Shown one piece after another: positions 1-45,075 of a DNA stretch of 45,075 nt (position 1 is the first letter of the stretch; every line of letters starts with the position of its first letter). The stretch covers positions 1 to 45,075 of the forward strand of contig JAATEV010000105.1 of NCBI GenBank assembly GCA_015655585.1, given 5' to 3'. The position numbers and the translations under genes were made by a program. The DNA comes from Terriglobales bacterium (GTDB lineage: Bacteria; Acidobacteriota; Terriglobia; Terriglobales; Acidobacteriaceae). The notes under the pieces are model-generated. The model did not search any database and had not been told where the DNA came from. It was given only the letters and a program-made list of their open reading frames with translations.

Positions 1-28
1 ACAGGTTTGATGGCTGGGTGAAGAGAAA

Positions 29-95
29 GCGGTTCGCGCTTTGCGCGAATGCCCACCTTAGCGACGATGAAGCCGTCGCTAAGATGGGGCACCCG
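29..95 (+). repeat. Double-hairpin repeat, copy 1
   Basis: A first hairpin TTCGCGC-TTT-GCGCGAA (33-49) is followed by a second stem made of GCCCA plus CTTAGCGACG and its complement, ending in TGGGGCACCCG. Two other copies at 1532-1587 and 22143-22197 share both ends but have a different base-paired second stem. This is a REP-like dispersed intergenic repeat. It precedes the 3' end of the acetamidase-like gene. Confidence 0.75.
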
Positions 96-133
96 GTATT
101 ACCTGACGGGGCCCGTGCTGTTACCGGGGTAGA

Positions 134-1201
134 TTATTTCTTCGGGGTCTTCTTTGGGGTGGTGAAGAGGGATTTGGGGCACATGGTGTGGATGCCTTTG
201 TTGCCGTCTACCAGCTCGGTTACGTCTACGTCGCAGGCTACGGAGATGAGGGCGTAGGCGTCTTCGGGGGAGAGGCGGGGGTGGTCGGTCATCTGGGCGG
301 AGAGGAAGGTGATCATGTTGTGGATGGAGATGGTGGCGGCCTGGGTGAGATCGCGGTCGAAGCCAGTGGAGATGTAGTGTGTGGGCGTTTCGGCTCGGGG
401 CCATTCGAGCGGCGGCTCGGCCTCCTTCTTCTTGTGGACTATGAACTGGAAGGTGCCGGTTAGCTGGGTTTCGAGGGCCATGATGTCGATCTCGCCGTTG
501 CCTTGTCCGGCGTGGCCGTCGCCGGTCTGGAAGAGGGCTCCTTTGGCGCGGACGGGGATGAAGACGGAGGTTCCGGCGGTGAGTTCCTTGAGGTCCATGT
601 TTCCGGCGTTGGCGCCAGGAGGGCCGGAGCTGATGCGGCCGGATTCGGGTGCGGGGGCCAGGCCCATATCGCCGAAGAAGGGACGGAGGGGGACGGTGAC
701 GCCGGGGGCGAAGTTGCCGGTCATGCGGGTACGGTCGAGGGGGATGATTTTGGCGTGGGGGCCGGGGAAGTCGGCGTCTAGAAAGCCGCCCTTGAGCTGG
801 CTGTTGCAGGCCCAGGGGACGTCGAGGTGGATTTTTTTGATGCGGACTTCGAGGACGTCGCCGGGTTCGGCTTCGGCGATGGTTACGGGGCCGGTGAGGA
901 TGTGGCTGCCGGGGCCTTTGTCGGCGGGGATGTTGTCCCAGATGGTCTGGACGTAGGGCGGGATGTCGGCGGGGGCTACGCCTCGGGCTTCTAGGGAGGC
1001 TGGGGTGCCGCAGGTGGAGAGGGTCTGCATGATTACGGTGTCGCCGGAGTGGACGGTCAGGGCGGGGGGGAGGCTGGCGTCGAAGTGTCCCCAGACTACG
1101 GTTTGCGGGGTGGCTGGGAGGGTGTGGGTCTTCTGGGCTTGGGCGAGTGGGGCGAGGGCTAAGACGCAGAGGGCTGCGGTGCGGAGGGTTTTCGGGGGCA
1201 T
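134..1201 (-). CDS. Secreted acetamidase/formamidase family protein
   Basis: About 355 residues. The N-terminus (MPPKTLRTAALCVLALAPLAQA) is a signal peptide with an AQA-Q cleavage site, so the protein is probably exported. The mature part resembles the FmdA/AmdA acetamidase-formamidase family, which hydrolyses short amides to ammonia and the acid; family-like segments are the SGDTV strand near the start, GPHAKIIPLD, and the GDGHAGQGNGEI region near residue 240 that carries the likely metal-binding Asp and His. The ATG at 1201 was chosen because it starts the signal peptide directly; an in-frame GTG lies six codons upstream, and neither has a clear ribosome binding site. Characterised family members are cytoplasmic, so the signal peptide is notable and the true substrate is unknown. 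Confidence 0.85.
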   Translation of the reverse strand: MPPKTLRTAALCVLALAPLAQAQKTHTLPATPQTVVWGHFDASLPPALTVHSGDTVIMQTLSTCGTPASLEARGVAPADIPPYVQTIWDNIPADKGPGSHILTGPVTIAEAEPGDVLEVRIKKIHLDVPWACNSQLKGGFLDADFPGPHAKIIPLDRTRMTGNFAPGVTVPLRPFFGDMGLAPAPESGRISSGPPGANAGNMDLKELTAGTSVFIPVRAKGALFQTGDGHAGQGNGEIDIMALETQLTGTFQFIVHKKKEAEPPLEWPRAETPTHYISTGFDRDLTQAATISIHNMITFLSAQMTDHPRLSPEDAYALISVACDVDVTELVDGNKGIHTMCPKSLFTTPKKTPKK

Positions 1202-1219
1202 GGGTATTTTGTATAGCAC

Positions 1220-1706
1220 AGTGGCTGGGAGGAGAAAGGCGTAACGGTGATCGGAGGGATTTTAAGGGCGATAAGAGCGGATTTTTAAAGGCCGACCGCG
1301 GATTTCTCGGATAAAAACGGATTTAAGGACAAAGGTGATTTAAAGACAAATGCGGGGTTTAAGGCAACGACAAAAACAAAGGCAAGGGCAATGAATCCGT
1401 CGCTTCGCCCTTCGGGCTACGCGACAGCCTTCGGCAGAGAGGTAGTCGCTTCGCGACGTTTTTTTTGACGTGGGGCTGAAGCCCCACTCTAATCCCAAGA
1501 GCAAAAGGTAAGAACAACGGCAAAAGCAAAAGCGGTTCGCGCTTTGCGCGAATGCCCATGTCCGAAAGTCCGGACATGGGGCACCCGTTGTTTGGCTGGG
1601 AGTTGGTTTTTTGGGGGTGACTGATAGAGTGGATGTTTGGTGCTCTTTGTTCGGTTTATTGCTGGAGTGCCTGGATTTTTGACTTTATTGGTAAGGACGC
1701 TTTCGC
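1220..1706. repeat. Intergenic repeat block upstream of murC
   Basis: No gene is seen in these 487 bases. They hold several repeats in a row: a GGCGTAACGG-type unit (1238-1290), a unit with GCTTCGCCCTTCGGGCT (about 1400-1417) and a GTCGC-TTC-GCGAC hairpin (1445-1457), a REP palindrome GTGGGGC-TGAA-GCCCCAC followed by TCTAATCCC (1471-1495), and double-hairpin copy 2 (1532-1587). The first three occur in the same order at 5819-6005 after ftsA. The murC promoter presumably lies in the last 100 bases, but I see no clear box. Confidence 0.7.
1532..1587 (+). repeat. Double-hairpin repeat, copy 2
   Basis: It has the same first hairpin as copy 1 (TTCGCGC-TTT-GCGCGAA, 1536-1552). The second stem is GCCCATGTCCG with its complement around AAAGT, ending TGGGGCACCCG. 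The second stem differs from copies 1 and 3 but still pairs. Confidence 0.75.
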
Positions 1707-3098
1707 ATGTTTACGCCTGGGCACTTTTTGTTTGCGCCGACGCAGAGGATTCACTTTATCGGGATTGGCGGGATCGGGATGAGCGGGATCGCGGAGATTC
1801 TGCTGACGATGGGGTATGCGGTCTCGGGCAGCGACCTGCGGAAGAGCGCGGTTACGGAGCGTCTGGTGGGGTTGGGGGCGCGGATCTTTGAGGGGCATGT
1901 GGCGTCGAATGCGGCGGCGAGCGATGTGGTGGTGACCAGCTCGGCGGTGTCGCAGACGAACCCGGAGGTGCTGGAGGCTCGGGCGCGGAAGATTCCGGTG
2001 ATTCAGCGGGCGGAGATGCTGGCGGAGTTGATGCGGCTGAAGTATGGGATCGCTGTGGCTGGGATGCATGGGAAGACTACGACCACTTCGATGGTGGCGG
2101 CGGTGCTGGCGGGCGGCGGGCTGGACCCCACGGTGGTGGTGGGTGGGAAGGTGAATGCGCTGGGATCGAATGCTCGGCTGGGGAACTCGCAGTACCTGGT
2201 GGCGGAGGCGGATGAGAGCGATCGGAGTTTTCTGAAGCTGTCGCCGGTGCTGGCGGTGGTGACGAATCTGGATCGCGAGCATATGGATTGCTATCGCGAT
2301 ATGGAAGACGTTGAGAACGCGTTTGTGGAGTTCATGGACCGGCTGCCGTTCTATGGGGCGACTACGGCTTGTATTGATAATGAGTTGCTGCGGGGCGTGC
2401 TGCCTCGGGTTCGGCGGAAGGTTTACACGTATGGCGAGAGTGAGGATGCGGACTTTCGGCTGAGTGTGCTGGAGAAGGACGCGGAGAGTCATGCGCTGTT
2501 TGAGGTGAACTACAAGGGGCTGGTGCTGGGGCGGTTTCGGCTGCATGTGCCGGGTCGGCATAATGTGCTGAACGCTACGGCGGCGGTGGCGGTGGGGGTG
2601 CAGTTGGGGGTGGCTCCGGACCAGATTGCGGCGGGGCTGGAGACGTTTCGTGGGGTGGACCGGCGGTTCCAGGTGAAGGGGACGGTGCGTGGGGTGGCGG
2701 TGGTGGATGATTATGGGCACCATCCTACGGAGATTGTGGCTACGCTGAAGGCGGCGCGGGAGTGCGGGTATAAGCGGGTGCATGTGCTCTTTCAGCCGCA
2801 TCGGTTTACTCGGACGAGGGACTTGATGACGGAGTTTGGGCTGGCGTTCAAGGACGCGGACACGATGCAGGTGCTGGATATCTATGCGGCTAGCGAGGAG
2901 CCGATTGCTGGCGTGGATGCCAAGGCTCTGGTGAAGGAGATCGGTGGGACTGGGGTCGCGTATGCGGCTTCGGTGGGTGAGGCGGTGAAGGCTCTGGCGC
3001 AGGAGGCGAAGGAGGGGGACGTGATCCTGACGCTGGGTGCGGGGAGCGTGTCGCAGGCGGGGGCTTTGCTGCTGGAGGCTTTGGGAACGAACGGGTGA
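1707..3098 (+). CDS. murC: UDP-N-acetylmuramate--L-alanine ligase MurC
   Basis: 463 residues, normal for the family. MurC is the cytoplasmic ATP-dependent ligase that adds L-alanine to UDP-MurNAc, the first amino-acid step of peptidoglycan precursor synthesis. Seen in the sequence: the N-terminal Rossmann motif HFIGIGGIGMSGIAE (residues 16-30), the ATP-binding GMHGKTTTTS (119-128), EADESDRSF and TNLDREHMD in the central domain, and the C-terminal DDYGHHPTE with FQPHRFTRT. It heads the dcw run murC-ftsQ-ftsA and is followed by 87 bases before ftsQ. The murB and ddl genes often found between murC and ftsQ are absent here. Confidence 0.97.
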   Translation: MFTPGHFLFAPTQRIHFIGIGGIGMSGIAEILLTMGYAVSGSDLRKSAVTERLVGLGARIFEGHVASNAAASDVVVTSSAVSQTNPEVLEARARKIPVIQRAEMLAELMRLKYGIAVAGMHGKTTTTSMVAAVLAGGGLDPTVVVGGKVNALGSNARLGNSQYLVAEADESDRSFLKLSPVLAVVTNLDREHMDCYRDMEDVENAFVEFMDRLPFYGATTACIDNELLRGVLPRVRRKVYTYGESEDADFRLSVLEKDAESHALFEVNYKGLVLGRFRLHVPGRHNVLNATAAVAVGVQLGVAPDQIAAGLETFRGVDRRFQVKGTVRGVAVVDDYGHHPTEIVATLKAARECGYKRVHVLFQPHRFTRTRDLMTEFGLAFKDADTMQVLDIYAASEEPIAGVDAKALVKEIGGTGVAYAASVGEAVKALAQEAKEGDVILTLGAGSVSQAGALLLEALGTNG

Positions 3099-3185
3099 GT
3101 TCCTGAAAGGGTACATGGGCAAGATGTTCGGTAAAGACCTCGTTTAGACGCGATATAGTCGAAACGGCGGCTGTGCTGTCCTTGG

Positions 3186-4550
3186 TTGGGCGTGCGAAAG
3201 AGCGATTCATCTTCGAAGCGTGGTGGTGCGGTGCTGGAGACGCCGGAGCAGGGGTATGCTCCGGAGACGGCCTCGCCGCGCCGGGTGGCGGCTGCGCCGC
3301 GGCGGATGGGGCGCGACTCCGCTGATGAGTTTGCTGACGATTTGTATGACGATGAGGGGGCCTCGGTAGAGCGGCGGATGGGGCCGGGAGTTCGGCTGAA
3401 GTTTCGCGGGTTTCCCAGAACGGCTAAGGGAAGGATTGTTGCCGGGGTCGGGCTGCTGCTTTGCCTGGGGATCTGCTTTGCCGCGTTGGCGCTGACGCGG
3501 ACGGTGATTCTGCACGATGAGAGGTTTTATATTCCTTCGGCCTCGGCGATTGAGTTTCAGGGAAATGTGAATGTGACTCGGGAGCAGTTGCTGGATGTGT
3601 TTGGCGAGGACATTGAACGGAACATCTTCAGCGTGCCGCTGGCGGAGAGGCGGGCGGAGGTGGAGAGGATTCCGTGGGTGGCCCATGCTACGGTGATGCG
3701 GCTGCTGCCGGACCGGCTGCGGGTCTCGGTGATGGAGAGGACGCCGGTGGCGTTTGTGCGGCAGGGCGGGCATATCGGGCTGGTGGACGCGGAGGGAGTG
3801 CTGCTGGAGATGCCGCAGGATGGCGGCTCGGCTCCGCACTACTCGTTCCCGGTGGTGTCGGGGATTGTGCCGGGCGATCCGCTGTCGACGCGGGCGGCGC
3901 GGATGAAGATCTATACGCGGTTTACGGGGGATCTGGATGGGGCAGGGGAGAAGATTTCGCAGGAGTTGAGCGAGGTGGACCTGTCGAACCCGGAGGACGT
4001 GAAGGCACTGATTCCGGATAAGAACAGCGATATCCTTGTTCACTTTGGCGAGTCGGACTTTCTGCCTCGGTATAAGCGGTTCAAAGAGCACTTGCAGGAG
4101 TGGAAGACGCAGTATCCGAAGCTCTCTTCGGTGGACATGCGGTACGAGCGTCAGGTGGTTCTGGAGATGCAGCCGGGTGCGGCGGCTCCGCTGGCCGGCG
4201 ATGGCGCTGTGGTTGCGGATGCCGGGAAAGATGCTGCGGGGAAGGTCTCCGCTGCTGCTTCGACTAATTCGACTAAGAAGCCTGAGGCCGTTGCCAAGAA
4301 GGCTGACGTGGTTGCTAAGAAGCCGGGTGCGGTGAAGAAGGCGGCTGCGGCGGTTCCGGCGCATGTTACGGCGGTGAGTGAAAAGGCGTTCGATGTTCCG
4401 GCTAAGAAGGACGTCGCTGCGAAGAAGCCAGTGGTGAAGGCGAAGGCGCGCAAGTCTGTGGAGAAGCATCGTGTGGCGGTTGTGCGGGCGAAGGCTAAGG
4501 CGGCTGCTTCGCATCCTGCTGGAGCTGGGGTGGGGGTGGCGCATCCATGA
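3186..4550 (+). CDS. ftsQ: Cell division protein FtsQ with Lys/Ala-rich C-terminal tail
   Basis: 454 residues from a TTG start; no good ribosome binding site decides it, and the GTG codon at 3192 or the ATG at 3306 are alternatives. Layout: an acidic/basic cytoplasmic N-terminus of about 80 residues, one membrane helix (about 84-104), a POTRA domain (about 119-187) and an FtsQ domain to about 325. FtsQ links FtsB/FtsL and other divisome proteins at the septum. The last 110 or so residues are unusual: a run of PAKK, VAKK and KAKA-type repeats like a histone H1 tail, predicted to lie in the periplasm. The stop overlaps the ftsA start (ATGA), so translation is probably coupled. Confidence 0.9.
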   Translation: MGVRKSDSSSKRGGAVLETPEQGYAPETASPRRVAAAPRRMGRDSADEFADDLYDDEGASVERRMGPGVRLKFRGFPRTAKGRIVAGVGLLLCLGICFAALALTRTVILHDERFYIPSASAIEFQGNVNVTREQLLDVFGEDIERNIFSVPLAERRAEVERIPWVAHATVMRLLPDRLRVSVMERTPVAFVRQGGHIGLVDAEGVLLEMPQDGGSAPHYSFPVVSGIVPGDPLSTRAARMKIYTRFTGDLDGAGEKISQELSEVDLSNPEDVKALIPDKNSDILVHFGESDFLPRYKRFKEHLQEWKTQYPKLSSVDMRYERQVVLEMQPGAAAPLAGDGAVVADAGKDAAGKVSAAASTNSTKKPEAVAKKADVVAKKPGAVKKAAAAVPAHVTAVSEKAFDVPAKKDVAAKKPVVKAKARKSVEKHRVAVVRAKAKAAASHPAGAGVGVAHP

Positions 4551-5776
4551 ACCAGAAGCAGGACAATCTGATTACGGTGCTGGATGCGGGCAGCACGAAG
4601 AGTTGCGTGCTGGTGGCGGAGTTGCAGGATGGGGTGCTGCGGTATCGCGGGCATGGAATTGAGCCTTCAAAGGGGATGCGGAAGGGTTTGATCGCGGAGC
4701 TAGGCCCGGCGGCGGAGGCGATCAATCGCGCAGCATTGACGGCGGAGCGGACAGCGAAGGCAGGGATTGAGACGGCGGTGGTGGGGATTGGCGGGACGCA
4801 TGTGCGAGGGGTGAACTCGCGGGGCGGCATCAGCCTGGGCAGCCGGATGCGGGAGATTACTCGGGAGGAGGTGCGGGCGGCGGTGGATCGGGCGCGGAGT
4901 GTGGCGCTGCCTCCAGACCGCGAGGTGCTGCATCTGCTGCCGCAGGAGTTCATATTGGACGACCAGCCGGGGATTCACGACCCGGTGGGGATGGTGGGGA
5001 ACAAGCTGGAGGTGAATCTGCATCTTTCGACTTGCTCGGGGGGCGTGGCGCAGAGCGTGATTACGTGCGCGAACCGGGCGGGGCTGGAGGTGCTGGATAC
5101 GGTGTATGAGGGGATTGCCTCGGCGGAGGCGGTGTTGAGCGCGGACGAGCGGGAGCTGGGCGTGTGTATGGCCGATATAGGGTCGAGCACGACGGAGCTG
5201 GCGGTGTTCTTTGAGGGCTCAATTGCTCATACGGCGGTGCTGCCGATTGGCGGAGACCACTTTACGAATGATCTTGCGGTGGGACTGCATGTGACGGTGG
5301 AAGAGGCCGAGTATCTGAAGAAGACGTTTGGGCACTGCGTGGTGACGGCGGTGCCGCAGATGAACGAGATCGAGGTGGGGGGGAATCTGGCGATCTCGGG
5401 CGGGCAGCCGGCGCGAATGGTGAGACAGCGGTTTCTGGCGGAGATTCTGGAGCCGCGGGCGCGGGAGCTGTTCACGATGATGCGGAGCAATCTGCGGGAT
5501 GGCGGGGTGCTGGAGGCTCTGGGGGCGGGTTTTGTGGTGACGGGTGGAGGCTCGCACATGGCGGGGCTGCTGGATAATGCGGAGAGTCTGCTGCGGGTAC
5601 CAGCGCGGATTGGGTATCCGGTGCCGCTGTCGCGGATGCCGGAGGAGCTGGCGCAGCCGGAGTTCGCGGCGGCGATCGGGATGCTGCTGTATACGCACAG
5701 GACACAGGTGCGGAAGGCTAGCGAGGAACGCGGGCTACGGGCTAAGCTGAAGTCGATCTTTGCGGGTAGTTTTTAG
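4547..5776 (+). CDS. ftsA: Cell division protein FtsA
   Basis: 409 residues. FtsA is the actin-like ATPase that tethers FtsZ filaments to the inner membrane. Seen: the phosphate-1 motif TVLDAGSTKSCV near residue 11, the SHS2/1C region with GIGGTHVRGVNSRG, the phosphate-2 motif ADIGSSTTELAVF, and the adenosine motif VVTGGGSHMAGLLD. The C-terminus is basic with hydrophobics (LRAKLKSIFAGSF), as expected for the membrane-targeting amphipathic helix. It overlaps ftsQ by four bases. Unusually ftsZ does not follow directly but lies about 5.4 kb downstream. Confidence 0.96.
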   Translation: MNQKQDNLITVLDAGSTKSCVLVAELQDGVLRYRGHGIEPSKGMRKGLIAELGPAAEAINRAALTAERTAKAGIETAVVGIGGTHVRGVNSRGGISLGSRMREITREEVRAAVDRARSVALPPDREVLHLLPQEFILDDQPGIHDPVGMVGNKLEVNLHLSTCSGGVAQSVITCANRAGLEVLDTVYEGIASAEAVLSADERELGVCMADIGSSTTELAVFFEGSIAHTAVLPIGGDHFTNDLAVGLHVTVEEAEYLKKTFGHCVVTAVPQMNEIEVGGNLAISGGQPARMVRQRFLAEILEPRARELFTMMRSNLRDGGVLEALGAGFVVTGGGSHMAGLLDNAESLLRVPARIGYPVPLSRMPEELAQPEFAAAIGMLLYTHRTQVRKASEERGLRAKLKSIFAGSF

Positions 5777-6127
5777 GGCTGACCTCGGTTCGCGGATCTT
5801 TACGGATCTAAAGGCAACGGCGTAACGGTGATAAAAGGGATTTTAAAGTCGATAAGAGCGGATTTTTAAAGACAAAAGCTGGAAAGGCAAAGCAAAGGCA
5901 ATGAATCAGTCGCTTCGCCCTTCGGGCTTCGCTCCGGCCTTCGGCAGATAGGGGCACCGCTTTGCGGCGGGCTTTTGACGCCGAGCTGAAGCCCGGCTCT
6001 AATCCTAAAAGCAACGACGGCAGCAAAGGCAACAACAGCAACAGCTCCGGCTCGCGTTTTTATATGTCCAGTGCCCAGACAGGAATACAGGTTGAACAAC
6101 CGCGCCGGGGCAAATGTACACTTGCGC
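5777..6127. repeat. Intergenic repeat block after ftsA
   Basis: These 351 bases hold no convincing gene. They repeat the block found upstream of murC in the same order: a GGCGTAACGG-type unit (5819-5872), a unit with GCTTCGCCCTTCGGGCT (about 5910-5927) and a CCGC-TTT-GCGG hairpin (5957-5967), then a degenerate REP palindrome with AGCTGAAGC and CTCTAATCC (5983-6004). The promoter of the next gene should be in the last 100 bases. Confidence 0.65.
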
Positions 6128-6946
6128 ATGGTTCAATCGCCGAAGTTTATTTCTGCTCTTGCTGTCGCTCTTGGCGTATTCTCCATTCCTCTCTGGTCGC
6201 AATCCGCGGCCGCTCCAACTCCGCGGGCGCTTATCGAGAAGGCAATTGCTCTCAGGAACAGCGATAAGATACTGCCCCGCTACACTTACTTCCAGCTCAA
6301 AACCACCCAGAATCGCAACACGAAGGGGAAGCTCTTCGTCGATGAGGCAACTTTGTACGAATACACATGGATCGGCGATCTTGCATACGCGCGTATCGTT
6401 GCGGTCAAGGGCAAGCCGCTTACGGGGAAGGCTCTCGCCGACGAGCAGGCCCGCTACGACAAGGCGGTCGCCGATCACGGCGGGTTCATGGAGGTTCCGG
6501 TCAAGCTCAAGCACGCTTATCGATTGAACACTTCCCTGAGTCTCGAATCTCTTCTCGCGCCGGCTTATGTTTTGAGTGAGCTTCGTCAGGAGACACTGGC
6601 GGGCACGCCTACTCATGTCATTGACTGCACGCCAGCGGCTTCGACGGACGTTACTCATCCAGCGGCGACTCGTCACGCTACTCTCTGGGTCACTGATTCC
6701 GGCGCTATTTTGCGAGAGACCTATGAGGTTGTCGTCGATGAGCCCGATAAGATGCGTGGCAGCCACGGGCAGGACGATTCTCAACTGATCGACGGCAATC
6801 TACTGCCGCAACATAGCTTCTTTCACCTCAACGCACCCAATGGCAACACCGGCGATTTTGAAGACACCTATTCCCGCTACCGACGATTCAACGTGTCCTC
6901 CCGCATCGTGTCTACCACTGAATCCTATGGTGACGGCCCCAAGTAA
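6128..6946 (+). CDS. Secreted protein of unknown function (possible LolA-like fold)
   Basis: 272 residues from the ATG at 6128, which starts a signal peptide (MVQSPKFISALAVALGVFSI, cleaved near SQSAAA); an in-frame GTG at 6071 would add an unlikely arginine-rich extension. I do not recognise a named family. The alternating beta-type pattern (TYFQLKTTQNR, LYEYTWIGDLAYARIVAVKG, YEVVVDEP) is compatible with outer-membrane lipoprotein-sorting-type proteins, but that is a guess. Its base use differs from its neighbours: line 6421-6480 has about 22 G and 20 C, whereas ftsA and the flanking genes are far richer in G than C on this strand. It may therefore be an insertion between ftsA and the efflux genes. 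Confidence 0.75.
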   Translation: MVQSPKFISALAVALGVFSIPLWSQSAAAPTPRALIEKAIALRNSDKILPRYTYFQLKTTQNRNTKGKLFVDEATLYEYTWIGDLAYARIVAVKGKPLTGKALADEQARYDKAVADHGGFMEVPVKLKHAYRLNTSLSLESLLAPAYVLSELRQETLAGTPTHVIDCTPAASTDVTHPAATRHATLWVTDSGAILRETYEVVVDEPDKMRGSHGQDDSQLIDGNLLPQHSFFHLNAPNGNTGDFEDTYSRYRRFNVSSRIVSTTESYGDGPK

Positions 6947-6987
6947 TGCCGCAGCACTAGGCGATCCAGCCCTGGGGTTTGCCAGAC

Positions 6988-7572
6988 CTAGGGCTTGATG
7001 GCTTCGAGGATTTTTTCGAGCGAGGTGCGGGCGTCGCGCAGGGCGGCTTTGGTGCCTTCTATGCGGCTTATCATCAATGCGCCTTCTAACGTGGCGATGA
7101 TGGTGTTGGCTATGCGTCGGGGTTCTATGTCGGGGCGGACCTCGCCTGAGTGGATGCCTTCTTTGACGATGGCGGCGAGGCGGGTGCGCCAGTCCTGGAT
7201 GCCGTCGCAGGCTAGTTGGCGGAGGACGGGGTTGCCGTCGTCGGCGTCGATGGCGGTGTTCATGAGGGGGCAGCCGCCGGGGGTGACGGAGGGCATCTCG
7301 GTGAAGCGCTTAATGTAGTGGCGGAGGCGGTCGAGCGCGCCGGGGATGTGGTCGAGGTCCTGGGTGCGGATGCGGACGGAACTGGCGAGGGCGAAGCGGA
7401 AGGCCTCGGCGGCGAGCTCTTCCTTGCTGGAGAAGTGGCGGTAGAGGCCGCCTTTTTCGAGGCCGGTGGCTTGCATGATGTCCTGCATGGAGCAGCCGTC
7501 GAAGCCGCGCTGGTTGAAGAGCGGGGCGGCCTGCTCGATGATCCACTGCCGGGTTACTTCGCCTTTGTTCAT
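6988..7572 (-). CDS. TetR/AcrR family transcriptional repressor
   Basis: 194 residues from the ATG at 7572, which has AAGGGA about 8 bases upstream; a longer frame runs to 7677 but would cross the operator. The N-terminal HTH is typical: GEVTRQWIIEQAAPLFNQRG, then GCSMQDIMQATGLEKGGLYRHFSSKEELA. The C-terminal part (TPGGCPLMNTAIDADDGNP...) resembles the TetR_C_33/YcdC-like ligand domain. It faces the DHA2 pump gene, with a palindromic operator between them (7645-7666), so it very likely represses the pump and itself until a ligand binds. The ligand cannot be told. Confidence 0.92.
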   Translation of the reverse strand: MNKGEVTRQWIIEQAAPLFNQRGFDGCSMQDIMQATGLEKGGLYRHFSSKEELAAEAFRFALASSVRIRTQDLDHIPGALDRLRHYIKRFTEMPSVTPGGCPLMNTAIDADDGNPVLRQLACDGIQDWRTRLAAIVKEGIHSGEVRPDIEPRRIANTIIATLEGALMISRIEGTKAALRDARTSLEKILEAIKP

Positions 7573-7644
7573 TGAAAATTTCCCTTGGGAAGCAGGATAC
7601 AGAAAAAAGCGCATCGTTCCGCCTCTATGGAGAATCAGATGATA

Positions 7645-7666
7645 AAAGAGACCGTTCGGTCTCTTT
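7645..7666. promoter_or_regulatory. TetR-type operator palindrome
   Basis: A perfect inverted repeat: half-site AAAGAGACCG, a TT centre, and the exact complement. It lies between the divergent tetR (start 7572) and the efflux gene (start 7695), 28 bases before the latter. The AGACCG...CGGTCT core is like known TetR/AcrR operators. It should control both genes. Confidence 0.85.
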
Positions 7667-7694
7667 GTTTTCTTCATGAGGGGTTCGCTCTACG

Positions 7695-9311
7695 ATGGCT
7701 ACAGCCACGCTTGCCAATCCGGCGAAAGCTGCTTCGCGGCCTTTGATTAACCCGTGGGTGGTTGCGCTGACGGTGACGCTGGCGACGTTCATGGAACTGC
7801 TGGATACGTCGATCGCGAATGTTTCGCTGCCTTATATTGCGGGCGGGCTGGGGCGGTCGTTCGACGAGGTGACGTGGATTCTGACGACGTATCTGGTGGC
7901 GAACGCGGTGGTGCTGCCGATGAGCGCGTGGTTGTCTCGCGTGTTCGGCAGGAAGAACTACTACATGGCCTGCGTGGCTCTGTTCACGATTACTTCGTTC
8001 TTCTGCGGGATTGCGCCGAGCCTTGGGATCATGCTGCTGGCGCGGGTGTTGCAGGGCGTGGGTGGCGGTGGGTTGGCTCCGGTGGAGCAGGCGATTCTTG
8101 TCGATACGTTTCCTCCAGCGAAGCGGGCTTCCGCGTTTGCGCTGTATACGGTGGCGATTGTTACGGCTCCAGCGATTGGGCCGGTGCTGGGCGGATGGAT
8201 TACGGACAATTACAACTGGCGCTGGGTGTTTCTGATCAATATCCCGATTGGCGCGCTGTCGCTGTTTCTTACGAACCGGTTCGTGCATGATCCTCCGGCG
8301 TATGCGGCGGAGCGTGAGACGGTGCGGGATGCGAAGGGCAAGCTGAAGGTGGATGGGATCGGGATTGCGCTGATCGGGCTGGGTTCGGCGGCTCTGGAGG
8401 TGCTGCTGGATCGTGGGCAGATCGACGACTGGTTCGGATCGAGCTTTATTACTTGGATGTTTGTGATTGGTATCGCCTGCCTGACTACGGCGGTGTTCTG
8501 GGAGTTGCGGCATCCTGATCCGGTGATCGATTTTCATTTGTTGAAGGTGAGGAACTTCGGCATCTCTTGCGTCTTCTACTTCACGTTCGGGTTCGGGTTG
8601 TTCGCTTCGACGACGATGATTCCGCAGATATTGCAGTCGCTGTATGGGTATCGCGCGATCGATGCGGGACTGGTGCTTGGGCCGGGAGCGCTGGTGATTA
8701 CGATGCTGGCTCCGGTGGGAGCGCAACTGGTGCAGCGGGGGATCATTCATCCGCGGATTCTGCTGTTTGGCGCGCTGATGACGGTGGGGATCTCGTTTAT
8801 CCACTACAGCCACTTCAACCTGGATACGGACTACAACCACTATGCGTGGGCGAGGGCGTTGCAGGGGCTGGGGTATGCGTTCTTCTTTGTGCCGCTGTCG
8901 GTGATCTCTTACTCGCAGCTTAGTCCGGCGCAGAATAATAAGGCTTCGTCGCTGACGAACTTCTTTCGCAATTGGGGTGGGAGCTTCGGGATTGCGTTTG
9001 TGACTACGGTGTCGGAGCGGCGGCAGAACTTTCACCAGGCGAGGGTTGGGAACAATCTGTCGGGCTCTTCGCATTATCTGCAACAGGCGGTGAACCAGAC
9101 GGCGGCTTATTTGCAGGCGCATGGGTTCTCTCATGCAGATGCTTTGAGCGCGGCTTATGCGCGGTATTACAACCAGCTTGAGGCGCAGACTCGGCTGCTG
9201 GCGTTTATGGACTGCTTTTATGTGCTGGGTGTGATTACGTTGATCGCGGCGCCGGTGGTTTTGTTGACGAAGAACTTCAAAGTGGGTGGGAAGGCTCCGG
9301 CGGGACATTGA
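7695..9311 (+). CDS. DHA2 family MFS efflux transporter (EmrB/QacA type)
   Basis: 538 residues, the usual size for a 14-helix DHA2 drug:H+ antiporter of the inner membrane. Seen: the first helix with motif D1-like LDTSIANVSLPYIAGGL, motif A-type SRVFGRKNYYMA, motif B ARVLQGVGGGGLAPVEQA, and motif C AIGPVLGGWI. A GAGGGG ribosome binding site lies about 12 bases before the ATG. The partner genes emrA and an outer-membrane tolC-like gene are not next to it. Control by the adjacent TetR repressor is likely. Substrate unknown; the family exports lipophilic drugs and dyes. Confidence 0.93.
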   Translation: MATATLANPAKAASRPLINPWVVALTVTLATFMELLDTSIANVSLPYIAGGLGRSFDEVTWILTTYLVANAVVLPMSAWLSRVFGRKNYYMACVALFTITSFFCGIAPSLGIMLLARVLQGVGGGGLAPVEQAILVDTFPPAKRASAFALYTVAIVTAPAIGPVLGGWITDNYNWRWVFLINIPIGALSLFLTNRFVHDPPAYAAERETVRDAKGKLKVDGIGIALIGLGSAALEVLLDRGQIDDWFGSSFITWMFVIGIACLTTAVFWELRHPDPVIDFHLLKVRNFGISCVFYFTFGFGLFASTTMIPQILQSLYGYRAIDAGLVLGPGALVITMLAPVGAQLVQRGIIHPRILLFGALMTVGISFIHYSHFNLDTDYNHYAWARALQGLGYAFFFVPLSVISYSQLSPAQNNKASSLTNFFRNWGGSFGIAFVTTVSERRQNFHQARVGNNLSGSSHYLQQAVNQTAAYLQAHGFSHADALSAAYARYYNQLEAQTRLLAFMDCFYVLGVITLIAAPVVLLTKNFKVGGKAPAGH

Positions 9312-9401
9312 TCGTTGTGCGAAAGATGCTCACTGTATCCGTAAAAGCTGTTGTATCCTCTAGGCTCAATACAAAAACAATTTGAAACGAGGAACTTGCG
9401 G

Positions 9402-10991
9402 ATGCGTGCACAGGTATGCCGACGAATTTCTGCCCTTTTGCTGTCTCTGGTGCCGGTGGTGGGGAGCGCTGCGGAGCTGCCTAAGATTGCCAAGGAAAAT
9501 GGGCGGTTCGTCTTTCGCGTAGATGGGAAGCCTTACCTGGTGCTGGGGGTGCAGATCAATAATTCGAGCGCGTGGCCTGCGACGATGCCGCAGGTTTGGC
9601 CTCTGCTGGATTCGCTGCCGATCAATACGGTGGAGGCTCCGGTGTACTGGGAGCAGATTGAGCCTAGACCGGGCGAGTTCGATTTCTCCAGCGTGGACAT
9701 GCTGGTGACGCAGGCTCGGGAGCACAAGGTGCGGTTGGACCTGCTGTGGTTCGGCACGTGGAAGAACGGGCAGATGCACTATGCGCCGGAGTGGGTGAAG
9801 AGCGATGCGAAGAAGTATCCGCGGGTGATGAATGAGGCGGGCGAGCCGGTGGATGTGCTGACGGCGAACTCGGAGACGAATTTGAAGGCGGACATTGCGG
9901 CGTATGTGGCGCTGATGAAGCATCTGAAGCAGATTGACGGCGAGCAGCATACAGTGATCCTGATGCAGGTGGAAAACGAACCGGGCTCGGTTGGCGCGGT
10001 ACGGGACCATGGGCCGGAGGCGGAGGCCGCATTTACGAAGGCTGTTCCTGCGGAGGTGGTTCGGGCTGTGGGCAAGCAGCCGGGAAGCTGGCGTCAGGTC
10101 TTCGGGCTGGATGCGGATGAGGCGTTTCAGGCTTACTCGATTGCGCGGTACATCGACCAGGTGGCTGCGGCGGGAAGGCAGGTGATGGACCTGCCTTCGT
10201 ATGTGAATGTGTGGCAGCGGTATCCATTTGGAACGCGGCGGCCGGGGTTCGATTATCCGAGCGGCGGGGCTACTTCAAACGTGCTGGACATCTGGAAGGC
10301 GGTGGCGCACTCGATTGATCTTTATGCGCCGGATACTTACTCGGACGATCCGGGGATGCAGGAGAAGATCGTTGAGAACTATGATCGGCCGGACAATCCG
10401 CTGTGGATCTGCGAGACGGGGCATACGCCGGAGTATGCTCTGCTGTTCTACAGAGTGCTGGGGCGGGGCGGGTTTGGCGCTTCGTCGTTCGGGATTGATT
10501 TGACGAATTGGAATCTGCAATCGGGCAAGCAGGTGGACTGGATGCGGGACAGCTTTGCGCCGTTGCTGCCGATGGCGGGGGAGCTGGCTGCTTGGAATGC
10601 GGCAGGCAAGCTGAAGACCTCTGTCGAGGAGCCGGGGAAGACGAAGCAGGTGTTGGCGTTTGGACGCTGGCAGATTGTGGTGAGCTACGGAGGGTACAAG
10701 GCGGGGGAGCGGTCGGAGCAGCCGGCGGGCACGGAGAAGCACGATGGGCGGCTGATTGCGGCGCAGGTGGGGCCGGATGAGTTCGTGGTGACGGGAATTG
10801 ATGCGAGCATTGCGATGCAGTTGGACAAGGCGCAGGGCGGCGGGCATGGGCAGATTCTGAGGGTGGAGGAGGGGAGCTATAAGAATGGGACGTGGGTTCC
10901 GCTGCGGATATGGAACGGCGACCAGACGGACCATGGGATGCGGTTCCGGTATAACCCTTTGGTTTTGAAGATCAAGATGGGGAGTTATTAG
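9402..10991 (+). CDS. Secreted GH35/GH42-like beta-galactosidase with DUF5597-type C-terminus
   Basis: 529 residues from the ATG at 9402, preceded by GAAACGAGGAAC; an in-frame TTG at 9351 is less likely. A signal peptide (MRAQVCRRISALLLSLVPVVGSAA) sends it out of the cytoplasm. The (beta/alpha)8 barrel is of the clan A glycosidase type: the acid/base Glu is probably E193 in QVENEPGS and the nucleophile E338 in WICETGH. The C-terminal beta domain (VSYGGYKAG...VVTGIDA...) resembles the DUF5597 domain seen in bacterial galactosidases of this group. It would release galactose from plant or microbial polysaccharides in the periplasm. It stands between the efflux pump and ftsZ with no functional link to division. 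Confidence 0.85.
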   Translation: MRAQVCRRISALLLSLVPVVGSAAELPKIAKENGRFVFRVDGKPYLVLGVQINNSSAWPATMPQVWPLLDSLPINTVEAPVYWEQIEPRPGEFDFSSVDMLVTQAREHKVRLDLLWFGTWKNGQMHYAPEWVKSDAKKYPRVMNEAGEPVDVLTANSETNLKADIAAYVALMKHLKQIDGEQHTVILMQVENEPGSVGAVRDHGPEAEAAFTKAVPAEVVRAVGKQPGSWRQVFGLDADEAFQAYSIARYIDQVAAAGRQVMDLPSYVNVWQRYPFGTRRPGFDYPSGGATSNVLDIWKAVAHSIDLYAPDTYSDDPGMQEKIVENYDRPDNPLWICETGHTPEYALLFYRVLGRGGFGASSFGIDLTNWNLQSGKQVDWMRDSFAPLLPMAGELAAWNAAGKLKTSVEEPGKTKQVLAFGRWQIVVSYGGYKAGERSEQPAGTEKHDGRLIAAQVGPDEFVVTGIDASIAMQLDKAQGGGHGQILRVEEGSYKNGTWVPLRIWNGDQTDHGMRFRYNPLVLKIKMGSY

Positions 10992-10998
10992 AAGATAG

Positions 10999-11100
10999 TG
11001 TCCTGCCGGACGGGCCGCCTGCGCGGCGGGCGGTCACTTCGTGACGTGTGTACTGGTCTGGGTGGGGCCGCCTGTATGGGGCCTCGCGTTGCTCGGCTTC
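10999..11100 (+). repeat. MITE-like element, partial copy upstream of ftsZ
   Basis: About 100 bases match the reverse complement of the left-hand part of the element at 20990-21184, starting TGTCCTGCCGGACG and ending GGGGCCTCGCGTTGCTCGGC. Past 11100 the copies differ; here a TTCGCAC-GAG-GTGCGAA hairpin follows (11104-11120). The far terminal repeat is not visible. It lies in the ftsZ leader, ending about 110 bases before the ftsZ start, and creates a false 5' extension of the ftsZ frame. Confidence 0.7.
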
Positions 11101-11209
11101 TGATTTCGCACGAGGTGCGAACCATTTGTGGTACCCCGGTGGAAAACGTGGGTCGTGCTCTGGGCGGGGAGATGGGAGAATGAAAATATCTTCAAGGAGC
11201 TCTGTATTT

Positions 11210-12712
11210 ATGTCGAATCTGCCTGACGACGACCTTCGCATTCACTACCACGACGAGATGCCGCGTGGAGCGCGGATTAAGGTAATTGGCGTGGGCGGCG
11301 GCGGCAATAACGCCGTGAACCGCATGATCGCGGCCAATGTGGTGGGCGTGGAGTTTATTGCGGCGAATACGGACGTGCAGGCGTTGCAGGTGTCGAATGC
11401 GCCGGTGAAGCTGCAACTTGGGGTGAAGCTGACGAACGGGCTTGGCGCAGGCGCGAATCCGGATGTGGGGCGGAGAGCGGCGCTGGAGGACTCGGACAAG
11501 ATCATCGAGGCGCTGGAAGGCGCGGACATGGTGTTTGTGACGGCTGGGCTGGGCGGAGGCACAGGTACGGGTGCGGCTCCTGTGATTGCTAGCCTGGCGA
11601 GCGAGATGGGCGCGTTGACGGTGGCGGTGGTGACGCGGCCGTTCGCGTTCGAAGGCAAGCGGCGGATGCAACAGGCCGAGCGGGGAATGCAGGAGCTGCT
11701 GGACTCGGTGGACACGGTGATCGTGATTCCGAATGAGAAGCTGCTGGCGGTGGCCAAGGACGCGGGCTTCTTCGAGAGCTTCCGGATTGCGGACGATGTG
11801 CTGCGGCAGGGCGTGCAGGGGATCTCGGACATTATTACGATTCCGGGTGTGATTAACCGCGACTTCGCTGACGTGCGGACGACGATGGCGGGGATGGGCT
11901 ATGCGGTGATGGGTACGGGCGTGCGCTCGGGCCAGGACCGTGCGGTGGAGGCTGCGATGGCTGCGATGGCTTCTCCTCTGCTGGAGGCGGGCGCGATCGA
12001 TGGGGCGCGGGGCATCCTGATCAACATTACGGGTTCGAGCAACCTGAAGTTGAGCGAGGTGAACGAGGCCTCGACGATTATTCAGAACGCGGCGCATGAG
12101 GACGCGAACATCATCTTCGGTGCGGTGCAGGACGAGAGCATGGGCGACGAGGTGAAGATTACTGTGATCGCCACGGGCTTCAAGCAGCAGGAGATGCCGC
12201 AGCGGCGGGAGCGGATGCTGGCTGAGGCCACGCTGCCGACGATGCGGTATGATGTGCCGATTCAGCCGCGGGTGTCCGTGCCACGGTTTGCAAGCGAGCC
12301 AGTGGCGGAGCCGGAGGAATTGAAGACGGTTCCGGTGGTTGCTGTGCCGGTGGTCGTGACTGCGCCGATTGTGCCTGTGGCTTCGATCCCTCCGGTGGTC
12401 TCTGTTGCGACGGAGCCGGTGGTGGAGGAGCCGGAGCTGGTTCCGGTACCTGCCTCGGTGTTCGATGACGACTTCTTCCAGAAGCCTACGCGGGACCTGC
12501 TGCACGAGAATTCGGCGCGGGTGGAGGCGGAGAGATTTCGCGAGCCGGTTGCTCACGTTCCGGTTTCGGGGTACGTCCAACATGATGCGATTTCTTCGCT
12601 GCCGGGGGAGCCGCTTTCGCGGGTTCCGTCGTTTGGCGGGGTGGCTGCACCGGAGGATTCCGCGGAGTCCGATGAGCTGGATATTCCGGCGTTTTTGCGG
12701 CGGGGGAATTGA
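11210..12712 (+). CDS. ftsZ: Cell division protein FtsZ
   Basis: 500 residues. FtsZ is the tubulin-like GTPase that forms the division ring. The ATG at 11210 was chosen because AAGGAG lies about 10 bases upstream; the ATG at 11180 and the longer open frame back to 11048 run through leader and repeat sequence. Seen: [13 protein letters not shown], the tubulin signature [15 protein letters not shown], the T7-like region [11 protein letters not shown], then a Pro/Val-rich linker of about 150 residues, and the conserved C-terminal peptide [11 protein letters not shown] that binds FtsA. It is separated from ftsA by four unrelated genes and is followed by a transpeptidase gene. Confidence 0.97.
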
Positions 12713-12861
12713 TCTCTACATAATAGGTATCGCGCGAGAGTCTTCCCTGGAAGTTGTGTTTAAGTTTTTGAGCGCGTTGTAGTGATAATGAGAGCGATCT
12801 TATCTGCATTTCGAATCGATGGCAGGGTGATTGCGATCAAATGAATTAGGGGGAGTCGCCG

Positions 12862-14160
12862 GTGTCGAATTGGTTCAGGATGTGTGGCGCTATCCTCTTC
12901 GGCCTGGTTCTGAGTGCTGGAGTGGATGCGAGCGCGATGTCGAAGACGGGCAATGCGAAGCATCACTCGGCTGGGGTGACTCACATTGCGAGCACGAAGG
13001 AGAAGGCCCATAGTACGGCTGTTCGTGCGGGTAAGACGAAGGCTGTAAGCAAGGCTTCGGCGAAGTTGGGGAAGAAGGCCGGGCGCGGTGCGGTGGTTGC
13101 GAAGGTGTCGGGCGCGCGTGGTAAGGCTGGAGCCAAGGGAAGGCTGGCGGCGCGGCGGGTGAGGTACTCGGAACGGTTCACGGCCAGCTCGTTTGCGGAT
13201 AACGTCGCGATGGGCGATGTGATCGACGGCGAAGATCCGGTGGTGCGGGCGGCGGCGATTGAGGCTCTGGGCAATATGAACGGCACCGCTGTGGCGATCG
13301 ACCCGATGAACGGGCGGATTCTGGCGATGGTGAACCAGAGGCTGGCGCTGTCGCGGGGCGCGGAGCCCTGCTCGACGATCAAGCTGACGGTGGCGTTGGC
13401 AGCGTTGGAAGAGGGGATCGTGAGGAAGGACACGCCGGTGAACCTGGGCGGGCGCTTTCGTATGACGATGACGGATGCGCTGGCGCACTCGAACAATCTT
13501 TACTTTGAGACGCTGGGGCGGTCGCTGGGATTTGAGCGTGTGAAGCACTACGCGAACGAGTTCGGGTTGGGCGAGCTGGCGGGGTATCACATTCCGGGCG
13601 AGCAACTGGGCACGTATCCGGATGAGGAGCTTCCGGCGAAGCTGGGCGGCGTGGGGAGGATGTGCTCGTTCGGCGAGAGCGTGTCGATGACTCCGCTGCA
13701 ACTGGGCGCGCTGGTCTCGGCGATTGCGAACGGTGGCACGCTGTATTATTTGCAGCATCCTGCTACGCCGGACGAGATTGCGAACTTTGAGCCGAAGGTG
13801 AAGAGGACGCTGAATATTGCTCCGCTGATTCCGGAGATTTCGGTGGGGATGCAGGGCGCGGTGGACTATGGAACGGCGCGGTCGCTGCGGGCGAACTTCA
13901 GCGAGTTTCCGGTGATGGGTAAGACGGGGACCTGCTCGAATAACGGCACGCGATTTGGATGGTTCGGGTCGTATGCGGACACTCCGAGCGGGCGGATTGT
14001 TACGGTGTTTTTTCTGGAGGGCGGACGGCCTACGTTTGGGCCTAAGGCGGCGGAGCTGACCGGGCAGTTCTACAAGGCTCTTTCGGAGAAGAATTATTTT
14101 GCGAGGAAGCCGCAGCCGGTGGTGGCTTCTCGCGGAAGCTCTTTGGGATCAGGGAATTAG
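12862..14160 (+). CDS. Penicillin-binding transpeptidase-domain protein with basic linker
   Basis: 432 residues from a GTG start with GGGGGAG about 8 bases upstream. Layout: signal peptide or anchor (about 1-25), a Lys/Ala/Gly-rich basic linker (about 45-100), then a transpeptidase domain. All three penicillin-binding motifs are present: SxxK as S171-TIK174, SxN as S210-NN, and KTG as K354-TGT. The domain follows GTAVAIDPMNGRILAMVNQ, the usual start of the transpeptidase fold. There is no PBP dimerisation or glycosyltransferase domain, so it is smaller than PBP2/PBP3. Its place just after ftsZ suggests a role in septal cell-wall synthesis or remodelling. A class D beta-lactamase-like activity is possible but less likely. 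Confidence 0.85.
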   Translation: MSNWFRMCGAILFGLVLSAGVDASAMSKTGNAKHHSAGVTHIASTKEKAHSTAVRAGKTKAVSKASAKLGKKAGRGAVVAKVSGARGKAGAKGRLAARRVRYSERFTASSFADNVAMGDVIDGEDPVVRAAAIEALGNMNGTAVAIDPMNGRILAMVNQRLALSRGAEPCSTIKLTVALAALEEGIVRKDTPVNLGGRFRMTMTDALAHSNNLYFETLGRSLGFERVKHYANEFGLGELAGYHIPGEQLGTYPDEELPAKLGGVGRMCSFGESVSMTPLQLGALVSAIANGGTLYYLQHPATPDEIANFEPKVKRTLNIAPLIPEISVGMQGAVDYGTARSLRANFSEFPVMGKTGTCSNNGTRFGWFGSYADTPSGRIVTVFFLEGGRPTFGPKAAELTGQFYKALSEKNYFARKPQPVVASRGSSLGSGN

Positions 14161-14180
14161 GTTATTTTTTGTGGGCCTGC

Positions 14181-14202
14181 GGCGCGGACTTTTGTCCGCG
14201 CC
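14181..14202 (+). terminator. Rho-independent terminator after the transpeptidase gene
   Basis: GGCGCGGAC, a TTTT loop and its exact complement, followed by GTTTGCTTTTTG. It lies 20 bases after the stop codon and separates the division genes from nnr. Confidence 0.85.
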
Positions 14203-14270
14203 GTTTGCTTTTTGGGTGGATGGGGTGTGGGTGGCTGGTGGTTGGGGTGGGGATGGAGTAGAAGAGAAGC

Positions 14271-15878
14271 ATGAAGATTTTGACGGCGTTGGAGATGGGT
14301 GCGGTGGATCGGCGGACCGCGGTGGAGTATGGCGTTTCACTGGATGCATTGATGGATCGGGCTGGTGGCGCGGTGGCTGCGTTTTGTCTGCGGCGGTTTC
14401 CGGCGGCTGGGCGGGTGGTGGCCCTGTGCGGCAAGGGGAACAACGGCGGAGACGGTTTGGTTGCGGCTCGTGGGCTGGTGGCGGCTGGTAAAGATGTGGT
14501 GGTGGTGCTGCTGGGGCGGCAGGAGGAGCTGAAGGGCGAGGCGGCTGAGGCTTTGCGGCGGCTGAAGGAAGAGGCTCCGGCGGTGGTGGTACATGAGGTT
14601 CTGGATGACGATGGGTTGAAGGGCGTGGAGGGAGTGGTGCGGGGGGCGGAGCTTTTGCTGGATGCGGTGGTGGGGACGGGGTTCAAGCCTCCGCTGCGTG
14701 GGGTGGCTGTGGCGGTGCGGGAGCTGGTGGGGGAGATGAGTGTGCCGGTGGTGGCGGTGGACCTGCCTTCGGGGTGGGATGCGGATTCGCTGGAGGGGAA
14801 GGTGGAGGGTGCGTATCGGGCGGATGCGGTGGTGACGTTTACGGCTCCGAAGATGGCGCATGTGTTTGGGAGTTTGACTGCGTCGATTTCGGGTGCGGTG
14901 GTGGTGGCGGATATCGGGTCGCCGGAGGAGCTGGTGGATTCGGTGGGTGGATTGTCGTGGACGGGAAGCTCGAAGGCCGTGGCGGAGAGGCCTCGTGGGG
15001 TGGATGCGAACAAGGGGCGGTTCGGGCATGTGCTGGTGGTGGGGGGGAGCCTGGGGAAGTCGGGGGCTCCGTCGATGGCTTCGCTGGCGGCGTTGCGGAC
15101 GGGTGCGGGGCTGGTGACGGCGGCGGTGCCGAAGGGGATTCTGGGTCTGGTTGCGCTGGTTACGCCGGAGCTGATGACGGTTCCGCTGGAGGAGGATGAG
15201 GCGGGGTCGGTCTCGATGGGGAATTTGGAGGCGGGGCGGCTGGAGGCACTGGTGGATAGGATTTCGGTGCTGGCGTTGGGGCCGGGGCTTTCGACGGAGG
15301 GGGAGGCTTCGGAGGTGGCGAGGCAGATGGTGGCGCGGACGACGATGCCGGTGGTGATCGACGCGGATGCGCTGAATGCGTTTGCGGGGAGGACGGAGCT
15401 GTTGGATGGTTCGAAGCGGGTGATGGTGCTGACGCCGCATCCGGGGGAGATGGCTCGGCTGGCGGGGATGACGGTGAAGGAGGTGGAGGCGGACCGGATT
15501 GGGCTGGCTCGGCGGTTTGCGACGACGCACAAGGTGACGCTGGTGCTGAAGGGATGGCGGACTCTGGTGGCGCATCCGGATGGGTCGATTGCGGTGAATA
15601 CGACGGGGAATCCTGCGATGGCGAAGGGCGGGAGCGGGGATGTGTTGACGGGGATTGTGGCGGCGATGCTGGCGCAGTATCCGGAGGACTCGGCGCGGGC
15701 GGTGGAGGCGGCGGTGTATCTGCATGGGCTTGCGGGGGACTTTGCGGCTCGGGCGATGGACGAGCATACGGTACTTGCAACCGATACGGTTACACATTTG
15801 TCGGATGCGTTTCGGTATCGGGTTCGGGATGAGGATGGGTTGCGGTGGGTTTGTGGGCTGCGGGGTGGGGTGGTTTGA
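14271..15878 (+). CDS. nnr: Bifunctional NAD(P)H-hydrate epimerase / ADP-dependent dehydratase
   Basis: 535 residues, the usual fused length. The N-terminal YjeF_N half epimerises damaged NAD(P)HX, and the C-terminal ribokinase-like half dehydrates it back to NAD(P)H with ADP. Seen: LCGKGNNGGDGLVAARGL near residue 50 and VDLPSGWDADS in the N half; HVLVVGGSLGKSGAPSMAS, LTPHPGEMARLAG and the ATP-binding TTGNPAMAKGGSGDVLTG in the C half. The ATG follows a GAAGAGAAGC ribosome binding site. In many bacteria this gene sits next to tsaE; here one unrelated gene separates them. Confidence 0.95.
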   Translation: MKILTALEMGAVDRRTAVEYGVSLDALMDRAGGAVAAFCLRRFPAAGRVVALCGKGNNGGDGLVAARGLVAAGKDVVVVLLGRQEELKGEAAEALRRLKEEAPAVVVHEVLDDDGLKGVEGVVRGAELLLDAVVGTGFKPPLRGVAVAVRELVGEMSVPVVAVDLPSGWDADSLEGKVEGAYRADAVVTFTAPKMAHVFGSLTASISGAVVVADIGSPEELVDSVGGLSWTGSSKAVAERPRGVDANKGRFGHVLVVGGSLGKSGAPSMASLAALRTGAGLVTAAVPKGILGLVALVTPELMTVPLEEDEAGSVSMGNLEAGRLEALVDRISVLALGPGLSTEGEASEVARQMVARTTMPVVIDADALNAFAGRTELLDGSKRVMVLTPHPGEMARLAGMTVKEVEADRIGLARRFATTHKVTLVLKGWRTLVAHPDGSIAVNTTGNPAMAKGGSGDVLTGIVAAMLAQYPEDSARAVEAAVYLHGLAGDFAARAMDEHTVLATDTVTHLSDAFRYRVRDEDGLRWVCGLRGGVV

Positions 15879-16009
15879 GGATGCGGGTTTGGATTGGTTG
15901 GCAAAAATGGGGTGGAGTGACGGGAGGCGTATTTGCCGCTATTAAACGCCTGATCTAGTTTGTAGCCACACCGATCAACAAATAATTCAGCTATCTTTAA
16001 CTGACTGCC

Positions 16010-17137
16010 ATGTCTAGCCCTGTATACGTCACGCTGTTTTTTCTTATGACTCAGAGCCTGTGTTATGTGGCTCAGGCGCAAAATTCCATGAGCACTCAAC
16101 CCGAAGCCACTCGAGTAATCGTGGCCAATTCTAGCTCTGGAAACTCATCTACTATTGCAATTCCTCCTGCAACCTCGTGGACGGGGACTATAGGATTCGG
16201 AGGCCCAAAGGCAGACACTTCTAAGATGGATGATGTGTCTTCTTGGGTGAACCTGCAAAGTGATCTGAACGGGCTAATGAGGGCGAAGACTCCGTGGCAT
16301 ATAGTGATCGCCTATGAACAATTCGATGAAGATGGCGACAAGGTTCATAGTGGAACATATGAGGAGTTCTGGGTCGAGCCAAAGAAGTTCAAGATCAGTT
16401 ATAAAGCGGACGATTTGAATCAAACAGACTATGCTACTGGTCAGGCCTTATATCGTTTAGGAGACCAACAGTGGCCTAATCGTGCCCAGACGCAGATTCC
16501 AAAAGAAGTAATCAATCCCTTCTTCTATGCGGCAAGCTTACGAGGGGTTCACGTTCGTAACATGTCTGAGAATTTCGGAGAGCACTCATTCAACTGTGCA
16601 GTGATCGAGAACGGGCCAGGTAGAATTAGCAGCCCAACCCAATATTGCTTTGATCCTAACGGATCTGAACTTCGCTACACTAGAGGCTCTGGCTGGTACC
16701 AGACGACTTATAACGACATAACATCCTTCTCGGGACGATTTATCGCTAATGCGATAGATGTGTACGATGGCGGTAAACCCTATCTTAAACTGCGTGTGCA
16801 GCGCCTAGAAACAATACCGAGCGTTGCTGATGCAGATTTCACCCCGCCATTAGACGCGAAGAATTTGAGTGGTCAAAGATTGTCGGGTGTCACTCCGATC
16901 CCTCTTCAGCAGAGTCTTCCTGAATGGCCGGACTCTCTGAGGCAGCAGCACTTTTCGGTGGTGGTTGAGATCGTAATCGGAAAAGATGGACATGTTCTTA
17001 GCGCTCATGCAGTTTCCGGTCCGCAGAATGCCTTCAAATCTGCTGAAGCGACAGCTCGCAAGTGGACGTTTCAGCCATATACCGTTTTGGATGAACCGAC
17101 TGAGGTAAGCACAAAGATTGTGCTTAGCAATAACTGA
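16010..17137 (+). CDS. Secreted protein with C-terminal TonB-like domain
   Basis: 375 residues. A signal peptide (MSSPVYVTLFFLMTQSLCYVAQA) starts it. The central part (about 60-270) has no family I recognise. The last 85 residues (LPEWPDSLRQQHFSVVVEIVIGKDGHVLSAHAVSGP...AEATARKWTFQPYTVLDEP...VSTKIVL) match the TonB C-terminal fold found in many acidobacterial secreted proteins. There is no second membrane helix, so it is probably a periplasmic protein rather than a true ExbB/D-driven TonB. The gene is much richer in A and T than its neighbours and lacks their G-over-C bias, and it separates nnr from tsaE, all pointing to late insertion. Confidence 0.75.
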   Translation: MSSPVYVTLFFLMTQSLCYVAQAQNSMSTQPEATRVIVANSSSGNSSTIAIPPATSWTGTIGFGGPKADTSKMDDVSSWVNLQSDLNGLMRAKTPWHIVIAYEQFDEDGDKVHSGTYEEFWVEPKKFKISYKADDLNQTDYATGQALYRLGDQQWPNRAQTQIPKEVINPFFYAASLRGVHVRNMSENFGEHSFNCAVIENGPGRISSPTQYCFDPNGSELRYTRGSGWYQTTYNDITSFSGRFIANAIDVYDGGKPYLKLRVQRLETIPSVADADFTPPLDAKNLSGQRLSGVTPIPLQQSLPEWPDSLRQQHFSVVVEIVIGKDGHVLSAHAVSGPQNAFKSAEATARKWTFQPYTVLDEPTEVSTKIVLSNN

Positions 17138-17253
17138 AGTGCATAGATGCCGACCTAAACATTTATTTTGTCCGATGATTAGAAATTGCAGGTAGCGAAG
17201 AGTTGGCTTGTGGGGTTCTGCGTTGGGTTGGCGGTTTGTGCTATAGCTGGTGA

Positions 17254-17691
17254 ATGAGAGAGAAACGGTTTAAGACGCGCTCTGAGGCGGGGACGTTGGC
17301 TATGGGGGAACGGGTGGCGGAGATGCTGCTGCCTGCTCCTAAGATGATTGTTCTGCGTGGGGATTTGGGCGCGGGGAAGACTACTCTGGTGAAGAGTTTG
17401 GCGGCGGCTTTGGGCGCGGCGGAGGTGGAGGACGTGACCAGTCCTACGTTTACGCTGGTGCATGAGTATCGTGGGCCTAAGGTGAAGGTGTTTCATCTGG
17501 ATCTGTATCGGCTGGAGACGGAGAGGGAGTTGCTTACGCTGGGGCTGGAGGAGATGGCGGAGGAGCCGGACGCTCTGGTGCTGGTGGAGTGGGGGGAGAA
17601 GTTTCCCAGTGTGATGGCTCGTGCGGATGGGGAGATTTCGATTGAGAATCTGGGTGGGGATGAGCGGTTGTTTCTTCTGCGGGTGAAGTAG
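17254..17691 (+). CDS. tsaE: tRNA threonylcarbamoyladenosine biosynthesis ATPase TsaE
   Basis: 145 residues, normal for the family. TsaE is the ATPase that helps TsaB/TsaD make the t6A modification of ANN-decoding tRNAs in the cytoplasm. Seen: Walker A GDLGAGKTTL (about 36-45), the switch-like TSPTFTLVHEY, and HLDLYRLETERELLTLGLEE with the family's conserved D and E residues, then LVLVEWGEKF. It belongs with nnr (yjeF) as in many genomes. Confidence 0.95.
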   Translation: MREKRFKTRSEAGTLAMGERVAEMLLPAPKMIVLRGDLGAGKTTLVKSLAAALGAAEVEDVTSPTFTLVHEYRGPKVKVFHLDLYRLETERELLTLGLEEMAEEPDALVLVEWGEKFPSVMARADGEISIENLGGDERLFLLRVK

Positions 17692-18061
17692 GGGCCGGTT
17701 GAAGGAGACGCGGGAGTGCTTTGGGGAGGGCTCCCGCTCTTTGTTGAAGCGGGGCTGGGGAAGGAAGGCATACCCCAGGGGCTGAAGCTCCTTCTTTCGC
17801 TTGTCCTGATGGAGACCCAAGGCTGAAGCCTTGGGGTACCTAGAGGCAACAGCAGAATTTTCTTTGGCTCTGCCTGAAGATGGGGTGAAGGATAGGGGAG
17901 TGGCTTGGGGAGATTCCCTCGGCGACTAAAGTCGCGTGGATTGTTGGATGGTTTTCGGCGGGGCTAAAGCCCCGCCCTTTCAAAGCGAGTGCCTCCTTCA
18001 AAGCGAGGAGTTCCCTTTCAAAGGGGAGAGTCATCTTTCGCAAGGAGGATTTTCGGCGGGT
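17692..18061. repeat. REP palindromes between tsaE and the methyltransferase gene
   Basis: These 370 bases hold no gene. They carry four palindromes of the same style: GGGGCTGAAGCTCC (about 17777-17790), CCAAGGCTGAAGCCTTGG (17818-17835), CGACTAAAGTCG (about 17922-17933) and GGGGCTAAAGCCCC (about 17961-17974). The centre is always CTAAAG or CTGAAG while the arms vary. They resemble the palindromes that flank the RAYT transposase at 43632-44084. The two flanking genes converge here. Confidence 0.7.
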
Positions 18062-18835
18062 TTATTTGCTTCGACTTTTGTAACGGTAGATGGCACATTC
18101 TTCGTCGCCGGTGGAGCCGTACTCTTTTTGCTGGGCTATGGCGGCTAGGTCGGCTGCGTGGTCTTCGGGAGACATGGGTATGGGGCCGAGGAAGAGGCGG
18201 GTGAAGGCGGGGTGGTCGTCGAGGAGTTCGCGGCACTCGGAGTTGACGTAGAGGAGGTCGAATTCGCCGGGGCGTTTGGCGAAGTGGGTCTCGATGCGGC
18301 GGATGAGTTTTTTGAGGACGGGAGCTTCGAAGGGATGGAAGAGGAAGCCGAGGGTGGGGGTGGAGGGGAGGTCGAGGGTGAGGGCGTCCTGCTGGTGGAG
18401 GTGGATGGGGGAGATGCGGGGGGCGGTGGGGTCGGCGGTGTGGGTGCGGAGCCAGTGGTCGATGTTGCTCTGGGCTATGGCGGCCATCTGGGGGTTGAGC
18501 TCTACTCCTACGACCTGCTGGAAGCCCAGTTCGCTGGCTACGAGCATGGCGCGGCCTTTGCCTGCGCCTATGTCGAGGAAGGTGTAGCTGTGGATGGGGT
18601 GGGTCGGGATGGTCTCGCGCCAGCGCTGGATGAGGGTGCGGAGGATGCTGGGGGCGACGCCGTAGTAGGCGGTGACGTACTCGTCGTTGGGGTGGCCGGT
18701 GGTGAGGTGAGAGGCGGGGACGAGTCCGCTGGTGTCTACGTTGTGGGCCTGGTCGAAGGGGTGGATGGGCTCGGTGGCGAGCTTGAGGAGGTCTTGCGGG
18801 CGCTTGCGGGGTGTGATGACGGCTAGCTTGGACAT
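18062..18835 (-). CDS. Class I SAM-dependent methyltransferase
   Basis: 257 residues. Motif I is YTFLDIGAGKGRAMLVASELG (about 88-108), followed by the acidic end of strand 2 in VVGVELNPQMAAIA, so S-adenosylmethionine binding is expected. The substrate is not evident. The N-terminal NDEYVTAYYGVAPSILRTL segment is shared with small uncharacterised bacterial methyltransferases. The gene follows the DUF59 gene by 2 bases, so the two are probably one transcription unit. On the plus strand this minus-strand gene is extremely G-rich (line 18361-18420 has 36 G and 6 C), in keeping with the strand bias of this part of the window. Confidence 0.85.
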   Translation of the reverse strand: MSKLAVITPRKRPQDLLKLATEPIHPFDQAHNVDTSGLVPASHLTTGHPNDEYVTAYYGVAPSILRTLIQRWRETIPTHPIHSYTFLDIGAGKGRAMLVASELGFQQVVGVELNPQMAAIAQSNIDHWLRTHTADPTAPRISPIHLHQQDALTLDLPSTPTLGFLFHPFEAPVLKKLIRRIETHFAKRPGEFDLLYVNSECRELLDDHPAFTRLFLGPIPMSPEDHAADLAAIAQQKEYGSTGDEECAIYRYKSRSK

Positions 18836-18837
18836 GG

Positions 18838-19206
18838 TTAGCGGATCTGCACCAGGGTGGGGTTACCGTCGAGGCCGAGGATGCGGCGGCCGGAGGGGGT
18901 TATTTCGCTGGGTGTCCAGGGATCGGGGAGGATGTCGAGGGTGGTCTGGCTGATGGTCTCGATTCCGGCGAGGCGGTTGAGGATCTGGGAGCGGAGCTGG
19001 GACTCGGCGGGCTCGCCGGGGGTGGTGAGGAGAATCTGGAGGTGGACGCGGTGGCGGGGAGGCACGCCGGGGATGCCGGAGCCGGGGGCTTCGGGGTCGG
19101 GCTGGATGCGGATGCTGCGGACGAGGCCGAGGTCGACGATGTTGCAGGGGAGACTGGGATCGTAGCAGTCGCGCAGGGCGGCGAGGAGGTGGGCTTCGGT
19201 GAGCAT
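18838..19206 (-). CDS. DUF59 / MIP18 (SufT-PaaD-like) family protein
   Basis: 122 residues. The YDPSLPCNIVDLGLVRSI segment near the N-terminus is the family hallmark (DPxxPxNIVDLGL), and the C-terminal PDPWTPSEIT plus GRRILGL matches the family's WTxxxxSxxGxxxLG ending. Family members take part in iron-sulfur cluster assembly or delivery. The middle segment reads TTPGEP where the family normally has a conserved Cys (TxPGCP), so the usual cluster-related cysteine seems to be replaced by Glu; a Cys is instead found in LPCNIV. A proline-rich loop of about 15 residues (about 37-52) is also extra. It lies just upstream of the methyltransferase gene. Confidence 0.8.
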   Translation of the reverse strand: MLTEAHLLAALRDCYDPSLPCNIVDLGLVRSIRIQPDPEAPGSGIPGVPPRHRVHLQILLTTPGEPAESQLRSQILNRLAGIETISQTTLDILPDPWTPSEITPSGRRILGLDGNPTLVQIR

Positions 19207-19330
19207 TGGTTTAATGATAGCTGGTGGGGTTTTGGATATTGGGAGGCTGGGTGTGTTGCGGCAGTGCCAATACAGGAAAGAATTGGAGAGTGGTTTTCAG
19301 AGGATGTGGGTTTACATGGTTAGGTTTGCT

Positions 19331-19353
19331 TTAGCAGAATGCTCTTCTGCTAA
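19331..19353. promoter_or_regulatory. Palindrome in the leader of the Gly/Tyr-rich secreted protein gene
   Basis: TTAGCAGAA, a TGCTC spacer and its exact complement lie just upstream of the TTGAGGTG ribosome binding site, ending 20 bases before the ATG at 19374. It could be an operator or an RNA hairpin affecting translation. No flanking regulator gene points to which. Confidence 0.5.
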
Positions 19354-19373
19354 CCTTTGCTTGAGGTGAAAGA

Positions 19374-19838
19374 ATGAACGTTTTCAAGTCTCTCGGTGTG
19401 CTTGCTCTTGCTGCTGGCAGTCTGTTGGCCAGCGGTCCGAAGGCTCAGGCCCAGGTTGCTATCAACATTGGAGTGGCTCCGGTTTGCCCGTATGGGTATT
19501 TCGACTATGCTCCCTATGACTGCGCTCCCTATGGGTATTACGGTCCGGACTGGTTTGTTGGCGGGGTGTTTCTTGGGGCCGGTCCGTGGTTTCATGGGCC
19601 TCGGGGTTTCTATGGCCATGTGGATAATCGCTACGATCCTCGCCATGGCTATCATGGACCGCTGCCGGGTCGCGGAGAAGGTGCGTTCAATCACTTTCAC
19701 GCAAATGAGGCTCGCGATGGAGCCGGGCATATCGGCAACGCTCCGCATCCTGGCGGCGGCGAACGCAGCGCCGGATTCGCGGGCGGTGGACGTCCCGGCG
19801 GCGGTGGTGGACATGCCGGTGGCGGCGGACGTCGCTAG
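19374..19838 (+). CDS. Small secreted Gly/Tyr/His-rich protein
   Basis: 154 residues with a clear signal peptide (MNVFKSLGVLALAAGSLLAS, cleavage near AQAQ). The mature part is rich in Tyr, Pro and Gly (CPYGYFDYAPYDCAPYGYYGPDWFVGG), then His and Gly, and ends in a glycine-rich GGGGG tail. I recognise no enzyme family; similar low-complexity secreted proteins are common in Acidobacteriota and may be surface or matrix proteins. A GAGGTGAAAGA ribosome binding site precedes the ATG, and a strong terminator follows at 19863-19890. Confidence 0.8.
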   Translation: MNVFKSLGVLALAAGSLLASGPKAQAQVAINIGVAPVCPYGYFDYAPYDCAPYGYYGPDWFVGGVFLGAGPWFHGPRGFYGHVDNRYDPRHGYHGPLPGRGEGAFNHFHANEARDGAGHIGNAPHPGGGERSAGFAGGGRPGGGGGHAGGGGRR

Positions 19839-19862
19839 ACGTTTTCCGCTTATGTGAATTGA

Positions 19863-19890
19863 GAAGGCCCGCTGATTTGAGCGGGCCTTC
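19863..19890. terminator. Bidirectional terminator hairpin
   Basis: GAAGGCCCGC, an 8-base loop and its exact complement. It lies between the convergent small secreted protein gene and the polyprenyl synthase gene, 18 bases before the end of the latter, and may stop transcription from both sides. Confidence 0.8.
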
Positions 19891-19908
19891 GTGCGTTTGC
19901 GATGTATT

Positions 19909-20973
19909 TTAGTGCTTGCGCTCGACGAGATAGGTGGCGAGGGATTTGAGAGGGGTGGCGTCTTCGCCGAAGGGTTCGAGGGCGGCGAAGGCGTCGGCGA
20001 TGAGCTCCGCTGCGTCGGAGAGGGAGCGGTCGATGCCGTAGACGGCGGGCCAGGTGGCCTTGATGCTGGCGGTGTCCTTGCCTGCGGTCTTGCCTAGCTC
20101 TTCGGAAGACTGGGTGATGTCGAGAACGTCGTCGATGATCTGGAAGGCTAGACCGGCTTTTTCGCCGAAGGTGCGGAGGCGGGTGATGGTGTCTTCGTTG
20201 ACCTCGCGCAGCGCCTCTGCGCGCCTGCCTGCCTTTTGGAAGGCTATTTGGGCGTGTTCCCCTGGGACAAGTGTGAGAGATGGATCGAGCTCGTCGGATT
20301 TTCCTGAGCCACGACCGGTGCGATTGATCAGGCCGAGGCCAAGCAGACCGCCGGAGACGATGCTGGTGGTGATGAGGGCTCCGGTCTTGGAGCGGTGAAT
20401 GGCTTCGACTAATTCGGCCGTGGGCTGCTTGCCTTCGGACTCGATATCGACGACCTGACCGCCGATCATGCCGGGGGGGAGTGCGGTCTGGAGGTCGCCC
20501 ATGCGGCCTATGCCGGTGCCGACGGCGAGGGAGATGTCCTTGAGAATGGCTACGGTGGTAGCGGGCCGGGTGGGGAGCTGGGCGATGGTCTGGAAGGCGA
20601 GGGTCTGGAGTGCGTCGCCCGCGAGGATGGCGATGGCTTCGCCGAAGACGACGTGGCAGGTGGGCTGGCCGCGGCGGAGGTCGTCGTTGTCGAGGGCGGG
20701 GAGGTCGTCGTGGATGAGGGAGTAGGTGTGGATCATCTCGATGGCTGCGCCGAGGTCGGCTGCGCCAGCGGGGATGTTGCGGGAACCAGCGGTCATGCGG
20801 GCGGCTTCCATGCAGAGGATGGGGCGGAGGCGCTTGCCTCCGGCGAAGACGCTGTGGCGCATGGCGCGATGGATAGAGTGAGGGAGGGTGTCGGGTGAGG
20901 GCAGGAGACGTTCGAGAGCGGCGTCGGTGAGCTCGACGCCGGAGTGGAGCAGGGCCTGTACGGTGGATTCCAT
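19909..20973 (-). CDS. ispA: Polyprenyl (farnesyl/geranylgeranyl) diphosphate synthase
   Basis: 354 residues from the ATG at 20973; the open frame runs on to 21174, but only through the MITE-like element. The enzyme condenses isopentenyl diphosphate with allylic diphosphates. Seen: GGKRLRP (45-51), the first aspartate-rich motif D89-DLPALD95 followed by NDDLRRG, and the second D281-DVLD285. Two residues before the first motif side (SLIH) suggest a short product such as C15 or C20. An insert of about 40 residues (about 219-259, rich in charged residues) makes it longer than typical IspA. The gene symbol rests on family resemblance only. Confidence 0.9.
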   Translation of the reverse strand: MESTVQALLHSGVELTDAALERLLPSPDTLPHSIHRAMRHSVFAGGKRLRPILCMEAARMTAGSRNIPAGAADLGAAIEMIHTYSLIHDDLPALDNDDLRRGQPTCHVVFGEAIAILAGDALQTLAFQTIAQLPTRPATTVAILKDISLAVGTGIGRMGDLQTALPPGMIGGQVVDIESEGKQPTAELVEAIHRSKTGALITTSIVSGGLLGLGLINRTGRGSGKSDELDPSLTLVPGEHAQIAFQKAGRRAEALREVNEDTITRLRTFGEKAGLAFQIIDDVLDITQSSEELGKTAGKDTASIKATWPAVYGIDRSLSDAAELIADAFAALEPFGEDATPLKSLATYLVERKH

Positions 20974-20989
20974 CAGTGTTGATGATAAA

Positions 20990-21184
20990 CGGAAAAGATG
21001 ATGTCTTGCCGGACGGGCGGCACTTCGTGCGGTGCTGAGCTTTGCGTGGTCCTCCCGTTGGTCGGGATGATAAAGCCGAGCAACGCGAGGCCCCATGCAG
21101 ATGATCCTGCCCAGTCCGGTATACAAGTCACGAAGTGACCGCTCGCCGCGCAGGAGGCTCGTCCGGCAGGACATTTCTTTTCCG
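20990..21184. mobile_element. MITE-like element with terminal inverted repeats
   Basis: A 195-base element whose ends are inverted repeats of about 28 bases with a few mismatches: the left starts CGGAAAAGATGATGTCTTGC and the right, read on the minus strand, CGGAAAAGAAATGTCCTGCC, both followed by GGACG and GC. It has no gene. Inside lie a GTCAC-TTC-GTGAC hairpin and a CCCG...CGGG hairpin. A partial second copy lies at 10999-11100 upstream of ftsZ. This copy supplies the last 18 codons and the stop of the membrane protein gene on the minus strand and adds a false extension to ispA. Confidence 0.8.
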
Positions 21185-22816
21185 CATTGCGATTAGTAAG
21201 AGGATCAGTGAAAAGCCGGAGAGTGTGTTGCCGATGGTTTGGTCGAGCGTGTGGGCGTAGCGGATCGCGATGGTTGAGGTTCCGGCGGGGATGGGGATGG
21301 CGATGAGGCCGTCGTCGCGCTGCTGGCGCGTGGAGATGGGGGTCTGGTTGAGGGTGATGCGCCAGGCGGGGTAGTCGCGGAGGTTGAGGATGAGGGTCTG
21401 GGGGATGAGTGAGTGGATGCTGAGGTTGGGCGGTGCGGGCGCGGGTGTGGAGTTGGCGGGGGCTTTCGAGTTGGGGTCGGTGGAGAGCCACCATGCGGGA
21501 TTGTTGGGGGCCAGGGAGTCGTTGTCGGCGGTGGTGGGGGTGTACTCGTCGGTGGGCTCGGTGCCTTGATGGGCGCGGAAGGCGGTTAGGCGGGAGGCGA
21601 CGGTGTCTTCGGGGTCGCAGGACTGATGGAAGACGGTGTAGGCGGGCCAGGTGAGGGTGGCGGCTATCGCGATGGTGGTGGGGATGAGGGTTCTTGGTTT
21701 TAGGGTGAGGTTTGCGAGGGCTAGTGCTGCGGCCAGGGCCATGAGGGCGGCGAGGATGGCCAGCAGACGCCAGGGAAATTGCAGGAAGGCCAGCTCGGGG
21801 AGGTGGTTCCAGAGCGGGGCGGTGAGGGGGGTTAGAGACAGGGCTATTGCGATGGTGAGGATGGCTATGGAGAGGTTTATTTTTTTGCGGGCTGTGATGA
21901 GGGCCAGCGTGGTGGCGGCTATGAGGATGAGGGCGATGATGGAGGCGGTGTGGAGGACTTGATCGTGGGGGACGTCGCCGGTGTGGTGGAAGAGGAAGTT
22001 GTCGGCGATGCGCATGTTGGGGATGACGGCCATGGCGATCTGGACGAAGCGGCGTTGCCAGGCGGCGGGGACGATGTAGAAGGAGGCGAGGCCGAGGCCG
22101 AGAGTGGTGCCGAGGAGGATGTTCGTGGCTAGGCGGAATTTCGGATTCGCGCTTTGCGCGAATGCCCATGTCCCAGAAGCGGGACATGGGGCACCCGGAT
22201 TCTGGATGGGGGCGATTATGCGGATGAGGGTTAGAAGGGCCAGGGCGTAGCAGCTCATGACGGCGGCGGGGGCGTTGGTCAGCCATAAGAGCGCTATGGG
22301 GATGGCTACTTTGGGGATGGAGATTTTTTCGGCCAGCGCGGCTTTTAGGAGGAGGGGAATCCAGACGGCGGCGAGTAGCTCGGCGTAGGCGGTGCGCTCG
22401 TAGGCGGTGAAGAGGGTGTAGGGGTTGACGGTGTAGAGGGGGGCGGCGAGGAGAGCGGCAGTGGGGGAGGCGAAGGCGCGGGCTAGGCGGTGGAGGGTGA
22501 GTCCGGCGGCGGTGAGGACGAGCCAGGTGTAAGCGATGGGAGTCCATGTCCAGGGGAGGAAGAGGCCGAGGATGGCTCCGATGGTCCAGGAGAGCGGTGG
22601 GTAGAAGACGAAGCGAGGTTCACCGGCGTTGTAGGCGGGGGTGTAGGCCCAGTGGGGATGCAGGTTGCCGTGGGTGAACTGGCGGGCGGCTTCGAGCCAG
22701 TTGAGGACGTGGAAGTCGAAGTCGTGGCCGCAGGAACAGCCGTTGAGTAGGAGAGGAAGGACGGCGATAAGCGCGGTGAGGGGGATGAGGAGGTAGGGAA
22801 GTCGTTCGCGCTGCAT
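21128..22816 (-). CDS. Polytopic membrane protein, GT-C-like (possible PTPS-related membrane family)
   Basis: 562 residues with about ten or more hydrophobic helices and a periplasmic-type C-terminal beta region (TLILNLRDYPAWRITLNQTPISTRQQRDDG). The N-terminal loop after helix 1 holds HDFDFHVLNWLEAARQFTHGN, in the position of the acidic motif of GT-C glycosyltransferases, followed by RFVFYPPLSWTIGAIL. This resembles the membrane family labelled PTPS-related (PF10131), probably lipid-linked sugar transferases. Two oddities: residues about 206-225 are encoded by double-hairpin repeat copy 3, and the last 18 residues and the stop come from the MITE-like element. Confidence 0.75.
   Translation of the reverse strand: MQRERLPYLLIPLTALIAVLPLLLNGCSCGHDFDFHVLNWLEAARQFTHGNLHPHWAYTPAYNAGEPRFVFYPPLSWTIGAILGLFLPWTWTPIAYTWLVLTAAGLTLHRLARAFASPTAALLAAPLYTVNPYTLFTAYERTAYAELLAAVWIPLLLKAALAEKISIPKVAIPIALLWLTNAPAAVMSCYALALLTLIRIIAPIQNPGAPCPASGTWAFAQSANPKFRLATNILLGTTLGLGLASFYIVPAAWQRRFVQIAMAVIPNMRIADNFLFHHTGDVPHDQVLHTASIIALILIAATTLALITARKKINLSIAILTIAIALSLTPLTAPLWNHLPELAFLQFPWRLLAILAALMALAAALALANLTLKPRTLIPTTIAIAATLTWPAYTVFHQSCDPEDTVASRLTAFRAHQGTEPTDEYTPTTADNDSLAPNNPAWWLSTDPNSKAPANSTPAPAPPNLSIHSLIPQTLILNLRDYPAWRITLNQTPISTRQQRDDGLIAIPIPAGTSTIAIRYAHTLDQTIGNTLSGFSLILLLIAMRKRNVLPDEPPARRAVTS
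22143..22197 (+). repeat. Double-hairpin repeat, copy 3, inside a coding sequence
   Basis: It has the same first hairpin as copies 1 and 2 (22146-22162), then GCCCATGTCCC, AGAAGC and the complement GGGACATGGGGC, ending ACCCG. The copy is read through in frame by the minus-strand membrane protein gene and encodes the loop segment GAPCPASGTWAFAQSANP. Confidence 0.8.
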
Positions 22817-23267
22817 GGTGTGAGGGTATCGCAGAGGTGCGGTGCGGCGTAACGGGGATCAAAGGGATAAAGGCGGATAAGAGCTTTTTGTGGCAGAGCA
22901 AGGAGGGATTCTAGCCTGGCCCTTTTCTCACGTCTTTTAGGATCAACCAGATAATGCATAGAATCCAATATTGACGCGGCTTTTGTGAGTTTCCTCACGT
23001 GTTGGATCATATCGTATCTGTGGCTTTATAGTGGCAAAAATGATGAAAAAGTGTAGCCGTGAGTTTGGCCTATTTTTTGAAGTTCAGCGGACAGCCAATA
23101 TAGAAAAATCACCTCAGTCATAGCTGACTTTGGACGATTATCGATTGCCGACTCATTCTGAATTGCTATCTACACTTCGGGCCAATCGGCGAAGACAACG
23201 GGCCTGACGGCTCTTTTTGCCAGGGAGGGAAATGAATAATCCTGACAAACGTACTCAAGCTATGAAT
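22817..23267. other. Intergenic region holding the left boundary of the island
   Basis: There is no gene in these 451 bases. A third GGCGTAACGG-type repeat unit lies at 22846-22884, and the left 16-base direct repeat of the proposed island at 22900-22915. From about 22915 on the plus-strand G excess stops. The rest is A+T-richer and should carry the 3' untranslated part of the TonB-dependent receptor gene; no convincing terminator was found. Confidence 0.6.
22900..22915 (+). repeat. Left flanking direct repeat of the island (possible attL)
   Basis: AAGGAGGGATTCTAGC matches 37026-37041 (AAGGATGGATTCTAGC) at 15 of 16 positions, in the same orientation. Both copies fall where the base-composition pattern changes. 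An integrase remnant lies about 50 bases from the right copy. Confidence 0.55.
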
Positions 23268-26200
23268 TTAGAAAATCACTCTAAAAGAAAATTGGACAGA
23301 TCTCGGTCCTCCTTGTTGATAAAGAGAACCTTCCGGGCCGAAGCTTTGATTCAGCATTTTGGTTGCTTGTCCGAATAGAGCATGGCTCAGAGACGGATCG
23401 ATATAGCCAAAGTTTGGGTGATTCAGTACATTGAACGCCTCAGCCTGAAACTGTGTGGAAAAGCGACCGTAGATAGGCATCTCTCGCCTTAGAGCAATAT
23501 TGGCCTGCACAGCATTGAAGCCACGGACAAAGTTCCGAGGCGCGTTTCCCTGGCTTGTTCCATCGGGGAGACTGAAGGCTGGATTGATTGCATCCGGCCC
23601 TCCGTTGAGAATCCGGCCGCCTGCATATTCTGCGCCATATAGATAGAGCGGACGATTCGGGATGAGGTTCACGCCATTGTAGTATCTATCTCCTGTCTCG
23701 GGATCAGAGAACAGATTTCCGAAGAGAGTCACAGGAAAAGCAGTTCTTGCGATCAGTCTTCCATCGACTCCCCAACTTCCGAGAACATATTTAAAGAACG
23801 GGCTGTTGCCGGGTTTGGGCAGGTCCCACGAAATTGCTGCCTCCAGATTGTGACGTACATCGAGGTCGGAGTTTCCATGGGTTAGTGGATAGAGAGGATC
23901 AGTCGATCCGTAATCCAGTGAATGAGCCCACGTGTAGGAGGAGAGCGCCTGTATACCCCGTGATATAGATCGCTGCAACTTTACTTGCAGCGCCTGATAG
24001 TTGGATGTCACGCCATTCGGAAAAAAGGAGACATCGCCGAAACTGTGATTGAGGGAGCTGACGTCTCTGCGTTGCTCCTGTAGAAGTTGGTCTCCATGGG
24101 CTCCGAGGTAGGAGACCGTTAAAGCCTGATTTCTGCCAAGCGCCTTTTCAATGCCGATATTCCATTGCAGGCTGTAAGGAAGAGGGAGATGGGAAGGAAA
24201 CGCATACACCAGTGAATGGGTGTTCGGAGGCATCGGCGTAGCGGGGAAGTTAAGTTGAGATGGAGTGATGGGCAGGGGAGCATCTTTGATATAGGACGTC
24301 GTTGTAAAACCCATTGCGTTGAACGCAGCCAGGGCCGGACGGTTTGTTGTATCGAAGAAGACTCCAGCGCCCACACGTAAGATCATCTCTCTGGCTGTTC
24401 GATCGCTGATCATCCAGGCCGCGCCAAAGCGTGGTGCCAGATTGAACCATCCGGTATGCCAGAGCGGAGTTCCTCTAGGAGCCAGTCTTAAGGTTGCAGG
24501 TGCATCTATATCGCCGATTGCAGTATATGCATCCATTCCTCGGCGTCCCTTAGGGGGTTGGTTAACATCCCAACGAAGGCCAAGGGACAAGGTGAGTCTT
24601 TTGGATACTCGCCACTCATCCTGGGCAAAGGCGGAAAACTGGTTGAGAACCGGGCTGGCGGGTTCGCTCTTTGTGATGACGATGTCCGATGCGGCATTAT
24701 CTACCATCGACTGTCGGCTAAAAAAATCCGCTTCGACGGACAAAGCGGCGGGATGGAACGCCGAGGCAATATACCTTTGATCTATTCCGAACTTTAAATA
24801 ATGATTCGAGATTTCACGGGTAAAGCTATCTCTAAGGTTCCACTCATAAAGCGAGCTGTTGATGTTGTCCCAAATGGCTTCACTATCGCCGACACTTGGA
24901 ATATGGATGTAAATATCTGCACGTGCCGAGTTACTGGGGTCGGGGATTCCGATAGAGCTCGCGAGACTATATTGACCGCAGAGATTAGACTGTAAAAAAA
25001 ACGTACATGCATGGGAGTTGCTTCTGACAAATCCGAGGCGGAGCTCGTTGCTAGTTTTCGTCGATAACTGACTGGCAACTCCTAAGGTGAGTGTTCGGGT
25101 GTGCAGAATATTCTGTGTCAAAGAAGAAAGTTGTTGGGTCTGACTGTGGCTAGGAGTATCTCCATATCGAAAGAATATGGAAAGTCTTGGGGAGATGGCG
25201 TGATCCAGCCGAATGCTCATGGAATCGACACGAGCCGGCAGAGAATAACCGGGAACGATAACCGCGCTCAGTCCGCCCTGTTCTCTCGATGCATCGTAGA
25301 AATTGCCGCGCCGGAAGAGCCCCAGCACATTTTGGAGAGGTGCTGGAGCTTCGTTAACAACGGCAATCGATGGCACGTAGTAGATAGTAGGTGGCGTCGG
25401 CTGAGTTAGAAGAAGGCCCTCATAAGAAGCAAATATAAACGTCTTATTATGTCCATAATAGGTTCCTGGAAAAATAAATGGGGTACCGAAGGTACCTCCA
25501 AAATCGTTCTGGTTGAAACGTGGTTGGTTCGGCGCATTTTTAGGGAAGAGGGTGGCAGTAAACCAGTCGTTACCATTTATGACATAGTCCCTCCAGTAGG
25601 TATAGAGACTGCCATGTATGGCGTTAGTTCCGGAACGCGTTAGAAAGGTGAACTGTCCTCCCGGCGTTCGTCCATACTCCGCTGAATAGGTGGAGCTCAG
25701 GACGCGAAACTCCTGGAGAGCATCGATCGACACCAGACTCTGGGTTGTTCCGAGAGCTGTTCCGCCACTACTTGATCCGGCGATGGTGAATCTGGAAGAA
25801 GCATTGCCGAGACCGGAATCTATATTGGCAGAGACACCGTCGACAAAAAACGAGTTCGATTCGGTTCGCTGCCCGTTGACGCTGAAGTCTCCCTGTGAGC
25901 CGGAGGCCTGCCCCGCCGCCTGTGGGCTTTGGGTAACGACGCCGGGCGTCATAGAGATCAAGTCCTGAAAGCTTCTTCCGTTCAAAGGAATATTCGCAAC
26001 GAATTTTCTATCGACGATTGTGCTGACAGATGCGTCGGAAGTATTGAGAGTAAGGCCACTGGCGTTAACGTTCACCGACTCCGTTACCAAACCGATCTTC
26101 AGGCGGATCAGCAGATTCTTTGTATCGCCTATGTTGAGGGCGATTCCATTCAGTTGCGTAGTGGCAAATCCTTTGCGTTCTATCTGAAGGGTGTAGGTTC

Positions 26201-26441
26201 CGGGGATTACGCCGGGCAAAATGAATCTGCCGTCGCTGCTGGTTGTGGAGTCGTTTTCCGCTCCGCTCTGCCCATTGATGAGTTTGACAGTCGCATCTCC
26301 AACCCGGGCACCTGAAGTATCCTGCACGATGCCTATAACGTTGGCGGTGCTGACCTGCGCCAGGACAGTTCTCCACGGAAAGAGAAGGAAGAAGAGACAA
26401 CTCAGGCGAAACAATAAACTGGCTGTAATCGTGACCTTCAT
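23268..26441 (-). CDS. Oar-like TonB-dependent receptor
   Basis: 1057 residues from the ATG at 26441; a TTG at 26447 would overlap the upstream stop by four bases. Layout: signal peptide (about 1-29), a carboxypeptidase-regulatory-like beta domain (about 33-113, IVQDTSGARVGDATVKLIN...DGRFILPGVIPGTYTLQIERKGF), a plug with VVTQSPQAAGQASGSQGDFSVNGQR-type sequence and FFVDGVSANID, then a 22-strand-type barrel ending in aromatic VQFSFRVIF. It should import a bulky substrate across the outer membrane with TonB energy; which substrate is unknown. It begins 2 bases after the stop of the sigma/anti-sigma fusion gene, so the two are co-transcribed and probably translationally coupled. Confidence 0.93.
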   Translation of the reverse strand: MKVTITASLLFRLSCLFFLLFPWRTVLAQVSTANVIGIVQDTSGARVGDATVKLINGQSGAENDSTTSSDGRFILPGVIPGTYTLQIERKGFATTQLNGIALNIGDTKNLLIRLKIGLVTESVNVNASGLTLNTSDASVSTIVDRKFVANIPLNGRSFQDLISMTPGVVTQSPQAAGQASGSQGDFSVNGQRTESNSFFVDGVSANIDSGLGNASSRFTIAGSSSGGTALGTTQSLVSIDALQEFRVLSSTYSAEYGRTPGGQFTFLTRSGTNAIHGSLYTYWRDYVINGNDWFTATLFPKNAPNQPRFNQNDFGGTFGTPFIFPGTYYGHNKTFIFASYEGLLLTQPTPPTIYYVPSIAVVNEAPAPLQNVLGLFRRGNFYDASREQGGLSAVIVPGYSLPARVDSMSIRLDHAISPRLSIFFRYGDTPSHSQTQQLSSLTQNILHTRTLTLGVASQLSTKTSNELRLGFVRSNSHACTFFLQSNLCGQYSLASSIGIPDPSNSARADIYIHIPSVGDSEAIWDNINSSLYEWNLRDSFTREISNHYLKFGIDQRYIASAFHPAALSVEADFFSRQSMVDNAASDIVITKSEPASPVLNQFSAFAQDEWRVSKRLTLSLGLRWDVNQPPKGRRGMDAYTAIGDIDAPATLRLAPRGTPLWHTGWFNLAPRFGAAWMISDRTAREMILRVGAGVFFDTTNRPALAAFNAMGFTTTSYIKDAPLPITPSQLNFPATPMPPNTHSLVYAFPSHLPLPYSLQWNIGIEKALGRNQALTVSYLGAHGDQLLQEQRRDVSSLNHSFGDVSFFPNGVTSNYQALQVKLQRSISRGIQALSSYTWAHSLDYGSTDPLYPLTHGNSDLDVRHNLEAAISWDLPKPGNSPFFKYVLGSWGVDGRLIARTAFPVTLFGNLFSDPETGDRYYNGVNLIPNRPLYLYGAEYAGGRILNGGPDAINPAFSLPDGTSQGNAPRNFVRGFNAVQANIALRREMPIYGRFSTQFQAEAFNVLNHPNFGYIDPSLSHALFGQATKMLNQSFGPEGSLYQQGGPRSVQFSFRVIF

Positions 26442-26443
26442 CT

Positions 26444-29400
26444 TCAATGTGATCGCTCGGGAATCCTCTTGTTGTCCTCTGCGCTCTGGGGGCTCGTTAC
26501 CTTCGATCTGGCCGAGCTGTTGAGCTCGACGGCGAAACGTGTGATCTCTTCAGTCTGATGCAAGGGGATGGCCTTTATCGTGGTTTCCAGCAGTGTGTCG
26601 GTTTGTTCTGCGCCTGAAGTGTTTGACGCGAACAGTCTGCCGATGTCGCTGTTCAGATTCTGCGTTCGATGCAAAAGTTGGCTGGCTGCTTGATTGAATT
26701 GCACGGGACTTTCTATTTGGATCGACGGCTCCCCAGCATCAGGCGAATCATAGCTCTGCGTCGAAACCTCGGCCAATTGCGCGTGTAGTGTACGAAGTTG
26801 CTCTTCCAGGGCTGTTGCATGTCGATTCAGCATTTCCGTCCATTGCTGTTGTGAGGAAGCGCCGACTGATTTGAGCTCCGTCGCAGAAAGTGCACTGCCA
26901 AGTCGATCCAGAGCATACGCGTGTTGGAGTGCCCGTTGGGCGTGCTGGAGTGCATTCTGGGAATACTGCTTGATTGCGGAATCCAGCCGATCCCCGGAGA
27001 TATCTTTCGCCTGGAAGTGCCTGCGAAGTATCGCATCCATCTTTGGTTTAGTTTGGTCTACGTTGTAGGTTCTTGCATTTTCTGAAGCTGTTTTCCGGGC
27101 GCCGGAGACATGAATGTCATTCGGTGAGATGAGCTTGAGATCAAGAAGCTGATGATCCTCCAAAATATCCAGATGAGAGACGATCTGTTGCTTGAGCGAA
27201 CTATCTAAAATGGTCCCCGAGACGCGAATGTGGCCGTCGGATGTCCTGACGACCTCGATTGGCTCACCGGTGTCAGCGCCGAGGTCATTGAGCTGGTGCA
27301 ACACGGCAATATGTAACTTGGCAAGTTGCAAACCTGTTCCAGTTGTCTGTACAAAGCGATCCTGGGGCACGGAATTACGTGGACTGTGAGCTGAATACTC
27401 ATATTCTGGATCGAAGACCGCATCGGCTACAGAGGCAGATGGTTTGCGTTCGTACTCAGACTGAACGAAGCGAAGCTCGCGATAACCGGAATCGGCTCGG
27501 ACACGCAGGATCAGGCTGGTCGGCAGGAGATGATGGTCGAGAACTAGCGTTGCCGATAGCAACTGTGGATGGTTGGCGACTGGAGCGGTGGTCGTGAGCT
27601 CATAGCCATCTCCCGCAGCATGGGCTTGTGCGGTTTTACCTGCCAACATACTGAAGGCATGTACCGAGAGATCCTGATCCCAGAGCTCGTCTATTGGAAT
27701 GGAACGATGCGCACCAGACGTATTTTTATTTTTCCGCGTTCCGTATGAGATATGCTCTCCATTCTTATTTCGCCACTTTGTCGCGATGACGCGATGCTGA
27801 GAATCATAGAGGCGGCGTACATATCTACTATTGTCGCCATCTTTCCAGAGATCGATGGTTCCTTGTTGGAGAATCTTTCCATCGGCAGAGACCTCTTCAA
27901 GCCGAATGATCTGGTGCTCAGTTTGCCCTTGGAGATTTGTCGTTTCAATCATGACGGACTGATTCAGAATTTTCCCGGCATCGATTGGTGCGTTTGCATG
28001 GCGATAAGCGAGGTAGCTGGTGGCGGAGATAAAGATCGTCAATGCGAGCGCCCAGGCCATCATGGAAGATGGAACCAGAGGACGAAGGAAATGACCGATC
28101 ACAGCGATCCATGACGCAGATGAACTGGTCTGGTGTCGTACAGTCAACGATGGAGTGGGGGCATTGGAGTTGGATCCCCAAACCGTGGCAGAATCTTCCA
28201 TGTCTTCGAATGCCAGTGCTGGGTCGAAGTAGGTGACTTGACTATTCAGGCCCAAACCGTCAAAGGTCAGATTCAACTCCAACCAGCGAAGGTCGCTGAG
28301 TGATATGCGTTGCGTTCGTGTGTGCGGCCCATCAGGAGGATGATCGCCAATGGAGAGTAAGGCCAGACGAATGTCCTGTTCGCTGAAGACTTCGATGAAC
28401 TCTGCGCTCTCCGGATGCTCGATTCGTGCGGAGAGCGTACTTTGCTCTGCTTGTATGTCATGAAGAGCAATAATCTTTCCGTTAACGGCAATCGATAAGG
28501 TTCTGGGACGATGTTCATTTACCTTATTCCAGCGTCTGCGAACCGATCTCAACAGGTACTCCTGTTTCATCTCACTCGACTCTGAAAGGTCGGGCTTACT
28601 GTTATCTGAAGAGAAATCGGCCCCATCCAACGGCTCTCGATCTTTGAGTGTGGGGCGGCGGAAGTGCCGGTCGATACTGGCCAGGCACCATTCGCAACTC
28701 ACAATGTGCGAGAGGAGAGAGCAGTCTGTTGGCTTGGGTATTGAGGAACGATATTGCGCCAACAACTCTTCTTCAGGAAGACACTCTGTAAACCGAGCGC
28801 GGAGGATAGTCTCGCGAAGTTCCTTAAATAGCTCCGGGGTTGACAATAAATTCCAGGATGATGCAGGGATTGGCGGAAGATCGCGGTTCAGGATGCGAAG
28901 CTTGCCGGGATTCTCAAGATGCGACTTCACCTCGCTACGAGCGGTCTTGAGCTTGTTGTAGATGGCGGCGATTGGGAGTAGGGCAAGCTCTGCAATCTCT
29001 CGCCGGGAATAGTCATGAAAGAAGTGAAGAATGAAGTAGCTGGCGGTCTTGGACGACTCTTTTCGCCAAACCGCGTAACTACAGATGCTGCGAAGATCAT
29101 TCTGTCGTTGCAGAAGATCTCCCGGATGGCTGGCCGCGAGTGCAAATTCAAACGAGTCGAACTCCGCAACGCTGATGAAGTGCTGCGCCTCACGGGAAGA
29201 ACGGGCTAGTCCGGACAGATAGATGTGGCGCAAACAGGTGTAGAGATAGCCGTCGAGATTCGCAACGTCCCGGAGGTCTGGTTTCGTCAAAGTGAAGTAA
29301 AGGCAAAACTCCTGGACGATATCCTCGGCCCTGGCCACATCGCCGCGAGTCAGTATCGCGCCCCATTTCAGCAGTTGACGATAGTAGCTGGCAAGAAGGT

Positions 29401-29455
29401 GCTCAGGCTGGGTCGCGTGCGATGGGGTGCGCCATTTGGGGTTATGTTGCTCCAT
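26444..29455 (-). CDS. ECF sigma factor fused to zinc anti-sigma motif, membrane helix and periplasmic region
   Basis: 1003 residues. Residues about 20-90 form sigma region 2 (AEDIVQEFCLYF, 43-54, then NLDGYLYTCLRHIYL); about 120-180 form region 4 with the HTH YSRREIAELALLPIAAIYNKLKTARSEVK split around 149-177. Residues 245-260 hold a ZAS-type anti-sigma motif, H250-xxx-C254-xx-C257. A cytoplasmic beta-like domain follows (about 318-410), then one membrane helix (about 466-484) and a predicted periplasmic part of about 520 residues: a beta region (about 500-780) and a helical, coiled-coil-like region (about 805-900). An AGGAG site lies 4 bases before the ATG. By analogy with FecI/FecR/FecA, it probably senses receptor or envelope state and controls transcription, but how the sigma part could act while membrane-bound (possibly after proteolysis) is inference. 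I know no named family with this whole layout. Confidence 0.8.
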   Translation of the reverse strand: MEQHNPKWRTPSHATQPEHLLASYYRQLLKWGAILTRGDVARAEDIVQEFCLYFTLTKPDLRDVANLDGYLYTCLRHIYLSGLARSSREAQHFISVAEFDSFEFALAASHPGDLLQRQNDLRSICSYAVWRKESSKTASYFILHFFHDYSRREIAELALLPIAAIYNKLKTARSEVKSHLENPGKLRILNRDLPPIPASSWNLLSTPELFKELRETILRARFTECLPEEELLAQYRSSIPKPTDCSLLSHIVSCEWCLASIDRHFRRPTLKDREPLDGADFSSDNSKPDLSESSEMKQEYLLRSVRRRWNKVNEHRPRTLSIAVNGKIIALHDIQAEQSTLSARIEHPESAEFIEVFSEQDIRLALLSIGDHPPDGPHTRTQRISLSDLRWLELNLTFDGLGLNSQVTYFDPALAFEDMEDSATVWGSNSNAPTPSLTVRHQTSSSASWIAVIGHFLRPLVPSSMMAWALALTIFISATSYLAYRHANAPIDAGKILNQSVMIETTNLQGQTEHQIIRLEEVSADGKILQQGTIDLWKDGDNSRYVRRLYDSQHRVIATKWRNKNGEHISYGTRKNKNTSGAHRSIPIDELWDQDLSVHAFSMLAGKTAQAHAAGDGYELTTTAPVANHPQLLSATLVLDHHLLPTSLILRVRADSGYRELRFVQSEYERKPSASVADAVFDPEYEYSAHSPRNSVPQDRFVQTTGTGLQLAKLHIAVLHQLNDLGADTGEPIEVVRTSDGHIRVSGTILDSSLKQQIVSHLDILEDHQLLDLKLISPNDIHVSGARKTASENARTYNVDQTKPKMDAILRRHFQAKDISGDRLDSAIKQYSQNALQHAQRALQHAYALDRLGSALSATELKSVGASSQQQWTEMLNRHATALEEQLRTLHAQLAEVSTQSYDSPDAGEPSIQIESPVQFNQAASQLLHRTQNLNSDIGRLFASNTSGAEQTDTLLETTIKAIPLHQTEEITRFAVELNSSARSKVTSPQSAEDNKRIPERSH

Positions 29456-29483
29456 TTACTCCTAAAGAGAAGATTGCTGTCGG

Positions 29484-29588
29484 AATCTACCCTCACGCTT
29501 AATATTTATTTTTTACGCTTTCGGTTTCATCCCGGAGAGCATCGACAAAATGGTTCTTGAATATTTTTGTGGCCCGTCAGGGTAGATT
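29484..29588. promoter_or_regulatory. Divergent control region with an inverted shared leader motif
   Basis: The motif CGTSAGGGTAGATT (S is G or C) occurs on the minus strand at 29484-29497, 28 bases before the ATG of the sigma fusion gene, and on the plus strand at 29575-29588, 27 bases before the ATG at 29616 of the beta-barrel gene. CTCTTTA and AGTAATG/AGTAAATG also recur in both leaders. The near-symmetry suggests a promoter or operator element shared by the two genes; CGTC is a common minus-10 core of ECF promoters, but I cannot assign a clear minus-35. Confidence 0.6.
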
Positions 29589-29615
29589 TGGCGGGTGAGT
29601 TCCTCTTTATCAGTA

Positions 29616-30374
29616 ATGGTATTTCAGGAGCGTCACTTGTCACTATCGCAGTTAGTCTTCCGTCTTTCTTTCATCAGATTTTTGCCAGTAGCGGTATGCC
29701 TACTGGCAATGATTGGACCTCAACCGACATTGGCGCAGGTAGTGGATTCACAGATCGCCAAAAAGAAGTTCATACCGCAGACAGATCTTTCAGTGGGAGC
29801 TTTCGGTGAATTGACGGCCTTGCGCATGCCGATTACGGCTACACCCCGCTTCGATGGCGTGGAGGTCATGCAGACGACACAGGGCACCTCGCCGTCCGCC
29901 GGTCTTCTCGTGACATTTCACCAGTCTCTCAAGCCGTGGCTTGGGTACAATATAAATTTTGGATATAGCCGCTTTACCGAAAACTACTCCCTAGGCAATA
30001 CTTTCCTCGCGAGTTTTTCCCAACTATCCATCGGAACCAACATGTATGAATTGAGCATCGCGCCAGTCATTCAGGGACCGAAGATAAAACATATCAGCAC
30101 ATTCGCACAGGCAGGTGGAAGCGGCTTGTGGTTTCTTCCGACGCAAACTGTTTCGCCCTACAACGAACAGGTTCGCGCCGCAATGCTCTTCGGGGTCGGG
30201 TTCAATTATAAGCTCACGGATCACCTGGGAATGAGGGCAGAGTATCGCGGACTGTTCTACAAGAACCCGGATTTTGCATACCGCTCAGGGCAGGCTCCAA
30301 TGTCGAGACTCTTTACTGTGACCAATGAGCCTACCGTGAGTCTCTTCTACACCTTTGGCCGAGTAAAGAAATAA
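29616..30374 (+). CDS. Outer-membrane beta-barrel protein
   Basis: 252 residues from the ATG at 29616; a GTG at 29595 would add seven residues but lies only 6 bases after the shared leader motif. After a long N-terminal export signal (LSFIRFLPVAVCLLAMIGPQPTLAQ), the chain shows alternating strands typical of an eight-stranded OmpA/OmpX-like barrel: WLGYNINFGYSRF, YELSIAPVIQG, STFAQAGGSGLWF, RAAMLFGVGFNYKL, LGMRAEYRGLFYK, and the end TVSLFYTFGRVKK. No peptidoglycan-binding domain follows. It is divergent from the sigma fusion/receptor operon and shares its leader motif, so it is probably part of the same regulon. Confidence 0.8.
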   Translation: MVFQERHLSLSQLVFRLSFIRFLPVAVCLLAMIGPQPTLAQVVDSQIAKKKFIPQTDLSVGAFGELTALRMPITATPRFDGVEVMQTTQGTSPSAGLLVTFHQSLKPWLGYNINFGYSRFTENYSLGNTFLASFSQLSIGTNMYELSIAPVIQGPKIKHISTFAQAGGSGLWFLPTQTVSPYNEQVRAAMLFGVGFNYKLTDHLGMRAEYRGLFYKNPDFAYRSGQAPMSRLFTVTNEPTVSLFYTFGRVKK

Positions 30375-30463
30375 GAATGCCCAAAAACTTGGGCTGATGA
30401 CCGCTTTGGCTCGAATGATCGTGTCAGAGCGGTCGTTTCTGTCTGGCAGTCAGGTACTGTTTT

Positions 30464-30853
30464 ATGAAATTCATAATGCTGTCTACACTCACAGTCCGAA
30501 ATTATTGGTCGAGTCTACTAGGACCAAGTGCATGGCCCCGGTTCGGGCAAAATTCGGAACGACCATTTCTGGTCGAATCGAAACAGGTGTCACGTGTCTG
30601 GCTACGGACGTATTTCCAAGTCCTTCGCCGCGACCACTATCGTTGCAGAGGCTGCGACAAGAAGGCAGGGGAAGTGACCTTGAAGATTCACCAAATTAGA
30701 TCAGGTCCTTTGCAGATGGAGAATGCGCTGACATTATGTCTTGGTTGTAAGGAGTTGGCCATAAACCTCGAACTTAAGGGGTTTGATATTCCGGATTTCT
30801 TGAGGCATCTATGGCATTATCTCTATCACCGCATTGAACCCAACCATATCTAA
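30464..30853 (+). CDS. HNH-type nuclease-like protein, degenerate active site
   Basis: 129 residues. The core is YFQVLRRDHYRCRGCDKKAG, then LKIHQI, then an N-x-LTLCLGCKEL stretch: the layout of an HNH/McrA endonuclease with paired cysteines C61/C64 and C92/C95 as zinc ligands, H76 in the first H box and N87 in the N position. The second histidine of the usual HH or DH pair is Gln, and the last box has Lys where the final His is expected, so catalysis is doubtful. The first 40 residues look unlike the family and the true start may be later. It lies in the island and may be a remnant of a mobile element. Confidence 0.6.
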   Translation: MKFIMLSTLTVRNYWSSLLGPSAWPRFGQNSERPFLVESKQVSRVWLRTYFQVLRRDHYRCRGCDKKAGEVTLKIHQIRSGPLQMENALTLCLGCKELAINLELKGFDIPDFLRHLWHYLYHRIEPNHI

Positions 30854-31743
30854 TGATGGCCTGAGAAGCATGTGTGCCCTTTCTACTGAAATAGGCAATG
30901 AATCCGAGTACTTCAAATGCCTCGACATTGGATATCTTTACTACGTTACAGAAACGGCTTGGATCAAAATGGGTAGTGAAGAGGCACTAGTAGAGGCGTT
31001 GACGGAGGAGAATACAGTCAACTGACTCACCGCGAAGCCTTTCAAGCATACCCGCCAGCCAGTCCAAATCGAGGTCCACATATTGGGGATGCATCTTCAG
31101 TGCAGAGCGGATTCCAGAGAAATTGGTGACCAAGCTTCCCCTAACACTCCCCGTTCTTTTACTGCTCACTTGATGTACTCGGTGATAGTTTGCTTGGTAA
31201 AAATTTCTGAGAGTGTATTTACGCGTGAGCATCCTTGAATGTTTTCAACAAAACCTACAAGACGCTCAATGAAAGTACGTTGATTTTCGACGGTAGCCCG
31301 ACGAAGTGCTGGACCGGGTCGCTCGAACTCAAGCTCATCTGCCAAATGCGACAGAAAACCTTCGACCTCCTTGAGAAGTTGTTCGTGCATCTTGCGCAGC
31401 GGCGTTCCATATCGCGTCGGAGCTACCCGCACCAGTGGCTTGAGATGGGAGAATTCAGTCCGTGACATTAGTGACCTGAAGCTAAATTTGTTCGAGCGAC
31501 ATGTCGAGAGTTGGAGGCTAGCTTTCGCCCTTCTCTGGCACTAAGCCTTAAGATCCTTTTCAGCAAAGGCGAATGGGCTCTTATTGATCTCCACCGCATA
31601 GCGCACGATGGATTCACTTCCTTCAAGCGAGCAAGAACTATGCCCTCTGCCCAGGCCGGCGGCAATACTCGGGGAGGAGTTTGTCATCCATACTCCCACG
31701 CCGCCTTCAATTCAGTGCTCGAAAACCTGAGAAAGACGCGCAT
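30854..31743. other. Region of short, unsupported open frames in the island
   Basis: About 890 bases with no gene I recognise. The best candidates are a 100-residue minus-strand frame (31166-31468: MSRTEFSHLKPLVRVAPTRY..., moderately protein-like, with amphipathic helices) and a 63-residue plus-strand frame (30834-31025). Neither has a clear ribosome binding site or known family. Overlapping minus-strand frames at 30987-31232 could be the continuation of the first after a frameshift. It is most simply read as decayed mobile DNA. Confidence 0.4.
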
Positions 31744-32151
31744 CTATGCGAAAGGCCGCGAAGATATCCGAATGGGTCCGAAGTTGCTGGTGTAAAACCG
31801 AAATCTTCTGTGGTAACCCGCTATGGAGAGAAATAATCTATATCTGTAGCGAATCGTTTCGCGGCGCCGTTCGCCTGCGCTGTTGAGGTAGTTTTCGATG
31901 TCGACCGGAAGGAAGCGGCCACTACCAATGAGTTTTCTGCTTGGCAAGGTGCCGTTCTTCACCTTGTTCTGGATCGTCCGCTCCGTGACCCCGAACAGTG
32001 CTGCGATGTCCTTACAGGTGTAGGTCGCTTGAAGTTTCATCCCCATGCCGCGAAGCATCGTTTCAAAGAGGGGACAGAGTGAAGGTTCGGCGTGCTGACA
32101 AGGCTCGGGGTTATTAGTGGGCTCTGATGAAGTTGTATAGTTGCCGTGCAA
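31744..32151 (-). CDS. Excisionase/AlpA-like HTH protein
   Basis: 135 residues. The middle (YTCKDIAALFGVTERTIQNKVKNG, then LPSRKLIGSGRFLPVDIENYLN, about 44-91) is a MerR-like winged HTH of the HTH_17/excisionase group, in which the DNA-binding helix is followed by a short wing and a conserved FxxxDIxxYL ending. Such proteins direct excision of integrative elements or act as small regulators. The C-terminal 40 residues are basic. It lies about 4.5 kb from a broken tyrosine integrase inside the same compositional island, which fits an old integrative element. Confidence 0.7.
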   Translation of the reverse strand: MHGNYTTSSEPTNNPEPCQHAEPSLCPLFETMLRGMGMKLQATYTCKDIAALFGVTERTIQNKVKNGTLPSRKLIGSGRFLPVDIENYLNSAGERRRETIRYRYRLFLSIAGYHRRFRFYTSNFGPIRISSRPFA

Positions 32152-33397
32152 TGGGTTCTCCTGCCGGTTGCACGATGTGTTCGCGCATATCCGTCAAGGG
32201 CCAATACCCAGGGCGCGGCTTGTTTGGGGATTATCTTTTTGGTGTTGTCTTATAAGGGGCGAATTCCCCAAGCTGAATCGATGGATAGATCATTCCAGGC
32301 TGAAAGTTGCCACTCACGAATCGCCAGAGTTGTAGAAGCTCTCTGGGATAATGGCGTTACGCAGCTTCTCTCCGAATGGGGTGATTGGAGAAGCCTCAAT
32401 AGCTGGCTTCACAGATGTCGCAACAGCATCTGGCTCCCGGTGCATCCAGTGGATCAACACGGCGTACCCTCGCCGTGTTACGAGCATCGTGAGAGCCCCG
32501 TGGGGATTCCGTCGAACTCCAGCCTCAGCATCACGAAGGCTGGGCGTCTGTTTCAGCAAGAAGAGCCACGGGAAGAGTTGGGATAAATCCACGCGATACC
32601 GCAGTGGTGTTTTGAGCCCATAAGTGTGGCAGGTCGCTTCAATCAGACCCACGTCGTTGCCCAGGCGCAGCATAGACCTTTGCCCGTTGTGAACTCTTCC
32701 GTCAGGGCTTGAAGCACCTCAGAGAAGGAGCGTGCACTCTGGATGTCCTCTTTGGTGATGCCGGTCAATTCAGTGCATTGGTTGCTGATCTCCCATCGCT
32801 TAGGGAGAACGAAGGAGGAGTTCTCTCCAGGGTGTGCAGGCTCATCTCAACTACACCAATCTCGCTGATCTCGGGCTTCATGTGCAAGGGCGGTGAAGTA
32901 GACCAGCAGGTTTGCTCGACGTCTATCTTCATCGATATGATTGAAGAAGGAGTCAGCGTGGACCTGTCTGGCATTACCGTGGGTGTGGATGCAGAGAAGG
33001 TTCGAGTTCGCACTTCGAAAAATGACATCGTCGTCTGCTAAGCAGGCACGCAGTTTGGACAATAGCTCCCTATTTACTCTTTTTTGCAATAGCCTAGGTG
33101 ACCATGCCTTCCAGAACTGCCACGAAGCTCGTTTCGAGAATATGCACCAAGGAGACAGGTTTTGCGTCTCCTGCGCTTACTGCTTATTTGCTTAGCTCGT
33201 GCCATTCTCAAATGCGTCTCCCTGAACTTTGAAGCCGCGGTTCGTATCAATTCGACTGCTCTCAGAATGCAAATCCCGATAGGCATTCAGTAATGTATCC
33301 GCAATAATCCCATAAAGTGCACAGAAAGCTGCGCTCCCTCGAAATGGGTATCCCAGCGGCTACTATAAATCTAGCGATTCACCATTGGCATCGCGAT
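32152..33397. other. Region of degraded coding sequence
   Basis: I can support no intact gene in these 1246 bases. Several short frames on the minus strand (32314-32673, 119 residues; 32847-33089, 80 residues with a protein-like HIDEDRRRANLLVYFTALAHEARDQ) may be pieces of one or two broken genes, and the plus-strand frames look like their shadows. The promoter of the LysR gene should lie near 33290-33390. Confidence 0.4.
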
Positions 33398-34342
33398 ATG
33401 GAACATATGATTATTCGAAACTTCGAGTACCTTCTCGCGCTTGCGAAGGAGCGCCACTTCGCAAGGGCCGCAGTTGCATGTAGCGTCTCTCAGCCCACAC
33501 TCTCTGGCGGCATCAAACAGCTTGAAGAAGACATGGACGTGCTGATTGTAAAGCGAGGCCGTACCTTCGAGGGCTTCACGGCAGAAGGCGAACGTGTTCT
33601 GGCCTGGGCACAGCAGATGATGGACGATTGCCTGCGTCTGAAACAGGAGCTGCGGACATTTCGGGAAAGCGGTATGCAAGGCGCGTTCCGGATCGGCGTT
33701 CTTCCGGCGACGACATCTCTCGGTCTAACATTAAGTGTTCCGTTTGCCGAACAGGCGCCCACACTGGATCTCTCGATTCGCACCGCCAGTCTGCCGGATC
33801 TGCTCCATCTTCTGCGAGCCGGTGAACTGGATATCGCACTCACCTATACAGATGAGACGATGGGCGAGGAGCTTACTACGCACCTGCTTTATCGCGAACG
33901 CATGTTCTACTTCACTGCTGTACAGGAGCTGCCGCCACGTGTCTCGCTGGAGCAGATTGCGGTGCGTCCGCTTTGTCTGCTGAATTCAGGAATTCCTGTG
34001 GCAATGCTTGAGTATCTGGCCCATGCGCCAAAGGTGCTCTACACGGACTCGCCCGCTGTGCTGGCTGCACATGTGAGGTCGGGAGCGTGGTCCACTGTGC
34101 TGCCGCAGTCACTCGCCAGTACACTGACACCTTCGACGAACCTGCGTGCAATCCCTTTGCGCAAGAACGCAGCGGCTCAGGCCAATGTGGGATTTGTCAC
34201 GACACGACTAACGCCGTTACCGGCTCCGGTACATGCCTTCATGGAGCTGGCTCACTCGTCCAAGGTGGTAGTGGCCATCCATGAGATGCTTGAGGCACAC
34301 AAGCCGTATCTCATGCCAATGAAAGCTCGACCTGCCCAATAG
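33398..34342 (+). CDS. LysR family transcriptional regulator
   Basis: 314 residues from the ATG at 33398; the frame is open from 33317 but the extra 27 residues precede the conserved N-terminus. The winged HTH is typical: NFEYLLALAKERHFARAAVACSVSQPTLSGGIKQLEEDMDVLIVKRG split over residues 8-55. The rest is the periplasmic-binding-protein-like effector domain (GAFRIGVLPATTSLGLTL..., LRAGELDIALTY). It lies 67 bases upstream of hxlB in the same direction. A weak inverted repeat (ATCC, 12 bases, GGAT) at 34359-34378 in that gap could be its site, so control of hxlBA is likely. The inducer would plausibly be formaldehyde-related, which is inference. Confidence 0.9.
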   Translation: MEHMIIRNFEYLLALAKERHFARAAVACSVSQPTLSGGIKQLEEDMDVLIVKRGRTFEGFTAEGERVLAWAQQMMDDCLRLKQELRTFRESGMQGAFRIGVLPATTSLGLTLSVPFAEQAPTLDLSIRTASLPDLLHLLRAGELDIALTYTDETMGEELTTHLLYRERMFYFTAVQELPPRVSLEQIAVRPLCLLNSGIPVAMLEYLAHAPKVLYTDSPAVLAAHVRSGAWSTVLPQSLASTLTPSTNLRAIPLRKNAAAQANVGFVTTRLTPLPAPVHAFMELAHSSKVVVAIHEMLEAHKPYLMPMKARPAQ

Positions 34343-34409
34343 GAAAAACCAATCAAACATCCGAATTTCCTGTTGGATTCATTCTGGACTGGGATGCGAT
34401 GCTCGTTCC

Positions 34410-34979
34410 ATGATGTCTGTTGCGAAATCTGCAGTTGATACTCGTGAACTGATCCTCGAAGAACTGCAGCGTTGCCTTGAAGCTGTTTTGGTAACTGAAA
34501 TTGCCGAAGCGCAGGTTGCGATCCTGAATGCCAGACGCGTCTTCACCGTTGGTGCGGGGCGCAGTGGCCTTGCCCTCAAGATGGCAGCGATGAGGCTGAT
34601 GCATCTAGGTCTCACGGTGCATGTTGTCGGCGAAGTGACCACACCCGCAATTTCGACCGGGGACCTGCTCATCATCGCCTCCGGCTCTGGTACTACCGCG
34701 GGCGCGGTCCACGCTGCCGAGGTAGCGAAAAAGGCCGGTGCGAAGCTGCTCGCGATTACTACGTCATCTCAGTCGCCTCTAGGCATACTTGCCGATCACC
34801 TGTTGATCGTTCCTGCCGCAACCAAACAGGAGCACAGCGGGACTATCTCGCAGCAGTATGCCGGTGCCTTGTTTGAACAGGGCGTGCTTCTCCTCTCGGA
34901 TGTGATCTTTCAACAACTGTGGTGCGAACGCGGCGAATCTGCCGGGTCTCTCTGGAAGCGCCACGCCAACCTGGAATAA
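34410..34979 (+). CDS. hxlB: 6-phospho-3-hexuloisomerase
   Basis: 189 residues, normal length. A SIS-domain isomerase that converts D-arabino-3-hexulose 6-phosphate to fructose 6-phosphate, the second step of ribulose-monophosphate formaldehyde fixation. Seen: RRVFTVGAGRSGLALKMAAMRLMHLG, the phosphosugar loop IASGSGTTAGAVHAAEVAKKAGA with ITTSSQSPLG, and the conserved C-terminal FEQGVLLLSDVIF with Glu. It is followed 22 bases later by hxlA and preceded by the LysR gene. Codons are mixed rather than G-ending (line 34501-34560 has 21 G and 17 C), unlike the flanking chromosome. Confidence 0.95.
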   Translation: MMSVAKSAVDTRELILEELQRCLEAVLVTEIAEAQVAILNARRVFTVGAGRSGLALKMAAMRLMHLGLTVHVVGEVTTPAISTGDLLIIASGSGTTAGAVHAAEVAKKAGAKLLAITTSSQSPLGILADHLLIVPAATKQEHSGTISQQYAGALFEQGVLLLSDVIFQQLWCERGESAGSLWKRHANLE

Positions 34980-35001
34980 ACAACACAAACGGAGTTTCTC
35001 C

Positions 35002-35634
35002 ATGAAACTGCAAGTCGCTATTGATCTTCTTTCCACCGCCGACGCGCTCTCGCTGCTGCACAAGGTTGCCGAGTACGTGGACATCATCGAGTTGGGTACG
35101 CCGCTCATTAAACAGCAGGGTCTTACCGTTGTGACGGACGTAAAGGCCGCATATCCCGAAAAGCTGGTCTTCGCGGATATGAAGACAATGGACGCGGGCG
35201 AACTCGAAGCGGACCTGGCCTTCAAGGCCGGAGCAGACATCATGACGGTGCTTGCATCTGCGGCTGACAGCACGATTGCGGGTGCGGTGAAGGCGGGCAA
35301 GGCTCACGGCAAGCAGGTTGTCGCCGACATGATCGGGGTGGCTGATAAGGCGAAGCGTCTGAAGGAGCTCAAGGATCTCGGCGTGAGCTGGGTCGAGCTG
35401 CACGCTGGGCTCGACGAGCAGGCGCAGGCTGGCTACACCATTGAGACGCTGCTTGAGGCAGGCCGCGACTCCCATGTGCCTTTCTCAGTGGCTGGCGGCA
35501 TCAATGCCGATCGCATCGGCGCAGTGGAAGCTGCAGGAGCGACAATTGCGGTGGCTGGAGCAGCCATTTATGGTTCCAAAGACCCAGCCGAGGCAGCAAA
35601 GACTCTCCGGAGCAAGATTCAGCAGCTCGGTTGA
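35002..35634 (+). CDS. hxlA: 3-hexulose-6-phosphate synthase
   Basis: 210 residues, normal for the family. An OMP-decarboxylase-superfamily barrel that joins formaldehyde to ribulose 5-phosphate. Seen: LQVAIDLLSTADAL at the start, DIIELGTPLIKQQG, the Mg-binding and catalytic segment LVFADMKTMDAGELEADLAF, VVADMIGVADKAKR, VELHAGLDEQA, and the phosphate-binding VAGGINADRIG and VAGAAIYGSKDPAEAA. AACGGAG precedes the ATG. With hxlB it makes a complete formaldehyde assimilation or detoxification module; phosphoribulose supply would come from the pentose phosphate pathway. Confidence 0.96.
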   Translation: MKLQVAIDLLSTADALSLLHKVAEYVDIIELGTPLIKQQGLTVVTDVKAAYPEKLVFADMKTMDAGELEADLAFKAGADIMTVLASAADSTIAGAVKAGKAHGKQVVADMIGVADKAKRLKELKDLGVSWVELHAGLDEQAQAGYTIETLLEAGRDSHVPFSVAGGINADRIGAVEAAGATIAVAGAAIYGSKDPAEAAKTLRSKIQQLG

Positions 35635-35662
35635 TCTGACGGTGATGGCCATCATCGTCAGA
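35635..35662 (+). terminator. Hairpin after hxlA
   Basis: TCTGACGGTGATGG pairs with CCATCATCGTCAGA, with one wobble, directly after the hxlA stop codon. There is no U-run, so it may be a processing or attenuation hairpin rather than a classical terminator. Confidence 0.5.
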
Positions 35663-35666
35663 AATG

Positions 35667-35723
35667 ATCTTGCAACGAATGAGGTGGGGCATCCACGATG
35701 CCCCGCCTCATTCGTTGCAAGAT
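35667..35723. repeat. Very long hairpin (26-bp arms)
   Basis: Each arm is 26 bases (left 35667-35692, right 35698-35723) around a CCACG loop, with a single T-G wobble. The arm contains AACGAATGAGG next to the loop-side GGGGCAT. The GGGGCA part recalls the double-hairpin repeats, so it may be a fourth repeat type. It lies 33 bases after hxlA and could also end transcription. Confidence 0.8.
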
Positions 35724-36286
35724 GAAGAGATGGATACCTGCTCGCGTTCAAAGAACTCTTCTATTTTGGGGAGATTGCAGGGCCATTCGTGTAGTTGAGC
35801 CCAGATGGCAGATAGACCTCGCACCACAATCTGGCATTATCGCTTCTCACTAGGCTCGGGAAGGCTACGTAACCCCTTGCAGTACAACCGAGTGCAAAGA
35901 CTGGTGTCATGCTGGGCAAAGCCACCTCTGGCTCCGCACTGCCGATCATCATCGCTTTTCAATGGGAAAAGTTCGAAAATCGTCCCTCAGTGTCGACCAT
36001 TTTTCATTTTGGCCGTTTTGAAAATGATGCCGAAGAGACCTCTGTATGTCGGTGTTGTATTTATTGCATCCCATAGAACAGTTCGAACACAGCATTCTGA
36101 GCGGTTTGGCTTTTCCGGAGCATCCTGAGAAAAATACAGAAAAGAGACATTATTCGCTCGTTCAAGTACTCGCTGAAGAGATAAACAAAAAAGTGAAAAA
36201 AGAGAGCCCATGGAATAAGCGGGGGCCTCCTCGCATGGGACGGCGCTTGGCAAGAGGATGCAGTCGCCTAGACATACACCTGCGGC
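35724..36286. other. Non-coding or decayed stretch between hxlA and the integrase remnant
   Basis: These 563 bases contain only short frames on both strands without ribosome binding sites or recognisable domains. A 63-residue minus-strand frame at 35761-35952 is the most protein-like, but I cannot place it. Confidence 0.45.
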
Positions 36287-36976
36287 TCAGGCAGCCTTTG
36301 GACTGGCAAAGGCCGCGAACGTCCTGTTCACCTGCTCGCGGGTCTTCGCGGACTGATCGTCAGATGCTGCAAGATAACGGAGGGTGGTGTTAAGATCCGA
36401 GTGCCTGAGCCACCGCTGGATGGTCCTGGCGGGGACACCGGTTTCATGGTGCATTGTGCAAATGTCTTGCGCAGGCGATGTAAATCGATCCGAGAGCAAA
36501 CAGCATGGTCGGCGCAGCAGAGTCCCTTGCGGTTGTAGCAGTGACACAGTTAATCCCGGCACGTAATGCAACTCTCATCACAATACGAAGAAGATGTCCA
36601 TTAGGTGTCCCGATTGTATTCGTGAAGATTAGCCGGGGCTTTGGGACGCGAATCCGCCTAGCCTTGAGCAACTCAACCAGAGAGTCGGGAATCGGGATGT
36701 CTCCTTCTTCCTTGTCCTTCGGGGTAAAGCTAAGATTCAGCTTCTCAGCAACCCTGAGCATCTTCCGGTCGAGGTGGATGTCAGGCTAGGTTGCGTATTG
36801 CACCTCCTGCTCCTGAGCTCTGGTGTACAGGAAGAACTGGATCAGCTCCGATTCCTCGGTATCAGCGACTGCAAGCAAAGCCTTGATCTCCTCGACATTC
36901 TTGCCGGTGAAGGACTCAAGAAAGAGATTTAAAACAAGGGAATAAGCCAAGAAGGGCTTCCGCTTTATCTGTAGCC
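36287..36976 (-). pseudogene. Tyrosine recombinase (phage-type integrase) remnant
   Basis: Reading the minus strand from 36976: an N-terminal domain piece (QIKRKPFLAYSLVLNLFLESF), an apparent internal deletion after KNVEEIK, then a catalytic-domain start, ELIQFFLYTRAQEQEVQYAT. A TAG stop at about 36785 stands where the family has Trp (TGG). The frame then continues (DIPIPDSLVELLKARRIRVP, LIFTNTIGTPNGH) and shifts frame near 36450-36560 into MHHETGVPARTIQRWLRH and NTTLRYLAASDD, which keeps the Tyr nucleophile. The catalytic Arg I appears changed (TRAQE for TGxRE) and the Arg II box is unrecognisable. With deletion, stop, frameshift and lost residues it cannot be active. Confidence 0.85.
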
Positions 36977-37025
36977 AACTGTGTAGCCATCCAGCTAAGG
37001 CATTGATTCTAAATTAATAGCGGAG

Positions 37026-37041
37026 AAGGATGGATTCTAGC
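37026..37041 (+). repeat. Right flanking direct repeat of the island (possible attR)
   Basis: AAGGATGGATTCTAGC matches 22900-22915 with one mismatch. It lies 50 bases beyond the integrase remnant and 17 bases before the end of the acylase gene, where the plus-strand G excess resumes. Confidence 0.55.
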
Positions 37042-37058
37042 TCCCGTGAATTGGTTGG

Positions 37059-39644
37059 CTATTTCAGGGTCAAGATCAGGGTGTGGGTGGTTGCGGTGTT
37101 GGTGGCGGGTTGGGTGTAGGGCGTGGGGTGGGTGGTGCCCTGGTACCAGGCTGGCCACTGGTCTTTGAACCAGGGGCTGGCGGGGTTGCCGGATTCGCCT
37201 AGGACGAGGTTGAGGGTGGAGTGGTCGGGGTTGGCTAGGTCGGCGGTGAAGCGCTCGGAGGGGCCGAAGGTTCGGGCTACTTGTTTGATGGTGGAGTGGT
37301 CGCCGCTTTGCGGCTGTTCGCCGGTGCCGGTGGAGACGGTGATGAGGCGCTGGAGGATGGGGGAGGAGTGGAAGATGGGGTGCTCAATGTCTACGGGGTT
37401 GGCCTTGCCGTAGTGCCACTTGCTCAGGTTGCCGGGGGCGTGGGCGTCTTTGAGGCCCTGGAGGACGGTGGAGGCTAAGAGGTCGTCCCATGTGGGGTAG
37501 GTGGAGGGGAGCCAGCGGGAGGGAGTGTGCATGATGAGCCACTCCTGCGCGTAGGACTTGGAACCCCAGGTGTAGAGGTTGGCCAGACTGCCGGGATTGG
37601 GGCCTAGTTGTGGATTGAGGAGCATGGGCCAGAAGGCCTCGCGGGCGGCGTCTACGATGGCGGGTGCTGCGGCGTCGGCGTCTACGTTGCCGTTCCAGTC
37701 GCGAAGGAGGTCGGCGGCTTGATGGAGGCGTTTGTCTTTGGTGAGCGCGGGAGTGGTGGTGTGGTCGATGGCGTAGGCGAGGCGCTGGGCGATGACGTGA
37801 TCTACGTCGGAGTAGATGTCGGTCTGGATGGCCAGCATGTCGGTGGGGGTGAGGTGGTCGTGGGTGGCGAGGGCGCGCTCGGCGAGGAGCTTCCAGATGC
37901 GCTCGTTGCGGTAGGGGGCGGCCCAGTCGAGGGTGATGGGGAAGGGGTAGTCGTCGGGGGTGACGCGGGCGTTGGCGGTGGCTAAGAAGCCGTTGGCGGG
38001 GTCGAAGGACTGGGGGAGCTGGTCGAAGGGGATGTATCCGGCCCACTGCTGGGCGGGGTCGAGGGCGTCGGTGGGTACGGTGGGGATGGGGGTGGGGTGG
38101 TCGATGCTGCCGCGGATGGGAATTTTTCCGACGGCGTGGTAACCGATGTGTCCTTGGTCGTCGGCGAAGACTAGGTTTTGCGCGGGGCCTCCCCAGTCGG
38201 CGAATGCGGCGTGGAGGTCGGGCCAGCCGGTGGCGGAGTTGACGGCGAAGAAGGGCGCGGTGATGTTGGCGGGATCGTAGAGGGTCCAGCGGAGGGAGAG
38301 GCTTCGCTTTTCGGTGGGGAAGATGGCGGAGATGATGGGGCTGACGATGTTGCCGTGTTGGGTGGCGGTGAGGTCGAGGGAGACGTCTTTGCCGCCTTTG
38401 ACGCGGATGGTCTCCTGACGATGGAGGACGGGTTGCCATTCGGTGGAGGAGGCTTGGTATTCGGCGTTGGGGCCGGAGCCGCGGATGTGCTCGATGGAGA
38501 TGTCCTGCACGGTGGCTCCGAGGTTGGTGAAGCCCCAGGCGATGTGATCGTTGTGGCCTACGACGATGAAGGGTGCGCCGGGGAGGGAGACTCCGGCTAC
38601 GTGGAAGACGCCGGTGGGGGTGGGGGCTTCGAGGTCGGCCTGATACCAGATGCCGGGGACGCTGTGGCCGAGGTGCATGTCGTTGGCGAGGAGCGGTTTG
38701 CCGGTGGCGGTGTGGGAGCCGGAGACGACCCAGTTGTTGGAGCCGGACTTGCAGCCGTCGCAGGCAAGGACAGGGGCGAGGGTGCGGTGCGCGTCGAGGA
38801 GGTCGCGGATGTGGGCCGGTGTGGTGAGGTCAGCGGCGTGGTCTCCGGTTTGGGACTCGTCGAGAGGGATGTCGGGGAGGTCGGGCTGGGGTGCGGTGAG
38901 ATCGACGGCGGGCTGGGCGGCTGGGTGGTCTCGCCAGGAGCCTGTGGGGTAGAGGTCGGCTTGCAGGTTCAGGGGGAGCTTGGCGGTGAGGGCCTCGCGG
39001 TTGAGCTCGTCGGGGAAGGTGTTGGTGAGGTCTTGAAACATGACGAGAGCGACGAGGAGGGAGTCGCGGGGCGTCCACGGCGCGGGGGTGAAGCGGAGGA
39101 GACGAAATTCGAGGGGAAGATGCTCGGACTGGGCGGCGATGGAGGCGTTGACGCCGTTGGCGTAGATGGTGAGCCAGTGGAGCTGATCGGCGGGGAGAAT
39201 GGCGAGAGCGCGGTCGGCGGCGGGGACGAGCTGGAGGATGCGCTGCTGCCGGTCGTGCTTGAGGAGATCGACGCCGAGGATCTCGGCGAGGGTTCCGGAG
39301 GCGTGGCGGCGGAGAGTCTCCATCTGCCAGAGGCGGTCGGCGGCGGTGATGTAGCCCTGGGCGAAGACGAGGTCGTCGAGGCTGGCGGCGCGGAGGTGGG
39401 GGACGCCGTGGGCGTCGCGCTGGACGGTGACGGGGGCGGCGAGGCCGCTGACGGCGAGGGAGCCATCGAGCTGCGGGAGAGCATCGCGCATGGCTTGGCG
39501 GGTCCAGTGGCGCGCGTAGAAGAAGGCCGCGATGGCGGCGAGGAAGAGAACGGCTGCGGCGAGGATGACGATGCGAAGGGCGTGGAGGCTGCTGCGGGTG
39601 GGCTGCGTGTTATTTGAGGTTTGAATGGGTTCCGCGGAGTTCAT
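37059..39644 (-). CDS. Membrane-anchored penicillin acylase family Ntn hydrolase
   Basis: 861 residues, in the range of the family. A membrane helix (about 23-44) anchors it facing the periplasm. The precursor is normally cut into alpha and beta chains by itself: the beta chain would start at S302 in KSGSNNWVVSGS, the catalytic N-terminal Ser, preceded by a spacer of about 40 residues. Other family pieces are DAHGVPHLRAASLDDLVFAQGYITAADRLWQME in the alpha chain, LLANDMHLGHSVPGIWYQ, and GHNDHIAWGFTN. Relatives hydrolyse penicillins, cephalosporins or acyl-homoserine lactones; the substrate here is unknown and quorum-signal cleavage is possible. It lies just outside the right end of the island. 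Confidence 0.93.
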   Translation of the reverse strand: MNSAEPIQTSNNTQPTRSSLHALRIVILAAAVLFLAAIAAFFYARHWTRQAMRDALPQLDGSLAVSGLAAPVTVQRDAHGVPHLRAASLDDLVFAQGYITAADRLWQMETLRRHASGTLAEILGVDLLKHDRQQRILQLVPAADRALAILPADQLHWLTIYANGVNASIAAQSEHLPLEFRLLRFTPAPWTPRDSLLVALVMFQDLTNTFPDELNREALTAKLPLNLQADLYPTGSWRDHPAAQPAVDLTAPQPDLPDIPLDESQTGDHAADLTTPAHIRDLLDAHRTLAPVLACDGCKSGSNNWVVSGSHTATGKPLLANDMHLGHSVPGIWYQADLEAPTPTGVFHVAGVSLPGAPFIVVGHNDHIAWGFTNLGATVQDISIEHIRGSGPNAEYQASSTEWQPVLHRQETIRVKGGKDVSLDLTATQHGNIVSPIISAIFPTEKRSLSLRWTLYDPANITAPFFAVNSATGWPDLHAAFADWGGPAQNLVFADDQGHIGYHAVGKIPIRGSIDHPTPIPTVPTDALDPAQQWAGYIPFDQLPQSFDPANGFLATANARVTPDDYPFPITLDWAAPYRNERIWKLLAERALATHDHLTPTDMLAIQTDIYSDVDHVIAQRLAYAIDHTTTPALTKDKRLHQAADLLRDWNGNVDADAAAPAIVDAAREAFWPMLLNPQLGPNPGSLANLYTWGSKSYAQEWLIMHTPSRWLPSTYPTWDDLLASTVLQGLKDAHAPGNLSKWHYGKANPVDIEHPIFHSSPILQRLITVSTGTGEQPQSGDHSTIKQVARTFGPSERFTADLANPDHSTLNLVLGESGNPASPWFKDQWPAWYQGTTHPTPYTQPATNTATTHTLILTLK

Positions 39645-39791
39645 AGACAGTCAAAGTCTAAATGGAGGCTGGCGGAGGCGGAGGCTGCGGGATGGAGAGT
39701 TAGCGCAGATTTTTGTGAACGGGGTACATTGACTGTGTTGGGTGAAGTTTGCTGCTGGGTCACTTTTTGATGGGGGAAGGAGGTTGGCCGG

Positions 39792-41417
39792 ATGGGAGGA
39801 AGTTCGAGTCTCCATGCTGTTGAGACGGTGATTCTGCTGCTGCTGATGCTGGTGTCGGGATTTGCGGTGATGGCGCACCGGATGAAGGTGGCGTATCCGA
39901 TTGTGCTGGTGGTGGTTGGGCTGGCGATCAGCTTTTTGCCGCATATTCCGCGGATTCCGCTGAATCCGGATATTGTGTTCGTAATTTTTCTGCCGCCGCT
40001 GCTGTACTCGTCGGCGTGGGTGACGTCGTGGCGGGAGTTCAAGCGCAACTGGATTGTGATTGTGCTGCTGGCGCTGGGGCTGGTGGGCTTTACGGTGTGG
40101 GGCGTGGCGGAGTTCTCCGACCGCTTTATTACGGCGCTGGACTGGAAGGCAGGATTTCTGCTGGGGGCCGTGCTGGCGACGACGGATGCGATTGCCGCGA
40201 CCTCGATTGCGAAGACTCTGGGGCTGCCGAGGAGGATCGTCGATATTCTGGAAGGCGAGAGCCTGGTGAACGATGCTACGGGCCTGCTGGCGCTGGAGAT
40301 CGGGCTGGGGATTCTGCTGCGGGACGAGATGCCGAGCGTTCAAGAGGGAGTCTTCCGGCTGCTCTACCTGGTGGTGGGGGGCGTGGGGATCGGGCTGCTG
40401 ATCGGATTTCTTGTCGGGTGGGCAGAGAGGTTCGTGGAAGAAGGACCGATTGAGCTGGTCATCAGCGTGGTGGTCCCGTATGCGGCATACCTGGCGGGCG
40501 AGCAGGCGAAGGCCTCGGGCGTGCTGGCGGTGGTGACGTGCGGGCTGTATCTAAGCCGCAAGAGCGCGACGTATCTGAAGCCTGCGGCGCGGTTGCAGGT
40601 GCTGGGCGCGTGGGACGCGCTGACGTTCATTCTGAACGGGCTGGTGTTTGTGCTGATCGGGCTGCAACTGCCGTATGTGCTGGCGGGGATTCATGGGCGG
40701 TACAGCATTGGGACCCTGATTGCGTATGGCGCGGCGTTCAGCTTTGTGCTGATCCTGCTGCGGATTGTGTGGGTGTTTCCGTCGATGCGGTTTGCGTCGT
40801 TCGTGGAACGGCAATGGATGCATCAGGGAGAGGAGCCGCTGTCGTCGCGCGAGGTCTTTATTGTGGGCTGGACGGGGATGCGCGGGGTGATCGCGCTGGC
40901 GGCGGCGATCTCGGTGCCGGAGGTGTTGAACAACGGAAAGCCGTTCGAGGCGCGGAACCTGATTGTGTTTCTGGCGTTCTGCGTGATCCTGGTGACGCTG
41001 GTGTTGCAGGGGCTGTCGCTGCCGGAGCTGATCTGCAGGCTGGGGTTGTCGCAGCCGGGGGGGATGGACAAGGAAGAACGCTATGCGCGGCGGGTGGTGC
41101 TACAGGCGGCGATCGAATACCTGGAAGAGAAGCGCATCGGGGCGAACGAGATCGAGGAGCATCTGTATGAGGACCTGCTGCACCGGTATCGTCATCGACT
41201 GGCGGCGGTGGGGGTGCGCGCGGAAGACCGCTTTGACGGCATGGACGAGGGGACGTACACGCGGTTGCAGCGGATCGGGGCGAGCGCGATCCATGCGGAG
41301 CGGAGCACGCTGATCGGATTGAGGGACAATGCGACGATTGGAGATGACGTGCTGCGAAAGATGGAGCGCGAGCTGGACCTGGCGGAGAGCCGGTATCAGA
41401 CGATGCCGTTTGGTTGA
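39792..41417 (+). CDS. CPA1 family Na+/H+ antiporter
   Basis: 541 residues with about twelve membrane helices. Signature parts of the NhaP/CPA1 group: FLPPLLYSSAWVTSWREFKRN, the ion-binding helix VLATTDAIAATSIAKTLGLPRRIVDILEGESLVNDATGLL split around 125-165, and VGWTGMRGVIALAAAISVP near 365. The hydrophilic C-terminal tail (about 430-541) is predicted to be cytoplasmic and may regulate transport. It exchanges Na+ or K+ for protons at the inner membrane. Its 3' end overlaps that of the convergent CPBP gene by 22 bases. Confidence 0.94.
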   Translation: MGGSSSLHAVETVILLLLMLVSGFAVMAHRMKVAYPIVLVVVGLAISFLPHIPRIPLNPDIVFVIFLPPLLYSSAWVTSWREFKRNWIVIVLLALGLVGFTVWGVAEFSDRFITALDWKAGFLLGAVLATTDAIAATSIAKTLGLPRRIVDILEGESLVNDATGLLALEIGLGILLRDEMPSVQEGVFRLLYLVVGGVGIGLLIGFLVGWAERFVEEGPIELVISVVVPYAAYLAGEQAKASGVLAVVTCGLYLSRKSATYLKPAARLQVLGAWDALTFILNGLVFVLIGLQLPYVLAGIHGRYSIGTLIAYGAAFSFVLILLRIVWVFPSMRFASFVERQWMHQGEEPLSSREVFIVGWTGMRGVIALAAAISVPEVLNNGKPFEARNLIVFLAFCVILVTLVLQGLSLPELICRLGLSQPGGMDKEERYARRVVLQAAIEYLEEKRIGANEIEEHLYEDLLHRYRHRLAAVGVRAEDRFDGMDEGTYTRLQRIGASAIHAERSTLIGLRDNATIGDDVLRKMERELDLAESRYQTMPFG

Positions 41418-42406
41418 TACGCCGGCTTGCGAAGGGTGAAGAGAATGACAGCGGCGACGATGGCCAGGATGGCGAGGACGAAGAGGCTGCCTTCGGGGCC
41501 GGTGGCTCCGCCGCTGAGGATGGGTTTGCCGGTGGGATGCGTGGCCAGGAAGCGATGCTGGGCGACGGTGCCGCTGTCGGCCACGCCGTAGAGGAAGGAC
41601 TGGGCCCAGTCCCATGAGGCGTGGAAGCCGATGGCCCACCAGAGCGAGCCGGTGCGCCAGAGGCTGAGGCAGAAGACGATGGCGGCGAGTCCGGCGGTGA
41701 GAAGGCCGATGGGCGATTCGCCGGGGTTGCTGCCGTGGCCGAGGCCGAAGAGGACGGAGAGAAGAACGGCCGCGGTCCAGAAGCCGAGGGCGTCGCTGCG
41801 GCGGGCGCTAAAGAAGCGCTGGTAGAGGCTGGCGAGTCCGCGGGCGAGGGTGTACTGGAGATAGCCGCGGGTCAGCGTCTCTTCAAAGAGGGCGACGAAG
41901 ACGAAGCAGATGAACCAGACGAGGCCGTACTTCCATATATCTGATCCGAAGAGAAGGCGGCCGTCGATGACGAGGAGTCCGCGGTTGAGCAGAAGGATGA
42001 CGAGGAGCGAGAGGAAGACGGTTCCCCAGAGGAGCCCGGCGAGGAGAAGGGGGACGTTGCGGCGGCTGTCTGTGAAGCCGAAGCCGTAGGTGGCGAAGGG
42101 GCGGCGCTCGATCTTCGCCATGATCCAGGTGGCGAGACAGATGGCGAGGAAGGGAGTGAGCTCGCCGTAGAAGGCGATGCGGGGGGTGAGGATGGCGCTG
42201 GCGGCGGTTTTGGCAGCGTGCGGGTGGATGAGGTGGCGGACGAAGCCGACGGCTGCGAGGAAGGCGGCGAAGAGGGCAAGGAAGAGCAGGATGCCCCAGC
42301 CGGAGCGGAGACCGTCGGGGCCGAAGAGGATGGTGTGAGAGGTTTGGCCGGGCTGGGATTCGGCTTGGGACTCGGTTTGGATTTCGGGTTGGGAGTCGTG
42401 GCTCAA
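41396..42406 (-). CDS. CPBP family intramembrane metalloprotease
   Basis: 336 residues from the TTG at 42406, chosen because AAGGAG lies 7 bases upstream; the open frame runs to 42565 but that extension is low-complexity Pro/Ser/Arg sequence overlapping the DHH gene start. About eight membrane helices. The three CPBP/Abi motifs are present: EETLTRGYLQY, FGLGHGSNP and HASWDWAQ, which bear the metal-binding Glu and His. Family members act as CAAX-type or bacteriocin-immunity proteases in the membrane. No bacteriocin gene is nearby. Confidence 0.9.
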   Translation of the reverse strand: MSHDSQPEIQTESQAESQPGQTSHTILFGPDGLRSGWGILLFLALFAAFLAAVGFVRHLIHPHAAKTAASAILTPRIAFYGELTPFLAICLATWIMAKIERRPFATYGFGFTDSRRNVPLLLAGLLWGTVFLSLLVILLLNRGLLVIDGRLLFGSDIWKYGLVWFICFVFVALFEETLTRGYLQYTLARGLASLYQRFFSARRSDALGFWTAAVLLSVLFGLGHGSNPGESPIGLLTAGLAAIVFCLSLWRTGSLWWAIGFHASWDWAQSFLYGVADSGTVAQHRFLATHPTGKPILSGGATGPEGSLFVLAILAIVAAVILFTLRKPAYQPNGIV

Positions 42407-42545
42407 CAGGGGGCTCCTTGGAGTGGGTAGAGGGAGTGGACAGAGAAATGGTACGCGAGAATGGGGCGGGATGTTGAAGGTGGATTGATGAGGCCGGAGC
42501 ACGGGTGCGCTATGCTGTAAGCTTCGCCCCGATGCGCGGCGAGAG

Positions 42546-43532
42546 GTGAACGAATTGGACTGCAAGATTTTTTATCACGATAAGTGTTTTGATGGCGCGT
42601 GCTCGGCCTCGCTGTTTACGAAGTTTCATCGCGAGTGCATCGGGACGGCCAGCACGTACTCGTACCACGGGCTGGTGCATCGCGCGGGCGCGCTGTTCGA
42701 CGAGAACGCGTTTGGCGACGGCGAGAATGCGATTGTGGATTTTAAATACTCGGCTTCGCCGAAGGTGACGTGGTGGTTCGACCATCACCAGAGCGCGTTT
42801 CTGACGCCGGAGGACCAGAGAGACTTTGAGGCGGGGCAGGAGGACGGGTCGCAGCGGATGCGGAAGTTCTTCGACCCGAACTATATCTCATGCACGAGCC
42901 TGATCGCGGACATCGCACAGTTGAACTTCGGGTTCAACACGGCCCCGGTGCTGGAGCTGATCGAGTGGGCGAACATCGTAGATGGAGCGCGGTACGAGAG
43001 CGCGAAGGCGGCGGTGGAGATGGAGGCTCCGGCGATGAAGCTGACGATGGCGATTGAGAGCTCGCCGGACGGCACGCTGGTGCAGAAGCTGATTCCGCTG
43101 CTGACGGAGATGAGCCTGCAACAGGTGCTGGATCAGCCGTTAGTACAGGAGCAGTTGGGGCCGCTGATGGACCGGCACTGGGCGGCGCTGGAGCTGATTC
43201 GCTCGCGGGCGGGGCTGGAGAAGGGCGTGATTACGTTCGACATTACGGACCAGCCGACGGAGGGATACAACAAATTTATTCCGTACTATCTGTATCCGGC
43301 GGCGACGTACAACGTGGGGTTGAGCAAGTCGAGCTTCCGGACGAAGGTGTCGGTGGGGACGAATCCGTGGACTTCGCTGGATGCGTCGGAGCTGGTGAAC
43401 CTGGCGGCTATCTGCGAGCGTTATGGCGGCGGCGGTCACGCGCGTGTGGGAGCTATCAGCTTTCCGCCGGACAGGGAACAGGATGCGAGGAAGGCGGCGG
43501 AGGAGATTGCGTCGGAGCTGCGGACTTCGTAA
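42546..43532 (+). CDS. DHH family phosphoesterase
   Basis: 328 residues from a GTG with GAGAGGTG just upstream. Seen: the N-terminal YHDKCFDGACSASLF, the metal-binding motif FD79-HHQ (DHH), a second family stretch SCTSLIADIA, and the DHHA1 motif CERYGGGGHARVGA near residue 295. The family hydrolyses phosphodiesters such as oligonucleotides, nano-RNA or cyclic dinucleotides in the cytoplasm; the length and lack of extra domains fit a NrnA-like or general DHH enzyme, but the substrate is not settled. Confidence 0.9.
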   Translation: MNELDCKIFYHDKCFDGACSASLFTKFHRECIGTASTYSYHGLVHRAGALFDENAFGDGENAIVDFKYSASPKVTWWFDHHQSAFLTPEDQRDFEAGQEDGSQRMRKFFDPNYISCTSLIADIAQLNFGFNTAPVLELIEWANIVDGARYESAKAAVEMEAPAMKLTMAIESSPDGTLVQKLIPLLTEMSLQQVLDQPLVQEQLGPLMDRHWAALELIRSRAGLEKGVITFDITDQPTEGYNKFIPYYLYPAATYNVGLSKSSFRTKVSVGTNPWTSLDASELVNLAAICERYGGGGHARVGAISFPPDREQDARKAAEEIASELRTS

Positions 43533-43541
43533 TAGCAGTTT

Positions 43542-43568
43542 GGGATTAGCGCAGGGCTTTAGCCCTGC
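43542..43568 (-). repeat. REP palindrome, left distal (GGGATTAGC tail outward)
   Basis: GGGATTAGC followed by GCAGGGC-TTTA-GCCCTGC. Read on the minus strand it ends in GCTAATCCC, the same tail as the copy at 44141-44167 and at 1471-1495. With the copy at 43588-43608 it forms the left side of the frame around the transposase gene. Confidence 0.85.
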
Positions 43569-43587
43569 GACTCCTGCGTCCGAGGCG

Positions 43588-43608
43588 AAAAGGGGCTTTA
43601 GCCCCGGG
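43588..43608. repeat. REP palindrome, left proximal
   Basis: A 21-base sequence with core GGGGCTTTAGCCCC, A-run on its left and GGG on its right. It is the exact reverse complement of 44103-44123 on the other side of the transposase gene. Confidence 0.9.
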
Positions 43609-43631
43609 CTTTCTTTCCTCGCGTCGATTGT

Positions 43632-44084
43632 TCAAATGAAATGGTCTGGTATCGGATCGAAGGAATCGTGAAGATTTGCTGCTGAAGAGAAGGCGTAAAG
43701 TGCAGCTTCTGGTACTAGCTTGGCCCGGACGGGATTTTCGTGAATGTATGTTACGTGTCTCTCAAAATTGAGGCCATCCGTGATACGGCGGCTGTCGTAG
43801 CTGCGTTGCCAGATATCTAGCTTGCTTTTGAGGCGGAAGGAGAAGCCGCCTTTGATGTATTGCATGGCTTTTTCCAATGAGATATCTGAAGCGGGAGTGA
43901 GCAGAAGATGGGCGTGGTCGGGCATGATCACGAAGGCGTGTAATTGGAGGCGGCCCTTGTGACGTTGTTCCTGCAGGATATCGAGAAAGAGGGTGGAGTT
44001 TCGCTCCACCTGGAATAAACGTCTACGGGAGGCGGTGACGCTTGTGATGAAGTAGGTTCGGAGTTCCTGAGGGGCCAATGGCAT
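43632..44084 (-). CDS. REP-associated tyrosine transposase (RAYT, Y1 family)
   Basis: 150 residues, a normal length. The HUH motif is MPDHAHLLL with H57 and H59; the catalytic Tyr is probably Y96 in IWQRSYDSRR, and the conserved end is YIHENPVRAKLVPEA. Such enzymes nick single-stranded REP palindromes and are thought to spread them. Here the gene is framed by two REP palindromes on each side in mirror order, and the same palindromes with the CTAATCC tail occur elsewhere in the window, so this copy or a relative is likely to be their mobiliser. No defect is seen. Confidence 0.93.
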   Translation of the reverse strand: MPLAPQELRTYFITSVTASRRRLFQVERNSTLFLDILQEQRHKGRLQLHAFVIMPDHAHLLLTPASDISLEKAMQYIKGGFSFRLKSKLDIWQRSYDSRRITDGLNFERHVTYIHENPVRAKLVPEAALYAFSSAANLHDSFDPIPDHFI

Positions 44085-44102
44085 GGGTGGCAGAGGAAAA
44101 GA

Positions 44103-44123
44103 CCCGGGGCTAAAGCCCCTTTT
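44103..44123. repeat. REP palindrome, right proximal
   Basis: CCC then GGGGCTAAAGCCCC then TTTT. It is the exact reverse complement of 43588-43608. Confidence 0.9.
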
Positions 44124-44140
44124 GATATGTGGTCAAGTTC

Positions 44141-44167
44141 GTGGGGCTAAAGCCCCACGCTAATCCC
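44141..44167 (+). repeat. REP palindrome, right distal (GCTAATCCC tail outward)
   Basis: GTGGGGCTAAAGCCCCAC followed by GCTAATCCC. It mirrors the left distal copy at 43542-43568 and matches the copy upstream of murC (1471-1495). Confidence 0.85.
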
Positions 44168-44202
44168 AAAAGACTAGTTCTGTGATTCGGTGTAGAGAGC
44201 GG

Positions 44203-45075
44203 CTATGGTTTCAGTTTTGCGAAGATGCCTAGCTTGGTGATGTCGTTGAAGATGACGAAGGCTCCGAAGGCGAGCAGGCAGACGAAGGCTACCTGGTAGA
44301 CGCGCTCCTTGATCCGCTGGTTCACGTCGCGGCGCATGATGCTCTCGATGACGAGGAAGAGGATCATGCCGCCGTCGAGGACGGGGATGGGGAGCAGGTT
44401 GAAGATGCCGAGGTTGAGCGAGATCAGCGACATGAGGCTGATGAGCGGCATCCAGCCGGGCATCTCGGCGGCCTGGTGGATACTCTGGCCGATGCCGATG
44501 GGACTTTGCAGGTTGCGGACGGAGACCTGGCGGGTGAAGAGGCGCTTGATGGTCTCGACGATCAGCAGCGAGAACTTCTTGTTGTATTGCAGGGAGGCGG
44601 CGACGGCCTTGCCGAAGGGAAGGCGTTCGACCTTGACGGGCGGCTGCACGGGAGCGAAGCCGAGGCGGTACTCCTTGCCGTTGGCGGAGTCGGCCAACTC
44701 GGGCTTGATTTGCAAAGGCAGAGTCTGGACGGTGCCGTTGACGGTGCGCTCGACGACGAGCGCGGCGGGCTTGCCGGACTGGTCTTGCAGGTAGGCAAGC
44801 AGGGCGCTGACGGAGTGGAACTGGAGGCCGTCGATGCTGAGGATCTTGTCCTGCGGCTTGAGCCCGGCGCGCGCGGCGGGCATGTCGGCCTCAAGGGCGT
44901 TGACCTGCACGGGCGTGTTCTGCATCCGAGGGATGAGGCCGAGGTTGGAGAGGTCGAAGTTGTCGGCGTCGCCCTTGTTCTCGATGAAGAACTTCGTATC
45001 GACGCGCTGGCCATCGTGGATGTAGGAGAAGGGAACGGTCTGGTTGAGGTTCAGGAGGGAGCGGATGCCGACCTG
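44203..45075 (-). CDS. rseP: Site-2 protease RseP-like (M50), C-terminal part, cut by window end
   Basis: The frame is open to the last base of the window, so at least 290 residues are seen and the N-terminal HExxH helix lies outside. Present are a PDZ domain (MPAARAGLKPQDKILSIDGLQFHSVSALLAYL near 44850), a membrane segment, and the second metal-binding motif in NLGIFNLLPIPVLDGGMILF, followed by the last helix (VAFVCLLAFGAFVIFND). RseP cleaves anti-sigma factors or signal-peptide remnants in the inner membrane. It would be a fitting partner for the membrane-bound sigma fusion in this window, but the two are far apart and that is speculation. Confidence 0.9.
   Translation of the reverse strand, partial: QVGIRSLLNLNQTVPFSYIHDGQRVDTKFFIENKGDADNFDLSNLGLIPRMQNTPVQVNALEADMPAARAGLKPQDKILSIDGLQFHSVSALLAYLQDQSGKPAALVVERTVNGTVQTLPLQIKPELADSANGKEYRLGFAPVQPPVKVERLPFGKAVAASLQYNKKFSLLIVETIKRLFTRQVSVRNLQSPIGIGQSIHQAAEMPGWMPLISLMSLISLNLGIFNLLPIPVLDGGMILFLVIESIMRRDVNQRIKERVYQVAFVCLLAFGAFVIFNDITKLGIFAKLKP

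Follow-up and report, generated by a model that had tools for sequence, protein, structure and literature searches.

How is an ECF sigma factor kept silent and then set to work when its own zinc anti-sigma (ZAS) signature, a membrane helix and a large periplasmic part all sit on the same polypeptide? The question is raised by a gene in a 45,075-nt contig of a soil acidobacterium of the Terriglobales (hereafter the window, meaning the whole stretch of DNA that was analysed), which lies directly before a gene for a TonB-dependent receptor (TBDR).

A single reading frame joins sigma, anti-sigma and sensor

The gene encodes the following protein.

26444..29455, minus strand: fused ECF sigma / ZAS anti-sigma / membrane helix / periplasmic sensor gene, 1003 aa

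The original prediction placed sigma regions 2 and 4, ZAS, one helix and a periplasmic part in one frame, and this is what the ORF check returns: the frame runs from 29455 to 26444 as a 1003-aa ORF with no internal stops, with about 520 periplasmic residues after the single membrane helix. Searches retrieved 371 and 497 homologous proteins, and 52 distinct fusion loci were collected, one of them broken (the broken operon L147 is included in the 52). Same-contig duplicates (L044, L045, L051, L053, L058, L123, L125, L129, L144 and L145) were dropped, and L054 (sigma part frame-broken), L057 (contig end), L060 (sigma fragment), the relic in L042 and a contig-end piece in G560 were not counted. 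A single-protein query found no relatives in named genomes; an alignment query found 24 loci, part of which matched through the sigma region alone, and the fusion matches spanning most of the protein carry Acidobacteriota names. Strains named there include the cultured Edaphobacter aggregans DSM 19364 and Paracidobacterium acidisoli 4G-K13. The assembly error that the original prediction had raised against itself, a misassembly or frame accident that merged distinct sigma and anti-sigma genes into one, is exceedingly improbable given 51 intact fusion frames from many genomes with a conserved junction, even if relatives do have split sigma/anti-sigma pairs. A 2096-aa open frame in genome G001, considered as a three-protein fusion, resolves into a 991-aa fusion and, after it, a TBDR ORF of its own.

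The cytosolic half carries ECF sigma regions and a ZAS signature

The cytosolic half contains four conserved elements.

29171..29404, minus strand: sigma region 2, residues 18–95 (weak Pfam match; family profile against the PDB)
28910..29080, minus strand: sigma region 4, helix-turn-helix, residues 126–182 (weak Pfam match; TIGR02985)
28670..28840, minus strand: ZAS segment, residues 206–262, with C225-x24-H250-x3-C254-x2-C257
28211..28531, minus strand: conserved unnamed cytosolic domain, residues 309–415, with motifs H315-x-P317 and E355-x3-E359-Q360

In the window protein itself the sigma matches all lie below the cut-offs of the respective models: Pfam Sigma70_r2 at residues 23–88 (E = 0.0027), r4_2 at 141–174 (E = 0.0073) and NCBIfam TIGR02985 at 19–180 (6e-11). 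The last of these, whose members we take to be FecI-like, reaches the lowest E-value of any NCBIfam model on the sigma part. Across the family the picture is firmer, as Sigma70_r2 is matched in 23 of 37 members and r4_2 in 15 of 37 (E ≤ 0.05), region 2 of the fusion L110 exceeds the Pfam cut-off, and the top PDB matches of the fusion-family profile are ECF sigma factors (5uxx, 6.6e-8; 1h3l, 7.3e-8), reached via region 2. With regions 2 and 4 as its only sigma regions, and by these profiles, we assign the N-terminal part to the ECF-type sigma factors and predict that it uses RNA polymerase. Mean pairwise identity over 30 loci is 37% in region 2, and in region 4 it is 41.5%; because these two regions, the ZAS segment and the 309–415 domain are the best conserved parts of the fusion, a degenerate sigma is unlikely.

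The HxxxCxxC motif of the window protein (HIVSCEWC, residues 250–257) occurs exactly once per protein in the 120 listed of the 371 matches, the window protein included, and none of 75 aligned sequences departs from H250, C254 or C257. A ZAS domain has a fourth Cys or His ligand upstream of Hx3Cx2C, and the column of C225 holds C or H in 74 of the 75. The fusions therefore carry the signature together with its upstream ligand, and are predicted to bind zinc. The best PDB match of the ZAS profile, 3hug_B (presumably the anti-sigma factor RslA), is weak at E = 0.046, and no zf-HC2 match was among the Pfam hits (E ≤ 1) of 26 fusion ZAS segments. The available part of PMC7406223 gives Hx3Cx2C as the ZAS signature. 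For the 309–415 domain, a PDB search yielded no significant match, the only one being a ribosomal chain at E = 0.34; the domain is also present in a stand-alone anti-sigma (L104).

The periplasmic half is shared with stand-alone anti-sigmas

28010..28078, minus strand: membrane helix, about residues 460–482 (hydropathy)
27386..28003, minus strand: first periplasmic domain, residues 485–690 (beta-rich by eye)
27116..27343, minus strand: BON-like periplasmic domain, residues 705–780 (weak Pfam match)
26501..27103, minus strand: C-terminal helical / coiled-coil periplasmic part, residues 785–985 (from the original prediction and weak coiled-coil matches)

Among the 120 listed of the 371 proteins, 77 have one hydropathy peak, 42 have two and one has none; in the examples inspected the second peak lies near residue 243, within the ZAS segment. 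For the first periplasmic domain the PDB gave no match, and Pfam matches were weak and confined to single members. In the BON-like region, weak Pfam matches to YscD BON-like domain 1 appear in 3 of 23 members and to BON in 1 of 23; the window's own piece gives no Pfam match.

Eight Acidobacteriota operons (L097–L103 and L150) encode sigma, anti-sigma and TBDR as separate genes in that order. They resemble the fusion loci in periplasmic half, gene order and a TBDR in last place, and differ in having no match to the 309–415 domain and in their sigmas, which fall on another tree branch for the seven that were placed. Aligned by hhalign, the periplasmic halves of seven of the eight split anti-sigmas and of 51 fusions (L147 and L102 left out) match with probability 100 and E = 2.2e-60 over 494 columns; judged by this profile alignment, the periplasmic half of the fusion is homologous to the stand-alone anti-sigmas of the eight operons. 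The ZAS segments of the two groups align weakly (hhalign probability 13.5). HxxxCxxC is present in seven of the eight split anti-sigmas and missing from L102, and L098 exceeds the Pfam cut-off for zf-HC2.

In the sigma tree the fusions cluster with L104 (support 100/100), whose branch is long and whose composition is unusual; the L104 sigma adjoins a different anti-sigma, of the ZAS + 309–415 type. A quick FastTree of the periplasmic half intermixes split and fused forms. A simple derivation of the fusion from an L097-type operon is not supported, as the sigma groups with L104 and the periplasmic half matches the L097 type. With these two affinities, the fusion protein looks like a mosaic.

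The receptor diverges together with the periplasmic half

23268..26441, minus strand: TBDR with CarboxypepD_reg, Plug and OMP_b-brl_4 (Pfam; ORF from its ATG)

The adjoining TBDR gene noted in the original prediction starts with an ATG 2 nt past the fusion stop; an alternative TTG start at 26447 would give a 4-nt overlap. The tie predicted between a TBDR and a tethered sigma that brings its own anti-sigma signature and periplasmic part extends across the family, as a same-strand TBDR lies downstream in 52 of 52 fusion loci, within 150 nt in 49 of them. As a control, none of 36 ordinary ECF loci has a TBDR within 500 nt.

TBDR divergence tracks the periplasmic half, with no such relation to the cytosolic half. 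In partial Mantel tests over 45 loci, the periplasmic half correlates with the TBDR given the cytosolic half (0.505, a value reached in 0 of 2000 permutations), whereas the cytosolic half given the periplasmic half does not (−0.024; 1463 of 2000 permutations). Seven of the 52 loci with an incomplete or broken TBDR were omitted (L047, L056, L134, L140, L147, L148 and L149), and the TBDR of L130, truncated by the end of its stretch, was retained. Because the DNA of the periplasmic half adjoins the TBDR gene, a single recombination moves the two together and could create part of this correlation; when pairs were relabelled within genomes, the true pairing ranked only 4th of 192. The pair L130/L132 suggests that sensor and receptor are exchanged beneath a conserved engine, a modular rewiring of nutrient sensing in soil bacteria.

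The STN signalling domain was found in none of nine TBDRs scanned (six fusion partners and three split partners), and contact between receptor and sensor therefore cannot be of the textbook type. This favors a reading in which the TBDR is a mere client of the regulon and the input comes from elsewhere, such as zinc or redox state at the ZAS or a periplasmic ligand, with the receptor taking no part in signaling. Soluble zinc anti-sigmas are often redox sensors, according to the available part of PMC7406223, and adjacency could by itself tie the histories of periplasmic half and receptor. We nevertheless consider a client receptor rather unlikely, since TBDR divergence follows the sensing half and not the cytosolic one, and since the TBDR lies downstream in all eight split operons as well.

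A promoter-like element precedes the fusion and an outer-membrane barrel gene

29463..29492, minus strand: promoter-like element GGGTAGATT-N14-CTCTTTA, 7 nt before the fusion ATG
29580..29609, plus strand: divergent copy of the element, 6 nt before an ATG of the barrel gene
29616..30374, plus strand: OmpA-like outer-membrane barrel protein, 252 aa, predicted second target (Pfam below cut-off)

The barrel protein matches OmpA_membrane (9.6e-4) and OMP_b-brl (0.0035), both below the Pfam cut-off. In the close subfamily, defined as the 15 loci whose local identity to the window protein is 39% or more, the element takes the form GGGTAGATT-N14/15-CTCTTTA just before an ATG, and it was matched in none of 100 shuffled sequences. 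The window's own genome (3.12 Mb) has exactly two exact copies, before the fusion operon and the divergent barrel gene. Exact copies occur in 6 of 398 family genomes, where six of the seven sites adjoin a fusion gene; these genome counts are lower bounds, with two candidates scored in most genomes. Sites with two mismatches are scattered through the comparison genomes, as are those of the reversed pattern, and for this reason only sites with at most one mismatch were used genome-wide: 21 such sites are spread over all 10 close-subfamily genomes examined, whereas the 10 comparison genomes together hold 1. A full scan of the loci at up to two mismatches gave 19 sites in the 15 close loci and placed the element at the fusion start in 10 of the 15, compared with none of 37 far loci; five close loci (L047, L127 and L130–L132) lack it at this threshold. 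The element is known only from the close subfamily.

In all 10 fusion starts that carry the element, the ATG follows 6–7 nt past it, and the fusion mRNA is probably leaderless. Barrel homologues elsewhere (G703, G634, G705 and G033 C198) carry the same element, and five of six other barrel genes checked have no long-frame ATG at 6–7 nt and start about 29–35 nt on; the leaderless prediction thus rests on the fusion genes. The fusion appears to switch on its own operon. Another sigma, or a repressor or activator, might instead read GGGTAGATT-N14-CTCTTTA, as the five close loci without it could indicate. Such a reader seems improbable to us, because spacing and ATG distance fit a −35/−10 pair whose +1 would fall on the fusion start codon or beside it, and because nearly all exact sites in the 398 genomes stand beside a fusion gene.

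Proposed mechanism

Taken together, we think that the protein is probably a self-regulating, membrane-tethered hybrid that carries the sigma and anti-sigma of cell-surface signaling on one polypeptide. The ECF sigma would be held inactive by the neighboring ZAS, which clamps it, and by anchoring in the inner membrane, while the periplasmic half would sense the state of the partner TBDR. On engagement of a putative substrate by the TBDR, the periplasmic half would change and then be cut, a membrane protease such as RseP would release the cytosolic part, and the ZAS clamp would afterwards be removed or opened. The released sigma would transcribe fusion and TBDR, with a secreted hydrolase at some loci, from GGGTAGATT-N14/15-CTCTTTA, and the outer-membrane barrel gene from the same type of element; transcription of its own operon would amount to positive feedback. 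Some operons contain S9 peptidase-like and GDPD genes, which hint at peptides or phosphodiesters as possible substrates.

The sigma might also act while tethered, the signal altering its fold so that RNA polymerase and promoter reach the membrane and no cleavage is needed. The uninterrupted chain would allow this, and the conserved 309–415 domain between ZAS and membrane could relay a conformational signal. Set against it are the sigma/anti-sigma hybrid IutY, which available parts of PMC8999054 and PMC5411451 describe as activated via Prc/RseP cleavage, and, as a near-universal feature, the presence of M50 genes. M50-family genes occur in 4 of 4 genomes checked and likewise in 14 of 14 control genomes, so that their presence says little on site-2 protease release. 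We regard activity in the tethered state as improbable and favor the released sigma. With a single chain, a regulon predicted to be small and a defined promoter-like element, the question lends itself to direct testing.

Comparison with known systems

Searches of the open-access literature brought up no paper recognised as dealing with the fusion family or with a hybrid of the ZAS type that neighbors a TBDR, and the available part of the Solibacter genome paper (PMC3174227), which counts ECF and TBDR paralogues, mentions no fusion. The original prediction that no named family has the complete layout is not supported, as IutY and ECF52 are precedents (PMC8999054, PMC5411451, PMC5826349, each as far as available).

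The fusion system has in common with FecI/FecR/FecA signaling an ECF sigma, a membrane anti-sigma and a TBDR; it differs in that sigma and anti-sigma are fused, the anti-sigma is of the ZAS and not the FecR type, and STN was not found on the receptor. Parts of PMC5411451 and PMC11637429 define signaling TBDRs by their extra N-terminal signaling domain. Since a receptor family with no STN in the nine members scanned is here tied to a sigma regulator in all 52 fusion loci, receptors presently filed as plain transporters may signal. We tentatively propose, as a reading that is quite possible, that in Acidobacteriota Oar-like, STN-less CarboxypepD_reg TBDRs signal to a BON-like/helical sensor, borne on a separate ZAS anti-sigma or fused to the sigma. 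Cell-surface signaling would then have a second route, independent of FecR and STN, in which sensor and receptor modules are swapped as a unit beneath a conserved sigma–ZAS engine; in the close subfamily a private promoter, with a leaderless start at the fusion, would serve just a few transcription units.

ECF52 (SCO4117 of Streptomyces coelicolor), and also ECF48 and ECF53, share with the fusion one chain of sigma, zinc finger, membrane region and large extracytoplasmic part, and proteolytic release has been proposed for the ECF52 type (available parts of PMC5826349 and PMC8999054). ECF52 is said there to occur in Actinobacteria only and to contain a proline-rich stretch as well as a carbohydrate-binding domain, whereas the fusion is found in Acidobacteriota, has other periplasmic domains (no Pfam match to a carbohydrate-binding domain in the window protein or 37 members) and a TBDR downstream.

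IutY of Pseudomonas putida (ECF243), which works with the TBDR IutA and is activated by Prc and RseP, was as of 2022 the only such fusion with experimental characterisation, according to parts of PMC8999054 and PMC5411451. Both systems join sigma and anti-sigma in one membrane-spanning chain with a partner TBDR, and share a positive control of the TBDR gene that is predicted for the fusion. IutY is a 41-kDa protein with a FecR-like periplasmic part (PMC9249621, as far as available), whereas the fusion is about 1000 aa long, carries a ZAS and, ahead of the helix, an additional cytosolic domain, has another periplasmic part and is paired with a TBDR without detected STN; FecR has no match in the window protein (Pfam, E ≤ 10) and is not among the 11 Pfam families listed for 37 members (E ≤ 0.05). 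The layout is already known from a few proteins such as IutY and ECF52, while the fusion family looks new, as do the type of its receptor and its private promoter, the apparent novelty lying in a predicted ZAS paired with a TBDR and in receptors without STN (none of nine scanned).

Architecture of the fusion protein

The uninterrupted frame claimed in the original prediction is real, and it encodes a single polypeptide whose parts, together with the TonB-dependent receptor (TBDR) gene behind it, are as follows.

29455 to 26444, minus strand: fusion gene, open reading frame of 1003 aa
23268-26441: TBDR gene, beginning 2 nt downstream of the fusion gene (Pfam CarboxypepD_reg, Plug, OMP_b-brl_4)
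Residues 18-95: sigma region 2
Residues 126-182: sigma region 4
Residues 206-262: zinc anti-sigma (ZAS) segment, C225-x24-H250-x3-C254-x2-C257
Residues 309-415: conserved cytosolic domain
Near residues 460-482: membrane helix
About 520 residues: periplasmic part, with an unassigned domain, a weakly BON-like domain and a helical C-terminus

Searched alone against Pfam, the window protein gives weak matches to sigma region 2 (r2, 0.0027) and region 4 (r4_2, 0.0073), both below cut-off, as is its match to TIGR02985 (6e-11). The proposed sigma identity of the N-terminal part is nevertheless settled, because a 37-sequence family profile finds ECF sigma factors first among solved structures (5uxx, 6.6e-8; 1h3l, 7.3e-8). 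Within the ZAS segment, H250, C254 and C257 are invariant in 75/75 sequences, and the C225 column holds C in 71, H in 3 and F in 1. The 309-415 domain, in which H315, P317, Q360 and Y409 are invariant across a 30-locus set, returns no relative from the PDB and no name from Pfam. The BON-like domain is recognized by the YscD BON-like Pfam model in 3 of 23 members (best E 0.0032), with no match for the window protein's own piece in the same scan.

Mean pairwise identity over the 30 loci is 37% for sigma region 2, 41.5% for region 4, 36% for the ZAS segment and 35% for the 309-415 domain; the periplasmic parts, three in number, reach 22, 27.5 and 19%. Since the cytosolic identities (35-41.5%) exceed the periplasmic ones (19-27.5%), the fusion is, on this comparison, a conserved cytosolic engine joined to a fast-changing periplasmic sensor.

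Linkage and co-divergence with the receptor

A TBDR gene lies downstream on the same strand in 52/52 distinct fusion loci (30 and 22 from two collections), within 150 nt in 49 and with a median gap of 22.5 nt. In the remaining three the gap is 329, 977 or 1454 nt, the longest of these at L147 (G747), a locus that is counted here although its whole operon is broken, with the fusion gene in two pieces and the TBDR in several. Among ordinary ECF loci from the same searches, 0/36 have a TBDR within 500 nt (flanks of about 1.5 kb). The probability of chance adjacency is small, as the 3.12-Mb genome of the window has 44 matches to this Pfam family of TBDRs. A Pfam scan of nine genes from relatives found a third operon gene that is S9 peptidase-like in four loci (L033, L034, L037 and L041; L034 just below cut-off), GDPD in L035 and DUF6528 in L038; the genes scanned from L039 and L040 matched nothing, and in L036 a tannase-like gene lies on the opposite strand. 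Behind the window TBDR, 21128-22816 (minus strand) encodes a membrane protein with a weak YfhO match; membrane glycosyltransferase-like genes, judged by eye, also occur close to the promoter-like element described below in L105 and L046. Elsewhere in the window, 16010-17134 (plus strand) encodes a protein with a TonB C-terminal domain just below the Pfam cut-off.

Fusion and TBDR distances are correlated (Mantel 0.515 over 28 pairs; 0/5000 permutations as high). When TBDRs are permuted within genomes only, the true pairing ranks 4th of 192, and so is not singled out. A comparison of the two protein halves, over 45 of the 52 loci, is more telling than the whole-protein test: the periplasmic half correlates with the TBDR given the engine (0.505, 0/2000 permutations), while the engine given the periplasmic half does not (-0.024, 1463/2000). 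The loci L130 and L132 show a swap of sensor and TBDR, with the caution that the swapped pieces are adjacent DNA. Their engines are 46% identical to that of the window and 29 and 27% to that of L039, whereas their periplasmic halves are 14-15% identical to the window's and 37-39% to L039's, and their TBDRs 26-27% and 62-64%, respectively.

Signalling receptors are defined by an STN domain in the literature (PMC11637429, PMC5411451). STN was not found in 9/9 TBDRs scanned (6 fusion partners including the window's, and 3 partners of split relatives, in which sigma and anti-sigma are separate genes); in the rest of the window genome STN has 2 matches. Thus, if the receptor signals at all, some other part must do it, with CarboxypepD_reg or the plug as putative candidates.

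A promoter-like element

Upstream regions of the close subfamily (15 loci with at least 39% local identity to the window protein) share the two-box element GGGTAGATT-N14/15-CTCTTTA. The window holds two exact, divergent copies (0 in 100 shuffles), the only exact copies in its 3.12-Mb genome; window 127-156 carries another site, with 2 mismatches. Among 61 related genomes exact copies occur in two, the window's and G033, the latter with three (its two fusion loci and a barrel gene on contig C198). A search of 398 family genomes gave 7 exact sites, spread over 6 genomes; 6 of the sites adjoin a fusion gene, and the seventh (G702) has nothing related beside it. With at most 1 mismatch, 21 sites fall in 10/10 close-subfamily genomes versus 1 in 10 comparison genomes, and 4 of the 21 lie outside the fusion locus (G033 C198 and C218, G736 C60, G362 C2). 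Allowing up to 2 mismatches, the element stands at the fusion start in 10/15 close loci and 0/37 far loci; all sites number 19 in 218 kb of close loci versus 1 in 506 kb of far loci, and reversed sequences give 0 and 1.

In the 10 loci the fusion ATG follows the element by 6-7 nt (in L031 by 7 or 8 nt depending on the spacer; in L046 an additional ATG stands at 4 nt). The fusion mRNA is predicted to be leaderless, since the start codon coincides with the +1 position expected from a -10 element. Promoters of the other subfamilies must differ, and each subfamily may have its own, as GGCGTC-like stretches lie where a -10 box might be ahead of the fusion genes of L048, L049 and L050.

The predicted second target behind the element is an OmpA-like barrel protein (Pfam matches below cut-off). 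Its gene is divergent from the fusion in the window, L124 and L031 (broken in L031), lies on another contig in G033, and follows the TBDR in G705, G703 and G634; every one of these has the element. In the window barrel gene an ATG comes 6 nt past the element. In the other intact barrel genes the start was found about 29-35 nt past it, so that leaderless starts are not a general feature of this group. In G291 the divergent gene is membrane glycosyltransferase-like by eye (ATG 8 nt past the element). The gene behind the divergent copy of L043 resembles, by eye, a LysR-type regulator. No convincing gene was found behind the site in L154, L155 or the comparison site L156. One remote copy precedes a different gene:

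L153 (G736), 742-771, plus strand: element copy 7 nt before a secreted Kelch-like protein gene (by eye)

The first residues of this Kelch-like protein resemble the start of the G736 fusion protein, and promoter and start look as if copied.

Distribution

At E ≤ 0.001, searches that each scored 8000 candidates gave 371 proteins for the window protein and 497 for its profile, with 120 listed in each case. Fusions occur in at least 3 GTDB families (f1, f30, f79) among 396 phylum genomes. In the window genome's own family, at least 32/398 genomes have a match at E ≤ 1e-30, a lower bound as 2 candidates were scored in most genomes, and one that includes a split anti-sigma in G463, which also has a fusion. 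Among the named carriers are Edaphobacter aggregans, Paracidobacterium acidisoli, Granulicella sp. L60 and Silvibacterium bohemicum, and bins labelled Acidobacteria gp4, Chloracidobacterium and Pyrinomonadaceae (the last with a broken frame). Of the matches listed in the scan that gave these carriers, the ones covering most of the protein come under Acidobacteriota names and the rest involve the sigma part alone. In G012, L042 7678-8067 (minus strand) is an apparently decayed fusion-gene relic, 73% identical to window residues 317-435.

Split relatives and origin of the fusion

Eight loci (L097-L103, L150) have the order sigma gene, anti-sigma of 588-674 aa, TBDR, with a gap to the TBDR of at most 335 nt. 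HxxxCxxC lies near the anti-sigma N-terminus in 7/8 (L102 is without it), and the L098 anti-sigma exceeds the Pfam zf-HC2 cut-off. The split and fused periplasmic halves are homologous (hhalign probability 100, E 2.2e-60, 494 columns; 7 versus 51 sequences). Alignment of the two sets of ZAS segments keeps the register yet is weak (probability 13.5, E 0.002), and the 309-415 domain has no match in the eight anti-sigmas. A second split type does carry this domain:

L104 (G394), 7739-9732, plus strand: anti-sigma with ZAS and 309-415 domain, of an unnamed family, upstream of its sigma gene

This 458-aa protein (ZAS, 309-415 domain and helix) is one of 15 of its type, the named ones from Acidobacteria or Blastocatellia, and no TBDR was found in its 17-kb stretch. 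Maximum-likelihood analysis of 73 sigma domains (L150 left out) gives a 100/100 branch that separates the 7 other split sigmas and 35 ordinary ECFs from the 30 fusion sigmas plus that of L104, whose row is long and of unusual composition. A quick periplasmic tree intermixes split and fused forms. Because the sigma tree pairs the fusions with L104 and their periplasmic half is homologous to the L097-type anti-sigmas, the fusion is best read as a mosaic in which the engine is L104-like and the sensor L097-like.

Comparison with known hybrids

In the open-access literature searched we recognized no paper that describes the present Acidobacteriota family, a ZAS-type hybrid beside a TBDR, or signalling by a TBDR that lacks STN. 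The original prediction that no named family has the complete layout was too strong all the same, as the hybrid concept is already known: PMC8999054 records sigma/anti-sigma hybrids in IutY, some ECF36, ECF48, ECF52 and ECF53.

By analogy with IutY, for which activation by Prc and RseP rests on experiment (PMC8999054, PMC5411451), regulated release is the most likely mechanism. M50 protease genes are present in 4/4 genomes checked and also in 14/14 control genomes. The window genome has two matches that between them cover both halves of the M50 model, one on contig C92 and the other on C88:

44206-44925 (C88), minus strand: C-terminal portion of an RseP-like, PDZ-containing M50 protease, close to where the contig ends

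Its N-terminal half seems to lie on C92. Zinc motifs of membrane anti-sigmas can be purely structural (PMC7406223). Unlike IutY, the fusion has a ZAS clamp between sigma and membrane, so sigma would stay attached to its inhibitor after cleavage of the helix, and its release would take a second event, either action of a cytosolic protease or opening of the zinc site.
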